From NCBI GenBank assembly GCA_963281255.1, contig OY725491.1, positions 248,001 through 312,000 of the forward strand: DNA of 64,000 nt, written 5' to 3'. The number at the start of each line of letters is the position of its first letter. The first letter of the stretch is position 1. Shown one piece after another: positions 1 to 64,000 of this stretch. The translations under genes were made by a program, and so were the position numbers. The DNA comes from Aphrocallistes beatrix. Its lineage: Eukaryota; Porifera; Hexactinellida; Sceptrulophora; Aphrocallistidae. The notes beneath the pieces were generated by a model that searched no databases, was not told the DNA's origin, and worked only from the letters and a program-made list of their open reading frames with translations.

Positions 1-489
1 CCAGGCAGAGATCTGGAATAGGCATATACTGTCCTCAGAATAGACCCCAGCTAAATATAGGATCCCTGGTAGCAGTCTTGGTTCCATATCCTTGTGGTTC
101 CATTTGGAACTATCTTGTTCTGTGATGTTCTGGGCTTTTAATAACCGGAACCAAATCTCCCTGCAAATATCACGAAATTTCCCTTTTCGCACCTTCCCTT
201 CCGATTCTAACCAATCAATTTGCTCCTTCAAAAGCGCTTGCATTATAGTGCACTTTTCAAAAGTAACTTTTTGCAGATATTCAACAGTATTCGCTTTTAA
301 GTGTGCTTTCTTCTGTCGTATCTTACGTCCCTTGTGGATTTTAACCCCAACCACATTGAAATCGTCTATTTGAAAGTCTTGTGTCTCTTGGGATTGCGTC
401 TGACATTGGTTGCAGTAGTACAGTCCATGGTCCAGTGTGAACTCTTTGCCGCCACATTGAGTGCAACCAGGTGGGTTGGCCTTAGACAT
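1..489 (-). CDS. TAF1B: TAF1B/Rrn7-like RNA polymerase I factor, 5' end only
   Basis: Open frame on minus from the ATG at 489 to the window edge without a stop. The N-terminus (MSKANPPGCTQCGGKEFTLD) has the zinc-ribbon pattern CxxCG-x14-CxxC (CTQCGG then YYCNQCQT) that opens TAF1B and yeast Rrn7. A helical region follows (VEYLQKVTFEKC to FRDICREIWFRLL), aligning by eye with the family's early cyclin-fold region. In other animals this protein belongs to SL1/TIF-IB, which recruits RNA polymerase I to the rRNA promoter. No intron is needed in the visible 163 codons. Overlapping plus-strand frames are shadows. The remainder lies left of the window. Identification is by motif and family knowledge only. 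Confidence 0.72.
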   Translation of the reverse strand, partial: MSKANPPGCTQCGGKEFTLDHGLYYCNQCQTQSQETQDFQIDDFNVVGVKIHKGRKIRQKKAHLKANTVEYLQKVTFEKCTIMQALLKEQIDWLESEGKVRKGKFRDICREIWFRLLKAQNITEQDSSKWNHKDMEPRLLPGILYLAGVYSEDSICLFQISAW

Positions 490-600
490 CGCACCCTATG
501 GCTATATTTAGTAATGTAAACAAGTGGGAGGAGTGTGGTTCTCTTTGAACCAATCAAACGTTTTAGTTTGCTATGTCTTGAATATTGACAAACTTAAATA

Positions 601-774
601 CAGTCAGGATCGCTTATTGTGAACCACCAGGGGACCAAAAAATCTGTTCATAATAGAGATACTTCAAATTAAGCGAATTTGATTCAATACAAATCCTATC
701 TAAAAAATGAAATTTGGACCAGGAGGTTAGTTCATAATAAACGAATGTTCATATTAAGCGACCCACCCTGACTG
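601..774. repeat. pogo-like MITE
   Basis: Ends CAGTCAGGATCGCTTA and TAAGCGACCCACCCTGACTG are near-inverted repeats flanked by TA on both sides. No coding capacity. Apart from this and the two repeats that follow, 490-2545 holds nothing recognisable. Confidence 0.75.
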
Positions 775-974
775 TACCTTTTTTCTGTAACTGATTTTCG
801 GGAGAACTAGAAAGTGAGATTAATAAATTCAGCCCCAAATGTTAAAATATTGGCTCACTGAGTTACTACACGAATTTCGATCCTATAGTCACGACGATTT
901 TGTGTAACTTTATGTCTTTCTGCTTACTTATATCTGTTTGAAGATTAAAATAGAACTTTTTGGACATACGTACC

Positions 975-1165
975 TAATTTACGAAATGGAACGGAACCGG
1001 GAAATCTGAGTGCATAATTTACAGAACTTAATGGAACCATTCCGGGAAATCTAAGTACATAATTTACAGAACTTGATGGAACGGTTCCGGGAAATCTGAG
1101 TACATAATTTACAGAACTTGATGGAACGGTTCTGGAATTTTAAAAGCCTAATTTACGGAATATTC
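975..1165. repeat. 45-bp tandem repeat, about 3.5 units
   Basis: The unit GGAACGGTTCCGGGAAATCT plus a tail containing ATAATTTACAGAACTTGAT repeats at about 1033, 1079 and 1124, with a diverged copy at 983. The outer parts (CCTAATTTACG and CCGTAAATTA) look inverted, so the array may sit inside a small palindromic element. Confidence 0.7.
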
Positions 1166-1574
1166 CGTAAATTATAGTCCAACTTTTTGCTTCAACTATC
1201 CTTATCGATGCCATATCAATATTATTGAGGAATTTCGGCTTTATTAAACACCTCATTGAGACACATTTTGTGATATATTTAATATTGTTGAGTGAGAACT
1301 CCTATATTTTGCCACTTGAAGAGAACCCTTATTATACCCTAATTAGGTGATGATGTCCTCATACTTTATAATGTCTTAATTCAACAATTGAGAGAACATT
1401 ATTGTAAATTTGGATGTTAATTCTAGCTACCAAGATATGCATAACCGTCTGGTTCCCTCCAGCATAGCAACGATCCCGAATTTTTTAAAATGTCCACACC
1501 TTTTCACACAAAAGGTGTTGAACCGTGCTTAGCCAATCAGAATCCAGGAATTTAACATTACAGTTGACTGAGTA

Positions 1575-2306
1575 GAATATGAAAAATGTCCAGTTACAGC
1601 GTGAAGACTAACTAACTGTGAGATCAGTGAGTTTGTTGGAACTGGAGAATAGTATAACTTCAAGCGCTTTAATTAAGACGTTTTGCAATCGTATTGACAG
1701 ATAGAAGATTAAAAACGCCGGTCGACAGACAGATAGTACAGCTGCCTATGTGATGAGAAGATGGATGGAAAATATAAACAGATTATATACGTGGAAAATA
1801 TTCATGTTCCACACAGTGGAATACTCCCATGGAACCGATGATGGGTATTGGGGGGGGAGACCTAGGTTTGGAGACCACCCCATCTCCAAACCTAAGCCTC
1901 CCCCCAGCATAGGCGCCGAACCCGCTAGACTCGAAGGTGGCCATAGACGCAATACAAAATTTACGGTCGAGCCCCCTGGAACCCCGAAATTGTCCTCAGA
2001 TTTCGAAATGTTCGGAGCCCCTGCCCCCCAATACCCATCATCGGTTCCATGGGAGTATTCCACTGTGTGGAACATGAATATTTTCCACGTATATAATCTG
2101 TTTATATTTCACATCCATATTCTCTTCACATAGGCAGCTGTACTATCTGTCTGTCGACCGGCGTTTTTAATCTTCTATCTGTCAATACGATTTCAAAACG
2201 TATAATTAAAGCCCGATTAAAGTTATACTATTCACCAGTTCCAACAAATTCACTGATCTCACAGTTAGTTAGTCTTCACGTTATTATTGGACATTTTTCA
2301 TTCTTA
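1575..2306. repeat. Foldback element with ~280-bp arms and an inserted element in the loop
   Basis: The left arm (about 1575-1852) and right arm (about 2026-2306) are inverted copies. Shared landmarks are ACGCCGGTCGACAGACAGAT against ATCTGTCTGTCGACCGGCGT, and the CACACAGTGGAATACTCCCA region. The loop holds a GC-rich insert at about 1912-2020, bounded by GGCGCC-type ends and related to 26136-26280. The two overlapping reading frames here are palindrome artefacts. Confidence 0.85.
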
Positions 2307-2545
2307 CGCTTCTAGTCCAGATAACTAAATTTAGTCCACTCATCACTTATTCAGTAATGGAAAGCCATTGGGCAGCCTAACAATAGAATTAGCGAGTGTC
2401 TGCTAATAAGATAATGTGTCGAATTGAATATCGGCGGATATAATTATAAACGTATATCCCTACGTATCTCCACCTAATTCGATCTCGAATCTGTTTAACC
2501 TTTCAAGTTGCTGACTGTATAATAGGCATATTACAAAGCTTTTAA

Positions 2546-2635
2546 ATGAGTTTGATTAGTTCTGGTTCATTTGGAACTAAGAAAAGGATGGTTCAGATTG
2601 GCCAGGAATTCCCCAACTTCGACACAGATAGTATG
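2546..2635 (+). other. Orphan exon resembling the start of a 1-Cys peroxiredoxin
   Basis: An ATG frame of 30 codons ends at a strong donor (ATG|GTGAGT). Residues 15-27 read MVQIGQEFPNFDT, the G-x3-PNF motif that begins PRDX6-type peroxiredoxins. No downstream exon with the PVCTTE catalytic motif was found before PDE4, so this is a relic, a displaced exon, or an alternative first exon of something else. The call rests on one short motif. Confidence 0.3.
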
Positions 2636-2682
2636 GTGAGTGTTTAGAAAAAAAATTCATAACGGTTCGTCGGTATTATTTG

Positions 2683-2891
2683 CATACTTGTCAACTGTCC
2701 CGTTTTTGGCGGGACGTCCCGCTTTTTTCACTCTTCTTTTCAGCTAATTTTCACGAGTGTCCCGCTTTAACATGTAATTCCCCTTTTGTACAGCTTTTTG
2801 GATCACTTGTATTATACTTTCTATTGCGTCCCGCCAGGTCCCGCAAAATTCAACGCCACGTCCCGTTTTTATAATGGCTCAAGTTGTCAGG
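2683..2891 (+). repeat. hAT-like MITE, CATACTTGCC family, copy 1
   Basis: Starts CATACTTGTCAACTGTCCCG and ends near ATGGCTCAAGTTGTC. The inside is built of GTCCCGC blocks. Other copies are at 7903, 13318 (inverted), 28180, 41452 and 43499. Confidence 0.7.
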
Positions 2892-3675
2892 AATTCATTT
2901 TAGATTATATAGTTATTCCCAGAATCTTTCTGATATGTTTTTCGTGATTATAAAGATCGTCATTATAGCGCTGATTAAAAAGCTATTAGAGCGATAAATC
3001 GGTTTATCCAATGAACGTTCAGTTTTAGCGACTATTCGTTTGTAGTGACTCCAACCTAGATATATGCATATGAAGCTGGTTTATAAAATGACGTGGAATT
3101 GAGGATTTTAAAGAAGTTATGTCTCATTAATTGCCCCCAAATGGTGCCCTGCTCTATTCGATGATATACGGTGATGTCATCTGTAAGTTGCATACTTTAT
3201 GGGCCAAAATTTTTGTATGAAGCAAAAGTTAATTATTACCTCAACGAAGATATTAATGTCTTCCTTTCATTGAGGTCATATACTGACTACCTCAGTAGCT
3301 CAATTAGTTCCATATTATAGTTCCGATTGATATCATCATTATGGTGGTTAGCAATGAATTAATCGCTGAACGACGACTCTGCGATTGAATTAGCATTAGT
3401 TGCTATATAAATTGCGAGTTTGCTATGACACTGATTCCAGTTTTAGAATTTATTTTGAGCGTCAAATGAAATGATTTGTAATTTTTGTGATCAAATTGCA
3501 TTTTCTATTATAATTATGAGATTAATAAATGGAGCGTATTGATTACAAATACTAAAAATAGTTAAATCTCTTCTATTTAAAGAAGGTCTTTTCTCCAAAT
3601 TCAACAATTCCAAGATATTATTTTGCAAAAAAATATTTTTTAAATCTAAAAAAGATCTGAATATTTCGCAAAAAA

Positions 3676-6600
3676 ATGTTCAAAAAGCAATCTAGTTTGA
3701 CTAATCATTTTCAGGATTTGGATGACATAGAAGTGTCCGGTATTGATAACGACACACCACTCGCTACAGCTCACCCCTCAATCAGCGTGACTGAAGATAC
3801 CGAAAGTTACAGATCCCTGACACCTGATTTCACACCTAGTTACAGCACACAGGACAGTATCACCGTTGGAATGGACGATGGTAGAAGGCCGCTTAGTGTC
3901 TCAGAATTGAGAGATTATAGACCGAAGCCACCCCCTCGGTCTCAAACCATGGACGAAAGAAGTAGATACAGGAAGAAAGGTGAGTTCTAGTTTATGTCAC
4001 CTCAAGTTTCATACAATCTTTAGCCATGATCTCAACTTATAAGCCAGCGGTTTTCAATCTTTTTGGAGCTGTAGACCCCCTGTAGCAATTACTCCTATAT
4101 TCTGTAGACCCCTTCCTCTACTGTAATATAAAATTTCGATCCTGTAGACCCCCCTGATATCTTCTGTGGACCACTAAGGGGTCCATTAACCCCAGGTTGG
4201 GAACCACTTTTCTAAACTATAGTAGCTTAGTCGGCAAATTAATACTATTGCAGTTTAGTTCCATTTTCAGTTCCGATTCTGAAATGTTTCCAATTCTATT
4301 TATACTTTTTCAATCCTGTCATTCTCTGACCAATAGTTTCATAGTGTATTGTACTCCTGGATTTCATTGTGTGATGTCATGTCAGGAGTCAATGAATGCA
4401 TTCTGTTTGTTGGGAGTTGGAAAACGATTGGTCACAGCTCGCACAACAGAATGACAGGTGTTCCAAGTTTGTTATATGTATATAAATCCAAAAATTAACA
4501 AAAATCATTTTTGAATATTTAATATACAAGACTACTAGACAGACTTTATAGTTCTATCTTTATACCTTTTCAATTTAAATATTTAAAATACACTAAAATC
4601 GGACAATACACAAACTAAATAATTAAACTCGTGGGGTCTGCTATTGTAACAGAATTGCCGAGTATTGGGATCGTGGTTAGGCTATTATCAAGCTAGGCTT
4701 CTAGGAATAATAATCTCTAACTGAAATATTGACGTAAATCTGTATAGGAATTCAGAGGCATTGAAATAAGTTCCATATTGTTTCCATAACTCCATTTCTG
4801 GGGAGAGATTCGATTGGTAAAGATTTGTGTCGTATATAAATTTAATTTAAAATTGTGAACAGCAATTATGGAAGCAATCGTTGGGAAAATTAAACAGAAT
4901 GGATCCCGCTCAAAAAGCGCAGGTTTATTTTACATATTTTTACACCTTTATTTATTTAAATAATTGGAAGTAGAGATAGATAAACAAAATGGGGATCCTT
5001 TCCCTTCAATTAACAAAGATTTGTTATTCTATAAAAATTGGAACTATAAACAGTTCCATTCTATTTGGGCAAAAACAGAAAAATAACAATCAACTCTAGA
5101 TTATTGTCAAGGCTTTTAAGTTGATTTTCAAAATATCAAATTTGATTCGGTTTCTAATTATAGGCCAAATATTTTATAGCAATATCTCCCCTAACTCTAA
5201 CAGAGAAATCGAAACTATGAGAATCATATATATATATAGGTAATGCGGAAATGGTTCGACTTTTCGAAAAAGGAAATAGTTCGAATTGCGGATTTTGGAA
5301 ATAGTTCGACTTTTTATCATGAGGATTAATGGTGGGTTTTTTTCGAACTATTTCCTTTTTTGGAAAGTCGAACTATTTCCACCATACCACATATATATAT
5401 ATATATATAATTAAACTGGAACTATCTGTCTAGACCACCCACACTTCTCCATCAAGATGTCTCCTCAGTACAGCAAGAAGAGAATGTCATTTCTCTACAA
5501 ACCACAAATGGAGTTCGCCACTGTCAACTCACGATCCCAGTCACTCGCCTCCAACTCTTCATTCCACTCTGCCATCTACGACAACATTTTGACACCTTTT
5601 GCTCGAGTGGTTATGCATATGAAGAACATTCGAGACAACTTGATGAAGTTAGAGAAGAATTTAGAAGTTGTTGAACCAGATGTTGTGGATAACAACGAAG
5701 CCTCGAGGATGCAAGTTAACAACCAATTTCTACTCAACAATTCGTTACAGAAAATTGAAGATTGCCTGGAGATAGTTGAATCTCTGGAATCTGGCAAGAG
5801 TATTGGAGAGTCAGCTGGTAAGAAATACGACACAATTATAGACATTATTCTAAATATAGATGTCTAATTATATCCCTCCATAGGTGACAAATTCCGTCAG
5901 ATCCTACAGCTGGAGTTGCAGCATATGGCGCCTAGTCCCGCCAACGCCAGAGTGGCAGAGTGGGTGGTGTCTGAGTTTGTTGAGCAAGATAACGACATAA
6001 ACGGGTTCCTCTCAGATAACTGTGACCTCGATACGTCTATGTATCAGATCTGCCCCATCGAACAGAATGAGAGAAAACTCTCTGGACTCACAAACTCGAT
6101 AAGCGCTTCTGCTGAATTAATCTCCAAGAAACGAGTCTCCATTCCTAAACAGATCCCGAGCAAATCTGATATTCGATCCAACACCGAGCTACTCTCCTAC
6201 CTTCGTGAGAACGTGTGCAATTGGAATGTGGATATATTTAGAATCGATCAGCTGTCACAGGGTTACCCGTTGCTAGCATGTGCTTACGTAACAATGGAAG
6301 CTCACGACATTTTCAAGCGATGCAAGATCGACGAGAATTCTTTCATCAATTACATCACAGACGTTGAGAACGCATACCGAGATAATCCCTACCACAATGG
6401 GCTCCACGCGGCCGATGTGGTGTTAAATGCCAACATCCTGTTGTCATGCGACAACTTGGAATGTGTCCTCCAAGACTGGATGGTGATTGGTCTAATTATA
6501 GCCGCCGCCATTCATGACTGCGACCACCCAGGGAGAAGTAACAAGTTTTTAATAAACTCTAAGAATGACCTAGCTCTAGTCTACAATGACGAATCAGTGC

Positions 6601-7211
6601 TGGAGAACCATCATTGCGCAACTGGCTTCAAACTACTACAGAAGTCTAAAAATAACATATTCGCTAATTTTAGTAACAAAGCCTACATGATGATTCGTCG
6701 GCTCATCATTGAGTTAGTCCTGGCTACAGACATGAGTAAGCATCTCATCATAATCGGAAAACTCAAGACTACGATCGAATCTTTCAAGATTAGAGAGAGA
6801 GAAGAAGTTGAGATGAGTTCTTCAAACTTAACGGACATTTTACACGCGTTACTGCACTGTGCTGACCTTGGTAACCCAGCCAAACCACGTGACATAGCAA
6901 TCCAGTGGTCTCGTCGTCTGGAAGAGGAGTGCTATAGGCAGGGAGACGAGGAGAGGAAGCTAGGCTTTGAGATCAGTCACATGTGTGATCGGCAGAATCC
7001 GATTTTCGAGAAGAACCAATATTCCTTCCTAACCTTTGTCGCTCTCCCACTCTGGGAATCTTGGGCAGAATTGGTGTATCCTCACGCCACAATAATGATT
7101 GATCATCTATTGGCCAATAGAGAGTACTGGGAGTCTGAACAGCCAGTTAGTCCTACTGAAAACGAAAACGAAAACGGGAACGACTTAACTATTTCTGGAA
7201 CAGACGACTAA
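3676..7211 (+). CDS. PDE4: cAMP phosphodiesterase, PDE4 family, three exons
   Basis: Hydrolyses cAMP to AMP. Proposed exons are 3676-3979, 5434-5817 and 5884-7211, 671 residues in all. The last junction (66-bp intron) is secure because ESAG|DKFRQ continues the UCR2 match. The first junction (phase 1, acceptor TCTAG at 5431-5433) is frame-compatible but less certain, and a short form could start at the ATG at 5457. Exon 2 carries UCR1 (RMSFLY, LTPFARV), and exons 2-3 carry UCR2. The catalytic domain has HNGLHAADVV, the metal motif HDCDHPG, ENHH, HCADLGNPAKP, and the invariant glutamine region EKNQYSF. UCR1/UCR2 mark PDE4 among PDE families and in vertebrates mediate PKA control. Exon 1 is Ser/Thr/Pro-rich, as in PDE4 N-termini. 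The acidic tail NENENENGND is simple. Confidence 0.9.
4045..4208 (+). repeat. hAT-like MITE in PDE4 intron 1
   Basis: Starts CAGCGGTTTTCAATC and ends GGTTGGGAACCACT, the usual termini of CAGNGGTTC-type hAT elements. The interior carries several GTAGACCCC blocks. Relatives are at 22687 (inverted) and 56033. Confidence 0.75.
4868..4922 (+). other. Possible alternative PDE4 first exon
   Basis: ATG frame MEAIVGKIKQNGSRSKSA ends in phase 1 at a GT (GCAG|GTTTAT). That is the phase needed to join the PDE4 exon at 5434. PDE4 genes commonly have several first exons, but the donor is weak and nothing else supports this one. Confidence 0.2.
5239..5388. repeat. Palindromic MITE, GGTAATGCGG family, copy 1
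   Basis: Inverted termini GGTAATGCGGAAATGGTTCG and GAACTATTTCCACCATACC, with repeated TTCGAACTATTTCC-type blocks inside. It sits in a (TA)n tract just upstream of PDE4 exon 2. A second copy is at 16677-16984. Confidence 0.75.
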
Positions 7212-7223
7212 TAATTGTACTGT

Positions 7224-7333
7224 TTTGTTGTTTGTTTGTTTGTTTGTTTGTTTGTTTGTTTGTTTGTTTGTTTGTTTGTTTGTTTGTTTGTTTGTTTGTT
7301 TGTTTGTTTGTTTGTTTATTTGTTTGTTTGTAC
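7224..7333 (+). repeat. (TTTG)n microsatellite
   Basis: About 26 near-perfect TTTG units starting right after the PDE4 stop, probably in its 3' untranslated region. Confidence 0.95.
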
Positions 7334-7479
7334 TGTTATTGACAAGCTCCTAGGTTGTTTTATTATCATTGGCTAGGATGTATACATTTGAAGGTTTGTG
7401 TTCTTGTCGGTATTAATATTGTTCTGTGTGTCCTAAATGATTACTCCCAAACCATCAATTTTATCTGTCACTGAATATA

Positions 7480-7757
7480 CAGTCGAGTCCGCTTAATAGG
7501 GCCACATCCAGGCTTTCATCCATGCGTACTGGGCGCGCCTAGAGTCGCGTATTTGACCCATGGATCATAATTAGGCGTATGACTTCGGAAAGCTGGATGA
7601 AACCCTGGTCACATCGGTCAGAGGACATTTTGCCCCGATTAAGCGGAGAACTCTATTAACCGAAAATATTTTATATTAGCTTCTATGTGTGAGAGCTATT
7701 CTGGTCCTGCCAAAAGTGTCCCGATTAAGCAGTGACCCTATTAAGCGGAGTCGACTG
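7480..7757. repeat. pogo-like MITE, CAGTCGACTCCGC family, carrying a nested insert
   Basis: TA-flanked, with termini CAGTCGAGTCCGCTTAATAG and CTATTAAGCGGAGTCGACTG, as in Tigger/pogo elements. It is interrupted at 7509-7617 by a small hAT-like element. First of twelve near-full copies. Confidence 0.9.
7509..7617. repeat. hAT-like MITE nested in the pogo MITE
   Basis: Termini CAGGCTTTCATCCA and TGGATGAAACCCTG. Flanked by an 8-bp target duplication with one difference (GCCACATC / GTCACATC), exactly the pogo-element sequence it split. Confidence 0.85.
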
Positions 7758-7902
7758 TACGTAGTATTAAGAGCACATTTCTGAATTTACCTGGGACTCT
7801 GGTTTTAAAATTAAACTCCAGATTTCTACGGTGACTCTTAAAGTAGCGGAGAAATGGAAAATATGACCAAATCTCAAAAATTTTGAATTTCGCATCAATT
7901 TG

Positions 7903-8107
7903 CATGTTGCCAACTGTCCAGTTTTTGGCGGGATTTCCTGCTTTTTTCGTTCCTCTGTTGAGTTAATTTCACAAGTGTCCCGTGTTTACATGAATTTCTC
8001 CCTTATCTCCCGCTTTTTAGATTAAATGTGTAATACTTCCCACTACGTCCCGCCATGTCCCACGAAATTCAACACCGCTCCTCTGTTATAATGGCTCAAG
8101 TTGCCAT
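7903..8107 (+). repeat. hAT-like MITE, CATACTTGCC family, copy 2
   Basis: Diverged copy (CATGTTGCCAACTGTCC to ATGGCTCAAGTTGCCATG) ending about 70 bp before the COX17 start, so it borders or forms part of that promoter. Confidence 0.7.
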
Positions 8108-8181
8108 GTATGGAATTAACTTAATTGATCGTTTACTTCCGTAGTCTTATTAATAACAGTGTCTGTACTTAGATAGCAACC

Positions 8182-8379
8182 ATGGATTCTTCGGAGAAAA
8201 ACTGCGACAGTAACAACTTCGTCACTACGCCAGAAGGGAAGAAACTCAAGATCTGCTGCGCTTGTCCCGACACGCGTGAAGTGCGTGACGAGTGCGTGAT
8301 CAGGAATGGACAGGAGAACTGTGCCTCAGCCATTCAAGATCACATTCTATGCCTCAGAAAGCTAGGATTCAACATTTGA
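8182..8379 (+). CDS. COX17: COX17 cytochrome c oxidase copper chaperone
   Basis: Complete intronless 65-residue frame with a favourable start context (CAACCATGG). The core KICCACPDTREVRDECVIRN has the copper-binding CCxC motif and the first half of the twin CX9C fold. The end AIQDHILCLRKLGFNI matches the invariant COX17 C-terminus. It acts in the mitochondrial intermembrane space, passing Cu(I) to SCO1 and COX11 for complex IV assembly. It enters mitochondria by the Mia40 route, so no presequence is expected and none is present. The usual length of about 63-70 residues fits. Confidence 0.95.
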   Translation: MDSSEKNCDSNNFVTTPEGKKLKICCACPDTREVRDECVIRNGQENCASAIQDHILCLRKLGFNI

Positions 8380-8586
8380 AGTATCGTCTATTATTAGTAC
8401 CAATTCTATTTTCGTTACGGGTGTTATTTTAGTAACAGAATCATTGTATAAGCCTTGGATGGCGCTTAAGCGACTAAAATAGTATCATGCTTCTAAAAAT
8501 AGTTTACTATAAATCCTTGAGTCTCAAATATGAATTTCAGGTCTCGAGCAAATTCATTCAAAGTTCAATCATCGAGTTTCCTTCAA

Positions 8587-8700
8587 ACTCGTTGGCGCTA
8601 GATTTTTGCAAACTCATTTCTGGCTAAGTCATTTTGGGCGGGGAAACCTTAGAAATGTGGGGTCTTTGCTATAAATAGAAATGACCCCAGGTAATTTAAG
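8587..8700 (+). repeat. GGGCGGGG/CTATAAATAG dispersed repeat, copy 1
   Basis: About 110 bp: GCTAGATTTTTGC, AACTCATTTC, GGGCGGGGAAACC, then CTATAAATAGAAATGACCCC. At least ten copies occur in the window. The flanking intergenic DNA 8701-8809 shows nothing else. Confidence 0.8.
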
Positions 8701-8809
8701 GGATGGTTGAAATCAAGGATTGGTTCTCTCGTATTAGCGAATTTTAAGTTTGCTGTTAATTGGAAACTATTTCAGCTCCATCCAAATCTATATTTAGCTA
8801 CCGCATATA

Positions 8810-9288
8810 CACCAACCGGACAAAAATATTTCAACACTTGATTCTTTCTCGTACAAATAATTCTAAATCGTATTTTTTCACGAAGGGCAATACGTTCAAA
8901 TTCAAAGAGATACTAAGAATCTGATTTCAGATTCGAAATCTACACATTCGAATTAGTCATAGTTGAACATAACTAATAAATTACTCAACTCATTGAACAA
9001 TCTTATCAGTCTGAGCCCACCATAGGTAATTCATTGCCATCAGGTTTAGTGGTCAAAATGGGTGTGTGTGGCATAAGGTGGCACTGATTGACAATTACAA
9101 AAAGTTAGGAATGAATAATTAATTAGAAAAATTAACCTGTGACTAATTTGAATGCGTATTATTCGAATCTGGAATCCTATTAGCTGTATCCCATACCGTT
9201 TAGAAGTAACCTCTTCATGAATAGACACATTTTAGTATTATTTGTATGGGAAAGAATCAAGTGTTGAAATACTTTTACCCTTTTGGTG
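8810..9288. repeat. Tc1/mariner-like palindromic MITE
   Basis: TA-flanked long inverted repeat: ATATTTCAACACTTGATTCT at the left, AGAATCAAGTGTTGAAATAC at the right, with CACCAA ends. Related in design (GGCAAAAGTATTT core) to 58156 and 62324. No transposase. 9289-9424 holds nothing clear. Confidence 0.8.
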
Positions 9289-9424
9289 TATTGTCATTAT
9301 TCTCATTATTGCAATCACATCTCATTATAATACAGGTGCAGGGAATTGATTGAGTGTTCTGGTTTTCAATGCATTAATTATGTTTGTAGCCAATTATTAT
9401 AAGTCAAATCATCAGCAATGATAA

Positions 9425-9590
9425 TCACATAATGAGATAATGATTATGAAATAATGATGTGTCGCCCGCATCCCCACATAATATCTCCTTGCAGCTGAGA
9501 CTACTTTCTATTAACAGTAGTCCGATAAGAATAACGGACAGAAGTGGAAATGAATCTGGGTAGCCAATATTTCCATCTGGACCCCCCACT
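9425..9590 (-). other. Candidate last exon of the ADAM/TSP1 gene
   Basis: The last sure exon of the large minus gene (to 10629) ends in phase 2 at a strong GTAAGT donor. Here an acceptor (TCTGCAAACAG at 9601-9591) opens a frame in exactly that phase for 54 codons to a TGA. It contains a hydrophobic run, PLLSVILIGLLLI, which could be a short membrane or GPI-type segment. If unused, the gene ends at a TAA overlapping that donor. Phase and hydrophobicity are the only support. Confidence 0.3.
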
Positions 9591-10270
9591 CTGTTTGCAG
9601 ACAGTCATTTGTGTCTCAGCAACAATTTGATCTAGGTCCAATTCCTTTTTTGTGATGAGATATTTAATAATTTGAAAATTGAACAAACTCATTGATATTA
9701 TTGGCTTAAATCTGACTTATCAGCTCACACTGATACTAAATATAGCACATAACTTAGTTCCAATTGGAACTAAGGGTTATTCCGCACACATCTGCCTGAG
9801 TCGTAAACGCATCCGAAATTAATTTCAGATAAATCGAACTTCAAATTCGATAATTCCAAAATGCGAGAAGCGTTGCAGTAGAGTTTTCTATTTATACTCG
9901 TCACCAACTCAGTTTCAGTTCCACATTGAGGCGCCAAATTGACTGGGTCTTTCCATATATAGCACTGACTGGATCTAAATTTAGAATTAGTTTATTATAC
10001 ATTTAATTTATAACTTATTCTATTTGATAGTCCAAAATGACTCAACTGGAAATGAGTAGCAAATTCATAGTCCAACTCGGTTAAGGTAGTGAGAATATCA
10101 CGTTATAGAAATATCATTCAACATTACAAAAAATATTGAAATTTTTGGTAAAAAAGTCGCCCCCCATGGAGTATTTGAGTTTCACACAACTTTGTGCAAA
10201 TTTGGATTTTAACAATTTTTTAATATTGGTTCCTTTGACGTGATTATCCATGGTTATAATTTTCCTCTTA

Positions 10271-10382
10271 AATGCGCTAGATTTTTGCTAACTCATTTCT
10301 GATTAATTCATCTGGGCGGGGAAACCTTAGAAGTGTGGAGTCTTTGCTATAAATAGAAATCACCCCAAGTAATTTAAAGGAT
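10271..10382 (+). repeat. GGGCGGGG/CTATAAATAG dispersed repeat, copy 2
   Basis: Same block order as the copy at 8587. A sequence just before it (TTGGTTCCTTTGACGTGATT at about 10226) recurs at about 10570, so the repeat and the pogo-like element at 10393 sit between direct repeats of about 36 bp. Confidence 0.75.
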
Positions 10383-10392
10383 AATATATATA

Positions 10393-10559
10393 CAGTAGAA
10401 CTCAGTTAATACGTACCCCTCCGGGAAGCGGAAAAAAGTACGTACTAATCGAGTTGATATTACATAGGAATCTATATAATAAATGAATTCTGGTTCAGAG
10501 AAATGAGCACGTACTAAGCCGAAGTACGTCTTATCCCGAGTACTAACCGAGTTCTACTG
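10393..10559. repeat. pogo-like MITE, CAGTAGAACTCAG family, copy 1
   Basis: TA-flanked, with ends CAGTAGAACTCAGTTAATAC and ACTAACCGAGTTCTACTG. A second copy is at 60740-60911. Confidence 0.85.
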
Positions 10560-10628
10560 TATATTAATATTGGTTCCTTTGACGTGATTATCCATGGTTA
10601 CAAGTTAATTAATTAAATTAGAACTTAC

Positions 10629-13600
10629 AAGCTGAGTCTGTTCTGTCTCGAGCAGAACACAGGTCTACAGTCTCTGACTCGAAACGGTTTCTTAGCACAT
10701 TCCTCTGCATCTCCCGTCTCTATGCATCTCACATAGAACGCGACTGAATTGCTCTCACAGGATTCTGTGCACGTACTTACTACTCGATATTTCGACACTG
10801 AGCATTCCATTGTGCAGTTAGCGTTGCTACACGCCTGTACTTGCGTTGCATCTCCGTTACAGGAACTAACTGCAGGGTTTGGTTCCATATTCTCACACGT
10901 TCGGTTCCTGTGTTGCGTGCCACTTCCACAGGTCTGGGAGCATTCACTCCAGCCTGACCACTCACTCCACTCTCCAACACCTATAAATAGCAACCAATCA
11001 AATGTCTGTTTTGTCCATTGACTCCTTTAAGTAAGGACCGTAGGCGTTCAATCTTGGGTCCTGGAACTTGGGTCCATTGTGTATTATTGATATCTCGTAA
11101 TCCGCTCAAGTTAGACATGGAAGATGTATTATTGTCAAATAGGAAGTCGTATTTTTAGAGTCCATACGACTTCCTATTTGACAATAATACATTTCCCATG
11201 TCTAACTTGAGTGGATTACGAGATATCAATAATACACAATGGACCCAAGTTCCAGGACTAAGATTGAATGCCTACAGTCCTTACTTAAAGGAGTCTATGG
11301 TAATAAATATATTTATTTCCCAATGCAATTACATCTTTTTAATTATGCATGCATTTGATTGGTTGAAATTGCAATTGTATCTCTTTCTTTCTCCCATCTC
11401 ATTAATACCGTATTAAAGGTGTGAAAATATGAATATTTACAAACTGGAAGTAATGATATTTCGTGAAAAAGTATCAGATGCACATATATACCATATACGA
11501 GTATGGATTCTACAAACCAAATTGGGTTGAAATCGGACTGTTAAATTTCACAGCATTGTGCATACGGACATACATGCTACACCGTCCATGTCATAAGCTG
11601 TACATTGGAATTCGCTTACTAGCAACTCCCTTATTAGCAATATTGCTCTATTAGCAACCAATCTTCAGGTCCCAGGTGAAGATTTTGTGTTACTTCTGTT
11701 CCCTTATTAGCAACTTCGCGTATTGGCAACCATTTTATGAGCAAAACTCTAGTTGCTAATATGCGAATTACACTGTACTAGAGAGCCAATTACACTGTAA
11801 TTGGCTTATTAGCAATTCGAGTTTTGCTCATAAAATGGTTGCTGATAAGCGAAGTTGCTAATAAGGGAACAGAATTAACACAAGATCTTCACCTGGGACC
11901 TGAAAATTGGTTGCTAAGAGAGCAATATTGCTAATAAGAGAATTCCAATGTAGTCAATCTGATATGTTATACCTGTACATGGTTCCAGTTCACATTCCTT
12001 TGAGTTGATCCTAGCTCCAGGACAGGAGAGCGGGTTACTGGCATTGCAGACTCTCTCTCTCAGCTGGTTTCCTCTGCCACAGGTTCGAGAGCAAGTTGTC
12101 CAATCGGACCACTCACTCCACTCTGCTATAAATAGACAAGTATTCTCAGTTGAAATAAAATGGGAATTTATTGTGGCTGTTTTGTTAAGCTTAATTCTTT
12201 CATTAATTCCCTCTAACCTCCCTGAGGGACTACCAGCTGTTAACCAAGGAATGCTAGCTAAGTTAAGGCGAATATTTTGGGTTTGAAGCAGAAAATAGTG
12301 CGCTTCTTCTTGTGCTAAAAATAGGAACACTTTGCAATGGTATTTACTATAGTTCCGAAAATAGATTGTGGATTTTGCTAACTCATTTCCTGTTGAGTCA
12401 TTATTGGCGGGAATCCATAACAACAGGGTCTCTACTATAAATAGAATTGACCTTAAGACAAAATCAGATTTTAATTATTTACCAATCAAATTTTGAGCTA
12501 AAATATGGTTTTCCTACTATGAAGTGTTAGATTTGGACTATGGATTCTGCTGACTCATTTCTGGTTAGGTAATTTTGGGCGGGGAAGCCCTAAAAGTGTG
12601 GGGTCTATTCTATAAATAGAATTGACCCCTAGGCAAATCAGGTTTTAGTATATGTATATATTTGTTTATATAATAACTTACCACATTGGTTAGTGTTACA
12701 CGTTTCAATGCTATATTCCATTCCCTCACACTGTGGCTCTCCAATGGAATGTGTCACAGCTGTACATTCTCTTATTCTCGTTCTGATTCCACCGCCACAC
12801 ACTGAACTGCACTCTCCATACCCACCCCACTGACCCCAGGCACCAGTAGCTATAAATAGAATATGTATATAAATAATGCGAACCATTTCCTATGTTAATT
12901 GGTAAATTCAAATACAGTCTACTCCGCTTAATAGGATCACATCGGTCAGAGGGCATTTTGGCCCGATTAAGCGGAGAACCCTATTAACCGAAAATATTTT
13001 GTACTAGCTTCTATGTGTGAGAGCTTTTCCGGTCTAGCCAAAAGTGGCCCGATTAAGCGGTTGACACGATTAAACAGTGACCCTATTAAGCGGAGTCGAC
13101 TGTATTTGATTTGCAGTGTTCCTGGTCCTTTTAAAGTGTCCTATTTACTATGTATTTTGTTCGGTTAATTTTGCGTTCATTTAGCTAGATTTCCGCTTTT
13201 TGTTTTACATTCAAATTCTTCACGCTGATATATCCTGTTTGGAAGTGTGCTATTGTATAGCGTTGGAAGTACCATACACAGTGATAGAACTTCTTAACAC
13301 AAAAATACGGATACACACATGCCAGCTTGAGCCATGATAAGCGGGACATGGCGGGACGCAATAGAAAAGTATTATGCATAGAAACAAAAAAGCGGGACAT
13401 AATGGGGAAATTTCATGTAAAAGCGGGACACTCGTGAAGATTAGCTCAATAGGAGAGTGAGAAAAGCGGGATATCTCGCCAAAAACGCAACAGTTGGCAA
13501 GTATGCGGATAATACGGAGATATACGTATTCTCCTACAGAAAATAAATGCAAATCACTTCGATTAAAACGAACAAATTCCCACCGTCTTCTGGTGTTCAT

Positions 13601-14659
13601 ATTAACGAGGTTCTACTGTATATTTCATTACAAAATATTTAGAATACAAACAAACATTTTAATTCAGTTTGTTTACCTGCACACTTTGTTTGGTTGCACA
13701 GCTGGGATTCAGTATTGTTTCCTTGACAATCGGAACCACTTCCCGTTGGTTCCGGATTGTCACACCTCCTGGTTCTAGTTCTGCTGCCATTACCACACGT
13801 GACTGAACACTCAGCCCAGCTGTCCCATTCTCCCCAGCCTCCATCTATATCTACAAACAAGTATATATATAAACCTGAGGTGTGAAGTGGTTTATTGGTT
13901 ATCAAAGATGTTTGCAACGTGTACTCTATATTTTGTATGAATTCACTCGTAATATATACAGTCAACTCCGCTTAATAGGGCCACTGTTTAATCGGGACAC
14001 TTTTGGCAGGACCCGAATAGTTCTCACACATAGAAGCTAATGCAAAATATTTTCGGTTAATAGGGTTCTCAGCTTAATCGGGGCAAAATGTCCTTTGACC
14101 GATGTGACTCTATTAAGCGGAGTCGACTGTATTAACATTCCTTACCCCCAGGACAGTTGCTAAGCTCGCAGGTCCCCCTATCAATACTTTCTCCGACACA
14201 ATCCTGTCCAAGCAGCCCCTTGGTCGGGTTGTCACACCTCCTCCTCCTCTCACGGACCCCACTGCCACACGTCCCACTGCATTGTGTCCACTGATCCCAC
14301 CCACTCCAACCACCAGCCAGATCTAGTTGAGAAGAGTAGTCATGAATTGTGGTGCAGAGCTTAGAAGGAATGTCCGTACACTCAATCTTGAGAAATCTAT
14401 TCGTCCGATTTTTGCCAAATTTGGCGTTTGGGATCTCATGATGGTGTGGATGTGCACTTAATATTTTCCGGTTTTAAAGTATTTATATAGTATATATTTA
14501 TATTTTCACACCTTTATTACAAATCTATATTTGAGTTTTGAGAGTTGTAATTGCATTATTATTGAGTATTTCCTTGAGTAGCTTTTCTCACACGTAGAAG
14601 GATCTATTATAAGAATTTTAATCATATTTTAACACCTCTGGTGTCCTAATAGAACTACA

Positions 14660-14753
<94 letters not shown>

Positions 14754-17700
14754 GTTGTTGTTGTTTACATTAGCTACATAGCAAACGGACATAATGGCTC
14801 CAGGAGGGAAGAGTTGGGGAAACATAGCATACGTGAGACACATCATCTCTTACTCGATTAGTCCTTTCGAACAGAAAGTTTTCGCGGGCGCTTTCACACA
14901 GGGGCCAATCAATTTGTTCCGTAGAACAATGGAAGAAGCGCCGTTCGCGATTCCACCAATGGTTTGTGCGTATTTGATCTATTATTTTTCGATGCGGAAA
15001 CATAGACAGCTGCAACGAAAGCAACCAGAAGATTACACCCCCACTGATGATGATGATTAGTTATATAGGCGTTTAGGACTCTGTATTCTCTGTGATTTGT
15101 TTGTGTTTACCGATTATGCATCTCGTCAATAATTATACTTACGAATAGATTAATATTTTGTGTGTCTCGACGAATGTAAACCAAATTTTATATTCTCAAA
15201 AGTCATTATTGAGAAATGAAACTTTTGAAATGAACCAGGTTGAAGAGTTCCATAGTTTTATCATTACAAAGTGCTTTGACTATATTAACCAATCAGTTTC
15301 AAAGTTCATTATACATTTCTGTATTTGGTCATAATTATACATATTTTCTTTTTTTTACTGGAGTTAGCTATTGAAAGGTGTGAAAAACAATATACGAAAA
15401 ACTTTTTACAGAATATCGGTCTATCAACTATCTCTTAACATCTTTTATATTAAAACTCAATGGTTTTTTTGTTTGTTTGTTTGTGTAAGTTGATTTATGA
15501 ACTGGGAGGTGCTAGAAATGTGAAATTTGCCGCACAGGTAAATAATAATAAGTCTACAAGGGAGTTCGAAGACCTAAGCGAAATCTTCACACCTCACCGA
15601 GATAGGTGTCAAATTGTGCTGACCAATGAAATTCGATTATTTTATCATACCATTAAGATTAACTCACACAGAAAGCATGGAACTCTGTCACATCTTCGTG
15701 TCTCCACCTGATTGCACTCAGTATCCACTTCACAATCTCTGTGTCTCTGTCTGCGTTCTGTAGACACTCCACATGTGACGTCACAAGATGTCCACTGACT
15801 CCAGATACTCCATGCACTCGATGAGACTAAAAATATTGAGATTTAGATTAAATTAGATTGAGGGAAATCCATACGGTTAAGACATTTAGTGATAACTCTC
15901 TTACATACCTTGGCATTCTCCATGGTTACAATATTCTGTCTGATTCACAGCTCCAGGACAATCAACTCCTCCACCACTTGGTTCCGGATTGTCACACCTT
16001 CTAGTTCTGGTGTTAGTTCCGTTTCCACACGAGACTGAACAGCTGGACCAGCTGCTCCAACTCCCCCAACCCCCATCCTCTGGTACTATAAATAGAATGT
16101 GAATTTTTACCGAAGATAAGTCATTTTTCTATTTTTAGTCCATTTAAACTGTATCAAATCTCGAATTCATGAAAATTCACAACTTTTCATCCTTTTTTTT
16201 CTTTTGCCACTTTCAGCCAATCAGATTTAAGTTTATATGCATTGAGTTAGGTATAATCTTATTGGTCAAGCCAACTTTAATGCTCAATCCCTGGATTCTG
16301 ATTGGCTAATACAATTCAACACCTTTTGTGATAAGAAATCAGATTTTGGGTTAAGAATTCTATCATTTTGAGTCGCAGGAATTATAAAGCAATTTTTCTC
16401 AGAACTCAGGTTATGTACAGAATTGAATTTATTTCTTACCAACACAAGGTGGCCCGTTACAGGTGTCACTTTCGTATTCGTCACCTCCACACTCCTCTCC
16501 TCCATAGAGTGGCAGAGGAGTGTCACACTGTCTGTATCTGAATCTGTCACTCGTGCCACAGAATGCTGAACAGGCTCCCCACTCCCCCCAACTACCCCAG
16601 CCTCCATCCACTACACAACAATACTCACACAAACGAAGTTATTAATTGCCATGGCAAGTTAAAGGCAATTTTGAAAGGTATGGTGGAAATAGTTCGACTT
16701 TCCAAAAAAGGAAATACAGTCGACTCCGCTTAATCGGGCCACTTTTGGCAGAACCGGAATAGCTCTCACACATAGAAGCTAATACAAAATATTTTCGGTT
16801 AATAGGGTTTTCCGCTTAATCGGGCCAAAATGTCCTCTGACCGATGTGACCATATTAAGCGGAGTCGACTGTAGTTCACATAAAAACCACCATTATTTCC
16901 TAATGATAAAAAGTCGAACCATTTCGTAAATCTGCAATTCGAACTATTTTCTTTTTCAAAAAGTCGAATCATTTCCGCATTACCATTTTGAAGTTAGCAT
17001 TACATTACAATCCATGGTCCAATGTTCAAATAGAGGCCATTCCCTTAGTATGTAGAATGCCATGGCCTAAGTAACTTAGAATAATAAGGTTATTACAGCT
17101 GTCTGGAACTAGAATCCGTCAGGAATGAGGTTATGTATGTATGATTATCAATTATAGTGCAAATGCACGACATAATTTGGACATAAATCCACCTTTAAAG
17201 TGGTCCATGGTGCCTTGTACGATTGTAATGTGATATTTTAATGTAATTTTTGATATTTGCTGAGGTCTTTCAAGTATGACTAGTGTGAATTACTCTGCAT
17301 CCATTCAGAATTAGAAAGTTTGACACATACCTGGGCATTCTCCCTGGTTACAGTATTCTGTCTGGTTCACAGCTCCAGGACAATCAGCTCCTCCACCACT
17401 TGGTTCCGGATTGTCACACCTTCTAGTTCTGGTGTTAGTTCCGTTTCCACACGAGACTGAACAGCTGGACCAGCTGTTCCAACTCCCCCAACCCCCATCC
17501 ACTGGTACTATAAATAGAATGTTATTACTAGGATTTACATTTACATTTTTAATCCTTATATGGCGTAGATTTATACTCAGGGTTTGATTATTCATATTTT
17601 CATACCTTGGCTCAAACCATTTCAAACTGTGTTAACCAATGAAATTGCAGGGTTTTGATATTACAGTTGAAGTTGAATATAATTGTTCACTAAGGATAGG

Positions 17701-20700
17701 ACATAACTCAATGCAAATATAATCATAATTACTCTACACTTGAAATCTGATTGGTTAGGAACTTGGTTATCTCGTACTACAAATGTTTATATCCCAAAAT
17801 TGCGTTATTATTCTAGGTTTAAAAAATGTTATTCCTTACCAACACAAGGTGGTCCGTTACAGGTGTCACTTTCGTATTCGTCACTTCCACACTCCTCTCC
17901 TCCATAGAGTGGCAGAGGAGTGTCACACTGTCTGTATCTGAATCTGTCACTCGTGCCACAGAAAGCTGAACAGGCTCCCCATTCCCCCCAACTACCCCAG
18001 CCTCCATCCACTAAGACCGAAAATATTGTCAGAAGAAAGTATGTACAGTCAACTCCGCTTAATCGGGACAAGTCTCCAGGAACGGAATGGTTCCCATACA
18101 TAGAAGCGAATACTAAATTTCATCGGTTAATTGGGAACTAATCGGGACAAAATATCTGGGACCAAAGTGTCCCGATTAAGCGGAGTCACCTGTATTCAAT
18201 TCAGCCAATCAAAATTTACGTCTAGACAGTGATTATAACTTGAAATCTGATTGGTCAATATGAAGTTTAGACACAACCCTCAATCATATAAAGAATTTAT
18301 TTAGTTCCAATTTTCAATTTGATCCAATGGAATTTCTATGAACGATAAATCCATACGGTTAAGACATTTAGTGATAGCTCTCTTACATACCTGGGCATTC
18401 TCCATGGTTACAGTATTCTGTCTGGTTCACAGCTCCAGGACAATCAACTCCTCCACCACTTGGTTCCGGATTGTCACACCTTCTAGTTCTGGTGTTAGTT
18501 CCGTTTCCACACGAGACTGAACAACTGGACCAACTGCTCCAACTCCCCCAACCCCCATCCTCTGGTACTATAAATAGAATGTTTATAAACCACCTGAATC
18601 TCTGAAACATTGGTTGTGCCACCAAATTTGAATGCATTAATATTATAGAAAGTTTGGTGGGAAAATTACATAATTGAAACTCAGCTATAAATAGAGTATT
18701 CAATCTGGAACTTTTCAAAGTTAGTTCCAATTCCAATACTCGCCTGTGGTGGTGCAGCTCTGTGTGTTGCAAGCCAATACCCGACTTGATTGGCCTAAAC
18801 ATCTCTTCCCTCCGTGGAGTGGAGCTGGGTTGTTGCAGACTCGGTAGTCTAGCTTGTAGCCTCCTCCACAAGTGGCAGAGCAACTGTACAGCTCAATCCA
18901 CTCACTCCATCGCCCATCAACTATAAATAGAACGATGTTTATATACTGAGTATTGTTGAATTTCACTCAAAATTCCCCATTTTAATTATATCAAGATTTC
19001 TTACCTGGACAAGGTTCCTCATTACAAATCTCTTCTTGAATATTGTTTCCAACACATTCCATTCCTCCATTAGTTGGTTCCGGATCATCACACCTCCTAG
19101 TTCTATATCTAGTTCCATTCCCACAGGTGAGGGAGCATGTACTCCAATCCTCCCAATCACTCCACTCTCCACTCACTAGAAATAATAATTTGTCTATTAT
19201 ACTCGTTTCGAAAAGAAATACCGTATTTCCCTGAATAAGCGCCCGGGCTCGAATAAGCGTCGGACGCCGGGGCATTTTAGTTCTCTGAACATCATATCAA
19301 ACTAGTATTCTCAGCAGTGGCATAGATACAAGTGCTTTTTGAAACATTACATTATCCTTTTTTAATAGAAATAACATTCTCAGTTGTGGCAAAAATAAAA
19401 GTGCCAGTCAATGTAGTAAATAAAAAAAAGAGCGCCGGGTCAAAATAGCGAATGAAAAAATTAGCGCCGGGTCTAAAGGGTGCACGAAATAAATAAGCGC
19501 CCGGGCGCTTATTCGAAGCAATACGGTACACCAAAATTTGACTTTTTTGGCGGGACTTTCGATTATTCAGGGAATTGTTTCATGCGTTTTCGTATCTGAC
19601 AAAGGCTAACTGTACCTAATTTTAGAATGTTTTCTCTAGGAATGATTATTTGTTTGTTTGAACTATTTTCTCTTAAATTTTTCTCTGCCATTAATCCTTA
19701 CGTGATAGTTTACCTGGACAAGTTCCTTCGTTACAAATCTCTTCTTGAGTGTTGTTTCCAACACATTCCATTCCTCCATTGGTTGGTTCCGGATTATCAC
19801 ACCTCCTAGTTCTGTATCTAGTTCCATTCCCACAGGTGAGGGAGCATGTACTCCAGCTCTCCCAATCACTCCACTCTCCATTCACTATAAATATGTTGAT
19901 AGTAGAGATGGATCGTTTCATCTAAATTATCTAAACCTTTCGGTCCACTTTGGTCGATAAAGTGGATTTTTAATGGCGCTTTTAGCCAATAGTTTGCAAT
20001 CCTTGGTTATCTCGGTGAGTGTTTTTTCGTGTAAGTACACAATATTTGTTGTTGTTGTTGTTTACTTATTTACATCCGATACTTTGTTCTACGTATTTCT
20101 CTTTAGATACACATTTCTAAATTACTTGTCATTATGTATTATAATCACACCTGCACAAGTTCCTTCATTACAAATTTCTTCTTGAGTGTTGTTTCCAACA
20201 CATTCCATTCCTCCATTAGTTGGTTCCGGATCATCACACCTCCTAGTTCTGTATCTAGTTCCATTCCCACAGGTGTTAGAACATGTACCCCAATCCTCCC
20301 AATCACTCCACTCTCCACTCACTAGAAAGAACAATGTGTCTATTATACTCGTTTCGAACGGAAATACACCAAAATTTGTACTTTTTTTACGGGACTTTAT
20401 TCGACTATTCAGGAAAACTATTTCCACCATACCGATTTTTTTTAAAAAAATATTTTCTCTTAAATTTGTCTCCGTCATTAATCCTTACATAATAGTTTAC
20501 CTGGACAAGTTCCTTCATTACAGATCTCTTCTTGAGTGTTGTTTCCAACACATTCCATTCCTCCATTAGTTGGTTCCGGATCATCACACCTCCTAGTTCT
20601 ATATCTAGTTCCATTTCCACAGGTGTTAGAGCATGTACCCCAGTCCTCCCAATCACTCCACTCTCCATTCACTAGAAATATATTTCAGATATAAATGACT

Positions 20701-21487
20701 TTTCAATGAACACACGAGTGATTCGATAAATTGTAGAAGGGAATAATTTACAATTAATTATGCAACTCATTTCCGGTTAAGTCATTTTGGGCGGGGAAGC
20801 CATAGAAATGCGGGGTCCAAGCTATAAATAAAATGGACCCCAGGTCATTGATGGGTTTTAATATCATTTCTAGAGGTAGCAAACAATACTTTGGGGTGAT
20901 TATCCTAGGGTGGGTTAATATCCGAGTCTATACGGTATGGTACCTCACTTCCTAATTCAGTACCTGGACACACTTCTTCATTACATATTTCTGTCTCCAA
21001 TTGAGCGCCAACACATTCCATTCCTCCATTGGTTGGTTCCGGATCATCACACCTCCTAGTTCTGTATCTAGTTCCGTTTCCACAGGTGTTAGAACATGTA
21101 CCCCAGTCCTCCCACTCACTCCACTCTCCATTCACTATAAATATATTTCAGATATAAATGACCTTTCAATGAACACACGAGTGATTCGATAAATTGTAAT
21201 TATATGTTATATGTCAACTGTTTTCTAGTAGAATGTTCTTATACCAGGCATCTACTGTAATACTATTATACTTCTGATATGTATATATACTGAATTATAC
21301 TATATTTTCACACCTGCACAAGTTCTTTCATTGCAAATCTCTTCTTGAATATTGTTTCCAACACATTCCATTCCTCCATTAGTTGGTTCCGGATCATCAC
21401 ACCTCCTAGTTCTATATCTAGTTCCATTCCCACAGGTGTTAGAACATGTACTCCAGTCCTCCCAATCACTCCACTCTCCATTCAAAA
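10629..21487 (-). CDS. TSP1-repeat exon array of the ADAM/TSP1 gene (exons 12-29)
   Basis: Exons, each starting and ending in phase 1: 21487-21314, 21134-20964, 20671-20501, 20321-20151, 19884-19714, 19175-19005, 18920-18744, 18567-18391, 18010-17840, 17507-17331, 16610-16440, 16085-15909, 15826-15668, 14322-14146, 13850-13677, 12849-12682, 12125-11973, and 10980-10629 (phase 2 end). Typical repeats read GEWSDWEDWSTCSNTCGNGT, with the WxxW C-mannosylation and CSxTCG O-fucosylation motifs seen in other animals. The first six exons are near-identical. 18567, 17507 and 16085 (GGWGSWSSWSSCSVSCGNGT type) alternate with near-identical 18010 and 16610 (SAFCGTSDRFRYRQC type). Exon 18920-18744 ends in a GC donor (ACAG|GCGAGT). 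The last exon has one full and one poor repeat. Confidence 0.88.
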
Positions 21488-24400
21488 CTAAATATATAAG
21501 GACCTATCAAATCTCCAGACCCAAAAGTGTTGAAGGAAAACACCTCATGAGTGTTTGTTTTAATTAATAAACAGAACACATATTAACTATATAACAATCA
21601 ATAAATATAGTTATTCATGTCTCTTTCCAAAAGTATCCAATAAACTCAAAGTCTTGACCACTCCCTGCCCATTGGTCCATTTTAGATCAACCACTTACAT
21701 CGTAAAACTCGAATAATCTTCCAAAAAAGGTTGCCCCTTAGAATTTATTTTAAACAGATTACTGTCTCTGTTTATTAATTAATTAATAATAATTAGTATC
21801 TAAAAATATCTCATCGCCCTACAATTTGATACTTTAACTATGGTTGACAACTCACTGGTACTTTGGCATGCATCTCCCACTCTGTCTGAGTCACACACAC
21901 ATTCCTGTGTCTGTGTACAAGTGCCGTAACCGGAACATTCCAGTCCGTTGGTTCCAGTTGGGCAAAGTGGCACATATATTGTACTCAGACTGACACATTG
22001 TCGTTGTAAACACACCTATAAACAAGTCGGATGCATCCTAGTTACAAACAGTGCTATGAGGAATGTATTAATATTTACCTTATCAGTTCCACAAACTGTT
22101 CCGTCCTGTACGTAGCCGACGACTTCATTTGTTGCTCTTGTTACTGCGTAAACACTCCTAAACAAACATTATTTATATTGGAATGATACGATTATGATAT
22201 TGGATATTGATAGTACCAGGGACAAGGAATTTTAGTCAAATTATCACTATATCTAATATATCACTATATCTAATAACTACTGTTTTAATAATACAGTAGG
22301 CTCCGCTTAATAGAGTCACATCGGTCAGAGGACATTTGCTCCGATTAAGCAGAATACCCTATTAACCGAAAATATTTTGTATTAGCTTCTATGTGTGAGA
22401 GCTATTCCGGTCCTGCCAAAAGTGGCCCAATTAAACAGTGACCCTATTAAGCGGAGTCGACTGTAATAATAATAATAATAATAATTATTATTATTATTAT
22501 AACAAACTTCGGGGCTTTTCTGTGTAGCTACAAACAATTCGTGTCTGCATTAGTCGCCCTTAGGGCGCCTCTTCGTTCTTTCTTAGAAAATTATTTACGT
22601 TTATACTCTGATTTGGGAAAACCTTTTTATTTTAAATTAATCCAACTACACTCATAATCAACCAGTACTATGCTTTAGATATCAAGGGGTCCACAGGATT
22701 TGAAAATTGTATTACGGTTAATAGGAGGGGGTCCACAGAATATAGGAAAATTGCTATAGGGAGTCCACAGTCTAGTAGAATGGTTGAAAACCGCTGTGCT
22801 AAAGTAATCGAGTATCTTAGGCATCATTTGAGTATTCAGTTCAATTTGATCTATTCTGTCTTAGATAATTTGATAGATTTTTATTTGTTTAAAACTAGAA
22901 GCGATATGTCAACTCTCTACAAGGAATACGGTGTCCCTGTCTTGATGAAGCCACTGAATGCCACTCTGCCACTCGTGTACCTCACCAACGGATACAAGAC
23001 GGCAGAACTTAACAGTAAACTGTCCCTATCATTCCAAGGCTTATCTGAGATTGAGTTTCTAGAGGAATTCACTGGCTTAAAGTACTTGTCTCTGGAATGT
23101 AATCTGGTCGCGAAGATAGAAAACATTTCACACATGAAGCATCTACAATTCCTAGATTTGCAGCAGAATAAGATCGAAATTATTGAGAATTTAGAGAAAC
23201 TGACTGAGCTGAAATACCTTAACCTTTCTAAAAACTCAATTTCGAAACTAGAGAACCTTTCTTGCCTCACGAAACTTCACACCTTGGAAGTGTCCCATAA
23301 CAACCTTCACTCAGCCAATGACATTACAGAATTGATCATGTGTCGCTGTATAAGCGTACTATACATGACACACAATAAACTATTTGACACCAAAGTCATC
23401 GATGTGTTGAGTCAAATGCCGGAGCTAAATGTGCTAAAATTAGAAGGAAACCCGGTTATAAATAGTATCACTTATTATCAGAGAACTTTAGTTTGTGCAC
23501 TGCCAGCATTAAAGTGTTTGGAAGGCTGTAATGTGTCCGATGTCACTCGTGCCACTTCTATGGAGTATTTCTGTGGGGGACTTTTAGCTGAGAGAGCGGA
23601 GCAGTTGCGATGGAATCGAATGGAAGAAGAGAAAATGCGAAAAGGAGTTGATTCACTATACACTGCATTAGTTCTTGGCCGTGAGAATAGCAAACAGGAT
23701 GATAGCCAATCAAATGAGTCAGATTTTGGTGACTTTGATGTTATTGAGGCAGAAGAGGTGAGGAATGGGTTTGATGGAAATATCTCTAACTTTGAAACTG
23801 GAACTGTTGGCGAGGGAAGTTCTATATTTAGTGACAGTTCTGATGAACTGGATTCAGTTGGAACGAATTTGTTGGACACTGGACAATCGGATTTCTTTCC
23901 TCCCTCACAACCAGTGGAATGTTGTACTATGAAGCCTACCACCAACTCTGTTAGTTCTAATTCTCCTAAACTCGGAATAGAACTAAATCCGAATAAGAAC
24001 AGTTCGGATGAATCGAGTGACGCTGAACTTTTTGAAGTGGTTACCACTCCTTCTGGAGATCCCATTATCTTCCTCCCCACCGCTTCATTCCTGAGTCAGG
24101 AATACATGTGACCTGGACTCAATACGACCGATCGAGCGAATACCTAGATTGGTGAATTCTTACTTCATAAGGTCTTTTCTATTACGAATTTTATATTTAT
24201 ATTTCCTAAAATCATTGCTTGTCCCTTTCTTAAAGTTATACATACATATATACAGAGATTTCCTTACCTACCAGCATGGGACACATTCTATTTATAGATT
24301 GTACCCCGAATTTAAGGCATTTTCACACCTTACTAAATGGTATTAATATCTCAACTGTAATCAATCACTTTGCTGGCAAACAGAATTTGAGTCTAAATGG

Positions 24401-25354
24401 ACTTTTTAATGTGCTATAAGGAAATAATGGATCATATTGCATAGTTATAAACGGTACATAGACATCTTCAACATTGGTTATAACAGTGGTTTACTATAAA
24501 GAGTAGTTTGAGGTTCCAAGAGCTAAGTACAGTCAACTCCGCTTAATCGGGACAAATGTTTATTTGGGACAAGTCTCCAGGAACGGAATGGTTGCCTTAC
24601 ATATAAGCCAATAGTAAATTTCATCGGTTAATTGGGAACTCCGCTTAATCGGGACAAAATATCCGGGACCAAAGTGTCCCGATTAAGCGGAGTCACCTGT
24701 ATATGGTGAGTAGATATTGGTTATAGTGATAGTACCAGGGACAGGGAATTTTGGTTAAATTATCACTATATTCAATATCTATTGTACTTACTATTGAACA
24801 AGATGGTACTAAATCGTAAAAAACATTTGGTGGCATTTTCTAGCATAAATGGCGGGCATTTCTGGTTCTATTTTGTCACCTGCATATGAACGTATTCGTT
24901 CCGTCCGATATCTTGATCCTCCTGTTACTGATATATCTGTATCCAGAGGTGTTGAACAGCTGATCCGCATTGACACAGTAGAGTAACCCACACTTCACGT
25001 CCCTAGCAACATAAGTGGAGTTAGGAATGTATGCTATGCATTTGTATAACATTTAGACTTACTCTCTGTCACATTTTCTGTATACTTTCACGTCATTTAC
25101 ATAATTTTCTCCACAATTCCCATACAGATTTCCTCCCTTGTTAAAGCTGTAGCATTCTTCAAAGCCATTTAATGCTTCTAAAAATAGAGTTTATAAATGG
25201 AGATATTTACATGTTTATATTATTGTTTATACCTACCTTCTCCATACAGAGATTTACATAGGTTGCTACTATTTTGACACCTTCCATTGAAGCAATAATT
25301 CTAAAAATACAGACACATGTCAATAAAAATATTATTAGAACACTGGTCTATAAT

Positions 25355-25401
<47 letters not shown>

Positions 25402-27706
25402 ACCTTGTTGTCATTGCAATGTGTCTTGTTACTTTTGTATAAATCAATTGGGCACTAAAAGAAAGTTTTAAGAAACTTAACACTAATATTTTTAATTTTA
25501 ACTTCTAAATTTAGAACATCACTTTTCCTACGGTTTTGGTACAAATACAATTCTCACCGAATTAGTGTTTCCACTGCAAAGCTCACTGAAATCGCATTCA
25601 TCTCTTGATTCTCTGCACTCCACTCCTCTCTCTCTAAACTAATATAGCCACTGTACTAAATATAGAACTGTGATGCCACTATACACAGTGGCGTAACCAG
25701 GGATACCCACACACTCAGGATTTAAGAAACCAAATTTTGTATAAATATTGCATTTATTCTGTCACTAAATGGATGCTGTGTCTTTGGAGGGAATTTGTAT
25801 ATTAACATAACTGCTGATTAGGAGAGTTCGTACTTTATGGACACATGCTCCCACTTCAGGAATAAAACCCCTGAGCTCCAATAGTCCAATAGGGGGCTTA
25901 CAGTTCCCCCTGACCCCAGCTTGGTTGTTGTACCCCCATCAGAAGCTGTAACAAGGGATTATCTAGGAGTGCGAGACGCTCCTTTAGGCGTATGATTTTA
26001 ATCCCGAAAGTGTTTAGGAGCGGAAATTTTAGAATATTAACCCAATTTATCCTATATTTTTTTCGATTTAGGCGTATGAAAATTTATTGGTTTGAGACTG
26101 GGAGCGTATCTTGGAGGGCTGTGGTTGTACCCATAGGCGCCAAACCCGGGGGGAACTGGGGCTGGGAGGGCTCGAGCCCCCCCTGGATTCGAAGATGGTC
26201 CATAGACGCAATACAAAATTTAGGACTAAGCCCCCCCTGGAACCCCGAAATTGTCCTTAGATTTCGAAAAGTTTGGCGCCCATGGTTGCACCCCATCAGA
26301 AAATCCTGGACGAACCAATTACTATACACATTTATACTTTTTAGTTATTTTTCTACTGAAATATTTACTGTTATAATTATAGTATAATCTTACTCTACAA
26401 GTATTTCTGTCACAGCATTCTCCTGTGACACAATCTATGCCACTTCTCCATCTACATGTTGTCGCGTTGCAACAATGGTCTTCACAAACCTAAATATGAT
26501 CATACAACATATATATACGTATTCTGGAAAAGGTGTGAAAATGTGATTAACTGTTGGAACTCACTTCTTCTGTCCCACAATCACACTCCTCTCCCTCTTC
26601 CACCAAGTTATTCATGCACTCTAAATTATAAGAATATTTTGGTCATCAGAATTGACCACAATAAATGAATTTTATTAACTACGAATTTGTCTACAGCACA
26701 CTCCAACCAACTTTAGATCTTAGCCAATCAAAGTCTTAACATAGGATTATGCTTTGTGCTCTGCCATCCAATCTATTGCCATACATTTATCTCGTTGTAA
26801 TGTATTAAATGTGAACTATTCGAAGCCAATAGATTTCGATCTTTGAGTGAATTCCTATCTAAAATATTCTCGTGATCGTGCCATCAAAACATAGTGCCAC
26901 TTGTTCACACTTTTAGAATCCCTTTTCATGAATCATCCAATCAGCTATAAGAGTTGGTTCAAAGCATTTTAAGATTACCAAACTTCCACAGCTGGTTTCT
27001 TTCCTATTTATCTGCCAGGCTTTAGTTCCAATTGGAACTAGTGTATTTACCTGGACACTTGGGTCCGCAGGAACGGTACTGTGTACGTGTGGCTCCTCGA
27101 CTACACCCAGTCTCCCCAGCCAATGAGCATCGAGAGTTCCTCTCCTGTGTCCCGTCACAGCCTGAGCAGTCACTCCACTCCGTCCATGTGCTCCAACCGC
27201 CGTCTGATTGGCTGTCAGCTATTACGTAAATAGATTAGCACAGTTCTCTACCCTCCAATAGTCTCTCCATATTCATTTGACATGTGAATATCAAGTTACT
27301 GAACATAACTCGACCATCATTGAGTGGAATTCTCAATAGTGGAGATTTTATATATTACAAAAGCTAACTCCCATCCTTGAATTACCAGTCTATTAATTTT
27401 CAAGCAAAATCTCATTTCCATTATGCGATCTTCCCTGTAGTAGGAAATGTGTAGAAGTATCGAGGATGCGACAAACGCAAAGCCTCAACCCAATAATTTT
27501 CTGTCCCCCTTTGTCGCACCTTGTCCCCCCTTGTCGCACCTTGTCCCCTCTTGTCGCACCCTAATATTCAGTTGTCTACCCCACTGGATATATTCCCAAT
27601 TTAGAATGAGATATATTTTTAGGAGTGAACAAGTTGAATACACAATTATTTCTAATTCACCTGTTGCTATCAAAATTGCTGTAAGAAAGATGAGCAAAAC
27701 TTTCAT
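10629..27706 (-). CDS. Secreted TSP1/disintegrin/ADAM-Cys-rich/EGF protein without a protease domain
   Basis: One minus-strand gene of 29 phase-compatible exons encoding about 1,430 residues. Order: signal peptide, TSP1, disintegrin, ADAM cysteine-rich domain, EGF-like segment, 18 TSP1 exons (the last also holding a degenerate second repeat). Every junction keeps frame, and most acceptors read TATTTATAG or TATTTTTAG. Disintegrin and cysteine-rich parts are ADAM-type, yet no HExxH reprolysin site was found on minus between the signal peptide and the disintegrin part, and the exon phases leave no gap. By analogy with secreted TSP1 proteins it is probably an extracellular adhesive or matrix molecule. 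Introns contain UQCRQ and DNAAF1 on the opposite strand. The 3' end is uncertain (see 9425-9590). Confidence 0.82.
11603..11775 (-). repeat. pogo-like MITE, TTAGCAAC family, inverted copy
   Basis: Inverted relative to 38524. Runs from CATTGGAATTCGCTTACTAG to a CACTG end with TA flanks. Together with 11793-11950 it forms an imperfect inverted repeat of about 350 bp beside a TSP1 exon. Confidence 0.8.
11793..11950 (+). repeat. pogo-like MITE, TTAGCAAC family, direct copy
   Basis: Same orientation as 38524. Shares GAGTTTTGCTCATAAAATGG and TTCACCTGGGACCTGAA. Lies 22 bp from the TSP1 exon ending at 11973. Confidence 0.8.
12366..12650 (+). repeat. GGGCGGGG/CTATAAATAG repeats, copies 3 and 4 in tandem
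   Basis: Two copies at about 12366-12470 and 12540-12650 in the same orientation within one intron. Each has GCTAACTCATTTC-type, GGCGGG and CTATAAATAGAATTGACC blocks. Confidence 0.75.
12915..13102. repeat. pogo-like MITE, CAGTCGACTCCGC family
   Basis: TA-flanked, with both CGCTTAATAGG / CCTATTAAGCG ends. Confidence 0.85.
13318..13505 (-). repeat. hAT-like MITE, CATACTTGCC family, copy 3 (inverted)
   Basis: Reads CATGCCAGCTTGAGCCATG to CAGTTGGCAAGTATG on plus, the reverse complement of the other copies, with the same GCGGGAC blocks. Confidence 0.75.
13959..14129. repeat. pogo-like MITE, CAGTCGACTCCGC family
   Basis: TA-flanked full copy, ending 16 bp from the donor of the TSP1 exon at 14146. 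Confidence 0.85.
14659..14762 (+). repeat. (ATT)n/(TTG)n microsatellite
   Basis: About 31 ATT units then a few TTG units, ending about 30 bp before the UQCRQ start codon. The poly-Asn frame opposite is an artefact. Confidence 0.95.
14794..15060 (+). CDS. UQCRQ: UQCRQ/QCR8, complex III subunit 8
   Basis: Complete intronless frame of 88 residues. The stretch VRHIISYSISPFEQKVF matches the family signature (human MRHVISYSLSPFEQ). A single membrane span (PPMVCAYLIYYF) follows, then a basic-acidic tail ending in four aspartates. It is a small inner-membrane subunit of the cytochrome bc1 complex, next to cytochrome b at the quinone site. The gene lies inside an intron of the minus-strand ADAM/TSP1 gene, between the TSP1 exons at 15668 and 14322. 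The nearby microsatellite and a TTTCACACCT site at 14501 may be part of its promoter. Slightly longer than the human protein (82). Confidence 0.93.
   Translation: MAPGGKSWGNIAYVRHIISYSISPFEQKVFAGAFTQGPINLFRRTMEEAPFAIPPMVCAYLIYYFSMRKHRQLQRKQPEDYTPTDDDD
16677..16984. repeat. GGTAATGCGG-family MITE split by a pogo-like MITE
   Basis: Inverted copy of 5239-5388, running GGTATGGTGGAAATAGTTCG to TCATTTCCGCATTACC. It is interrupted at 16717-16871 by a complete TA-flanked pogo-like MITE, which is therefore younger. Confidence 0.8.
18046..18192. repeat. pogo-like MITE, shorter AATCGGGAC subfamily
   Basis: Ends CAGTCAACTCCGCTTAATCG and CGATTAAGCGGAGTCACCTG, TA-flanked. Closest to 24530-24699. Confidence 0.8.
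19221..19526. repeat. Mariner/pogo-like MITE, CCGTATTTCCC family
   Basis: TA-flanked, with ends CCGTATTTCCCTGAATAAGC and GCTTATTCGAAGCAATACGG and repeated GCGCCGGGTC blocks inside. Confidence 0.75.
20757..20862 (+). repeat. GGGCGGGG/CTATAAATA dispersed repeat, copy 5
   Basis: CAACTCATTTCCGGTTAAGT then GGGCGGGGAAGCC and GCTATAAATAAAATGGACCC. The subtype matches copies in the EGF cluster (52827, 55652). Confidence 0.75.
21856..27706 (-). CDS. N-terminal module of the ADAM/TSP1 gene (exons 1-11)
   Basis: Exons: 27706-27661 (start and signal peptide MKVLLIFLTAILIAT), 27218-27051 (TSP1, GGWSTWTEWSDCSGC), 26620-26565 (VEEGEECDCGTEE), 26489-26394 (CCNATTCRWRSG), 25629-25558 (RGVECRESRDECDFSELC), 25454-25404, 25300-25237 (NYCFNGRC), 25177-25063 (CYSFNKGGNLYGNCGE), 25002-24880 (DVKCGLLYC), 22157-22079 (VQDGTVCGTDK), 22015-21856 (VCLQRQCVSL plus an EGF-like CSGYGTCTQTQECVCD). 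The motifs follow ADAM disintegrin and cysteine-rich domains in order. All joins are in frame. The fifth exon's acceptor is one of several overlapping AGs, and I chose the only one keeping frame. The prodomain and reprolysin domain that normally precede the disintegrin domain are replaced by a single TSP1. Confidence 0.85.
22294..22463. repeat. pogo-like MITE, CAGTCGACTCCGC family
   Basis: Full TA-flanked copy, followed by an (AAT)n/(ATT)n stretch to 22500. Confidence 0.85.
22687..22796 (-). repeat. hAT-like MITE fragment, CAGCGGTTTTCAAC family
   Basis: Inverted relative to 4045, ending TGGTTGAAAACCGCTG. The ATG at 22780 lies inside it, so it is not a credible start for the following gene. 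Confidence 0.7.
22906..24111 (+). CDS. DNAAF1: DNAAF1/LRRC50-like axonemal dynein assembly factor
   Basis: Intronless frame of 401 residues from the ATG at 22906. The open frame extends up to 22780, but that part overlaps a transposon. The domain begins with LNSKLSLSFQGLSEIEFLEE, followed by about six SDS22-type leucine-rich repeats (FLDLQQNKIEIIENLEKLTE, YLNLSKNSISKLENLSCLTK, LKLEGNPVIN). An LRR-cap (YYQRTLVCALPALKCLEG) and the helix AERAEQLRWNRMEEEKMRKG follow. This order is that of DNAAF1, which preassembles dynein arms in the cytoplasm of ciliated cells. The tail is acidic and Ser-rich, as in the family, but the protein is shorter than human (725). It sits inside a 2.7-kb intron of the minus-strand ADAM/TSP1 gene. 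Other SDS22-type ciliary proteins are the main alternative. Confidence 0.8.
   Translation: MSTLYKEYGVPVLMKPLNATLPLVYLTNGYKTAELNSKLSLSFQGLSEIEFLEEFTGLKYLSLECNLVAKIENISHMKHLQFLDLQQNKIEIIENLEKLTELKYLNLSKNSISKLENLSCLTKLHTLEVSHNNLHSANDITELIMCRCISVLYMTHNKLFDTKVIDVLSQMPELNVLKLEGNPVINSITYYQRTLVCALPALKCLEGCNVSDVTRATSMEYFCGGLLAERAEQLRWNRMEEEKMRKGVDSLYTALVLGRENSKQDDSQSNESDFGDFDVIEAEEVRNGFDGNISNFETGTVGEGSSIFSDSSDELDSVGTNLLDTGQSDFFPPSQPVECCTMKPTTNSVSSNSPKLGIELNPNKNSSDESSDAELFEVVTTPSGDPIIFLPTASFLSQEYM
24530..24699. repeat. pogo-like MITE, shorter AATCGGGAC subfamily
   Basis: Ends CAGTCAACTCCGCTTAATCG and GATTAAGCGGAGTCACCTG, TA-flanked. A sequence just after it (ATAGTACCAGGGACAGGGAA at about 24727) recurs at about 22210, so the two ends of this intron share a further short repeat. 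Confidence 0.8.
25357..25402 (+). repeat. (TTG)n microsatellite abutting a splice donor
   Basis: About 15 TTG units. On minus the intron begins GTAA directly followed by (CAA)n, so the array starts within 4 bases of the donor of the exon ending at 25404. Confidence 0.9.
26136..26280. repeat. GGCGCC-ended MITE
   Basis: Perfect short inverted ends GGCGCCAAAC / GTTTGGCGCC. The interior (CATAGACGCAATACAAAATT, GGAACCCCGAAATTGTCC) is shared with the insert in the foldback loop at 1912-2020. The neighbourhood 25687-26330 also begins with CAGTGGCGTAACCAGGG, a typical DNA-transposon end. Confidence 0.75.
26531..26550 (+). promoter_or_regulatory. T-box-like composite motif
   Basis: AGGTGTGAAAATGTGATTAA in an intron of the ADAM/TSP1 gene. 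One of a recurrent set: a T-box half-site followed by ATGATTAA-like sequence. Confidence 0.4.
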
Positions 27707-28179
27707 TATAGAAATACAATTCGCTGAGACTATTTCTAATATAAATATTGTGTCACTGCAATATTCCACTCGACCATATTCAACAGCTGCTTGGATTCCT
27801 ATTGGCTAATTACATTCTAAAGTTTTAATTTGTCTAGGTCGTTGTGATACAATATTGTATAAGGAAGTTAATATTAATTGATAGATCCATGTTTCTAATT
27901 TCCTCTAATAACCTCAGACAAGATTTCGGTCTTTCAATTCATTATTTGAGTTTAATTAACGTTATTATAGCATTACCTAATAACACGCTGCTATAACTCA
28001 ATAGATTGTTTATAATTATAATTACAAAGAGAACTAATGCATTTAGTCTTTATTGATAATTAAATTTTGAGCCTAAAATATTACGCGCCTGATCATTGGA
28101 TTATAAATTGCGCGCTCTAGATATAGTATATTTTAAATTAACGCGCCTTAATGGAACTATAATTGTAGCGTATATCTAT

Positions 28180-28369
28180 CATACTTGCCAACTGTCCCGT
28201 TTTTTACACTCTTCTATTGAGCTAATTTTCACGAGTGTCCCGCTTTTACATGAAATTCTCCATTATGTCCGCTTTTGTGATTCTATGTATAATACTTTTC
28301 TATTACGTCCGCCATGTCCCGCGAAATTCAACGCTGCGTCTCGCTTTTATCATGGCTCAGGTTGGCATG
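28180..28369 (+). repeat. hAT-like MITE, CATACTTGCC family, copy 4
   Basis: CATACTTGCCAACTGTCCCG at the start, ATGGCTCAGGTTGGCATG at the end. The gap 27707-29359 between the large gene and the TRAF holds this, the insert at 28979 and otherwise AT-rich DNA with no gene seen. Confidence 0.8.
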
Positions 28370-28978
28370 TGTTCTATTTCCTTTTTTCGCGCGTATTCTT
28401 TTGATTCGATTGGACAAATAATAGAAGGCCTCAAGGGAAATAAGTTTGTGGTCAACTGGCATAGAGAACACTCGTGTCAGATCACAACTCTCAACTCGAC
28501 ATTCTAAAATTAGTCAAGCATTCCATAGATATTTTGATATGCATCCAACCCATACAAATTAATTTCATTCACGAATGTTTCGAAAACTTTGAAGAGCCAT
28601 CATCTGTACTCGTTAAGGTTCTACTCACACATCACTCCTAATTCTTCCTAGCTGCTTCTCTACAGCTGTTGTTTGTGCGCCAATTCTATTGTTTTGTACG
28701 GGTTAAAATGTTTATTTATGGTTTGCTGAGCAGAAATGATTAGTTACTAATGTGGCATAAGGTATTACACTATTATTGTTTATAACTATCTTAATTTTGT
28801 TTATACTACCTAGCTAGGTATAAGCGAATTCTAATGCTTATTTATAGTTTTGGTGTTAAATCCATACTTTGATCATGAGAATGAAGTTAGAAGTTTTGAC
28901 ATGTTTAACATGGTCCATTAGTAATTCTAACCAATCAATTTCCCAAAAGCAATTATTTGATTCAGCCAATCAGATATC

Positions 28979-29148
28979 CCATCCAGACACAGGAATGGTC
29001 ACAGGAATTTTCCAAATCGGAGCGAGGCGGGACCAAAGGAAAAATATCCGGGGGCCTTCCTTTGATTTTGGCGGAGGTGGTCGAATGAAATCCGGGGCCG
29101 CAGAATCAAACTCGGGGAAAATGCCCCCCCCTGGGACCAACCCCTGTC
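28979..29148. repeat. GC-rich insert flanked by 16-bp near-identical direct repeats
   Basis: About 170 GC-rich bases in AT-rich DNA, bounded by CAGCCAATCAGATATC (28963) and CAGCCAATCAAATATC (29149). The ends (CCAGACACAGGAATGG / CCAACCCCTGTC) are weakly inverted. Family unknown. Confidence 0.55.
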
Positions 29149-29359
29149 CAGCCAATCAAATATCTTTTTAGATATTCAAATGTTAGAATTAGACAATGAA
29201 ACAGTTGAATACATTTATATTAATAATTAAATCAGATAATTGAATTCGAATTTCATCAACAGAACATTCCCTTTACAAATCTGACACCATTTCTATAATA
29301 AGGGTATAATACAAGCTCCGAGTAAATAACAACAAGTAAATAGAAAATGACAAAACAGA

Positions 29360-30751
29360 CTAACTCACGAAATGGTGTAAAAGGTACTTAGGTTGTATAT
29401 CAATTTTCAGGTAAATGCAGTTGTCACGGAAATATTTACTTTTCTCTGTCAACAGTCTTGAATGGCTGATGAACTTAGGATACCCGTATCCTGAATTATT
29501 GATTCCCTGCTCACTCGACATAAATTTCTTCTCATTCTCCTCCGTATTGAACGAACTCACTACATAGTGATCAGAATCAGCTGTTTGATTCAGAAGTGTG
29601 AATTTGACTGTGCCTCTAAAAGGCCACTCTAAATCTACATCATAGTTTCCTCGCTGTAGGTAGAGGTACACCGACACATGGTTGCATTTCCCGCCCGAAT
29701 TTCCATTCATATATATCTGAATACAGAACTTGTAACCTTTGGTGCTGGTATAAAACGGCTTACTGAATAGGATTATATTTTTCTTGATTTTTTCTTTAAC
29801 ATTTGTGATTTTCCAAAGAAACTTCCCATCAATCGCAATTGTGTCTTCGGGCAAGAGTCGTTTTTCAAGATTCACTTTCTGTGACGTCATAAGTGCATTC
29901 GCTTCTTCTAAATTGGCATCAAGGTTCGTCACAGTTTCTGTCAATTTCTCGTTTTCGCAAGTCATTTTGTCGACCACATCCGTCAGTGTCCTGACTTTAT
30001 CAGTCACAAGCTGGAGATGTTGCATTTGGTCGTTCTGCATGTGATCGCGGACATTTTGTCGCTCGACTAGTGCTTGGCAGCCGAGATTCTCGTAGCAACA
30101 CCTCACCAAACTTAGGGGACACTCCTCTTCCAGATGTGTCGGTATCTGACTCCGAGGGATGGCATCCACGTGGCACGCGTTCGGACACTTTATCGGGTAG
30201 CTGGCGCAGTTAAGGGTACGATGCTCCTCCATATGAATCCGTTTGGAAGTTTCTTTGCAAAATTCGCAAACTACTTTGAAAAATCCGCATTCTTCAACTT
30301 CATGCGTCTCTAGGATTTTCCGCATCATGATTTTTTCACACCCCAAGTGGCACTTCACATTCACAAACCCGCACGTTTCAAGGTGTTCACGACCGGAAAC
30401 AAGTGGTCCCACCCAGTTACACCCTCTTGAATACAGTGGACACTTTATCTCCATTTCTTGTATCTTTGCTTCGATAAATTTGTCGCGATACAAAGTGTCC
30501 TTTTCTATAACAATTTTGTCGAGTGGGCACTCTTCAAAGTTTTCAATGCAAGGCTGGCAGAAAATGTGTCCGCACTCGTGAATTTGAAGTGGATCTACAA
30601 ACACACCTCCACAAATAAGACAAGTAAATAGTTGTGATAGACTGGCACGCGAATTGTCAAAATTGAAAATTTCACTTTTATACCCAGCGTATGTGTCGTC
30701 TACTCTAATCAATAAAAGATCATTAGTAAGTTCAGCTGTTTCTTTGTCCAT
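29360..30751 (-). CDS. TRAF-family adaptor/E3 ligase, intronless
   Basis: Complete frame of 463 residues. The RING (about residues 44-77) has CLIC, HECGHIFC, QPC and CPLD. The final Cys-x2-Asp pair is the TRAF-type C3HC3D pattern. Several TRAF zinc fingers follow (about 95-240: CPLYSRGCNWVG, HLETCGF, CEFCKE, CPNACH, HLEEECPL). Then a coiled coil (about 245-300) and a MATH/TRAF-C domain (about 305-455: GKFLWKITNVKE, YKFCIQIYMNG, VSVYLYLQRGNYD, LEWPFRGTVKFTLLNQ). TRAFs trimerise beneath receptors and signal through ubiquitin towards NF-kB and JNK. Closest by layout to TRAF4/TRAF6. Lack of introns suggests retroposition or lineage intron loss. Confidence 0.92.
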   Translation of the reverse strand: MDKETAELTNDLLLIRVDDTYAGYKSEIFNFDNSRASLSQLFTCLICGGVFVDPLQIHECGHIFCQPCIENFEECPLDKIVIEKDTLYRDKFIEAKIQEMEIKCPLYSRGCNWVGPLVSGREHLETCGFVNVKCHLGCEKIMMRKILETHEVEECGFFKVVCEFCKETSKRIHMEEHRTLNCASYPIKCPNACHVDAIPRSQIPTHLEEECPLSLVRCCYENLGCQALVERQNVRDHMQNDQMQHLQLVTDKVRTLTDVVDKMTCENEKLTETVTNLDANLEEANALMTSQKVNLEKRLLPEDTIAIDGKFLWKITNVKEKIKKNIILFSKPFYTSTKGYKFCIQIYMNGNSGGKCNHVSVYLYLQRGNYDVDLEWPFRGTVKFTLLNQTADSDHYVVSSFNTEENEKKFMSSEQGINNSGYGYPKFISHSRLLTEKSKYFRDNCIYLKIDIQPKYLLHHFVS

Positions 30752-31234
30752 TATTCTACTTCATTGAAATATAAGCCTTTGCTTTCCGAAACCCATTTAT
30801 TAACTTCGAACCTTAAATGCCTACAATGCCGTTGAAACCATGTGTCCATCAACAGCTGTGTCAACGGATTCGATGAAGCATTATCATTTACATTACCGAT
30901 AATAAATAATCTAAATTGTTATGTAAATAAGATATGTCAATAATATATTGGTATCACTACTTGATTTGTAATGTGAGTCTGAAACCCTTGGTATGTCTGC
31001 TACCTTAATTGTAATTCAATCATTTGATAATTCTGAAAGTTGATTGGTGATAGCTACTAATATCATCTTCGATTTCTCTCATTCCATTATATTGCAAAAT
31101 AAAAGAATCCTCAATAACATTACATGAAATCACAATCTACATTATGTACCACTTCGACCATGTTATGAGTGTATACTAGTCATATAACATTATAACCATG
31201 GATTAATACAAAATCAATATACATTAATTAATTA
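30752..31234. other. Intergenic spacer, nothing recognised
   Basis: AT-rich DNA between the TRAF start codon and the Mutator-like element. It should hold the TRAF promoter, but no TATA box or other element stands out. Confidence 0.5.
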
Positions 31235-31244
31235 ATTAAATAGG

Positions 31245-32045
31245 AGGCGCATGCATTTGTGCGAATTTCTAAGTTGTCATTTGTCCGAATTGCGTCAACT
31301 GTCATTTGTCCGAATCGATCCTTGGAATATTGTCACTTGTCCGAATCATAATTTGGAATATTGTCTCTTGTCCGAATCGACCCTTGGAATATTGTCACTT
31401 GTCCGAATCGACTCTTGGAATATTGTCACTTGTCCGAATCGACTCTTGGAATATTGTCACTTGTCCGAATCGATCCTTGGAATATTGTCACTTGTCCGAA
31501 TCGATCCTTGGAATATTGTCACTTGTCCGAATCGATCCTTGGAATATTGTCACTTGTCCGAATCGATCCTTGGAATATTGTCACTTGTCCGAATCGACTC
31601 TTGGAATATTATCACTTGTCCGAATCATAATTTGGAATATTGTCTCTTGTCCGAATCGACTTTTGGAATATTGTCACTTGTCCGAATCGACTTTTGGAAT
31701 ATTGTCACTTGTCCGAATCGACTCTTGGAATATTGTCACTTGTCCGAATCGACTTTTGGAATATTGTCACTTGTCCGAATCGACTCTTGGAATATTGTCA
31801 CTTGAAATTAAAATGCCAATTTTACACTCAATTGGACAATATTTCGAACTTGAAAAGCTCCCTTTCACACTTTTCTGATATATATCATTTCCAAAATGTT
31901 GACTTTCAATCTCCCATTCATTCTAAAAAAACTAAAATTACGATTCGGACAAGTGACAATATTCCAAGAATCGATTCGGACAAATGACAGTTAAAGCAAT
32001 TCGGACAAATGACAACTTAGAAATTCGGACAAATGCTGCGTCCCC
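31245..32045. repeat. Mutator-like MITE containing a 31-bp minisatellite
   Basis: Inverted ends of about 100 bp (CATTTGTGCGAATTTCTAAG at left; CTTAGAAATTCGGACAAATG at right), flanked by a perfect 10-bp duplication ATTAAATAGG (31235-31244 and 32046-32055). That duplication length suits Mutator-type transposases. Inside, about 16 units of a 31-bp repeat (core CACTTGTCCGAATCG, CTTGGAATATTGT) run 31318-31805. Since 31 is not a multiple of 3, all three frames read open. These long frames are artefacts. Confidence 0.85.
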
Positions 32046-32110
32046 ATTAAATAGGTCATCTCTTCCGGTTTGAGTGTTGTTTAGGTTACATAAAAACTAA
32101 CGAGTGATAT

Positions 32111-32124
32111 ATTTTCACACCTTT
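32111..32124 (+). promoter_or_regulatory. T-box-like half-site upstream of an ORF
   Basis: ATTTTCACACCTTT ends 21 bp before the ATG at 32146. Confidence 0.4.
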
Positions 32125-32145
32125 TAGCACTCCTCGAGGAACAAA

Positions 32146-33216
32146 ATGAGACCATTCAATCTTTCCATCCAATCAGAAGTCTCGCCTAGAGCCGACATAA
32201 AAACCAATTATCAACCTCGACTTATTTCCGGTGGTCTCCTGCCACTTTTAATCACACCTTCACTGAACACTAATATTAGAATATCACATAAGGTTTCAAA
32301 TTCCTGTCCACCAACCCCGTTACCATCCCAAAACCTTTCTTCGACCTCCAAGGCTAATATCCCTGCGCAAAATCGACCACAATCCGCCTTTTACCGACAG
32401 AAACCTATGCATTCCATTCCACCTAATGAGTATCCATGCCTGGGAGAGGAGTATCTGATTGGTTACAATCCCAGTCCTTCGGAATTTGGAGAATGGACCG
32501 ATGAACCATTAGAATTGTATTCTGACAGGAAAACTCGCCAAAAACACACCGAATTAGATCTAGGTCTAAAAGGCAACCCAGTTTGCTACTCGCCTCGCAG
32601 TTCTAAATTTAAATCGGCTAAAAATAGACTGAAAGATGAAACTGAAACTGTGCCTGATCCCTACCGGTTTATTCCTGACGCAGGTAGGAAATATCAGTTG
32701 CAGGAACATTCCTTGCATTCCATTCGTCCGGATAATCTCCTGAGGAACGAAGCCCGGAGACGGACTATGGATTTTGTTTTGGTTGGACAGAAAAAGCAAA
32801 CAAAAAAAGATGAAGAAAACAAGAATATTCAAAAATTCCCTGGAACCGATTCAAGATCGTCAATGAAGGATAAAAACGATGCTGGTTTGGGAAAATATTT
32901 GAAAGTTGATCAAACAAACGTTGCCCAATATGGTTTAAAATTAGATCAAGATTCTAATAATAAACAGAAGACAGCGAAAGAGATCAAAGTTGTGATTCCA
33001 CCACCCCCATCCCCAGTTTCCAAACGCAAGCATTTGATTGGTCGAACTGGAATTCGGAAGTTTGGCCTTAGCAACGGAGTTAAGCCAAACTATGTGCCAC
33101 ATAGCAAATCGACTGAATGGCAAATTGACAAAGAGAATCTTCTCCGAGGAAATGCCATCCTTCAAAGTTCGAATTTCGATCTGACTCTATCTAGACCTCA
33201 CTCTGTGATTGCCTGA
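32146..33216 (+). CDS. Uncharacterised basic, largely disordered protein
   Basis: Complete intronless frame of 356 residues, which I do not recognise. It is rich in Pro, Ser, Lys, Arg and Asn with little hydrophobic core, and has no signal peptide or membrane span. Readable patches: CLGEEYLIGYNPSPSEFGEW near residue 97, VPDPYRFIPDAG near 169, DNLLRNEARRRTMDF near 196, VVIPPPPSPVSKRK near 283, and RTGIRKFGLSNGVKPNY near 300. Length, an even codon pattern and a clear stop favour a real gene. Order of short conserved-looking patches separated by lysine-rich linkers suggests a scaffold or cytoskeletal protein, but that is a guess. Confidence 0.65.
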   Translation: MRPFNLSIQSEVSPRADIKTNYQPRLISGGLLPLLITPSLNTNIRISHKVSNSCPPTPLPSQNLSSTSKANIPAQNRPQSAFYRQKPMHSIPPNEYPCLGEEYLIGYNPSPSEFGEWTDEPLELYSDRKTRQKHTELDLGLKGNPVCYSPRSSKFKSAKNRLKDETETVPDPYRFIPDAGRKYQLQEHSLHSIRPDNLLRNEARRRTMDFVLVGQKKQTKKDEENKNIQKFPGTDSRSSMKDKNDAGLGKYLKVDQTNVAQYGLKLDQDSNNKQKTAKEIKVVIPPPPSPVSKRKHLIGRTGIRKFGLSNGVKPNYVPHSKSTEWQIDKENLLRGNAILQSSNFDLTLSRPHSVIA

Positions 33217-33351
33217 CAGTGTCTATATTAACTTTGTTTATCACTTATTTATTTTGTTTACGTTTTATTCATTATTATTAATATTTGCTTTCTTTTCGGA
33301 ATATTTTTATATTTTTTTTTGCTTTGAAATCTAAATTTCTGATTGAAACTA

Positions 33352-33835
33352 CAGTCGAACCTGCTATAACGGCCACTCTATCTAACGGTCACCTGTCTAT
33401 AGCGGCTACCAATGAACAGTCCCGTCCGAAATTCCATAATATTGAACCTGTGTATAGCGGTCACCTGCTCAACGCGGCCAGCGGTCACCCGTTTGTAGTC
33501 CCTTACTAACCCTAAAACTGTGTATAACGGCCATCACCTTTTTCACCTTTTTATATGCTTATTACAAGACCTGTCAAGAACGATAAACAAGTTTCATGTA
33601 AAAACTTGATAATTATTGCACTACGTTGATACCTTTTGAGGATTAAGACAATCACCTGTATATAACGGTCACCTGTGTATAACGGTCACCTGTATATAAC
33701 GGTCACCTGTGTATAACGGTCACCTGTGTATAACGGTCACCTGTATATAACGGTCACCTGTGTATAACGGTCACCTGTGTATAACGGCCAATTTTGTCCA
33801 GTCCCTTGGGTGGCCGTTATATACAGGTTCCACTG
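33352..33835. repeat. pogo-like MITE with internal 17-bp tandem repeats
   Basis: TA-flanked, with ends CAGTCGAACCTGCTATAACG and GCCGTTATATACAGGTTCCACTG-type inverted repeats. About eight copies of a unit close to ATAACGGTCACCTGTGT occupy 33655-33790. Confidence 0.85.
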
Positions 33836-34326
33836 TATATCTAAAAGTTAACTTTAGCATATTGCACTTTCAGGAAATTTGAAACTTTCAAACTGTTCAC
33901 ATTATTTGGATTTGGAAAATAAGTTTTGTCTTTGTTTTTATTTTTGTTTACATGGATATATTTCCCTGGCATGATTAAAAGGGTTTTAATCAAAAGAAAA
34001 ATTTGTTATTTCACAATTTTCCATTTTGATTTCAATTGCTTATTTTAATCAAATGATTTGAATTCATTTTGAAAATATGACTTCACAGAGGTAAGCTTAT
34101 ATGATTACAATCAGACACAAGGTACTTATACCACGGTTCAGCCAACCAGATTACAGGTTCAGATATCATATATGCATAGGGACACTATGCTGTGATTTGA
34201 TTGGCTGATATATAAGCAGTGGATTAGGTAGGAATCAATCTGGAATAATGTAAAATAGTTAAAATAATTGATCTGAGATTATTATTTAAAAAAAGGTGAG
34301 CTATGGTTGATTCGTTTTAGGCATAT

Positions 34327-34346
34327 AGGTGTGAAAATATGATTAG
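34327..34346 (+). promoter_or_regulatory. T-box-like composite motif
   Basis: AGGTGTGAAAATATGATTAG, about 500 bp upstream of the TRIM-NHL start. Confidence 0.4.
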
Positions 34347-34510
34347 TCCACTTCAAAGTGCTAAAATTTAGTTTTGTAAACAACTCAATGTGTAGATCTA
34401 TATACAGAAAATTACGCTTGTTGTTGTTTGTTAGTTTCAATTATGCTAGTGGATTAGAACTTCTAAATATTTTCTGATAGAAAGAAACTGAATTATTATG
34501 ATGGTATATA

Positions 34511-34698
34511 CAGTCGACTCCGCTTAATAGGGTCATATCGGTCAGAGGACATTTTGCCCCGATTAAGCGGAGTACCCAATCAACCGAAAGTATTTTGTAT
34601 TAGCTTCTATGTGTGAGAGCTATTCCGGTCCTGCCAAAAGTTACCCGATTAAGCAGTTGACCCGATTCAACAGTGACCCTATTAAGCGGAGTCGACTG
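34511..34698. repeat. pogo-like MITE, CAGTCGACTCCGC family
   Basis: Full TA-flanked copy ending 125 bp before the TRIM-NHL start. 33836-34510 otherwise shows only AT-rich DNA. Confidence 0.9.
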
Positions 34699-34823
34699 TA
34701 CTCCATTTCAGTGTATTTAACTTGGGTATCAAGAGATATATTCGTTTGCTATCCTCAACTTAAAATATAACAAACCATAACATGTCAGTGTAAATGTTTA
34801 TCATTACCAATATAATTAATAGA

Positions 34824-36815
34824 ATGGCCAGTAACAAGCAAGACTCCACATTTGACAAAATCAGCTGTAAGAAATGCCACCAAGTCCTCACGGTAGGTGT
34901 CAAATACCTCGGCTGTCTCCACGTATTCTGCAGAAAGTGTCTCTCCGAAATGATGACACCTGAGTCGGACATTATCTGCCACGCATGCAGGGCTAAAACA
35001 CAGCTGGACTCAAGTGGCATTGAAGGACTGCCATCTTGTTCGATAGGCCAATACGCTCAACTGATTCTAAATATAGCACAGCCAGCTGATGTATTCTGTC
35101 GTAGTTGCAAATCCAATTCACGCCGTGCTTCAATCTTCTGCCTCGATTGCAACTTTTTCCTTTGCAACCACTGCCACACGAATAGTCACATGGTATTCCA
35201 AGAGGGCCACAAAAAGGTGTTAGATATTTCTGAGATGAAAGGGCGGAATCTGGACCAGATCCTGGACAAGTTGAGCATCCCATGTTGTAAAGACCATTCT
35301 GATCAGAAAGCTTGTAACATCACCACTGACAATGAGCTACTGTGTAACTTCCACGACTTCCAATATGGAACTATGCAGCCTGTTAGTTCCGTTATCAGAG
35401 AGCGACATAAAATTATTCATGAAAAAATGCAGACCAGTTTGAAGGTTGCTGAATCAATGAAAAGTCGACTGAATGACCTAAGCGGCTTGGAAATAAGTTT
35501 AAAGAAGGAAGAGACGCAAAATATCGAAGAAGCAAACGATTTTTTTGATAACTTAGTTCAATGCGTTGAGAAAAGGCGAGCTGAGGTTATCCAGATTATC
35601 AAAATGAAATCTCGTCCCGCGCATCAAAATGTTGTCACCGAAGTTGAAAAACAAGAAAAAACGATTGAGAAGTACTTTGACGCACAAGAACACATCAAAT
35701 GGTGTTTAGATACCTACCCTAACACCTTTCTGATCAACGATTTCCAAGCCATTGATTGGTATTTAGGCCATTTCAATTGCGAAATGGGTGTTAAGACTGC
35801 CACTTTGAAGGGGTTATGCTCTTTAGACATTCCTCAATTCAACAAAGACACTGGACTGGAACGTAGAATCTTAGAAGCAGGGTGTGTCGAGGGAGGTAAA
35901 AGTTCAGGACCCCCATCGAGTCCAAGAGCACTATCTCCGAAACCCCCAAAACCCATGGCCAAACCAACTCCAACGAAAAGGAAAATGCCACAACAAAAAT
36001 CCTTAAGCGTGATGCCTTTAGCGGACAAGAAAGGACAACCAGTTGAACCATGGGAGATCGCCTGCAACAGTGAGAATACCATCTACGTACTCGACAGAAA
36101 CTCAAACAAAATCCATGTTTTCGATCGAAACGGGAGAATAATGAACACTCTAATGCTGCACCAACGCCATGCAGTTAACACGTGGGGGTTGAGTGTGGGA
36201 CAGTTTGATAAGTCTGATCGCATAATCGTATCTGACCTCCATTACAAACACATTCTCTTGATGGACACACGAGGCACTGTCATCAGTATCATACGTAACA
36301 CGGATAAGGAATTGTTCGGGCATCCTACAGGGGTGACAATCGACACTCTTAACAACCAAATCGCCATTGTTGACACCTCCCTTAAATTGGTCCACATTTT
36401 CAGCAGTTCACCCAGGTTCATTCGTAGCTTGGGTGGCGATGAGTGGCTTAAAGACCCAACTGCCATTTGCAGTGACAACAAAGGGAACTACATAGTCCTC
36501 GATACCTGCGATCCTTTGAAATTCGTAATGCTGAATTCAAAGCAGAATTTTGTCAAAAAGATTTTTCCACCTTTCGAGCAGATCGCTATTGAGTTGCCTC
36601 AGTGCATCATAGTCAATAGAGAAGGAAATCTGTGCTGGAGTGACAGTAGAACACATTCTATCGTCACTGTTCGCGAAGACGGAAGTTTGGTCGATATATT
36701 TGGCGCCCAAAAGGATTCTAGTGTTAAGTTCAGGAGCCCAGCTGGGATTTGTATTGATACCAACGGGAATATGATAGTAGGAGACGCCCTGAGTTATTGC
36801 TTAATTGTTTTGTAA
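34824..36815 (+). CDS. TRIM-NHL protein (TRIM2/3/71-like), intronless
   Basis: Complete frame of 663 residues from the ATG at 34824 (context AGAATGG). An in-frame ATG at 34794 would add ten residues. RING: CKKCHQVLTVGVKYLGCLHV then FCRKC and ICHAC. A B-box follows (CRSCKSNSRRASIFC, CNHCHTNSH), then a coiled-coil region (about 200-300), a Pro/Lys-rich linker (about 360-410), and six NHL repeats forming a C-terminal propeller (IYVLDRNSNKIHVFDRNGRI, GVTIDTLNNQIAIVDT, GICIDTNGNMIVGD). This order is that of the TRIM-NHL E3 ligases that bind RNA or protein through the propeller. No filamin domain is evident between coiled coil and NHL, unlike TRIM2/3/71. A polyadenylation-like AATAAA is at 36861. 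Intronless. Confidence 0.9.
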   Translation: MASNKQDSTFDKISCKKCHQVLTVGVKYLGCLHVFCRKCLSEMMTPESDIICHACRAKTQLDSSGIEGLPSCSIGQYAQLILNIAQPADVFCRSCKSNSRRASIFCLDCNFFLCNHCHTNSHMVFQEGHKKVLDISEMKGRNLDQILDKLSIPCCKDHSDQKACNITTDNELLCNFHDFQYGTMQPVSSVIRERHKIIHEKMQTSLKVAESMKSRLNDLSGLEISLKKEETQNIEEANDFFDNLVQCVEKRRAEVIQIIKMKSRPAHQNVVTEVEKQEKTIEKYFDAQEHIKWCLDTYPNTFLINDFQAIDWYLGHFNCEMGVKTATLKGLCSLDIPQFNKDTGLERRILEAGCVEGGKSSGPPSSPRALSPKPPKPMAKPTPTKRKMPQQKSLSVMPLADKKGQPVEPWEIACNSENTIYVLDRNSNKIHVFDRNGRIMNTLMLHQRHAVNTWGLSVGQFDKSDRIIVSDLHYKHILLMDTRGTVISIIRNTDKELFGHPTGVTIDTLNNQIAIVDTSLKLVHIFSSSPRFIRSLGGDEWLKDPTAICSDNKGNYIVLDTCDPLKFVMLNSKQNFVKKIFPPFEQIAIELPQCIIVNREGNLCWSDSRTHSIVTVREDGSLVDIFGAQKDSSVKFRSPAGICIDTNGNMIVGDALSYCLIVL

Positions 36816-37142
36816 ATATATTTGCTTTGTTTATTTGTTTGTTGTTTTATGCTTTTTGCCAATAAATATATTTTATCCCAAAATCTGTTTTGTTTAGCGC
36901 TTATTTTTAGCCATAAAAGGGCATTTTTCTTGAAATAATATTTGTATGGAACTATTGTGCTATTTGGAACGTGTGTTTTTTCGTAATAATTATTCTTTTG
37001 ATAAACTAACAAAGCGATATTGTATTGAAACAAGAGACATCCTTCCTCATTTAATCAAGATCTGGTAAGTAGGTATAAAGCATGAATTGGTATCAGTTAA
37101 AAATAAATTACTGATTGAAATTCGGAACTAAGAATTGCGAGT

Positions 37143-38467
37143 ATGCCTGGTAGCGAGCAACCACCGGAGGGAAATGAGTCACCTAATCACAGCCAGCGGT
37201 GGTATACCACCTTTTTCCGAAGTAACACTCCTGAAAAGTTCCATCTGGTAATCAAATTTTTTTTTCACCTATTCACTCTCCAATGTATTCAATGGTGTCC
37301 CAATATCTCAAAGAGTTCAAAAATCATTAAGGTAACTCAGGGCATAGTTTTCATTTTGTTTTTTCTAATATGTTTGCTTAATTTGTTTATTTTGAACTAT
37401 ACTCTGGTCAGCAAAGGACTCTGCCAGGATGAAGCTAATCTGATAGGCGAATATTTAATCACGTTAGCTCTATCTTTAGTTTTTTTCTTAATATATATTT
37501 CCTCTCTAGCTTTCCTTTTTATATATTCTGGAATACTCACCGAGTACAAAGTAATATTCAAGTGTTGGAGACTTGAATGGAAATGTGAATCTATCTGTTC
37601 TTGTATACTTGGCAATTCAGCGTATTTTCTCACTTTTATATTACTAATCGTGACAATAGCATGGAAGTTTATTTTAGATAATTCAGTTGCTTTGATCCAT
37701 CAGAAGTGTTTAGTTATTTGTATCGGTCTGATCCTGTAGGGCAAATAGTTTATGAGGGAATATTTTTTATTCTGAATTTATCGTGGCATTGCACTCCAGT
37801 AGTTTTGTGTCTATTTGTTCGATTCATTTGTCAATATCTTCAATATGAAGTTGATAAAAAGATAAAAGAAACGAGAGAATTCATTCAAAATACAACGGGA
37901 ACAAGTGAAAAATGTTTATTCATGGAATATCTTCAATTTATCAAATACACGACCAAAATTGCGCATAAGTTTAAAGTAATCGTTCCTCTGATTATAGTGC
38001 TCGTCTTCTCAATGACAATTGTTGCTTTCTTCGTTTCAAGAGAAAATAGTATTTTCAAAAGATCTCAAAGATTGACAGAATCTTTCATTCCTTCAGTCTT
38101 CGTTTGGATTCTTTTAGCCATTTCGTACCTAATAATAGCCACAATCCTCATGACTCAGAGCATATACAAGCTCAATTCCAAGATAGATAGATTTTCGGAT
38201 AAAGTTCTTGGAGATGTTGACGTTCATGAATTTGTGAATGCATCGAACCAATCAGAATCAGTGAAAGAGATCCTCGTAAATATATCTTATATTTCAGGCA
38301 GCAAAATGCGTGTTAGGGTTTATCTGTTTGGAGATTTGACTTCAGGATTGTTCCATAGCATTCTAATCGTAGGAATGTCCTCACTGATTCTATTTATAAC
38401 CGAGATGCCGAGTTTAGTGGTTGAAAGTCCCGTATTTAATAACACAAGTAAATTATTTTGCTCATAG
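37143..38467 (+). pseudogene. Orphan seven-helix membrane protein split over two frames
   Basis: Two frames in series: 37143-37739 (198 codons, ATG start) and one open from about 37682 to 38467 with no ATG near its beginning. Their overlap is only 58 bases. Together they give about 440 residues with seven hydrophobic segments: three in the first frame (VFILFFLICLLNLFIL; LALSLVFFLIYISSLAFLF; AYFLTFILLIVTIAW) and four in the second (GIFFILNLSWHCTPVVLCLF; VIVPLIIVLVFSMTIVAFF; SVFVWILLAISYLIIATI; SILIVGMSSLILFIT). The N-terminus lacks a signal peptide. No intron with good sites explains the frame change without removing a helix, so a one-base indel in the overlap (mutation or sequence error) is likeliest. 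I cannot place it in a receptor family. The layout resembles gustatory-receptor-like proteins, but their TM7 signature is absent. Confidence 0.55.
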
Positions 38468-38523
38468 AGTTATATATTTAAAATGCTAAACTAACTACTC
38501 GTGTATCTCCTAATATTATGCTA

Positions 38524-38696
38524 CAGTGGAATTCGCTTATTAGCAACTCGAGTTTTGCTCATAAAATGGTTGCTAATACGCGAAGTTGCTAATAAGGGAA
38601 CAGAATTAACACAAAATCTTCACCTGGGACCTGAAGATTGGTTGCTAATAGAGCAATATTGCTAGTAAGGGAGTTGCTAATAAGCGAATTCCACTG
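38524..38696 (+). repeat. pogo-like MITE, TTAGCAAC family
   Basis: TA-flanked, with ends CAGTGGAATTCGCTTATTAG and CTAATAAGCGAATTCCACTG. The best-preserved copy of this family here. Confidence 0.9.
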
Positions 38697-38950
38697 TATC
38701 TTGTTGTTATCAATTTTATAAGCTAATAATGAGAAGTTAGTTCTTCATCTTATCAAATTGAGGAAAATACTTTAATTCTTATGCTAATATATTCAGTGTT
38801 ATTTAATATTAAGATGTTCAATTAAAGAATTAAGTGGTTTATTTTTGGAAAAAATGATTTCCGATTTTTCTATGAGAAAACTCAATGCTGCCTATGCACC
38901 ATAGTTATTCTCGAGTATAAACTTGAATCCGATTACCAAGTGGATCAAGT

Positions 38951-38970
38951 TAATCATATTTTCACACCTT
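38951..38970 (-). promoter_or_regulatory. T-box-like composite motif
   Basis: On minus reads AAGGTGTGAAAATATGATTA. It nearly duplicates the motif at 34327 although the flanks are unrelated. Confidence 0.4.
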
Positions 38971-39046
38971 CAAAATATTTTAAGATAGAGAAATGAGATT
39001 CAAAGGTCCCCTTAGCTATTTTTCAATGTACGTATTAATATTACTA

Positions 39047-39342
39047 CAATCAAACCTCTATATTGAACACCTTCGGGACACGAGTTTTGTTCACTATATC
39101 GAGGCAGAAGTGTTCACTATCAGAGGTGACCAGGGTTTCCGTGGGAATTCCCACAGATTCCCATATGGGATGGGAATGACTTTAAGGCTATGGGAATTCC
39201 CTCATGTGGCAATCTGTGGGATTATATAAACATCTGTGGCATTTCCTGTGGGTTTCTGGGGATTATGTGGGATTTCCCACAGAAATCCTGTGGGAATGGG
39301 AATTGAAATTCCATTCCCACGGCAACCCTGGAGGTTTCACTG
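39047..39342. repeat. pogo-like MITE with nested hAT-like MITE
   Basis: Outer TA-flanked element with ends CAATCAAACCTCTATATTGA and GGAGGTTTCACTG. Inner element 39131-39330 starts CAGGGTTTCCGTGGGAATTC, ends ATTCCCACGGCAACCCTG, and is flanked by 8-bp repeats GAGGTGAC/GAGGTTTC. Confidence 0.75.
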
Positions 39343-39644
39343 TATTTACACATCGCATCCTTCTAGCGCTTAATAGAGCTGCACTATCGCTATGTCGAAC
39401 AAACTTTTCAATTAATATAATTTTCCTAACTATCTTTGAGCACATTTCCAATTACAATTCAAGAGCAATAGTTATTATTACAAACAATTTCTAATAGCAA
39501 AGGAAGAGATTAATTAATTCCAAAGAACAAAACTATAAAAGTTGATGAAAGCCTAAAAATATTCACAAACACAGAATGCACTATATATATAAGCGCTTTG
39601 TTACAAGCAAGTTAATTATAGAATAGACACCTGGACTTCACACC

Positions 39645-42600
39645 TCACAATATGCTCTCCTTTTTCACGCGGGGGCTCTGAGGAAGAGGCGCCAAATCGA
39701 AACCTGGATTTGTATCTGCAAAGTGTTGCTGGGGTTGGTTTAAAATTTTGGTTTCCCTTAGCTCCAAGTTTTCCCTTTCAAGATTCTTGATAGTTCTCTG
39801 GTATTGTTCAACGAAATCAGAATCGTTCAGTTCAGATTTAGTGCCTATCTCTACTCCATATTCGAACTTTCCATTCCAATCCCTTATTATCAGCACTAGG
39901 AGAGGGACGAACAAGAGATTTGTCGTGGCGGCTACTGCGACTAGTATACAGATCACCACCAATCCGAAACGGAGATCAGCCTAAATAGACATATAAGGAC
40001 TATAAATAGTAAACGTTTGTATGTTTTGCTAGATTAGTTAAGTAATTTATATACAGTGTGTGGCCCTGTTAGGTCAAAATTGGCCAGGGCCAAACTTTTT
40101 CCGAGGGACCAATTTTAGTCGCCAAAATTGGCCCGGGGATCAGTTTTGGATGCCTAATTTTTGGGGATTAACCGTAGAATGCCCAGAGGGGACACAGTGT
40201 CCCCGATATCGCGGATGTCTCCCAGCCATTTTCTATGGCACTAAAGCCATAAAAGTGCGAAGCCATATAAATGCTGGATATTCTACGGTTAAATGGCAAA
40301 AAAAATGCCCGAATCACTTCTGGCTTCGGGGGACCACTTTTAGCATTTTTTTCGTGACAGTCCCTATCGTAATCAGATTTATATAATCTCCGTTTTTGGC
40401 ACTTACCTGTTCCACAATGAACTGGTGACAGATTATTCCAATCACTCCCAATATCCCCACAGTGTACAGGCTAATCCCCACCCAGATGTTCTCTCGATGC
40501 TTCTTGTACTTAATGAAACGTGTGTCGAATGCTATAACCATTGCAATCACCATTATGATCGCCTTGCTTGCGATGAGGAGTCCGATCACGATGTTGCCGT
40601 CTACATCAAAGTCTGTACCACAGTTGTATTCTATTATACTGACTGGGAGATTCTGGACTATGGATGTAGATATTTCTCTCTGCAATCTACGATAATTGTA
40701 TTAATTTATCATAGATTTTGCCTAGGGGTCAATTCTATTTATAGAATATACCCCACACTTTTAGGGTTTCCTTAATTTGAGACTGGATAAATTGAAGAAT
40801 GAACAATTTACTGTAAAACTTTATTTAAAGAGATAGGAAAGAAATTTAAAATCCTCTGGAGATTATTTGAGTAAACAACTTACGTGAATCTGATCTGAGG
40901 TATCGCACTCCATAAGATCAAGTACACAACATCAAAAATCAGAAAAATTCCCAAACAAAGGAACAGATGGTTTTCTGTGAGTTGGAATTTCTTTCTGCGT
41001 CCAACATTTTTGAGTTTGTATTCTTTGATATAAAACGCATAGGCCATTTTGAGGAACAGTGGATAGAAGGAAATTGTGAACCCAATTGTCAATACCCAAT
41101 TGATTACGTTACAAGTGATATTGAAACCCACTTCGTTCGATGGTAAGTATTCTAAATTTGGAATTTGTAGCAGGATAGTTCCGATATATAGAATGAGGGA
41201 ACCTATAAATAAATCATAAAACATTGAATTAAATGAATTACAATTAAATCCTTTATTTTTACAAAAGTAGAGCTGTTTTTTATTAATAAACGATTACCCA
41301 ACACATAGTTATGTGAATTATCGAGCAAAATGGCAGATTATTTAACAAAGTGAGAGTAACTTTACATCCATGGTTGAAACTTGAAAATACTATGTTAATG
41401 GAACATATTATTTTTAGAGCAATTATGAAAAGTAAACTACATCTATATTATCATACTTGCCAAATATCCTGTTTTGGCGGGACGTCCTGCTTTTTCGGAC
41501 AAATGTGTGTAATGTCCCGCAGAAAACGTCCTAAAAAGTGGAAATGTCCCGATTTTCAGTGTATAGGACTAATACAAATACACTATGTCCCAATAAAATA
41601 TTACTTATGTCCCGATCAAACGCTTTGTCCCGCTTTTTCCTTGAAGAGGTTGGCAAGTATGTATTATAATCCATCAAAACCTACCAAACAGTGTGGTGAT
41701 TGTGAGCAGAGGAGTATTGCAGCTAATCGCCTTGTGCTTCCACTTGACAATAGTTATAGCGATAAAGACGGATGACGTGACGACTCCAATCAGTGCTATG
41801 ACCAGGAATATAATGAACTGTGCGAGTGAAATGAAACTTGGCCGCACTTGGGACCCATCGCTTGGCGGCCCATCTCCCGGCCAATCCAGTGCATCCGTGA
41901 GGTTAATCTCAAGCCCGTCTCCGGAACTGGTCCCCACAACCCGGCGTAATCCGCTGCGGTATTGGTCGATTATTACGTCAGCGAACCGATCGCCTCCTTC
42001 TGTGAACTTAATCGTTCCGGTTGTACCTATATTTAGCATTCATATATGTATATATATCTTATATATTAAAACACTAGGATTTTTGTCCGTTTGATTGAAG
42101 AATTAGCAATTCGTAGAGATACGAAAATTGGCATGTAGGTGTTAAATGATGAATCTACGATTATGTTCGAAGTTCTAAGCGAAATTTTCACACCTCTGCA
42201 AAAAAATGGAGAACAATTTTTCACACCTTTTCTATACAATACTATGCAATGGCTTCACTCTCACAATAGAAATCATTGTACGACACTATTGTAGGCTGTC
42301 ATTGCAGAGTTGCACGCGGGCCGAAATTTGTAACCGCGGCCCGCAATTTTAAGTTATCCCGGCCCGCAAGAAGCCCGCATAAATATTTTTGGCCCGCTTT
42401 ATAGGTTACTAACTATAGAGAGACACTTAGGGAATCCTTTTATGGGAGTGAGTTTCTGCAAACACAAATAAGTGGAAACTAACAAAGTTCCATTTACGTA
42501 AGTATGCCTTAATTGGTACCTCGTGACAATTCAAAACATCGTCTCGGTTGTCATTGCGGGAAGTCCTGCCAAGATTTCCGGCCGCGGAGCCCGCAACCTA

Positions 42601-44996
42601 TTATATTCGGCCCGCACGGCCCGAGGTTAGGCCGCAGGCCTGCGGGGCGGGCCGGCCCGCGTGCAACTCTGTGTCATTGTTATTAATACTTCAAAGCAAT
42701 AACTTATATAGATGTCTCAATTAGATTATAGTGTATAGCAATAAAAAGCATTGGTACAGAGCTGTTCGGATTAGCGAAGGTGACTGTACCTTATTTGAAC
42801 ATACCTTGTATCTCCAATTCATGGAATATACTCCTCAGTCTATCCGTGATGTCACTCCTACTATAATCGAAATTCCCCAAATCCAAATCGGAATTCTGTC
42901 TATACAACTCATCATACTCATTAATCACTGCCACCATGGTCATAAAGGTGTCAAAGACTAAGTTGTCCTCAACTATGGTGGAATTGAACATTTCGTTCAT
43001 CTCGTTGTAAGATGGACCGAGTAGTGTCGGCTGTGACTTATTCGTGGTTGTCAGATCATTCCTGAATGAGAGGGAATACTCAAGAAAATCTCTTAAGTCA
43101 TCAGGTCCACAATTTGGTTCATCTACTGCTCTGTAAAATTCTTCTGGAAACCTAAATTATGTAATGAAATGAAATTGAATTAATACTTCTGATATTCCTA
43201 GGTGTAATCTGGACAACTGCCACATCTTCGGGGGGCTAGGGGAACAAGGGGTGCAACCCCCCAATGTTAACTTAAATTACCTGGGGTCATTTCTATTTAT
43301 AGCAAATACCCCATACTTCTAAGGTTTCCCCGCCTAAATGACTTAATCGGAAATGAATTAGCAAAAGTCTAGCGCCATTTAAGAGTTAATTAAAAATGGT
43401 ACAGCCAAGCCCCAGCTAGACGTCAGCTAATTTGGCTTGGATTTGTGTGTAGTAATTTATAGCTTGTACGTGCACAAAAAACTGGAGAAAGCTACTGGCA
43501 TACTTGCCAACTGTCCCGTTTTTCTCACTCTTCTATTGAGCTAATTTTCTCAAGTGTCCCACTTTTACATGAAATGTCCCCATTATGTCCCGCTTTTTTT
43601 GTTTCTATGTATAATAGTTTTCTATTGCGTCCCGCTTTTATCATTGCTCAGGTTGGCGTGTAAGTACTGGTCACCTTATTATAATTCTATGATACTCAAC
43701 CAAGCTTGATAACCAACCTTTGCAGGGTTACAATACTCAAAATTTCTACATTCTTTAACGACTGAATTGCATACAACTCACCATCCATCTATCAGCCATA
43801 CAAATTGTATGTCAATGTTTCTGCTCCTAGCTTCACACAGCACTCGATTTGCGAAATCAGTATAGAAGAGTCCGATTATAATGCTATACCTCGCCTCAAG
43901 CAAATCAGACACGAAATCATCAATAGTGTCTATATCATAGAGCAAATATATGTCGCTTTCTATCCCGAATTCTTCAAACCGATTCTGTAGAGTCTGAATG
44001 CCAGTAGTGAATACCGACACTGTTTGCACTAGAACCCCAACCCTTTTCCAGTTCTGAGATCTGATGAAATTTGCACGTGAATTGATCAGTGTCAACTCAG
44101 TTGGGTATAGACGGAAGAAGTTGGGGTAGGTTCGATTATCTGAAAATTGGTGAGAGGCGACGAAATATGAAATCGCGATTATGTTTTTGTTTGTTATGTC
44201 CAGAACAACAGGTTCGGCTGCAATAGTACAAGCTGGTCCTAAAAATAGAATCACATTTTAACTCACTTAATTGCATTCTAAAACCATGGATTTATTCTAT
44301 ATTTAGGTTTGACTCTGTCCAATGGAAGTTTAGATTTTAATTCGTAGAGTCTTGTCTCCAAAATCTGATGATTCAAAGAAACAATTTATATATTTAGTTG
44401 AGGGGGAGGTATTGGTTATTTTGTAAGATATTGAAAAATACGAATCTAGGAGAAAAGATAGATCCTTGAGTTTGAGTATATTTATTCATATCATCGGGCA
44501 CAGAATCAAGATAAGTGAAGTGGTTTTATATTATCAATAAAAGATAAATTGTTGTTGTTTACTATTATTAAAATCTAAATATAGGATTGTGATGGTTCGA
44601 ACTATTTCATAACCGTAGCCCACATAACCTGTATATTTGTCGTTTTAGAAGTGACCGTTCGACACATACACCCAAATTAGGCTTATAGAACTCACCAACA
44701 ATGAACGAGTAATTCTGTTCGTTCTGCAGCATGTCGATGTAGACTCGATTCCCGCCTTCCGCAGAGCAATCTGAGTTGAATATCGTCATTTTCAGCTCAT
44801 ACTTCTCTCCCAAAGCTGTTTTGTTGAATAAATCAATTCCGTACTCCACTACACTGGTGATGTTGTATGTCTCTGGGTGTGGAAGTTCATTAGTGAAGAA
44901 TGGGTAGAAGAATGCGAAATTTATGACCTGTTTTTGTCCCGAAACAAGTGTTATAAATCCCGCCCATAGCAACCATGTGAGTCCGTAGATATGCAT
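39645..44996 (-). CDS. Class C GPCR, GABA-B receptor-like, seven exons
   Basis: Minus exons: 44996-44696, 44238-43782, 43151-42805, 42026-41685, 41202-40884, 40686-40407, 39980-39645; all in frame, 793 residues. A signal peptide (MHIYGLTWLLWAGFITLVSG) opens a Venus-flytrap ligand-binding domain over exons 1-4 (VINFAFFYPF, AISYFVASHQF, NWKRVGVLVQ). Exon 4 continues through GTTGTIKF, a GABBR-like region before TM1, to TM1 (FIIFLVIALIGVVTSSVFI). Exons 5-6 hold TM2-TM6, and exon 7 TM7 (VVICILVAVAATTNLLFVPL) and a cytoplasmic tail. The tail contains a coiled-coil-like stretch (YQRTIKNLERENLELRETKI), as in GABA-B subunits that dimerise. There is no cysteine-rich linker, unlike mGluR. The ligand cannot be told from sequence alone. 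Introns carry several MITEs. Confidence 0.88.
40172..40288. repeat. piggyBac-like MITE
   Basis: Flanked by TTAA on both sides (40168 and 40289), with inverted ends CCGTAGAATGCCCAG / CTGGATATTCTACGG. In the last intron of the GABA-B-like gene. Confidence 0.7.
40703..40775 (-). repeat. GGGCGGGG/CTATAAATAG repeat, truncated inverted copy
   Basis: TAGGGGTCAATTCTATTTATAG then TACCCCACACTTTTAGGG. It lies within 20 bp of the real acceptor of the exon starting at 40686, upstream of it on minus. Confidence 0.65.
41452..41661 (+). repeat. hAT-like MITE, CATACTTGCC family, copy 5
   Basis: CATACTTGCCAAATATCCTG to AGGTTGGCAAGTATG, with both ends preserved as inverted repeats. In a receptor intron next to the exon ending at 41685. 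Confidence 0.8.
42305..42671. repeat. GC-rich hAT-like MITE with perfect target duplication
   Basis: Inverted ends CAGAGTTGCACGCGGGCC and GGCCCGCGTGCAACTCTG, flanked by a perfect 8-bp duplication TGTCATTG (42297-42304, 42672-42679). Interior of GGCCCGC blocks. Intact ends and duplication suggest a fairly young insertion. Confidence 0.92.
43272..43395 (-). repeat. GGGCGGGG/CTATAAATAG repeat, inverted copy
   Basis: CCTGGGGTCATTTCTATTTATAG-type block (43282) then GGTTTCCCCGCC and GCAAAAGTCTAGCGCC, the reverse of the copy at 8587. Confidence 0.75.
43499..43660 (+). repeat. hAT-like MITE, CATACTTGCC family, copy 6
   Basis: CATACTTGCCAACTGTCCCG to GCTCAGGTTGGCGTG, internally shortened. Confidence 0.7.
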
Positions 44997-46249
44997 CAGC
45001 CTATATATTCTGGACTATTCTTTTGATTGCTTTATTTAGTATTCAGTCTATATATAGTATCTCCTATTGAATTGCAGTTTAGAAAGTGAGAATTCAATTA
45101 GCTTGTTAAGAGATGGATTCACTAAATGAGTATACGCCACTACAATGCTATGAATAAATGGATATATGGATGAATGGATGTATGGATGGAATTTATACTG
45201 ATATTTAATGTAATTTAATGCTAAAACTATGGCCTAACTTTTATAGGTAACTATACACTGAATAAATCTAGTGTAATGCAGTGGTGTTTGCGTGGCTCCA
45301 AGTTAGCAACTGTATGTTATTTAAAATCGCCAGCACTTTAAACGAGAACAAATCACTCTGCTTGACATTGTTCTGAAAAATACAGATACTTTAAAGGTCC
45401 TATGTGCATTTATTAACTTAATGTGTATCTTTACTCTGATAAATTTATGTTAACTTTAAAACTTATGAAGCTGGTTTTATACTTTCAGTGAGGCAAATGG
45501 ATTGATTATTTGTAAGCTATTTTTAGGATAGCGTATTCTTATCTATTTGTATTTTGTCTGCTTTTTACTTGAAAGCATATGCAAGCTTTCACCGAATTGC
45601 ACAAGATTACTTTCCAATTAAATTGGAATTTTGTATATGACATTTACACATAATGAATTTGGATTTTGTACGAATGAGAAGACACATCTAAAAGCATTTA
45701 ATTGCACCATAAATTAGTCTTAATTTCATAATGCTTGAGACGTGATTGCTTTAGTGATGGTTTAAGACCGACGCAGATGTTGCACGTGCAAAGGTTATGA
45801 AGTAATTACTCTAATGAGCTAGACTCATACAGACGTATGCAAGACCTTAAGATAGGCAGATGCACCATATGGTACGTCATATATTCTACCAAATATTCTA
45901 ACATGATGGACCATGGATGGTGTATGTTCTTGTATCGTGTATTCTTATAGTGTATCCACTGGATCAGATTTTAGAAGAGAGTTTAAAAGACAGGACTTAC
46001 ATACGAAGTTTAATCATTTACACAAGTCTTTTATTTGAGCAAAGTGGTTAAAATGTTGATCGACAGATCTATAGTACAGCTCTATCCAAGCAACAACCAG
46101 AAATGTGAAATTAACTAAGCGATTTAAGTTGAATTCGACAAAGTACACTATATTATCCGAGATTTAGTTTCTAGTTAAACACATTTTTGTGAAAGATGTA
46201 AAGATTTCTATTTAGAGAAGGGTTAACTAAACCTAAATCAACTGAAATA
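44997..46249. other. Intergenic region, no gene seen
   Basis: Holds the upstream region of the GABA-B-like gene and a short (ATGGAT)-type tandem at about 45148-45192. Otherwise AT-rich DNA without reading frames or recognisable elements. Confidence 0.5.
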
Positions 46250-46420
46250 CAGTCGACTCCGTTTAATCGGGTCAGCCGCTTAATCGGTCACCTTTGGCAC
46301 GACCGGAATAGCTCTTACACATATAAGCTAATACTAAAGATTTTCGGTTAATAGGGTTCTCCGCTTAATCGGGGCAAAATATCCTCTGACCGATGTGACC
46401 CTATTAAGCGGAGTCGACTG
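46250..46420. repeat. pogo-like MITE, CAGTCGACTCCGC family
   Basis: Full TA-flanked copy. Confidence 0.9.
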
Positions 46421-46477
46421 TATCTACAAATTTTGAGAAGAAAGTAGATTGTGCAGATCTAGAAAGTATGACTATAC

Positions 46478-47700
46478 TACTGCTGGTTGATGAATTAATG
46501 CATTAGGTGAAGTCATTGCATGAAATGCATGATGATAGGAATTCTTGGCTGCCATAGAAATAAAGTTACTTTCAGATATATCATCCTTAGTACCTCTAGC
46601 ATTCAAAATGAGTCTATCAAGTGTAGTACTACGAGTATACTGTCATACCTACTATAGCAGTTTCATAGTTGTTCGTTTATTATGTCACGCTGAGTTGTTC
46701 GCTTTGTAAACACATTTAGTTTCGAAATATTCTTGTCTACTGCATTTGTTTGTTTTTGATCAAACTCATAATATAAGAGATGCCTCATTCAACTTAAAAT
46801 ACTCAAATTTCATTGGTCAGTTAAGATTTGTCACCTTTCTCGGCGAGGTGTAAAAATGTCGTTTCAAAGACCAATAGACTTTCTTCCCAGTCTAAAATAG
46901 GTTATTGCTATAATCCATTGAGTTATGTAGGTCTAAATCATATTGATCAATAATATCGAAGTCAACTGTAGTGATATTATTAAATCCCTGGATTCTGATT
47001 GGCTAATACAATTTGACACCTTATGTGAAAAGGTTTATAAAAGTTGCACCCAGGTTCAAATCTCCACCGTATAAGGAATGTATAAATAATCCAAATTTGG
47101 TGCAATTTGACCGGTATAAAATCGTTACACTGTATTACTTCCACAAAAAACTGCTTTTGAGTTCTTATAACGTTCACTAACTAGCAATCAGTTTTTTGAT
47201 TGATCTATTATTTCAAAACTGACAATTGAACGTTTTAACGACAGATCTCGTACGATTATTTCACTGGTAATCCACTCTATTAAGCGGAGTAGATACAGTC
47301 TACTCCGCTTAATAGGGTCACATCGGTCAGAGGTCATTTTGCCCCTATTAAGCGGAGAGCCCTATCAACCGAAAATATTTTGTATTTGCTTCTATGTGTG
47401 ATAGCTATTCCGGTCCTGCCAAAAGTGTCCTGATTAAACCGGTGACTCGATTAAACAGTGTCCCTATTAAGCGGAGTCGACTGTGTTACAGTTTTAAATG
47501 AATCAATGTTAACTGTAGTTCTCTATTACGTCTAGCAGCTGTAGTAGTTGCGTATATCAACCAATGAATGAATAGCTCCTACGTAGTATCCATTATACAT
47601 ACATAGTACAATGATTCTAGAAGGTCATGGTTATTTAAACGTATTCCATTACCTAAGTATGTGTATTGTATTATACGTAGCTTAGTATCCTAATTTTCTA
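46478..47700 (+). repeat. Duplicated intergenic block of the EGF cluster
   Basis: 46478-46680 (CTGCTGGTTGATGAATTAAT onward) recurs at 56408-56730. 47180-47700 (CTGACAATTGAACGTTTTAA; TAGCAGCTGTAGTAGTTGCG) recurs at 53759-54110 and 57120-57605. No gene in the block itself, so these are co-duplicated flanks of the EGF genes. Confidence 0.8.
47296..47483. repeat. pogo-like MITE inside the duplicated block
   Basis: Full copy present here. At the equivalent place in the block at 53850-53880 only a short end fragment (CTATTAAGCGGAGT) remains. Confidence 0.85.
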
Positions 47701-47869
47701 GTGCGTTAATGCATGGAGTCAAGCATAAGCAGAAAAGTAATAGTGTGTATCCCTATTACTTTTCTGCTAATGTTTGATTCACGATCCTCCTTATCGAGTT
47801 TGTACTGAATGAGTTCACATTATAGACAGGGCCGTAGCTAGTAGTCCTGTTGGTTCGGTTTCAACCTGA

Positions 47870-48300
47870 CCACTTTTGGCAAATTTAGCCTCAAAAAGGA
47901 CCATTCTGTACAGTTGGACTAGCTTTTACCTGACAACTTTTAAGTCCCTACCGGACCACTTCACACCTCTGGTGTCTATGGCCTTGATAGAGATTCAACA
48001 GTTCTTTGCCCCTCTCCTTCCCATCAGGATATCCCAGTGTAATTGTCTATTATTGGTAAAAGATTTTTTTAGTTCTCTACTGAATACCCCAAAGGCCCTT
48101 TTGGAGGTTTATTTGACATAAATACCTGCTTGATTCGATAGTTTGGAAATGGATTTTTTTTGCGAAATTTCCAATCCTTCTAACCATAACAACAGCGAGT
48201 TTTCACAATCTATCTTTTAAGCCTAGCTGAAAATTATAAACTGCTCTGTCTTGTTAGACAGAGCAGTTTATAATTTTCAGCACAATATGAGTTACGACAT
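47870..48300 (+). repeat. Direct repeat flanking EGF gene 1 (partner 49455-49870)
   Basis: GACCATTCTGTACAGTTGGA-type sequence, ATCCCAGTGTAATTGTCTAT, and TTTGGAGGTTTATTTGAC occur in both. The two copies bracket gene 1 (48514-49194). Confidence 0.85.
48226..48281. repeat. Perfect 26-bp hairpin
   Basis: Arms 48226-48251 and 48256-48281 are exact inverted repeats (GCTGAAAATTATAAACTGCT start) around the loop TGTT. The partner repeat at about 49830-49860 has only the right-arm region, diverged. Confidence 0.9.
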
Positions 48301-48394
48301 TATTACTAAAGCAGAATGTCTAGTAAATTCATAATTTTTCTTCTATGTTGTTCTGTGTCATTATCCGAATATCCAAATTTCAGATAGTTTGTAT

Positions 48395-48460
48395 GGCATA
48401 TGCTGTTGGAAATGGAAATGAATTTCCTATATAAGGAGATATTCAGACAGATATACATCA
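48395..48460 (+). promoter_or_regulatory. Conserved core promoter of EGF gene 1
   Basis: CATATGCTGTTGGAAATG, GGAAATGAATTTCC, then the TATA box TATATAAG at 48428-48435 and GAGATATTCAGACAG. Near-identical at genes 2 and 3. The start codon lies about 80 bp past the TATA box. Confidence 0.7.
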
Positions 48461-48513
48461 TTAGTAGGCTAAGACTTGCTCCAAACTTCTCCATTATCCA
48501 CCAATCCTTCGCT

Positions 48514-49194
48514 ATGTTTCATCCAATCATATTCCTGATGATGTTCCTCTCACTTTTCCTTCCATTTAGCAGGCAGCAGTTTATGATTACTGATGTGTGT
48601 GACTTGAGTACTTTCTCTAGGCTTAGATACATTAATGACGGATTTGAAGTATGCCAGATTATAGCTGGAAATCCGAATACTTTTGAATTCATACCAGTTT
48701 GTGAGTCCCTTACTTACTCATGTGCTAACTGTAATTTGACCTGTCAAAACGGTGGTACTTGTGTAAAGGTATCTTCGTTTAGTTTCTGTCTCTGTCCACA
48801 GAATTGGGGAGGTCTGTCATGTGAGACTAGAGTTAATGATTGCGTGTTGAATACAGTCTGTCTGAGAGATGACATTCCATTTCGTAGATGTGCTCTTTCT
48901 TTTCCATACGGAGAAACATATTTACAAGACAACTGTCAACTTCCCGGAGTAAATTGTAATCCATCTTCTTGTTCTTTGACCTGCCAGAATAATGGGACAT
49001 GTGTTACATCAATAGTCCAAGGGAATGCTATGGAAAATTGTAAATGTGCGAATGGATATGCTGGAACTCTCTGTGATACTATGACAACTCCTAGCATTAT
49101 ATCCACTCTGTGCAGTGCTGGTTACAATGCATCTGCTCTGTGGACACTAATAACATTAGCAGTATTTGCTCTCTACGTTATCTCTGTGATATGA
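48514..49194 (+). CDS. EGF gene 1: secreted two-EGF, GPI-tailed protein
   Basis: Intronless, 226 residues. The start chosen is the first ATG after the TATA box; in-frame ATGs upstream from 48400 lie in the promoter. Signal peptide MFHPIIFLMMFLSLFLPFSR; a Cys-containing segment (DVCDLSTFSRLR); EGF-like domain 1 (CNLTCQNGGTCV, FCLCPQNWGGLSC); a cysteine-bearing linker (NDCVLNTVCL; CQLPGVNCNPSSC); EGF-like domain 2 (CSLTCQNNGTCV, CKCANGYAGTLCD). A short stalk leads to a C-terminal hydrophobic tail (WTLITLAVFALYVISVI) with no residues after it, which predicts GPI anchoring. So likely a cell-surface adhesion or recognition molecule. The family is not one I know by name. Confidence 0.85.
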   Translation: MFHPIIFLMMFLSLFLPFSRQQFMITDVCDLSTFSRLRYINDGFEVCQIIAGNPNTFEFIPVCESLTYSCANCNLTCQNGGTCVKVSSFSFCLCPQNWGGLSCETRVNDCVLNTVCLRDDIPFRRCALSFPYGETYLQDNCQLPGVNCNPSSCSLTCQNNGTCVTSIVQGNAMENCKCANGYAGTLCDTMTTPSIISTLCSAGYNASALWTLITLAVFALYVISVI

Positions 49195-51006
49195 TAGTGC
49201 TAGATGCTTTTTCATTATTCCTTTTTTAGAGAATATTTATTGTTGTTAGATAGGATCTTTCTTTTTGTTTAGTTACTTTACTTTGTTATTTGTATTCTTA
49301 CCTAAAGATTAAACTGTTTTCCTGGAAAATATTTTCGAACACGGCACCAACATAGATATGTATACACTCCCTGCCAAACGCATTCCTACACCCAATATTT
49401 CCATTCAAATAGCATCATCGTAATCAATTAATGAAGTCGATAAGATTTAACGAGTCACAATTTTAGCCTCAAAAGGGATCATTCTGTACAGTTGGACTAG
49501 CTTTAACCTGACCACCTTTAAGCCCCTACCGGACCACTTCACACCTCTGGTATCTACTGTCTTGATAGAGATTCAACACACAAATTCAACAGCTCTTTGC
49601 TCCTCTCCTTCCCATCAGGATATCCCAGTGTAATTGTCTATTTTTGGTAAAAGAGATTATAAATTTTTAGTTCTCTACCGAATACCCCAAAAGCTCTTTT
49701 GGAGGTTTATTTGACTTAAATACCTGCTTGATTCGATAGTTTGGAAATTGATTTTTTTGCGAAATTTCCAATTTCCAATCCTTCTACCATCACAACAGCG
49801 TTTTCACAATTTATCTTTTTAGCCTTTTCTTGTTAGACATACCAGTTTATACTTTTCAGCACTTACAATATGAATTCTATAACCTGAAATATAATTGGCT
49901 GATATTAGAATCCTACATTCAAGGAATTATTCCATATTCTATGTACATACCCATGTAGGGTTATATTTGGAGAGTCCCCCCCCGCCAAATAAAACCTTAC
50001 AACCCATTAACCGTAATGCAAATTTTATATATTGTAGTATAATCTAGTTTTGGACATTGAGAGATTAGAATAAAGCTATCTCGATTGGAATCCTACTTCA
50101 CATGCATTTGTATCCTCATTTAACAATACGACATCTTATAATTAAAACTCTAGGATTTTTTGTTTTGTTTGTCCGAATTGATTGAAGAATTGGCAAGTAG
50201 TAGAGATACGAAAATTGGCATGTAGGTGTCAAATGATGAATCTAGGATTAAGTTCGAAGAACTAAGCGAAATGTTCACACCTCGCCGAGATAGGTGACAA
50301 AATGTGCTGACCAATCAAATTCGATTATTTTATAATGCAAATACATTGGAAAAAAATAGTAGTGACTTATGCATACAATCAAAAGGACTATTTGTGATTG
50401 AAATTCATTGGTTCATGTGAGAACCAATCAATTATCAGCCTTTTATAATGAAATTCACACGATTTTATTCATATAAATGATTGAATACTGCTATTTTGAG
50501 TTTATAATTTGATTGTTAACAACAATTAAAGTGTGTTATATGCTACGATCAATCAATTCGATCATAAAATAACTTTTAACGACATGGACTGGAATTGATT
50601 ATTTAAGTATAATAAACATTAGCAATGTGAACTTTGTGTATTCAAATTGAGCTTACATTCAGGATTAGTTGACTTAATACGAAGTAAATTATATTTATCA
50701 CGAAACAAAATTTCTGCTACAGTTCTGATTTCACTAATGAAACCGTAGACAAATGACAATCCAGCGTACTTAGTATAAAACAAGAAAGCGACGTATTGTT
50801 TCTCTAATATCCCCAAGCGCTCACTAGGTAAATCTGCAGACACGCAGTGTCTGCAAGCCGCGCAGCGCAAGCAAGCGAAGTGCGCTTGTTACTACTAAAG
50901 CAGAATGTCTAGTAAATTCATACTTTTTCTTCTGTGTCATTTTCTAGTATCCAAATTTAAGGTAGGATGGATGTGTCATATGCTGCTGTAAATAGAAATG
51001 AATTCC
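49195..51006. other. Intergenic DNA of the EGF cluster
   Basis: 49455-49870 repeats 47870-48300. 49985-50140 repeats 59000-59125. 50160-50330 matches a dispersed repeat also at 42085-42210 and 15555-15650 (AGATACGAAAATTGGCATGT; TAAGCGAAATNTTCACACCT). 50815-50890 has a GC-rich tract (CCGCGCAGCGCAAGCAAGCG) shared with 53700-53755. No convincing gene. Confidence 0.65.
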
Positions 51007-51030
51007 TATAAAAGGAGATGTTGAACAGTG
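50970..51030 (+). promoter_or_regulatory. Conserved core promoter at the decayed EGF copy
   Basis: TATAAAAG at 51007-51014 in the context AATGAATTCCTATAAAAGGA, virtually identical to the block before EGF gene 4 (59239). Confidence 0.65.
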
Positions 51031-51065
51031 AGATTATCTTCTTCAAAACTTCAGCTCAACCAATC

Positions 51066-51284
51066 ATGGTTAGTAGGCTAGTTCTTGCTCCAATCTTCTT
51101 CATTCTCCTCGGTTTCACTCACGGGCAAATAACCGATGTGTGTAATGTCACCAATGTAGGAATTTCAATTTTAGGCGAAATTAAAATTTTGTCTGTGAGA
51201 GTATTTTCTCATTTGCATTTGTCTCTGTGCGCACTTCAGAATATTCTTGTCCCCTTGAGTGTCAGAATGGAGGCGTATGCGTAG
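51066..51284 (+). pseudogene. Decayed, truncated copy of EGF gene 4
   Basis: Begins MVSRLVLAPIFFILLGFTHG, as in gene 4 (59298), and follows it in DNA through the signal peptide and DVCNVTNVG. It then loses frame and part of the sequence, and the similarity ends after CAGAATGGAGGCGTATGCGT, within EGF-like domain 1. The promoter block is intact, so a transcript is possible. DNA typical of the region upstream of genes 1-3 follows directly, so the break is probably an unequal-recombination joint. Confidence 0.8.
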
Positions 51285-51483
51285 ATCATTTTGTGCTTAG
51301 TATCCATTATACAATAACACAATGTGTTATGACGATGCGAAAGTATTTAGCTTCCTACGGCTATGCATTGTATCATAGCTTAGTATCCTAATTTTCTAGT
51401 GCCTCAATATATCGAGTGGGCACACGCTTACTTTTCTTCAACGTTATTTTCTTCCGAGTATCCAAATTTCAGATAGTTTGTAT

Positions 51484-51550
51484 GGCATATGCTGTTGGAA
51501 ATAGAAATGAATTTCCTATATAAGGAGATATTCAGACAGATATACATCAT
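51484..51550 (+). promoter_or_regulatory. Conserved core promoter of EGF gene 2
   Basis: Same block as gene 1, with TATATAAG at 51517-51524. Confidence 0.7.
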
Positions 51551-51602
51551 TAGTAGGCTAAGACTTGCTCCAAACTTCTCCATTATCCATCAATCCTTCG
51601 CT

Positions 51603-52277
51603 ATGTTTCATCCAATCATATTCCTGATGTTTCTCTCACTTTTCCTTCCGTTTAGTAGGCAGCAGTTTGTGATCACTGATGTGTGTGACTCGACTACTCT
51701 CTCTGGGCTTAGGTACAATAATGACGGATTCGAAGTATGTCAGGGAGCTGGAAATCCGACTACATATGAATTTGTACCAATCTGTGAGTCCGCTACTTTC
51801 TCCTGTGATAACTGTAATTTGACCTGTCTAAACGGTGGTACATGTGTAACAGCATCTGGATTTAGTTTATGTCTCTGTCCACAGAATTGGGGAGGTCTGT
51901 CATGTGAGACTCGCGTAAATGATTGCTTGTTGAATACAGTCTGTCTGACAGATGACATTCCCTTTACTCAATGTGCTCTTTCTATTCCATTCGGAGAAAC
52001 ATATTTCCAAGACAACTGTCAACTTCCCGGAGTAAATTGTAATCCATCTTCTTGTTCTTTGACCTGTCTGAATAATGGAACATGTATTACACAAACAGTC
52101 CAAGGTAATACTAGGGAAATTTGTCAATGTGCGAATGGATATGCTGGAACTCTCTGCGATACTATGACAACTCCTTTCAATATGTCAACTCTTTGCAGTG
52201 CTGGTTACAATGTATCTGCTCTCTCAACACTAATGGCATTAGCAGTATTTGCTCTCTACGTTATCTCTGTGATGTGA
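51603..52277 (+). CDS. EGF gene 2: secreted two-EGF, GPI-tailed protein
   Basis: Intronless, 224 residues, same layout as gene 1: signal peptide MFHPIIFLMFLSLFLPFSR, EGF-like domains CNLTCLNGGTCV/LCLCPQNWGGLSC and CSLTCLNNGTCI/CQCANGYAGTLCD, hydrophobic end LMALAVFALYVISVM. Its second EGF region (CITQTVQGNTREICQCANGY) is nearly the same as gene 5's, whereas the region around the first cysteines differs. That suggests gene conversion or a recent duplication. Confidence 0.85.
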   Translation: MFHPIIFLMFLSLFLPFSRQQFVITDVCDSTTLSGLRYNNDGFEVCQGAGNPTTYEFVPICESATFSCDNCNLTCLNGGTCVTASGFSLCLCPQNWGGLSCETRVNDCLLNTVCLTDDIPFTQCALSIPFGETYFQDNCQLPGVNCNPSSCSLTCLNNGTCITQTVQGNTREICQCANGYAGTLCDTMTTPFNMSTLCSAGYNVSALSTLMALAVFALYVISVM

Positions 52278-52451
52278 TTATGATGTTTAACGTTCTGTGT
52301 GATAGAATATTCCTTTTTTAGATGGAATATTCCTTGTTGTTAGATAGGATCTTTCTTTTTGTTTATTTACTTTACTATTTGTATTCTTACCTATATATAG
52401 ATTAAACTGTTTTCTTGTAAAATATTTTCAAACATGGCACAAAGATAGAAA

Positions 52452-52638
52452 CAGTCGACTCCGCTTAATAGGGTCACATCGGTCAGAGGACATTTTGCCC
52501 CGATTAAGCGGAGAACTCTATTAACCGAAAATATTTTGTATTAGCTCTATGTGTGAGAGCTATTCCGGTCCTGCCAAAAGTGGGCCAATCAAGCGATTGA
52601 CCCGATTAAACAGTGACCCTATTAAGCGGATTCGACTA
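52452..52638. repeat. pogo-like MITE, CAGTCGACTCCGC family
   Basis: Copy downstream of EGF gene 2 at a position equivalent to 55293-55477 downstream of gene 3, so the insertion may predate their duplication. Confidence 0.85.
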
Positions 52639-52826
52639 TATGTATACACTCCCTGCCACGTATTCCTACACCCAATATTCTCCATTCAAATAGCATAGTC
52701 GTAATCAATTGATGAAGGCGTTAAGATTTAATGAGTAATTGAAGAGATAAATTTGACTTCAAATTAGTTTTCAACACGTTCCAATTTCTCACCATAAAAC
52801 CTTTCACTTAAAACCCATCAATGTAC

Positions 52827-52940
52827 TATGAATTTTGCTAACTCATTTCCGATTAAGTCATTTTGGGCGGGGAAACCTTTGAAATGCGGGGTCCAAGCTA
52901 TAAATAGGATGGAGCCCATGTTATTGGCGGGTTTTAATTA
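52827..52940 (+). repeat. GGGCGGGG/CTATAAATAG repeat in the duplicated block
   Basis: Equivalent in position and subtype to 55652-55762. Confidence 0.75.
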
Positions 52941-53002
52941 GTCCCCTTCGAGCTTAAATATTTTCAACGCCACACAGGGTTGAATCTCAAGGGGGGCTAA
53001 GA

Positions 53003-53168
53003 CAGGGTAGGTTGAGGCCTTGGTGCAAGTCAGCTTAATCACGGTGTAACCACCGAAAAAACATTGACCAAATATTGCCTACGCTGCAGCAGCCGACCCA
53101 AATCGTGATATAACTCCCAAAATTCACGGTGTAATTTTTACACCACGATCGCCCTTAAAAAAACCCTG
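53003..53168. repeat. hAT-like MITE revealed by comparison of duplicated blocks
   Basis: Starts CAGGGTAGG, ends AAACCCTG, flanked by GGCTAAGA/GACTAAGA. The paralogous block at about 55815-55835 reads straight through (AAGGGGTCTAAGAGGTAG), the empty site. 53200-53760 downstream is unassigned repeat-like DNA with GACGTCAT motifs. Confidence 0.75.
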
Positions 53169-54161
53169 GACTAAGAGGTATAAAATATTTTCAGGGAGTG
53201 CTAATCCTCCTTGAGGGGGTGGATAAATCCTGATGTCACATGTCACGGATCATCACCATTGTACTTGTGTATATCTTTAACGAATTGATTGAAGAAACTA
53301 CCAATCTCAGAAAGCTGATTTTTGGAATGTGGGAGTCTTTTGGCTATGCTCCACTAATTTCTGAGCTCAGACGAAATTGTCGACTCATCATGGAATTATG
53401 ACGTCATTGTCACTTTTTCTACTATTAGAAATTTCAGCTTTTCGACCATAACTCAGTCATTTTAAGTGATAAAAGTGATAAAATGAAATTTTAATAGAAT
53501 GTGTATATTAATATACCTCGCATATGATGCAACTATCGTCAAAAATGATGACTCTGTTATGACGTCATCATTACGCATCAAAGTTTTAAAAATTGATTAA
53601 TTAGGCGATTTTCGTGCGATATCGATTGCAACTGTAGCACATACACATTTATATATGTTATCTCCCTTATAAATAATCAATGTGACCCCAGGCGCCTCCG
53701 GCGGACACAAAATGTCCGCCAGCCGCGCAGCGCAAACAAGCGAAGCGCGCTTGTGTTTACTAACTAGCAATATCAGTTTTCTAATTGCTATTATTTCAGA
53801 ACTGACAATTGAGTATTTTAACGACAGATCTCGTATGAGTATTTCATTGGTAATCCACCCTATTAAGCGGAGTGGATACGTATTACCGTTTTAATGTTAA
53901 CTGAACTCTCTATTACATCTAGCGGCTGTAGTAGTTGCGTATATCAAGCAATGAATGAATAACTCTTTCGTAGTATCCATTATACATAGTACAATGAATT
54001 CTAGAAGGTTAAAGCATGACCTAAGTATGTGTATTGTATTAGAGCTTAGTATCTTAATTTTCTAGTGCGTTAATGCATGGAATCAAGCATAAGCAGAAAA
54101 GTAATATATTTTTTCTTCCATGTTGTTCTATGTCATTAGTGAGTGTCCAGATAGGCTGTAT

Positions 54162-54228
54162 GGCATATGCTATTAGAAATGGAAATGAATTTCCTATATA
54201 AGGAGATATTCAGACAGATATACATGAT
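54162..54228 (+). promoter_or_regulatory. Conserved core promoter of EGF gene 3
   Basis: Same block, with TATATAAG at 54195-54202. Confidence 0.7.
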
Positions 54229-54279
54229 TATTAGGCTAGGCTTGCTCTAAACTTCTCCATTATCCACCAATCCTTCGCT

Positions 54280-55083
54280 ATGCTTCATCCAATCATATTC
54301 CTGATAATGTTACTCTCACTATTCCTGCCATTTAGTAGACAGCAGCTTATGATTGCTGATGTGTGTAACTCGTCTACTCCTTTTAGGTTTAGGTACAATA
54401 ATGCCGGATTCGAAATATGCCAGCTTATAGCTGGAAATCCGAATACATATGAATTCATACCAGTCTGTGGTGACTCTTCTTTTTATTCCTGTGCTAACTG
54501 TAATTTGACCTGTCAAAACGGTGGTACATGTGTAACGGAATCTTCATTTAGTATGTGTCTCTGTCTACAGAACTGGGGAGGTACGACATGTGAGACTCGA
54601 GTGAATGATTGCGTGTTGAATACAGCCTGTTTGACAGATAACATACCATTTACTCAATGTATTCGTTCTATGCCATACGAAGAACCATATTTTCAAGACA
54701 TATGTCAACTTTCCAGATTAAATTGTCATCCATCTTCTTGTTCTTTGACCTGCCAGAATAATGGGACATGTATTACAGAAACAATCCGAGGGAATACTAC
54801 GGAATTTTGTTTTTGTGCGAATGGATATACTGGGACTCTTTGTAATCTTACGAGAACTCCTTTCAATGAATCGACTCTTTGTAGTGCTAGTTCTAATGTA
54901 CCTACTGTTTCGAGTGCTGACTACACTGTACCTACAATTTGCAGTGCTGCTTCCAATGATTCCACTCTTTGCAGTGCTGGTTCCAATGATTCCACTCTTT
55001 GCAGTGCTGGTTACAATATATCAGCTCTGTGGACACTTATAGTATTAGTAGTATTTGCTCTCTACATTGTCTCTGTGATATGA
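54280..55083 (+). CDS. EGF gene 3: secreted two-EGF protein with expanded stalk
   Basis: Intronless, 267 residues. Signal peptide MLHPIIFLIMLLSLFLPFSR, two EGF-like domains (CNLTCQNGGTCV/MCLCLQNWGGTTC and CSLTCQNNGTCI/CFCANGYTGTLCN) and the same hydrophobic end (WTLIVLVVFALYIVSVI). Unlike its relatives, the stalk before the tail is about 40 residues longer. It is made of about five decapeptide units related to STLCSAGSND (30-bp DNA repeats, about 54870-55020), each usually bringing one more cysteine. The frame at 54761-55042 in the next register is a shadow of this repeat. Confidence 0.85.
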   Translation: MLHPIIFLIMLLSLFLPFSRQQLMIADVCNSSTPFRFRYNNAGFEICQLIAGNPNTYEFIPVCGDSSFYSCANCNLTCQNGGTCVTESSFSMCLCLQNWGGTTCETRVNDCVLNTACLTDNIPFTQCIRSMPYEEPYFQDICQLSRLNCHPSSCSLTCQNNGTCITETIRGNTTEFCFCANGYTGTLCNLTRTPFNESTLCSASSNVPTVSSADYTVPTICSAASNDSTLCSAGSNDSTLCSAGYNISALWTLIVLVVFALYIVSVI

Positions 55084-55292
55084 TTATGATGTTTAACGTT
55101 ATGTTTGAGATAGAATATTCTTTTTTTAGATAGAATATTAGAATACAAGTATCTTGTTGTTACTAGATAGGATATTTTTTGTTTATTAACTCTACTGTTA
55201 TTCTATTCTTACTTCATTATTTGTATTATTACATATATAGAGATTAAACTGTTTTCCTGTAAATATTTTCACACATGGCACCAACTTAGATA

Positions 55293-55477
55293 CAGTCGAC
55301 TCCGCTTAATAGAGCCACATCGGTCAGAGGACATTTTGCCCCGATTAAGTGGAGAACCCTGTTATAACCGAAAATATTTTATATTAGCTCCTTCGTGTGA
55401 AACTATTTCGGTCCTGCCAAAAGTGGGCCAATTAAGCGACCCAATTGAACAGTGACCCTATTAAGCGGAGTCGACTG
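55293..55477. repeat. pogo-like MITE, CAGTCGACTCCGC family
   Basis: TA-flanked copy downstream of EGF gene 3. See 52452. Confidence 0.85.
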
Positions 55478-55651
55478 TATGTATGCACTCCCTATCGAAC
55501 GTATCCCTACACCCAATATTTTCCATTCAAATAGCATAATCATAATCAATTAATGAAGTCGATAATATTTAATGAGTAATTGGAGCGATAAATTTGACTT
55601 CAACACGTTCCAATTTCTCACCTTAAAAGCTTTAACTTAAAATCCATCAAT

Positions 55652-55762
55652 GTATTATGTAACTCATTTCCAATTAAGTCATTTTGGGCGGGGAAACCTT
55701 CGAATGCGGGGTGCAAGCTATAAATAGGATGGACCCCATATTATTGGCGAGTCTTAATTAGT
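55652..55762 (+). repeat. GGGCGGGG/CTATAAATAG repeat in the duplicated block
   Basis: Paralogue of 52827-52940. A further, more diverged copy is at about 56517-56612. Confidence 0.75.
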
Positions 55763-56032
55763 CCCAATCGAGCTTAAATATTTTCAACATTTGCTACCCT
55801 ATGCCTTATGGGTTGAATCTCAAGGGGTCTAAGAGGTAGAAAATATTTTCAAGGGAGTGCTAATCCTCTTTGAGCGGGTAGCTAATTCCTGAAGCCACAT
55901 GTCACGGGACATCACCATTGTATATGATGGTGTTGGTGCTACCTCTTAATGAGTCCCCGAGATGAAGTGAAACACTTCCATTACAGCCCATGGGTTCGAG
56001 CCATGTTCCTTCTTCCCAACGACACTCTAGCT

Positions 56033-56184
56033 CAGCCGTTTTCAACCTTTTTGGGCAGTGGAGCCCTTAAAAACTTTCCTATATTATGTGAACCCCCTCC
56101 TACTAACCGTAACACAAAATTTCGAACCCTGTGATATCTTCTGTGGACCACTAAAGGGTCCATGGACCAAGTTGGGAACCACTG
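56033..56184 (+). repeat. hAT-like MITE, CAGCGGTTTTCAAC family
   Basis: Starts CAGCCGTTTTCAACC, ends GTTGGGAACCACTG, flanked by the 8-bp duplication CTCTAGCT/TTCTAGCT. Confidence 0.85.
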
Positions 56185-56407
56185 TTCTAGCTCATAACAC
56201 GAGATTGTATATTTTGATTAGAAAATGTGTATAATTTTGATTAGAAAACCAATATAGAACTTTGATCAGAAATATGCAATTTGTATTTATTATTATTGAA
56301 ACTCCACATTTCTGATCAAAGTTCTATATTGTTTTTCTGTTCAAATTCTATATATTTTCTGATCAAAATATACAGTCTCTCATAACACTAACTCAATTTA
56401 TTTTACA

Positions 56408-58150
56408 CTACTGCTGGTTGATGAATTAATGCATTAGGTGAATAATGATAAGACTTCTCGGTTGTCATAGAAAAAAGATAATACTTCACTTAATAATTAT
56501 CCGCGCTTACCACAGGAATGTGTTGCGTCATTTCCGGTTTAAGCCATTTTCAATGGGGAAGCCTTTTACTATAAATAGAAAATACTCCAAGGCAACGAAG
56601 GGTTTTAACTTACAGATATCATCCTTAGTACCGTCTAATGGTCTCAAGTATCAAGTATAGTACTACAAGTATGTTATATGTCATTCCTACTATAGCAGTT
56701 TCATAGTTGTTCGTTTCTTATGTCACGCTGAGCTGTTTGTTTGTTCCAAATTTTGATGAAATCATTGAAATAAAATCATCCGTCTTCAGATCAAATATAA
56801 TTTGGATGCATTAATAATATCCATTTATATAGCGCAGATTCCATATTAATATGTTCAAGTGCGCTGTACAATAGAACAGAGTTCAACTTGTGGTAAAATG
56901 TTTCATTTTTTCTCGTTTCTGACTCGCTCTTTTCACTGATAACTGTAACTTTTACAATAATGGCAGAATAGGATATGCGAATGAAACATTTCAAACTCTA
57001 AGAATTTATTCCGCTCTGTGGAAACCATTTTATACCTGTGACTACTGTCTTGAAATTGTTTGGAATGGAAGCTTAAGTTGCTTCCACAAACAAACTGCTT
57101 TTGAGTTCATATAATGCTTACTAACTAGCGATCTGAGTTTTTAATTATTTCAAAACTGACAATTACTCAAAATTTGAAACTAAAATAATGAAACAATATT
57201 TGATATTTCGCTTAGGGACTGAGCAATGTTGGAGTATATAACATGAGCAACCTTTTAACCACTTTTGGGCATAGAATCTGCACTAATGTTTGAGATTTTA
57301 AATAACTCATTAATTGAATAATTCATAATTCTTCATCTTTCAATGGATTAGTCAACTTAGCGACAGATCTTGTATTTCACTGGTAATCCAAAGGTATTAC
57401 AGTTCTAAATGAATCAATGTCAACTGGAGTTCTCTATTACGTCTAGCAGCTGTAGTAGCTGCGTATATTGACCAATGAATGAATAGCTCTTAGTATCCAT
57501 TATACATAGTACAATGATCTAGATTGTTAAAGTGATTTAAACGTATTCCATTACCTAAGTCTATGTATTGTATTATAGCTTAGTATCCAATTTTCTAGAT
57601 TGTTAATGATGAGTGAATCCACGCTATTACTTTTCTGCTTATTTGATTCATTATGCTCCTTATTGTATGTAAATTTGTAAGTTTGGTTGACTGAATAAGT
57701 TCACAATTAAGGTTCAACTCACAATTCAACAATCCTTTGCTCCCTAATAGCACCTGGACATCCCAGTTACGGTTATGAAATGGTCTATTTTTTATCAAAA
57801 AATGGTATATTTATAGTTTTCTACCGAACACCAAAGCTTTGGGGATTTATTTGATACGAATGCCTGCTTGGTTCAATAACTTGAAAGTGGATTTTTGTAA
57901 AAATTCCAACTTAAAATCCTTCAACCATCATAACTCTAATAAGTTTTACAATTTTTCTGCCGCCAATATACGTGGAATTGCTCCCTCTTTCAAATGACTG
58001 TTGAGAATCGTTATAAAAACAGTTTTTTTAGGGGTTCACTCTAAAGCAAAAATATTCGACATCTAATTTTAACAGCCCAGTTTTTAATTTGCAGCACTCA
58101 CACATCTATTTGTATTACTGTAAATTCTATAAACCTGAAATTTGATTGGC
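56408..58150 (+). repeat. Duplicated intergenic block without its own EGF gene
   Basis: Matches 46478-46680 and 47180-47800 in order, that is, the flank that elsewhere precedes an EGF gene. Here the gene is missing: after about 57850 the similarity fades and transposons follow (58156, 58611). No coding region seen. Confidence 0.7.
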
Positions 58151-58155
58151 TGATA

Positions 58156-58560
58156 CACTGCCTGGCCAAAAGTATTGGAACACCATATTGCTCTCCATCA
58201 TATGTAACACTAAATGGGTCTAGCTATGGTCGCCAATCAATTAAAACCACCAAGGTTAATGAAATCTAACATCAATTTCGAATTATACACACTCGAATAA
58301 ATCAATCTAGAATGTTCCTATAGATAATCCTTTCCAAAGCACAGTTGCTAGTACCTGTATCACCTTATGCCACTTGCCACCATTATATATTATGGGAACA
58401 AGTGGATCAAAGTGGCACAAGCGATATTAATTCCTTTTAGGCATAATTGATGAATAGAAAACTTCTAAACTGAGTAATTCGAGTGTGTACGTAGATTTGA
58501 ATTTGATATCTGATTTTCAGTTGTCGTGATTTTAATGAATTGGCCTCCAGCTAGTGCATT
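58156..58560. repeat. Tc1/mariner-like MITE
   Basis: TA then CACTGCCTGGCCAAAAGTAT, a classic Tc1-type terminus. The internal inverted parts around GTGGCACAAG and GCCACTTG resemble 62324. The right end is not sharply defined. Confidence 0.65.
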
Positions 58561-58610
58561 AGAATCCTATAATATAAGGGATTACAATCAAAACCGGTGG
58601 TTTCTTACTA

Positions 58611-58941
58611 CAGTACACCTTCGATAGTCCGAACCTTGCCAATCCGAACCCTCGCTAATTCGAACACTTCATTCTTAAAATCCGAACACCCAAAATATAA
58701 TTTTATTCGCCTCTATGATTTGATAAACGTTTATAAACTTAAATCTATCAATAAGATTGTGAAACCTTATTAAATATGCAATCACAGCGAAATAATATCC
58801 TTAATATTCTAACAACACAAATTTATTATAATTAATGCCCCATTGAATTAGTGTTATTTCACTAATCGGAACAAATTCGTTAATCCGAATGTTTTTTTCG
58901 ATCATTGGAACAGAGCTGTTCGGATTAGCGAGGGTGTACTG
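58611..58941. repeat. pogo-like MITE, CAGTACACCTTCG family
   Basis: TA-flanked, with ends CAGTACACCTTCGATAGTCC and GGATTAGCGAGGGTGTACTG. A right-end fragment is at 42756-42792. Confidence 0.85.
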
Positions 58942-59199
58942 TATCGTTTTTCTTTTTGTTTGAACCTAAAAATGGTTCTAACTGTAGTTCATATTCTCTA
59001 TGTACCCATTAACCATAATGCAAATTTTATATCTTGTAGTAAAATCCAGTTTCGAACTTTGAGAGATTAGAATAAAGCTGACTTGATTTCACACGTACAT
59101 TTGTATCCTCCTTTAACAATACGACAATTCTACTAAGCTGAATACCTTTTCTTCTATGTTGTTCTGTGTCATTTTCTAGTATCCAAATTTAAGGTAGGA

Positions 59200-59265
59200 A
59201 GGATGTGTCATATGCTGCTATAAATAGAAATGAATTCCTATAAAAGGAGATGTTGAACAGTGAGA
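59200..59265 (+). promoter_or_regulatory. Conserved core promoter of EGF gene 4
   Basis: CATATGCTGCTATAAATAG, then TATAAAAG at 59239-59246 and GAGATGTTGAACAGTGAG. The ATG at 59250 would sit at or before the transcription start, so 59298 is preferred. Confidence 0.7.
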
Positions 59266-59297
59266 TTATCTTCTTCAAAACTTCAGCTCAACCAATC

Positions 59298-60017
59298 ATG
59301 ATTAGTAGGCTAGTTCTTGCTCCAATCTTCTTCATTCTCCTCGGTTTCACTCACGGGCAAATAGCCGATGTGTGTAATGTCACCAATGTAGGGGATTTCA
59401 ATTTTAGGGGAAATGACATTTTTGTCTGTGAGAGAACTGGTTTGTTCCCCTTGACGTATGAATTTGTCCCCGTGTGCTCTTCTGACCTATATTCTTGTGT
59501 TGACTGTGATCTCAGCTGTCAGAATGGAGGCGTATGCGTGAATAGTTTCTTTAGTTTTTTTGACCAATGTCTTTGCCAGGAAAATTGGGGTGGCGATACC
59601 TGTGAAATTTCCGTCAGCGGGTGTGAGAAAGATTCGGTCTGTGTGCTGGAAAATGTCGTAACTGTCACATGTAAACAATCTTCTCCATCTCAGAGAGGTT
59701 ACTTCGTGCAAAGGTGTCAAATGCCAGGTGTGAACTGTAACCCATCTAGTTGCGAAACTACATGTCGAAATGGTGGGAGGTGCATTACTAGAGAATCTAC
59801 ATTCTTTTTTCTTTCTTCAACAGTGGAAGAGTGTCTTTGCACTCCTGGATATTTCGGCTCCACCTGTTCATTCAGCGACTCAACCACCTCAAACGTATCG
59901 AGCCTGTGCAGTACCATTGACATCTCCTTCGGAACAAGTGCTGGCTACAAAGCAACAGCTACCTCGGCTTTACTCGCAGCAGCAATCCTCTGCCTATACC
60001 TCACCTCTCTCATCTAA
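59298..60017 (+). CDS. EGF gene 4: divergent secreted two-EGF, GPI-tailed protein
   Basis: Intronless, 239 residues. Signal peptide MISRLVLAPIFFILLGFTHG; EGF-like domain 1 CDLSCQNGGVCV/CLCQENWGGDTC; linker with CQMPGVNCNPSSC, as in the other genes; EGF-like domain 2 CETTCRNGGRCI/CLCTPGYFGSTC; Ser/Thr-rich stalk; hydrophobic end TSALLAAAILCLYLTSLI without following residues (GPI type). It forms a second subfamily with the decayed copy at 51066, differing from genes 1-3 and 5 in signal peptide, promoter detail and most linker residues. Confidence 0.85.
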   Translation: MISRLVLAPIFFILLGFTHGQIADVCNVTNVGDFNFRGNDIFVCERTGLFPLTYEFVPVCSSDLYSCVDCDLSCQNGGVCVNSFFSFFDQCLCQENWGGDTCEISVSGCEKDSVCVLENVVTVTCKQSSPSQRGYFVQRCQMPGVNCNPSSCETTCRNGGRCITRESTFFFLSSTVEECLCTPGYFGSTCSFSDSTTSNVSSLCSTIDISFGTSAGYKATATSALLAAAILCLYLTSLI

Positions 60018-60739
60018 CATCTGTCTTTCACTACTTTACTTCTTTACTAGCTATTTACTAGCTTTTTACTACCCTTTACTACCCTTTACTATTTTCATCA
60101 GCTTTAGGTTATCTTGGTAATAATGATTTTTATTATTTCCAGTAGTTGTGTGGAGTGTTTATTATAATATTAAAGTTTTGTGTTACTAATGTGTTTACTC
60201 AATAGACTGGATATAAGGTTATAAAATGTCACACTCGATTTAACATAGGAAAAGCAGTTCAATCTATTTCCCGCATAGATAAGCGTGAATAGATTTGTAT
60301 CATTGAGTTAACTGTTCTCTAAAATACAATTCAGATAACTTAAGTAGAAGAAAGTTCCTTCACAGAAGAGGAGAGTATGCATTTGCTATTTACGAAGCTA
60401 ATCCACAAATTTCTTGTGTTAACCTCAAAAATGTAGGAGCATATTTCCATCCATCGAATCGTACCCGACCCTTAAATATCATCGTATTTTTTGCTATCCC
60501 ATAGAATAAAGTTTTACAGCAGAATTTTCCTATTCCATTTATCCAATGACACGCATGGTTATATTCATTGAAAAGCCTCTTATTTCTGAAATAATAATTT
60601 TCTATGGTTGAAATCAGGTTAACAATTAATGATCGCACTGGCTTCTATTCGAAGATATAAGGTATATATGTATTAATATGCTGCTGCCATTAATTATTAA
60701 TATGAAATTATTGTAAAATTTCAGAGGAAAAAAGGTATA

Positions 60740-60911
60740 CAGTAGAACTCAGTTAGTACGTACCCCTCCGGGAAGTGGAAAAAGTACGTACTATCCGTAA
60801 GTACTTACTAACCGAGTTGATATTACATAGGAATCTATATAATAAATGAATACTGGGAAAGAGAAATGAGTACGTACTAAGCCGAAGTAAGTTGTATCCC
60901 GAGTTCTACCG
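60740..60911. repeat. pogo-like MITE, CAGTAGAACTCAG family, copy 2
   Basis: Ends CAGTAGAACTCAGTTAGTAC and GAGTTCTACCG, with a TA target site. 60018-60739 and 60912-61405 show no other feature. Confidence 0.85.
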
Positions 60912-61405
60912 TATATTAAATCTTGAAATATTGACCTTATTATTAATAAAGCCTACCATCTTCAGTTAATAAGGCATATCGATATTTCTTTGGAAGCATT
61001 TCCAATGGAAATATAGAGATGATATCTGTGTATAGTCAAGCAAAACCTATTTATTCATGAATTTCGTTTTCCTAAATGCTTACTGAGTTATTTCATAGCA
61101 TTCACTTAATCCATTAAGGAGTCTAGCTCCTGGATTGTGATTATGATGGCTGGCACGAGTTCATTCACGTAAAACCTTTTTACATTGAATGTATTGAATA
61201 GAAACCGAATGTATAGAATATAATATTTGAAATAAATTATGGCTAATACAAATTTATGGTATCTAAATTTGAATGGAATATTTGGGTGTACGCAATAATG
61301 TGAATTCTTTTTGTTTAGTTAAATTGCATTATAAACTCGAGGAATGTATAAATAGAATGGAATTCTATATATTTGCATATATTACAATACGATCAATCCT
61401 TCGCT

Positions 61406-62092
61406 ATGTTCCATCCAATCATATTCCTGATGTTTCTCTCACTTTTCCTGCCGTTTAGTAGGCAGCAGTTTGTGGTTACTGATGTATGTAACTCAACTAC
61501 TTTATTTGGGTTTAGGTACATTAATAACAGATTTGAAGTATGTCAGGGAGCTGGAAATCCGACTACATATGAATTTGTACCAATCTGTGAGTCCGCTACT
61601 TCCGCTACTTACTCATGTACTAACTGTAGTTTGACCTGTCAAAACGGTGGTACATGTGTAACAGTAACTGGATTTAGTTTATGTCTCTGTCCACAGAATT
61701 GGGGAGGTTCGACATGTAATACTCGAGTTGATAATTGCGTTTTAGGTACAGCCTGTTTAACAGATAACATTCCATTTCGTCAATGTATTTCTTCTGTTCC
61801 ATACGGAGAAACATATTTCCAAGACAACTGTCAACTTCCCGGAGTAAATTGTAATCCATCTTCTTGTTCTTTGACCTGTCTGAATAATGGAACATGTATT
61901 ACACAAACAGTCCAAGGTAATACTAGGGAATTTTGTCAATGTGCGAATGGATATAATGTAACAACTCTCTGTGATACTATGATAACTCCTTTCAATGAAT
62001 CCACTCTTTGCAGTGCTGGTTACAATGTATCTGCTCTGTGGACACTAATAACATTATCAGTATTTGCTCTCTACGTTATCTCTGTGATATGA
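61406..62092 (+). CDS. EGF gene 5: secreted two-EGF, GPI-tailed protein without the family promoter
   Basis: Intronless, 228 residues. Signal peptide MFHPIIFLMFLSLFLPFSR; EGF-like domains CSLTCQNGGTCV/LCLCPQNWGGSTC and CSLTCLNNGTCI/CQCANGYN; hydrophobic end WTLITLSVFALYVISVI. It is close to gene 2. The family similarity starts only about 15 bp before the ATG (TCAATCCTTCGCT). The TATA block found before genes 1-3 is absent and the upstream DNA is unrelated. In EGF-like domain 2, GYAGTLCD of the relatives reads GYNVTTLCD. Confidence 0.82.
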   Translation: MFHPIIFLMFLSLFLPFSRQQFVVTDVCNSTTLFGFRYINNRFEVCQGAGNPTTYEFVPICESATSATYSCTNCSLTCQNGGTCVTVTGFSLCLCPQNWGGSTCNTRVDNCVLGTACLTDNIPFRQCISSVPYGETYFQDNCQLPGVNCNPSSCSLTCLNNGTCITQTVQGNTREFCQCANGYNVTTLCDTMITPFNESTLCSAGYNVSALWTLITLSVFALYVISVI

Positions 62093-62323
62093 TAATGCTA
62101 GATGTTTAACGTTATGTCTGATATAATATTCCATTTTGTTTGCTGATGTAGTTGTAGTATCAGCCTTCTATTCTTCTGCTTCATTATTTGTATTATTACA
62201 TATATGTAGATTAAACTAATGCTAACACGTATGCTCATTAATTAAATAATGGGTGCCAAAGGGCGGGCAGGCCAAAAAATACCCTTTCAATAAGTTCTCT
62301 TTAAGTATAGAGGCTTGTTATAT

Positions 62324-62798
62324 AGTCTAACCGGGCAAAAGTATTTGAAATCCTTACTATTTCCATCATAACTAGTTATAAGTGGGTCTATTCTTGGAGA
62401 GATATGTAATCAAACTGTAACAGATACTGGAATTTCGATTTCAAATTCATATTCTACACATTCGAATTACTCAGGTTTGAAGCCTTCTATTGCTATATTC
62501 ATTCATAAGTAGAATTTGTATGTCACCTTGTGCCACTTTTCACTCCAATTACCATTATACATGATGACGAGGAGTGGCACAAAGTGGCACAGTTTGATGA
62601 ATCTTAACCTTAGAAGTGAATAAATCAATAGAAGGCATCTAACCTGAGTAATTCGAATGTGCAGAATATGAAATTGAAATCGAAATTATAATATCTGTAA
62701 CAGTTTGATTACATTTCACTCATGAATACACCCACTTTATCACTAATTATGATGGAAGATAGTAAGGATTTCAAATACTTCTGTCCGATTAGAGATAT
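62324..62798. repeat. Tc1/mariner-like palindromic MITE
   Basis: Long inverted repeat of about 200-bp arms: GGGCAAAAGTATTTGAAATC at left, GGATTTCAAATACTTCTGTC at right, meeting near GAGGAGTGGCACAAAG. 62799-63459 shows nothing recognisable. Confidence 0.8.
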
Positions 62799-63459
62799 AC
62801 AAATGGTGCTTTAATGTTCTTGTAATCCTATTTAAATATTCTACTGTCAACCCAACCTGAACTACTGATAGAACATGAACTAGTCGCTAAGAGTTAAATT
62901 ACAGCTCTTGTCTAGTGTATGATTGACTATGATTGATTAATAGTGACTGTTCAACAAACTTTGTAAGATTGTGCTAGATATTTGATCAGAGATAAATGTA
63001 CCATCCTGTACCAGTATAATGTACAAGTAATACAGTATCTTGTTTCAGCACATTCTGTACGAGTAATACAATGAATGCCAGTCACCCTCGTACTACATGC
63101 CAATTCGTGCTAAGTCAACAGAAAATCCTGCTTTTCATTGTGTTCTTACAAGTATCTCATCCAAAATACCATAGAAATCGTACATTTCATTTTATTATTT
63201 GGCATGGGTTGACTTAGTGCTTTTGTGTGAGTTGGTAGTTGGAAATACTAGTTAGGTAAGAATCCCTAACAGTGTAGATTACGTCTAGTGGGGGGATTCG
63301 ATCTAATTTTATGTGCATAAATAAAACGACGAAGATAAGATCCAAGCCACTATCAACTATATTCGTTTTATTGTATGTATTACATCAATTTTCTTTCATC
63401 TGAATTCTATAGGGTATTCTGTTCCTATTTGAGATATATGATTTGTTTACTATGTAATA

Positions 63460-63600
63460 CAGGCAGCCCTCGCCGTTCGCGAGTTTGCCATTCGCGGTTT
63501 CGACTATTCGCGGAAATTTTTTTGAGTCTTGTTTTGCTATTCGCGACTCGTTCCCTCTACTATTCGCGGTTTTTGTTACTCTCTTCAGTAGTTTCATGGG
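63460..63600 (+). repeat. Tigger/pogo-like element end
   Basis: TA then CAGGCAGCCCTCGCCGTTCG, with ATTCGCGG blocks repeated behind it. The right end was not found. A second related start (GCCGTTCGCGATTTTGCCAT) is cut by the window end at about 63979-64000. Confidence 0.65.
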
Positions 63601-64000
63601 CCACCATAAGTCCATAACCTTATACTATGTATCTCCATATTATCCTGGCAATATCATTTCCTGTTTCTATTGTTCTATACTAATACTTGACGCATTGTTT
63701 CTACGTATGCTTATAATTTTATACCTAATAATTACATCATGCCTAAGAAGAAGTTGGTTGGTGATTGTAAGGATAGACTTTACTATTTAGGTATGGTACT
63801 TAGGTTTGCTTATAGGGGATCTATATTTTTCATTTATGACTACCATTTTACTTGTGCCAGTGTTTGCATCAGCATTACAGCTCAACTATTGAATCAATAA
63901 CGTATTTAGCAAACAGTATCTAGCGTCGTTTTTATAATCTAGGAACGTAACCCCACTATTCTCATTGAACTTACGTCTTGCCGTTCGCGATTTTGCCATT

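Follow-up and report, generated by a model that had tools for sequence, protein, structure and literature searches.

The window analyzed here, a 64,000-nucleotide stretch of the genome of the glass sponge Aphrocallistes beatrix (contig OY725491.1, hereafter C4), encodes on its minus strand, from position 27706 to position 9770, a protein in which an ADAM-type module of disintegrin, cysteine-rich and EGF domains is combined with an array of TSP1 domains, with no detectable protease domain. The same arrangement is seen in two homologs. We believe that this is probably a secreted, non-proteolytic extracellular-matrix or adhesion protein that was built by exon shuffling.

Gene organization and domain architecture

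The protein-coding model comprises 30 exons that encode 1498 residues and end in a stop codon. The order of domains is signal peptide, divergent TSP1-like domain, ADAM disintegrin domain, ADAM cysteine-rich domain, EGF domain, 18 TSP1 domains and a unique C-terminal domain. The phases agree at all junctions, and 28 of the 29 introns are GT-AG; the remaining one, at 18743, downstream of TSP1 exon 7, is GC-AG and has the sole non-GT donor. The exons, all on the minus strand, are as follows:

27661..27706, minus: exon 1, start codon and signal peptide, phase 0-1 (first ATG; aligned in both homologs)
27051..27218, minus: exon 2, divergent TSP1-like domain at the position of the ADAM prodomain and protease, phase 1-1 (profile comparison; 50% and 53% identity to the homologs)
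26565..26620, minus: disintegrin exon 1, calcium site II residues (splice and phase check, Pfam)
26394..26489, minus: disintegrin exon 2 (splice and phase check, Pfam)
25558..25629, minus: disintegrin exon 3, containing the DECD loop and the greater part of the site III calcium signature (splice and phase check, Pfam)
25404..25454, minus: ADAM cysteine-rich exon 1 (splice and phase check, Pfam, PDB sequence match)
25237..25300, minus: ADAM cysteine-rich exon 2 (splice and phase check, Pfam, PDB sequence match)
25063..25177, minus: ADAM cysteine-rich exon 3 (splice and phase check, Pfam, PDB sequence match)
24880..25002, minus: ADAM cysteine-rich exon 4 (splice and phase check, Pfam, PDB sequence match)
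22079..22157, minus: ADAM cysteine-rich exon 5, following a 2722-base intron (splice and phase check, PDB sequence match)
21856..22015, minus: end of the cysteine-rich domain and EGF domain (EGF_2 E-value 0.00094, 19.9 bits against a cut-off of 22.1)
10629..21487, minus: 18 TSP1 exons, each entered in phase 1 (18 Pfam TSP_1 stretches in the full-length protein)
10980 to 10629, minus: the last of these TSP1 exons, which also encodes a Cys-rich extension and exits in phase 2 (gene model)
9770..9974, minus: final exon, C-terminal domain and stop codon (conserved in Oopsacas)

The in-frame chain between 27706 and 21856 that had been proposed in a sequence-only reading of this DNA was recovered in its entirety, all eleven exons having splice sites and agreeing phases, and the count of 18 further TSP1 exons was borne out by the Pfam matches. 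An in-frame TAG at 27808 lies 34 codons upstream of the start codon, with no other ATG in between, and a signal peptide, identified by eye, begins directly at the start codon. No membrane anchor was detected after the signal peptide: the highest mean Kyte-Doolittle value over 19 residues after residue 30 is 0.93, so that no stretch is hydrophobic enough for the transmembrane segment of membrane ADAMs. Upstream, the nearest gene recognized in the same orientation is that of a TRAF protein, encoded in one exon (29363-30760) 1.65 kb from the start. The 2722-base intron that separates cysteine-rich exons 4 and 5 harbors, in antisense orientation, a leucine-rich-repeat frame (22897-24108, plus strand; Pfam LRR_9 and LRR_4) that, by eye, resembles an axonemal dynein assembly LRR protein.

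In a Pfam search of the first 401 residues, the Disintegrin (E-value 3.2e-15) and ADAM_CR (4.2e-19) domains were identified, followed by the EGF_2 match just under the cut-off and by TSP_1 (1.9e-12) for the repeat right after EGF. The full-length scan yielded 18 TSP_1 stretches for the 19 TSP1 domains, with the six-Cys WxxW pattern. ADAM_CR appeared in the scans of the N-terminal piece and of the homologous transcript described below but not in those of the full-length window protein and the Oopsacas protein, a dropout that, in our view, may be caused by the HMMER composition filter on long Cys-rich proteins. Among the sequences in the PDB, the disintegrin-to-EGF block matched those of ecarin, VAP1 and ADAM22, the last over residues 1-270 of the 272 submitted.

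The sequence-only reading placed one TSP1 domain before the disintegrin domain; its TSP1-like character holds, given six Cys, the WxxWxxW motif and a profile match to ten of the downstream repeats (probability 94.7%, over 27 columns only), but the domain is divergent and sub-threshold in Pfam (E-value 0.35 in the window protein, no match in both homologs). In the same genome, an exon at C1:8826174-8826341 is 46% identical to this domain (E-value 0.016) and adjoins an astacin-like frame with TSP1 units. This astacin-like frame (C1, about 8826.4-8827.2 kb, minus strand; L033 467-1348) has, by eye, HLIFH where HExxH is expected, is followed by a TSP1 unit and perhaps encodes an inactive astacin. 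The final exon has a single match in its own genome, namely itself, and is identical to the Oopsacas protein in 37 of 67 positions; a Pfam match of this exon to a herpesvirus glycoprotein family (E-value 0.009, below the cut-off) was dismissed as a chance similarity. No ADAMTS cysteine-rich or spacer domain was found in the window protein at E <= 1; this is a weak test because the ADAMTS frame from the same genome, submitted as 910 residues, itself scored only 0.23 with ADAMTS_CR_3 and showed no spacer match.

Homologs and phylogeny

Protein searches, which were length-ranged and dependent on shared words, so that absence elsewhere is weak evidence, retrieved 31 distinct proteins (P0001-P0031). 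Judging by the listed Pfam domains, 27 of these contain a reprolysin-type domain and two (P0015 and P0017) consist of TSP1 only, and the other two combine TSP1 and disintegrin domains without a protease: the Oopsacas minuta protein annotated as 'Coadhesin' (P0001) and a EukProt Trinity transcript (P0012). In both, the signal peptide, TSP1-like, disintegrin, cysteine-rich, EGF and TSP1 domains form one chain, in the order seen in the window protein. The Oopsacas protein, whose gene set was, according to an excerpt of PMC10280926, predicted with the aid of transcript-read mapping, is 55% identical to the window protein in an alignment that includes the signal, TSP1-like, disintegrin, cysteine-rich, EGF and C-terminal regions, and conservation of the domain order at this level of identity in another species argues against a chance arrangement. 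The assembled transcript, labeled 'ORF type:complete', has the same order from the signal peptide to the TSP1 array and stops after the TSP1 repeats, lacking the C-terminal domain that the Oopsacas protein shares with the window protein. The two homologs differ from the window protein in the number of Pfam TSP_1 stretches, 11 in P0001 and 6 in P0012 versus 18. The start codons of all three sequences are aligned. As to the concern that exon 27661-27706 and the TSP1 exon at 27051 could belong to another gene, both occur in one chain with the disintegrin domain in each of the two independent homologs, one of them an assembled transcript, and we assign them to this gene. An AlphaFold model of P0012 has a mean pLDDT of 32 and was not used.

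The identity between the window protein and P0001 and P0012, respectively, is 50 and 53% in the TSP1-like domain, 60 and 59% in the disintegrin domain, 64 and 62% in the cysteine-rich domain minus the hypervariable region (HVR), 45 and 59% in the HVR (with bounds set by us) and 58 and 55% in the EGF domain. In a phylogenetic tree of 22 sequences, the three TSP1-disintegrin sequences group together (100/99); the tree leaves the position of this group among the ADAMs open and carries a long-branch warning on the 332-residue protein from the same genome described below. P0011 was omitted from the tree by choice, P0018 by the E-value cut of 1e-15, and P0019-P0031, which were found later, are likewise absent; P0015 and P0017, for which no match reached E <= 1e-3, are also outside the tree. 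The glass sponge form may have evolved by loss of the protease from an ADAM-TSP1 fusion or by separate shuffling, between which the tree does not discriminate.

ADAM-related genes in the same genome

The A. beatrix genome encodes two full-length ADAMs with the HExxHxxGxxH motif (C1:5589748 and C1:7444132 regions). Each is encoded in a single open reading frame, 745 residues long in one case and 909 in the other, in contrast to the 30-exon disintegrin/TSP1 gene. A separate protease with an ADAMTS-like arrangement contains HEIGHLLGMHHD together with TSP1 domains. There is also a second protease-free disintegrin protein, a 332-residue single-exon frame (C1:7263630-7264628, minus strand; L005 823-1821), with an ADAM_CR match (3.6e-22) and a disintegrin match that scores 29.1 bits alone (cut-off 35.1) and exceeds the cut-off together with neighbors. 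It has a signal-like start, an EGF-like Cys pattern recognized by eye and a C-terminal hydrophobic stretch, and apparently is of the membrane type.

These genes bear on the possibility that the window protein is a regulator or decoy, its protease-free module competing with the catalytic ADAMs of the genome for substrates or receptors, or inhibiting them. The two ADAMs with HExxHxxGxxH are present in the genome, and the second protease-free disintegrin protein looks membrane-bound; nevertheless, we regard such a role as rather unlikely, given that the 18-repeat TSP1 array and the secreted form fit a matrix function better and that the window protein is only 36-37% identical to the closest ADAMs from the same genome.

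The disintegrin module and the TSP1 array

With the calcium-site consensus given in part of PMC4885070, the signature of calcium site III is exact in the window protein and both homologs, and all three retain the binding side chains of site II, with the Gly of CGN replaced to yield CMN or CTN. Because the residues with which ADAM disintegrin domains bind calcium are retained, the module should fold. The disintegrin loop is DECD, which conforms to the ADAM-type (D/S)XCD pattern; RGD, KGD and LDV do not occur anywhere in the window protein. The ADAM disintegrin loop is described as packed and sterically inaccessible in an excerpt of PMC4885070, and this, together with DECD in place of RGD, makes integrin binding through the loop unlikely. 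A special role of the HVR was considered and rejected: this region is no more conserved (45 and 59%) than the disintegrin domain and the rest of the cysteine-rich domain (59-64%), so that no specific partner site is marked. Integrin beta profiles produced 8 matches in the genome, on C1, C7, C11 and C17, so that candidate cell receptors are available; five alpha and three beta integrins of Oopsacas are reported in PMC10280926. Judging from these motifs, the disintegrin block is more likely to be a stiff arm that binds through its cysteine-rich face than an RGD-type integrin ligand.

In favor of an adhesive role, the excerpt of PMC4885070 states that P-III venom enzymes yield disintegrin/cysteine-rich fragments which, isolated and free of the protease, modulate adhesion of cells. 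According to the same excerpt, the calcium residues have been lost by most precursors of P-II venom disintegrins. A secreted disintegrin for defense or directed at prey, used like the venom disintegrin-like proteins, might be suggested by the best sequence matches with solved structures, which include P-III venom enzymes as well as ADAM22. These matches, however, reflect common ADAM descent, and the absence of RGD, the retention of the calcium residues and a long TSP1 array that fits the matrix render this interpretation improbable.

TSP1 domains bind components of the matrix and glycans. In the array, TSP1 exons 1, 3, 4, 5 and 6 show 91-95% DNA identity among themselves, exon 2 is 85-86% identical to exons 3 and 4, exons 8, 10 and 12 are 96-97% identical, and exons 9 and 11 are 97.7% identical, which indicates that the array grew lately by tandem duplication. 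The recent duplicate sets lie in 21487-15909, and the array length may vary between individuals. The O-fucose motif, C-X(2-3)-(S/T)-C-X2-G, is present in 14 of the 19 TSP1 domains.

Absence of a protease domain

No reprolysin or propeptide match at E <= 1 was obtained for the full-length protein, in agreement with the expectation that the joined exons would match Disintegrin, ADAM_CR and TSP_1 without reprolysin. Specifically, neither a reprolysin domain with HExxHxxGxxH nor an inactive remnant is present in the window protein, and Pep_M12B_propep, the ADAM prodomain, is missing at the same threshold. The two ADAMs from the same genome, employed as positive controls, scored 5.1e-44 and 9.6e-47 with Reprolysin; their Pep_M12B_propep matches are above the cut-off in one case and just below it in the other. 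The earlier statement that the minus strand contains no HExxH is not correct as worded: there are two in the window, at 30580, within the RING finger of the TRAF protein, and at 38228, within a 46-residue frame. Neither fits HExxHxxGxx(H/D), and they are not metzincin motifs.

The contigs of the genome were also scanned with the reprolysin-type profiles PF01421, PF13582 and PF13688, which produced 5, 7 and 8 matches, respectively, on C1, C7, C8, C10 and C12, and none on the window contig C4. The PF13582 and PF13688 scans do recover multi-exon genes; a locus on C10 with a frame reading HELGHNFGSPHD was missed by the PF01421 scan and found by the other two, and the disintegrin scan (PF00200) did not retrieve the disintegrin exons of the gene described here. 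Because six-frame scans can miss split exons, seven ADAM proteins were compared with the window by tblastn. All matches located wholly or mainly before the disintegrin domain had E-values of at least 1.6, and the disintegrin, cysteine-rich and EGF exons were matched, the best at 7e-9. In these searches, the 24-residue third disintegrin exon had E-values from 4.7e-5 (in a linked set) to 5.8, so that a single short protease exon could likewise have scored weakly, and the ADAM10-type query matched the disintegrin exon only at 1.3. The reading of the protein as a non-protease is upheld by the lack of reprolysin-type matches in the protein, the window and the scans of C4; for want of a protease, we place it in neither the ADAM nor the ADAMTS family.

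A catalytic ADAM/TSP1 enzyme, with protease exons that were missed, lie far upstream or are reached through alternative promoters, would be compatible with the escape of split domains from six-frame searches, both at this locus and on C10. Moreover, the Nematostella protein Nv791, as listed in an excerpt of PMC4877951, combines disintegrin, ADAM cysteine-rich and TSP_1 domains in one protein, as here, and, unlike the window protein, also contains reprolysin, propeptide, F5/F8C and fibrinogen-related domains, so that an ADAM-to-TSP1 fusion retaining the protease exists elsewhere. No upstream metalloprotease exon was found, though: the start codon follows an in-frame stop and opens directly into the signal peptide, the TRAF frame lies 1.65 kb upstream, both homologs start at the same signal peptide, and neither the PF13582 and PF13688 scans of C4 nor tblastn in the window revealed a match, which makes an enzyme highly improbable. 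Least probable is a chimeric gene model in which a neighboring gene contributes either the TSP1 array or the exons for the signal peptide and the TSP1-like domain: phase 1-1 TSP1 exons can be joined to almost any phase 1 border, but P0001 and P0012 carry everything from signal to TSP1 in one chain, P0001 with the C-terminal domain as well.

Functional and evolutionary implications

The window protein shares the disintegrin, cysteine-rich and EGF blocks with the ADAM family, including ADAM22 and the P-III snake venom metalloproteinases, but, unlike ADAMs, lacks the prodomain, the reprolysin domain and the membrane anchor, and has TSP1-type domains on both sides of the module. The ADAMTS-like proteins are similar by analogy, being secreted, TSP1-containing relatives of a protease family without the protease region, and share the ancillary domains of ADAMTS (PMC10499240, in excerpt); in contrast, the module of the window protein is the ADAM disintegrin/cysteine-rich/EGF unit and, for this reason, we do not classify it as an ADAMTS-like member. 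In Clavelina, LOC143471228 (P0002) carries three disintegrin/cysteine-rich/EGF units behind one protease, two of them without a protease of their own; unlike the window protein, it retains one reprolysin domain, and TSP1 is not among its listed domains.

Under the favored interpretation as a secreted, non-proteolytic matrix or adhesion protein, the disintegrin block would fold into a calcium-stiffened arm as in ADAMs and present its cysteine-rich face to a partner on the cell surface or in the matrix, whereas the TSP1 array would form an extended matrix- and glycan-binding rod, the length of which would change via tandem exon duplication. The protein would thereby link cells or matrix components without cutting them; the adhesive character is predicted from the domain content. 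More tentatively, and with a probability that we consider low, glass sponges might have evolved a small set of protease-free, ADAM-derived adhesion proteins, one secreted (this gene) and one of the membrane type (C1:7263630-7264628); in syncytial tissue, the module would be dedicated to the cell-matrix interface, as a receptor or ligand, and this protease-free family would have arisen independently of the route from ADAMTS to ADAMTS-like proteins.

This architecture is not described in the titles and abstract openings of the open-licence papers listed, which is weak evidence of novelty, supplements not being covered. Two papers on glass sponge genomes use none of the terms disintegrin, thrombospondin and coadhesin in their main text, and no protein of this kind is described in the excerpts of PMC12549020, PMC6526912 and PMC7853314. 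The automatic label 'Coadhesin' conceals the ADAM part of such proteins.

Most studies of the disintegrin/cysteine-rich modules of ADAMs concern modules linked to a protease, and it is a matter of debate whether the modules by themselves function in adhesion. A conserved, naturally occurring protein that combines this module, its calcium residues and the EGF domain without a protease would allow a direct test of the adhesive role. The findings also suggest that, in addition to the ADAMTS-like route, early animals had an ADAM-type route to matrix proteins that lack a protease.
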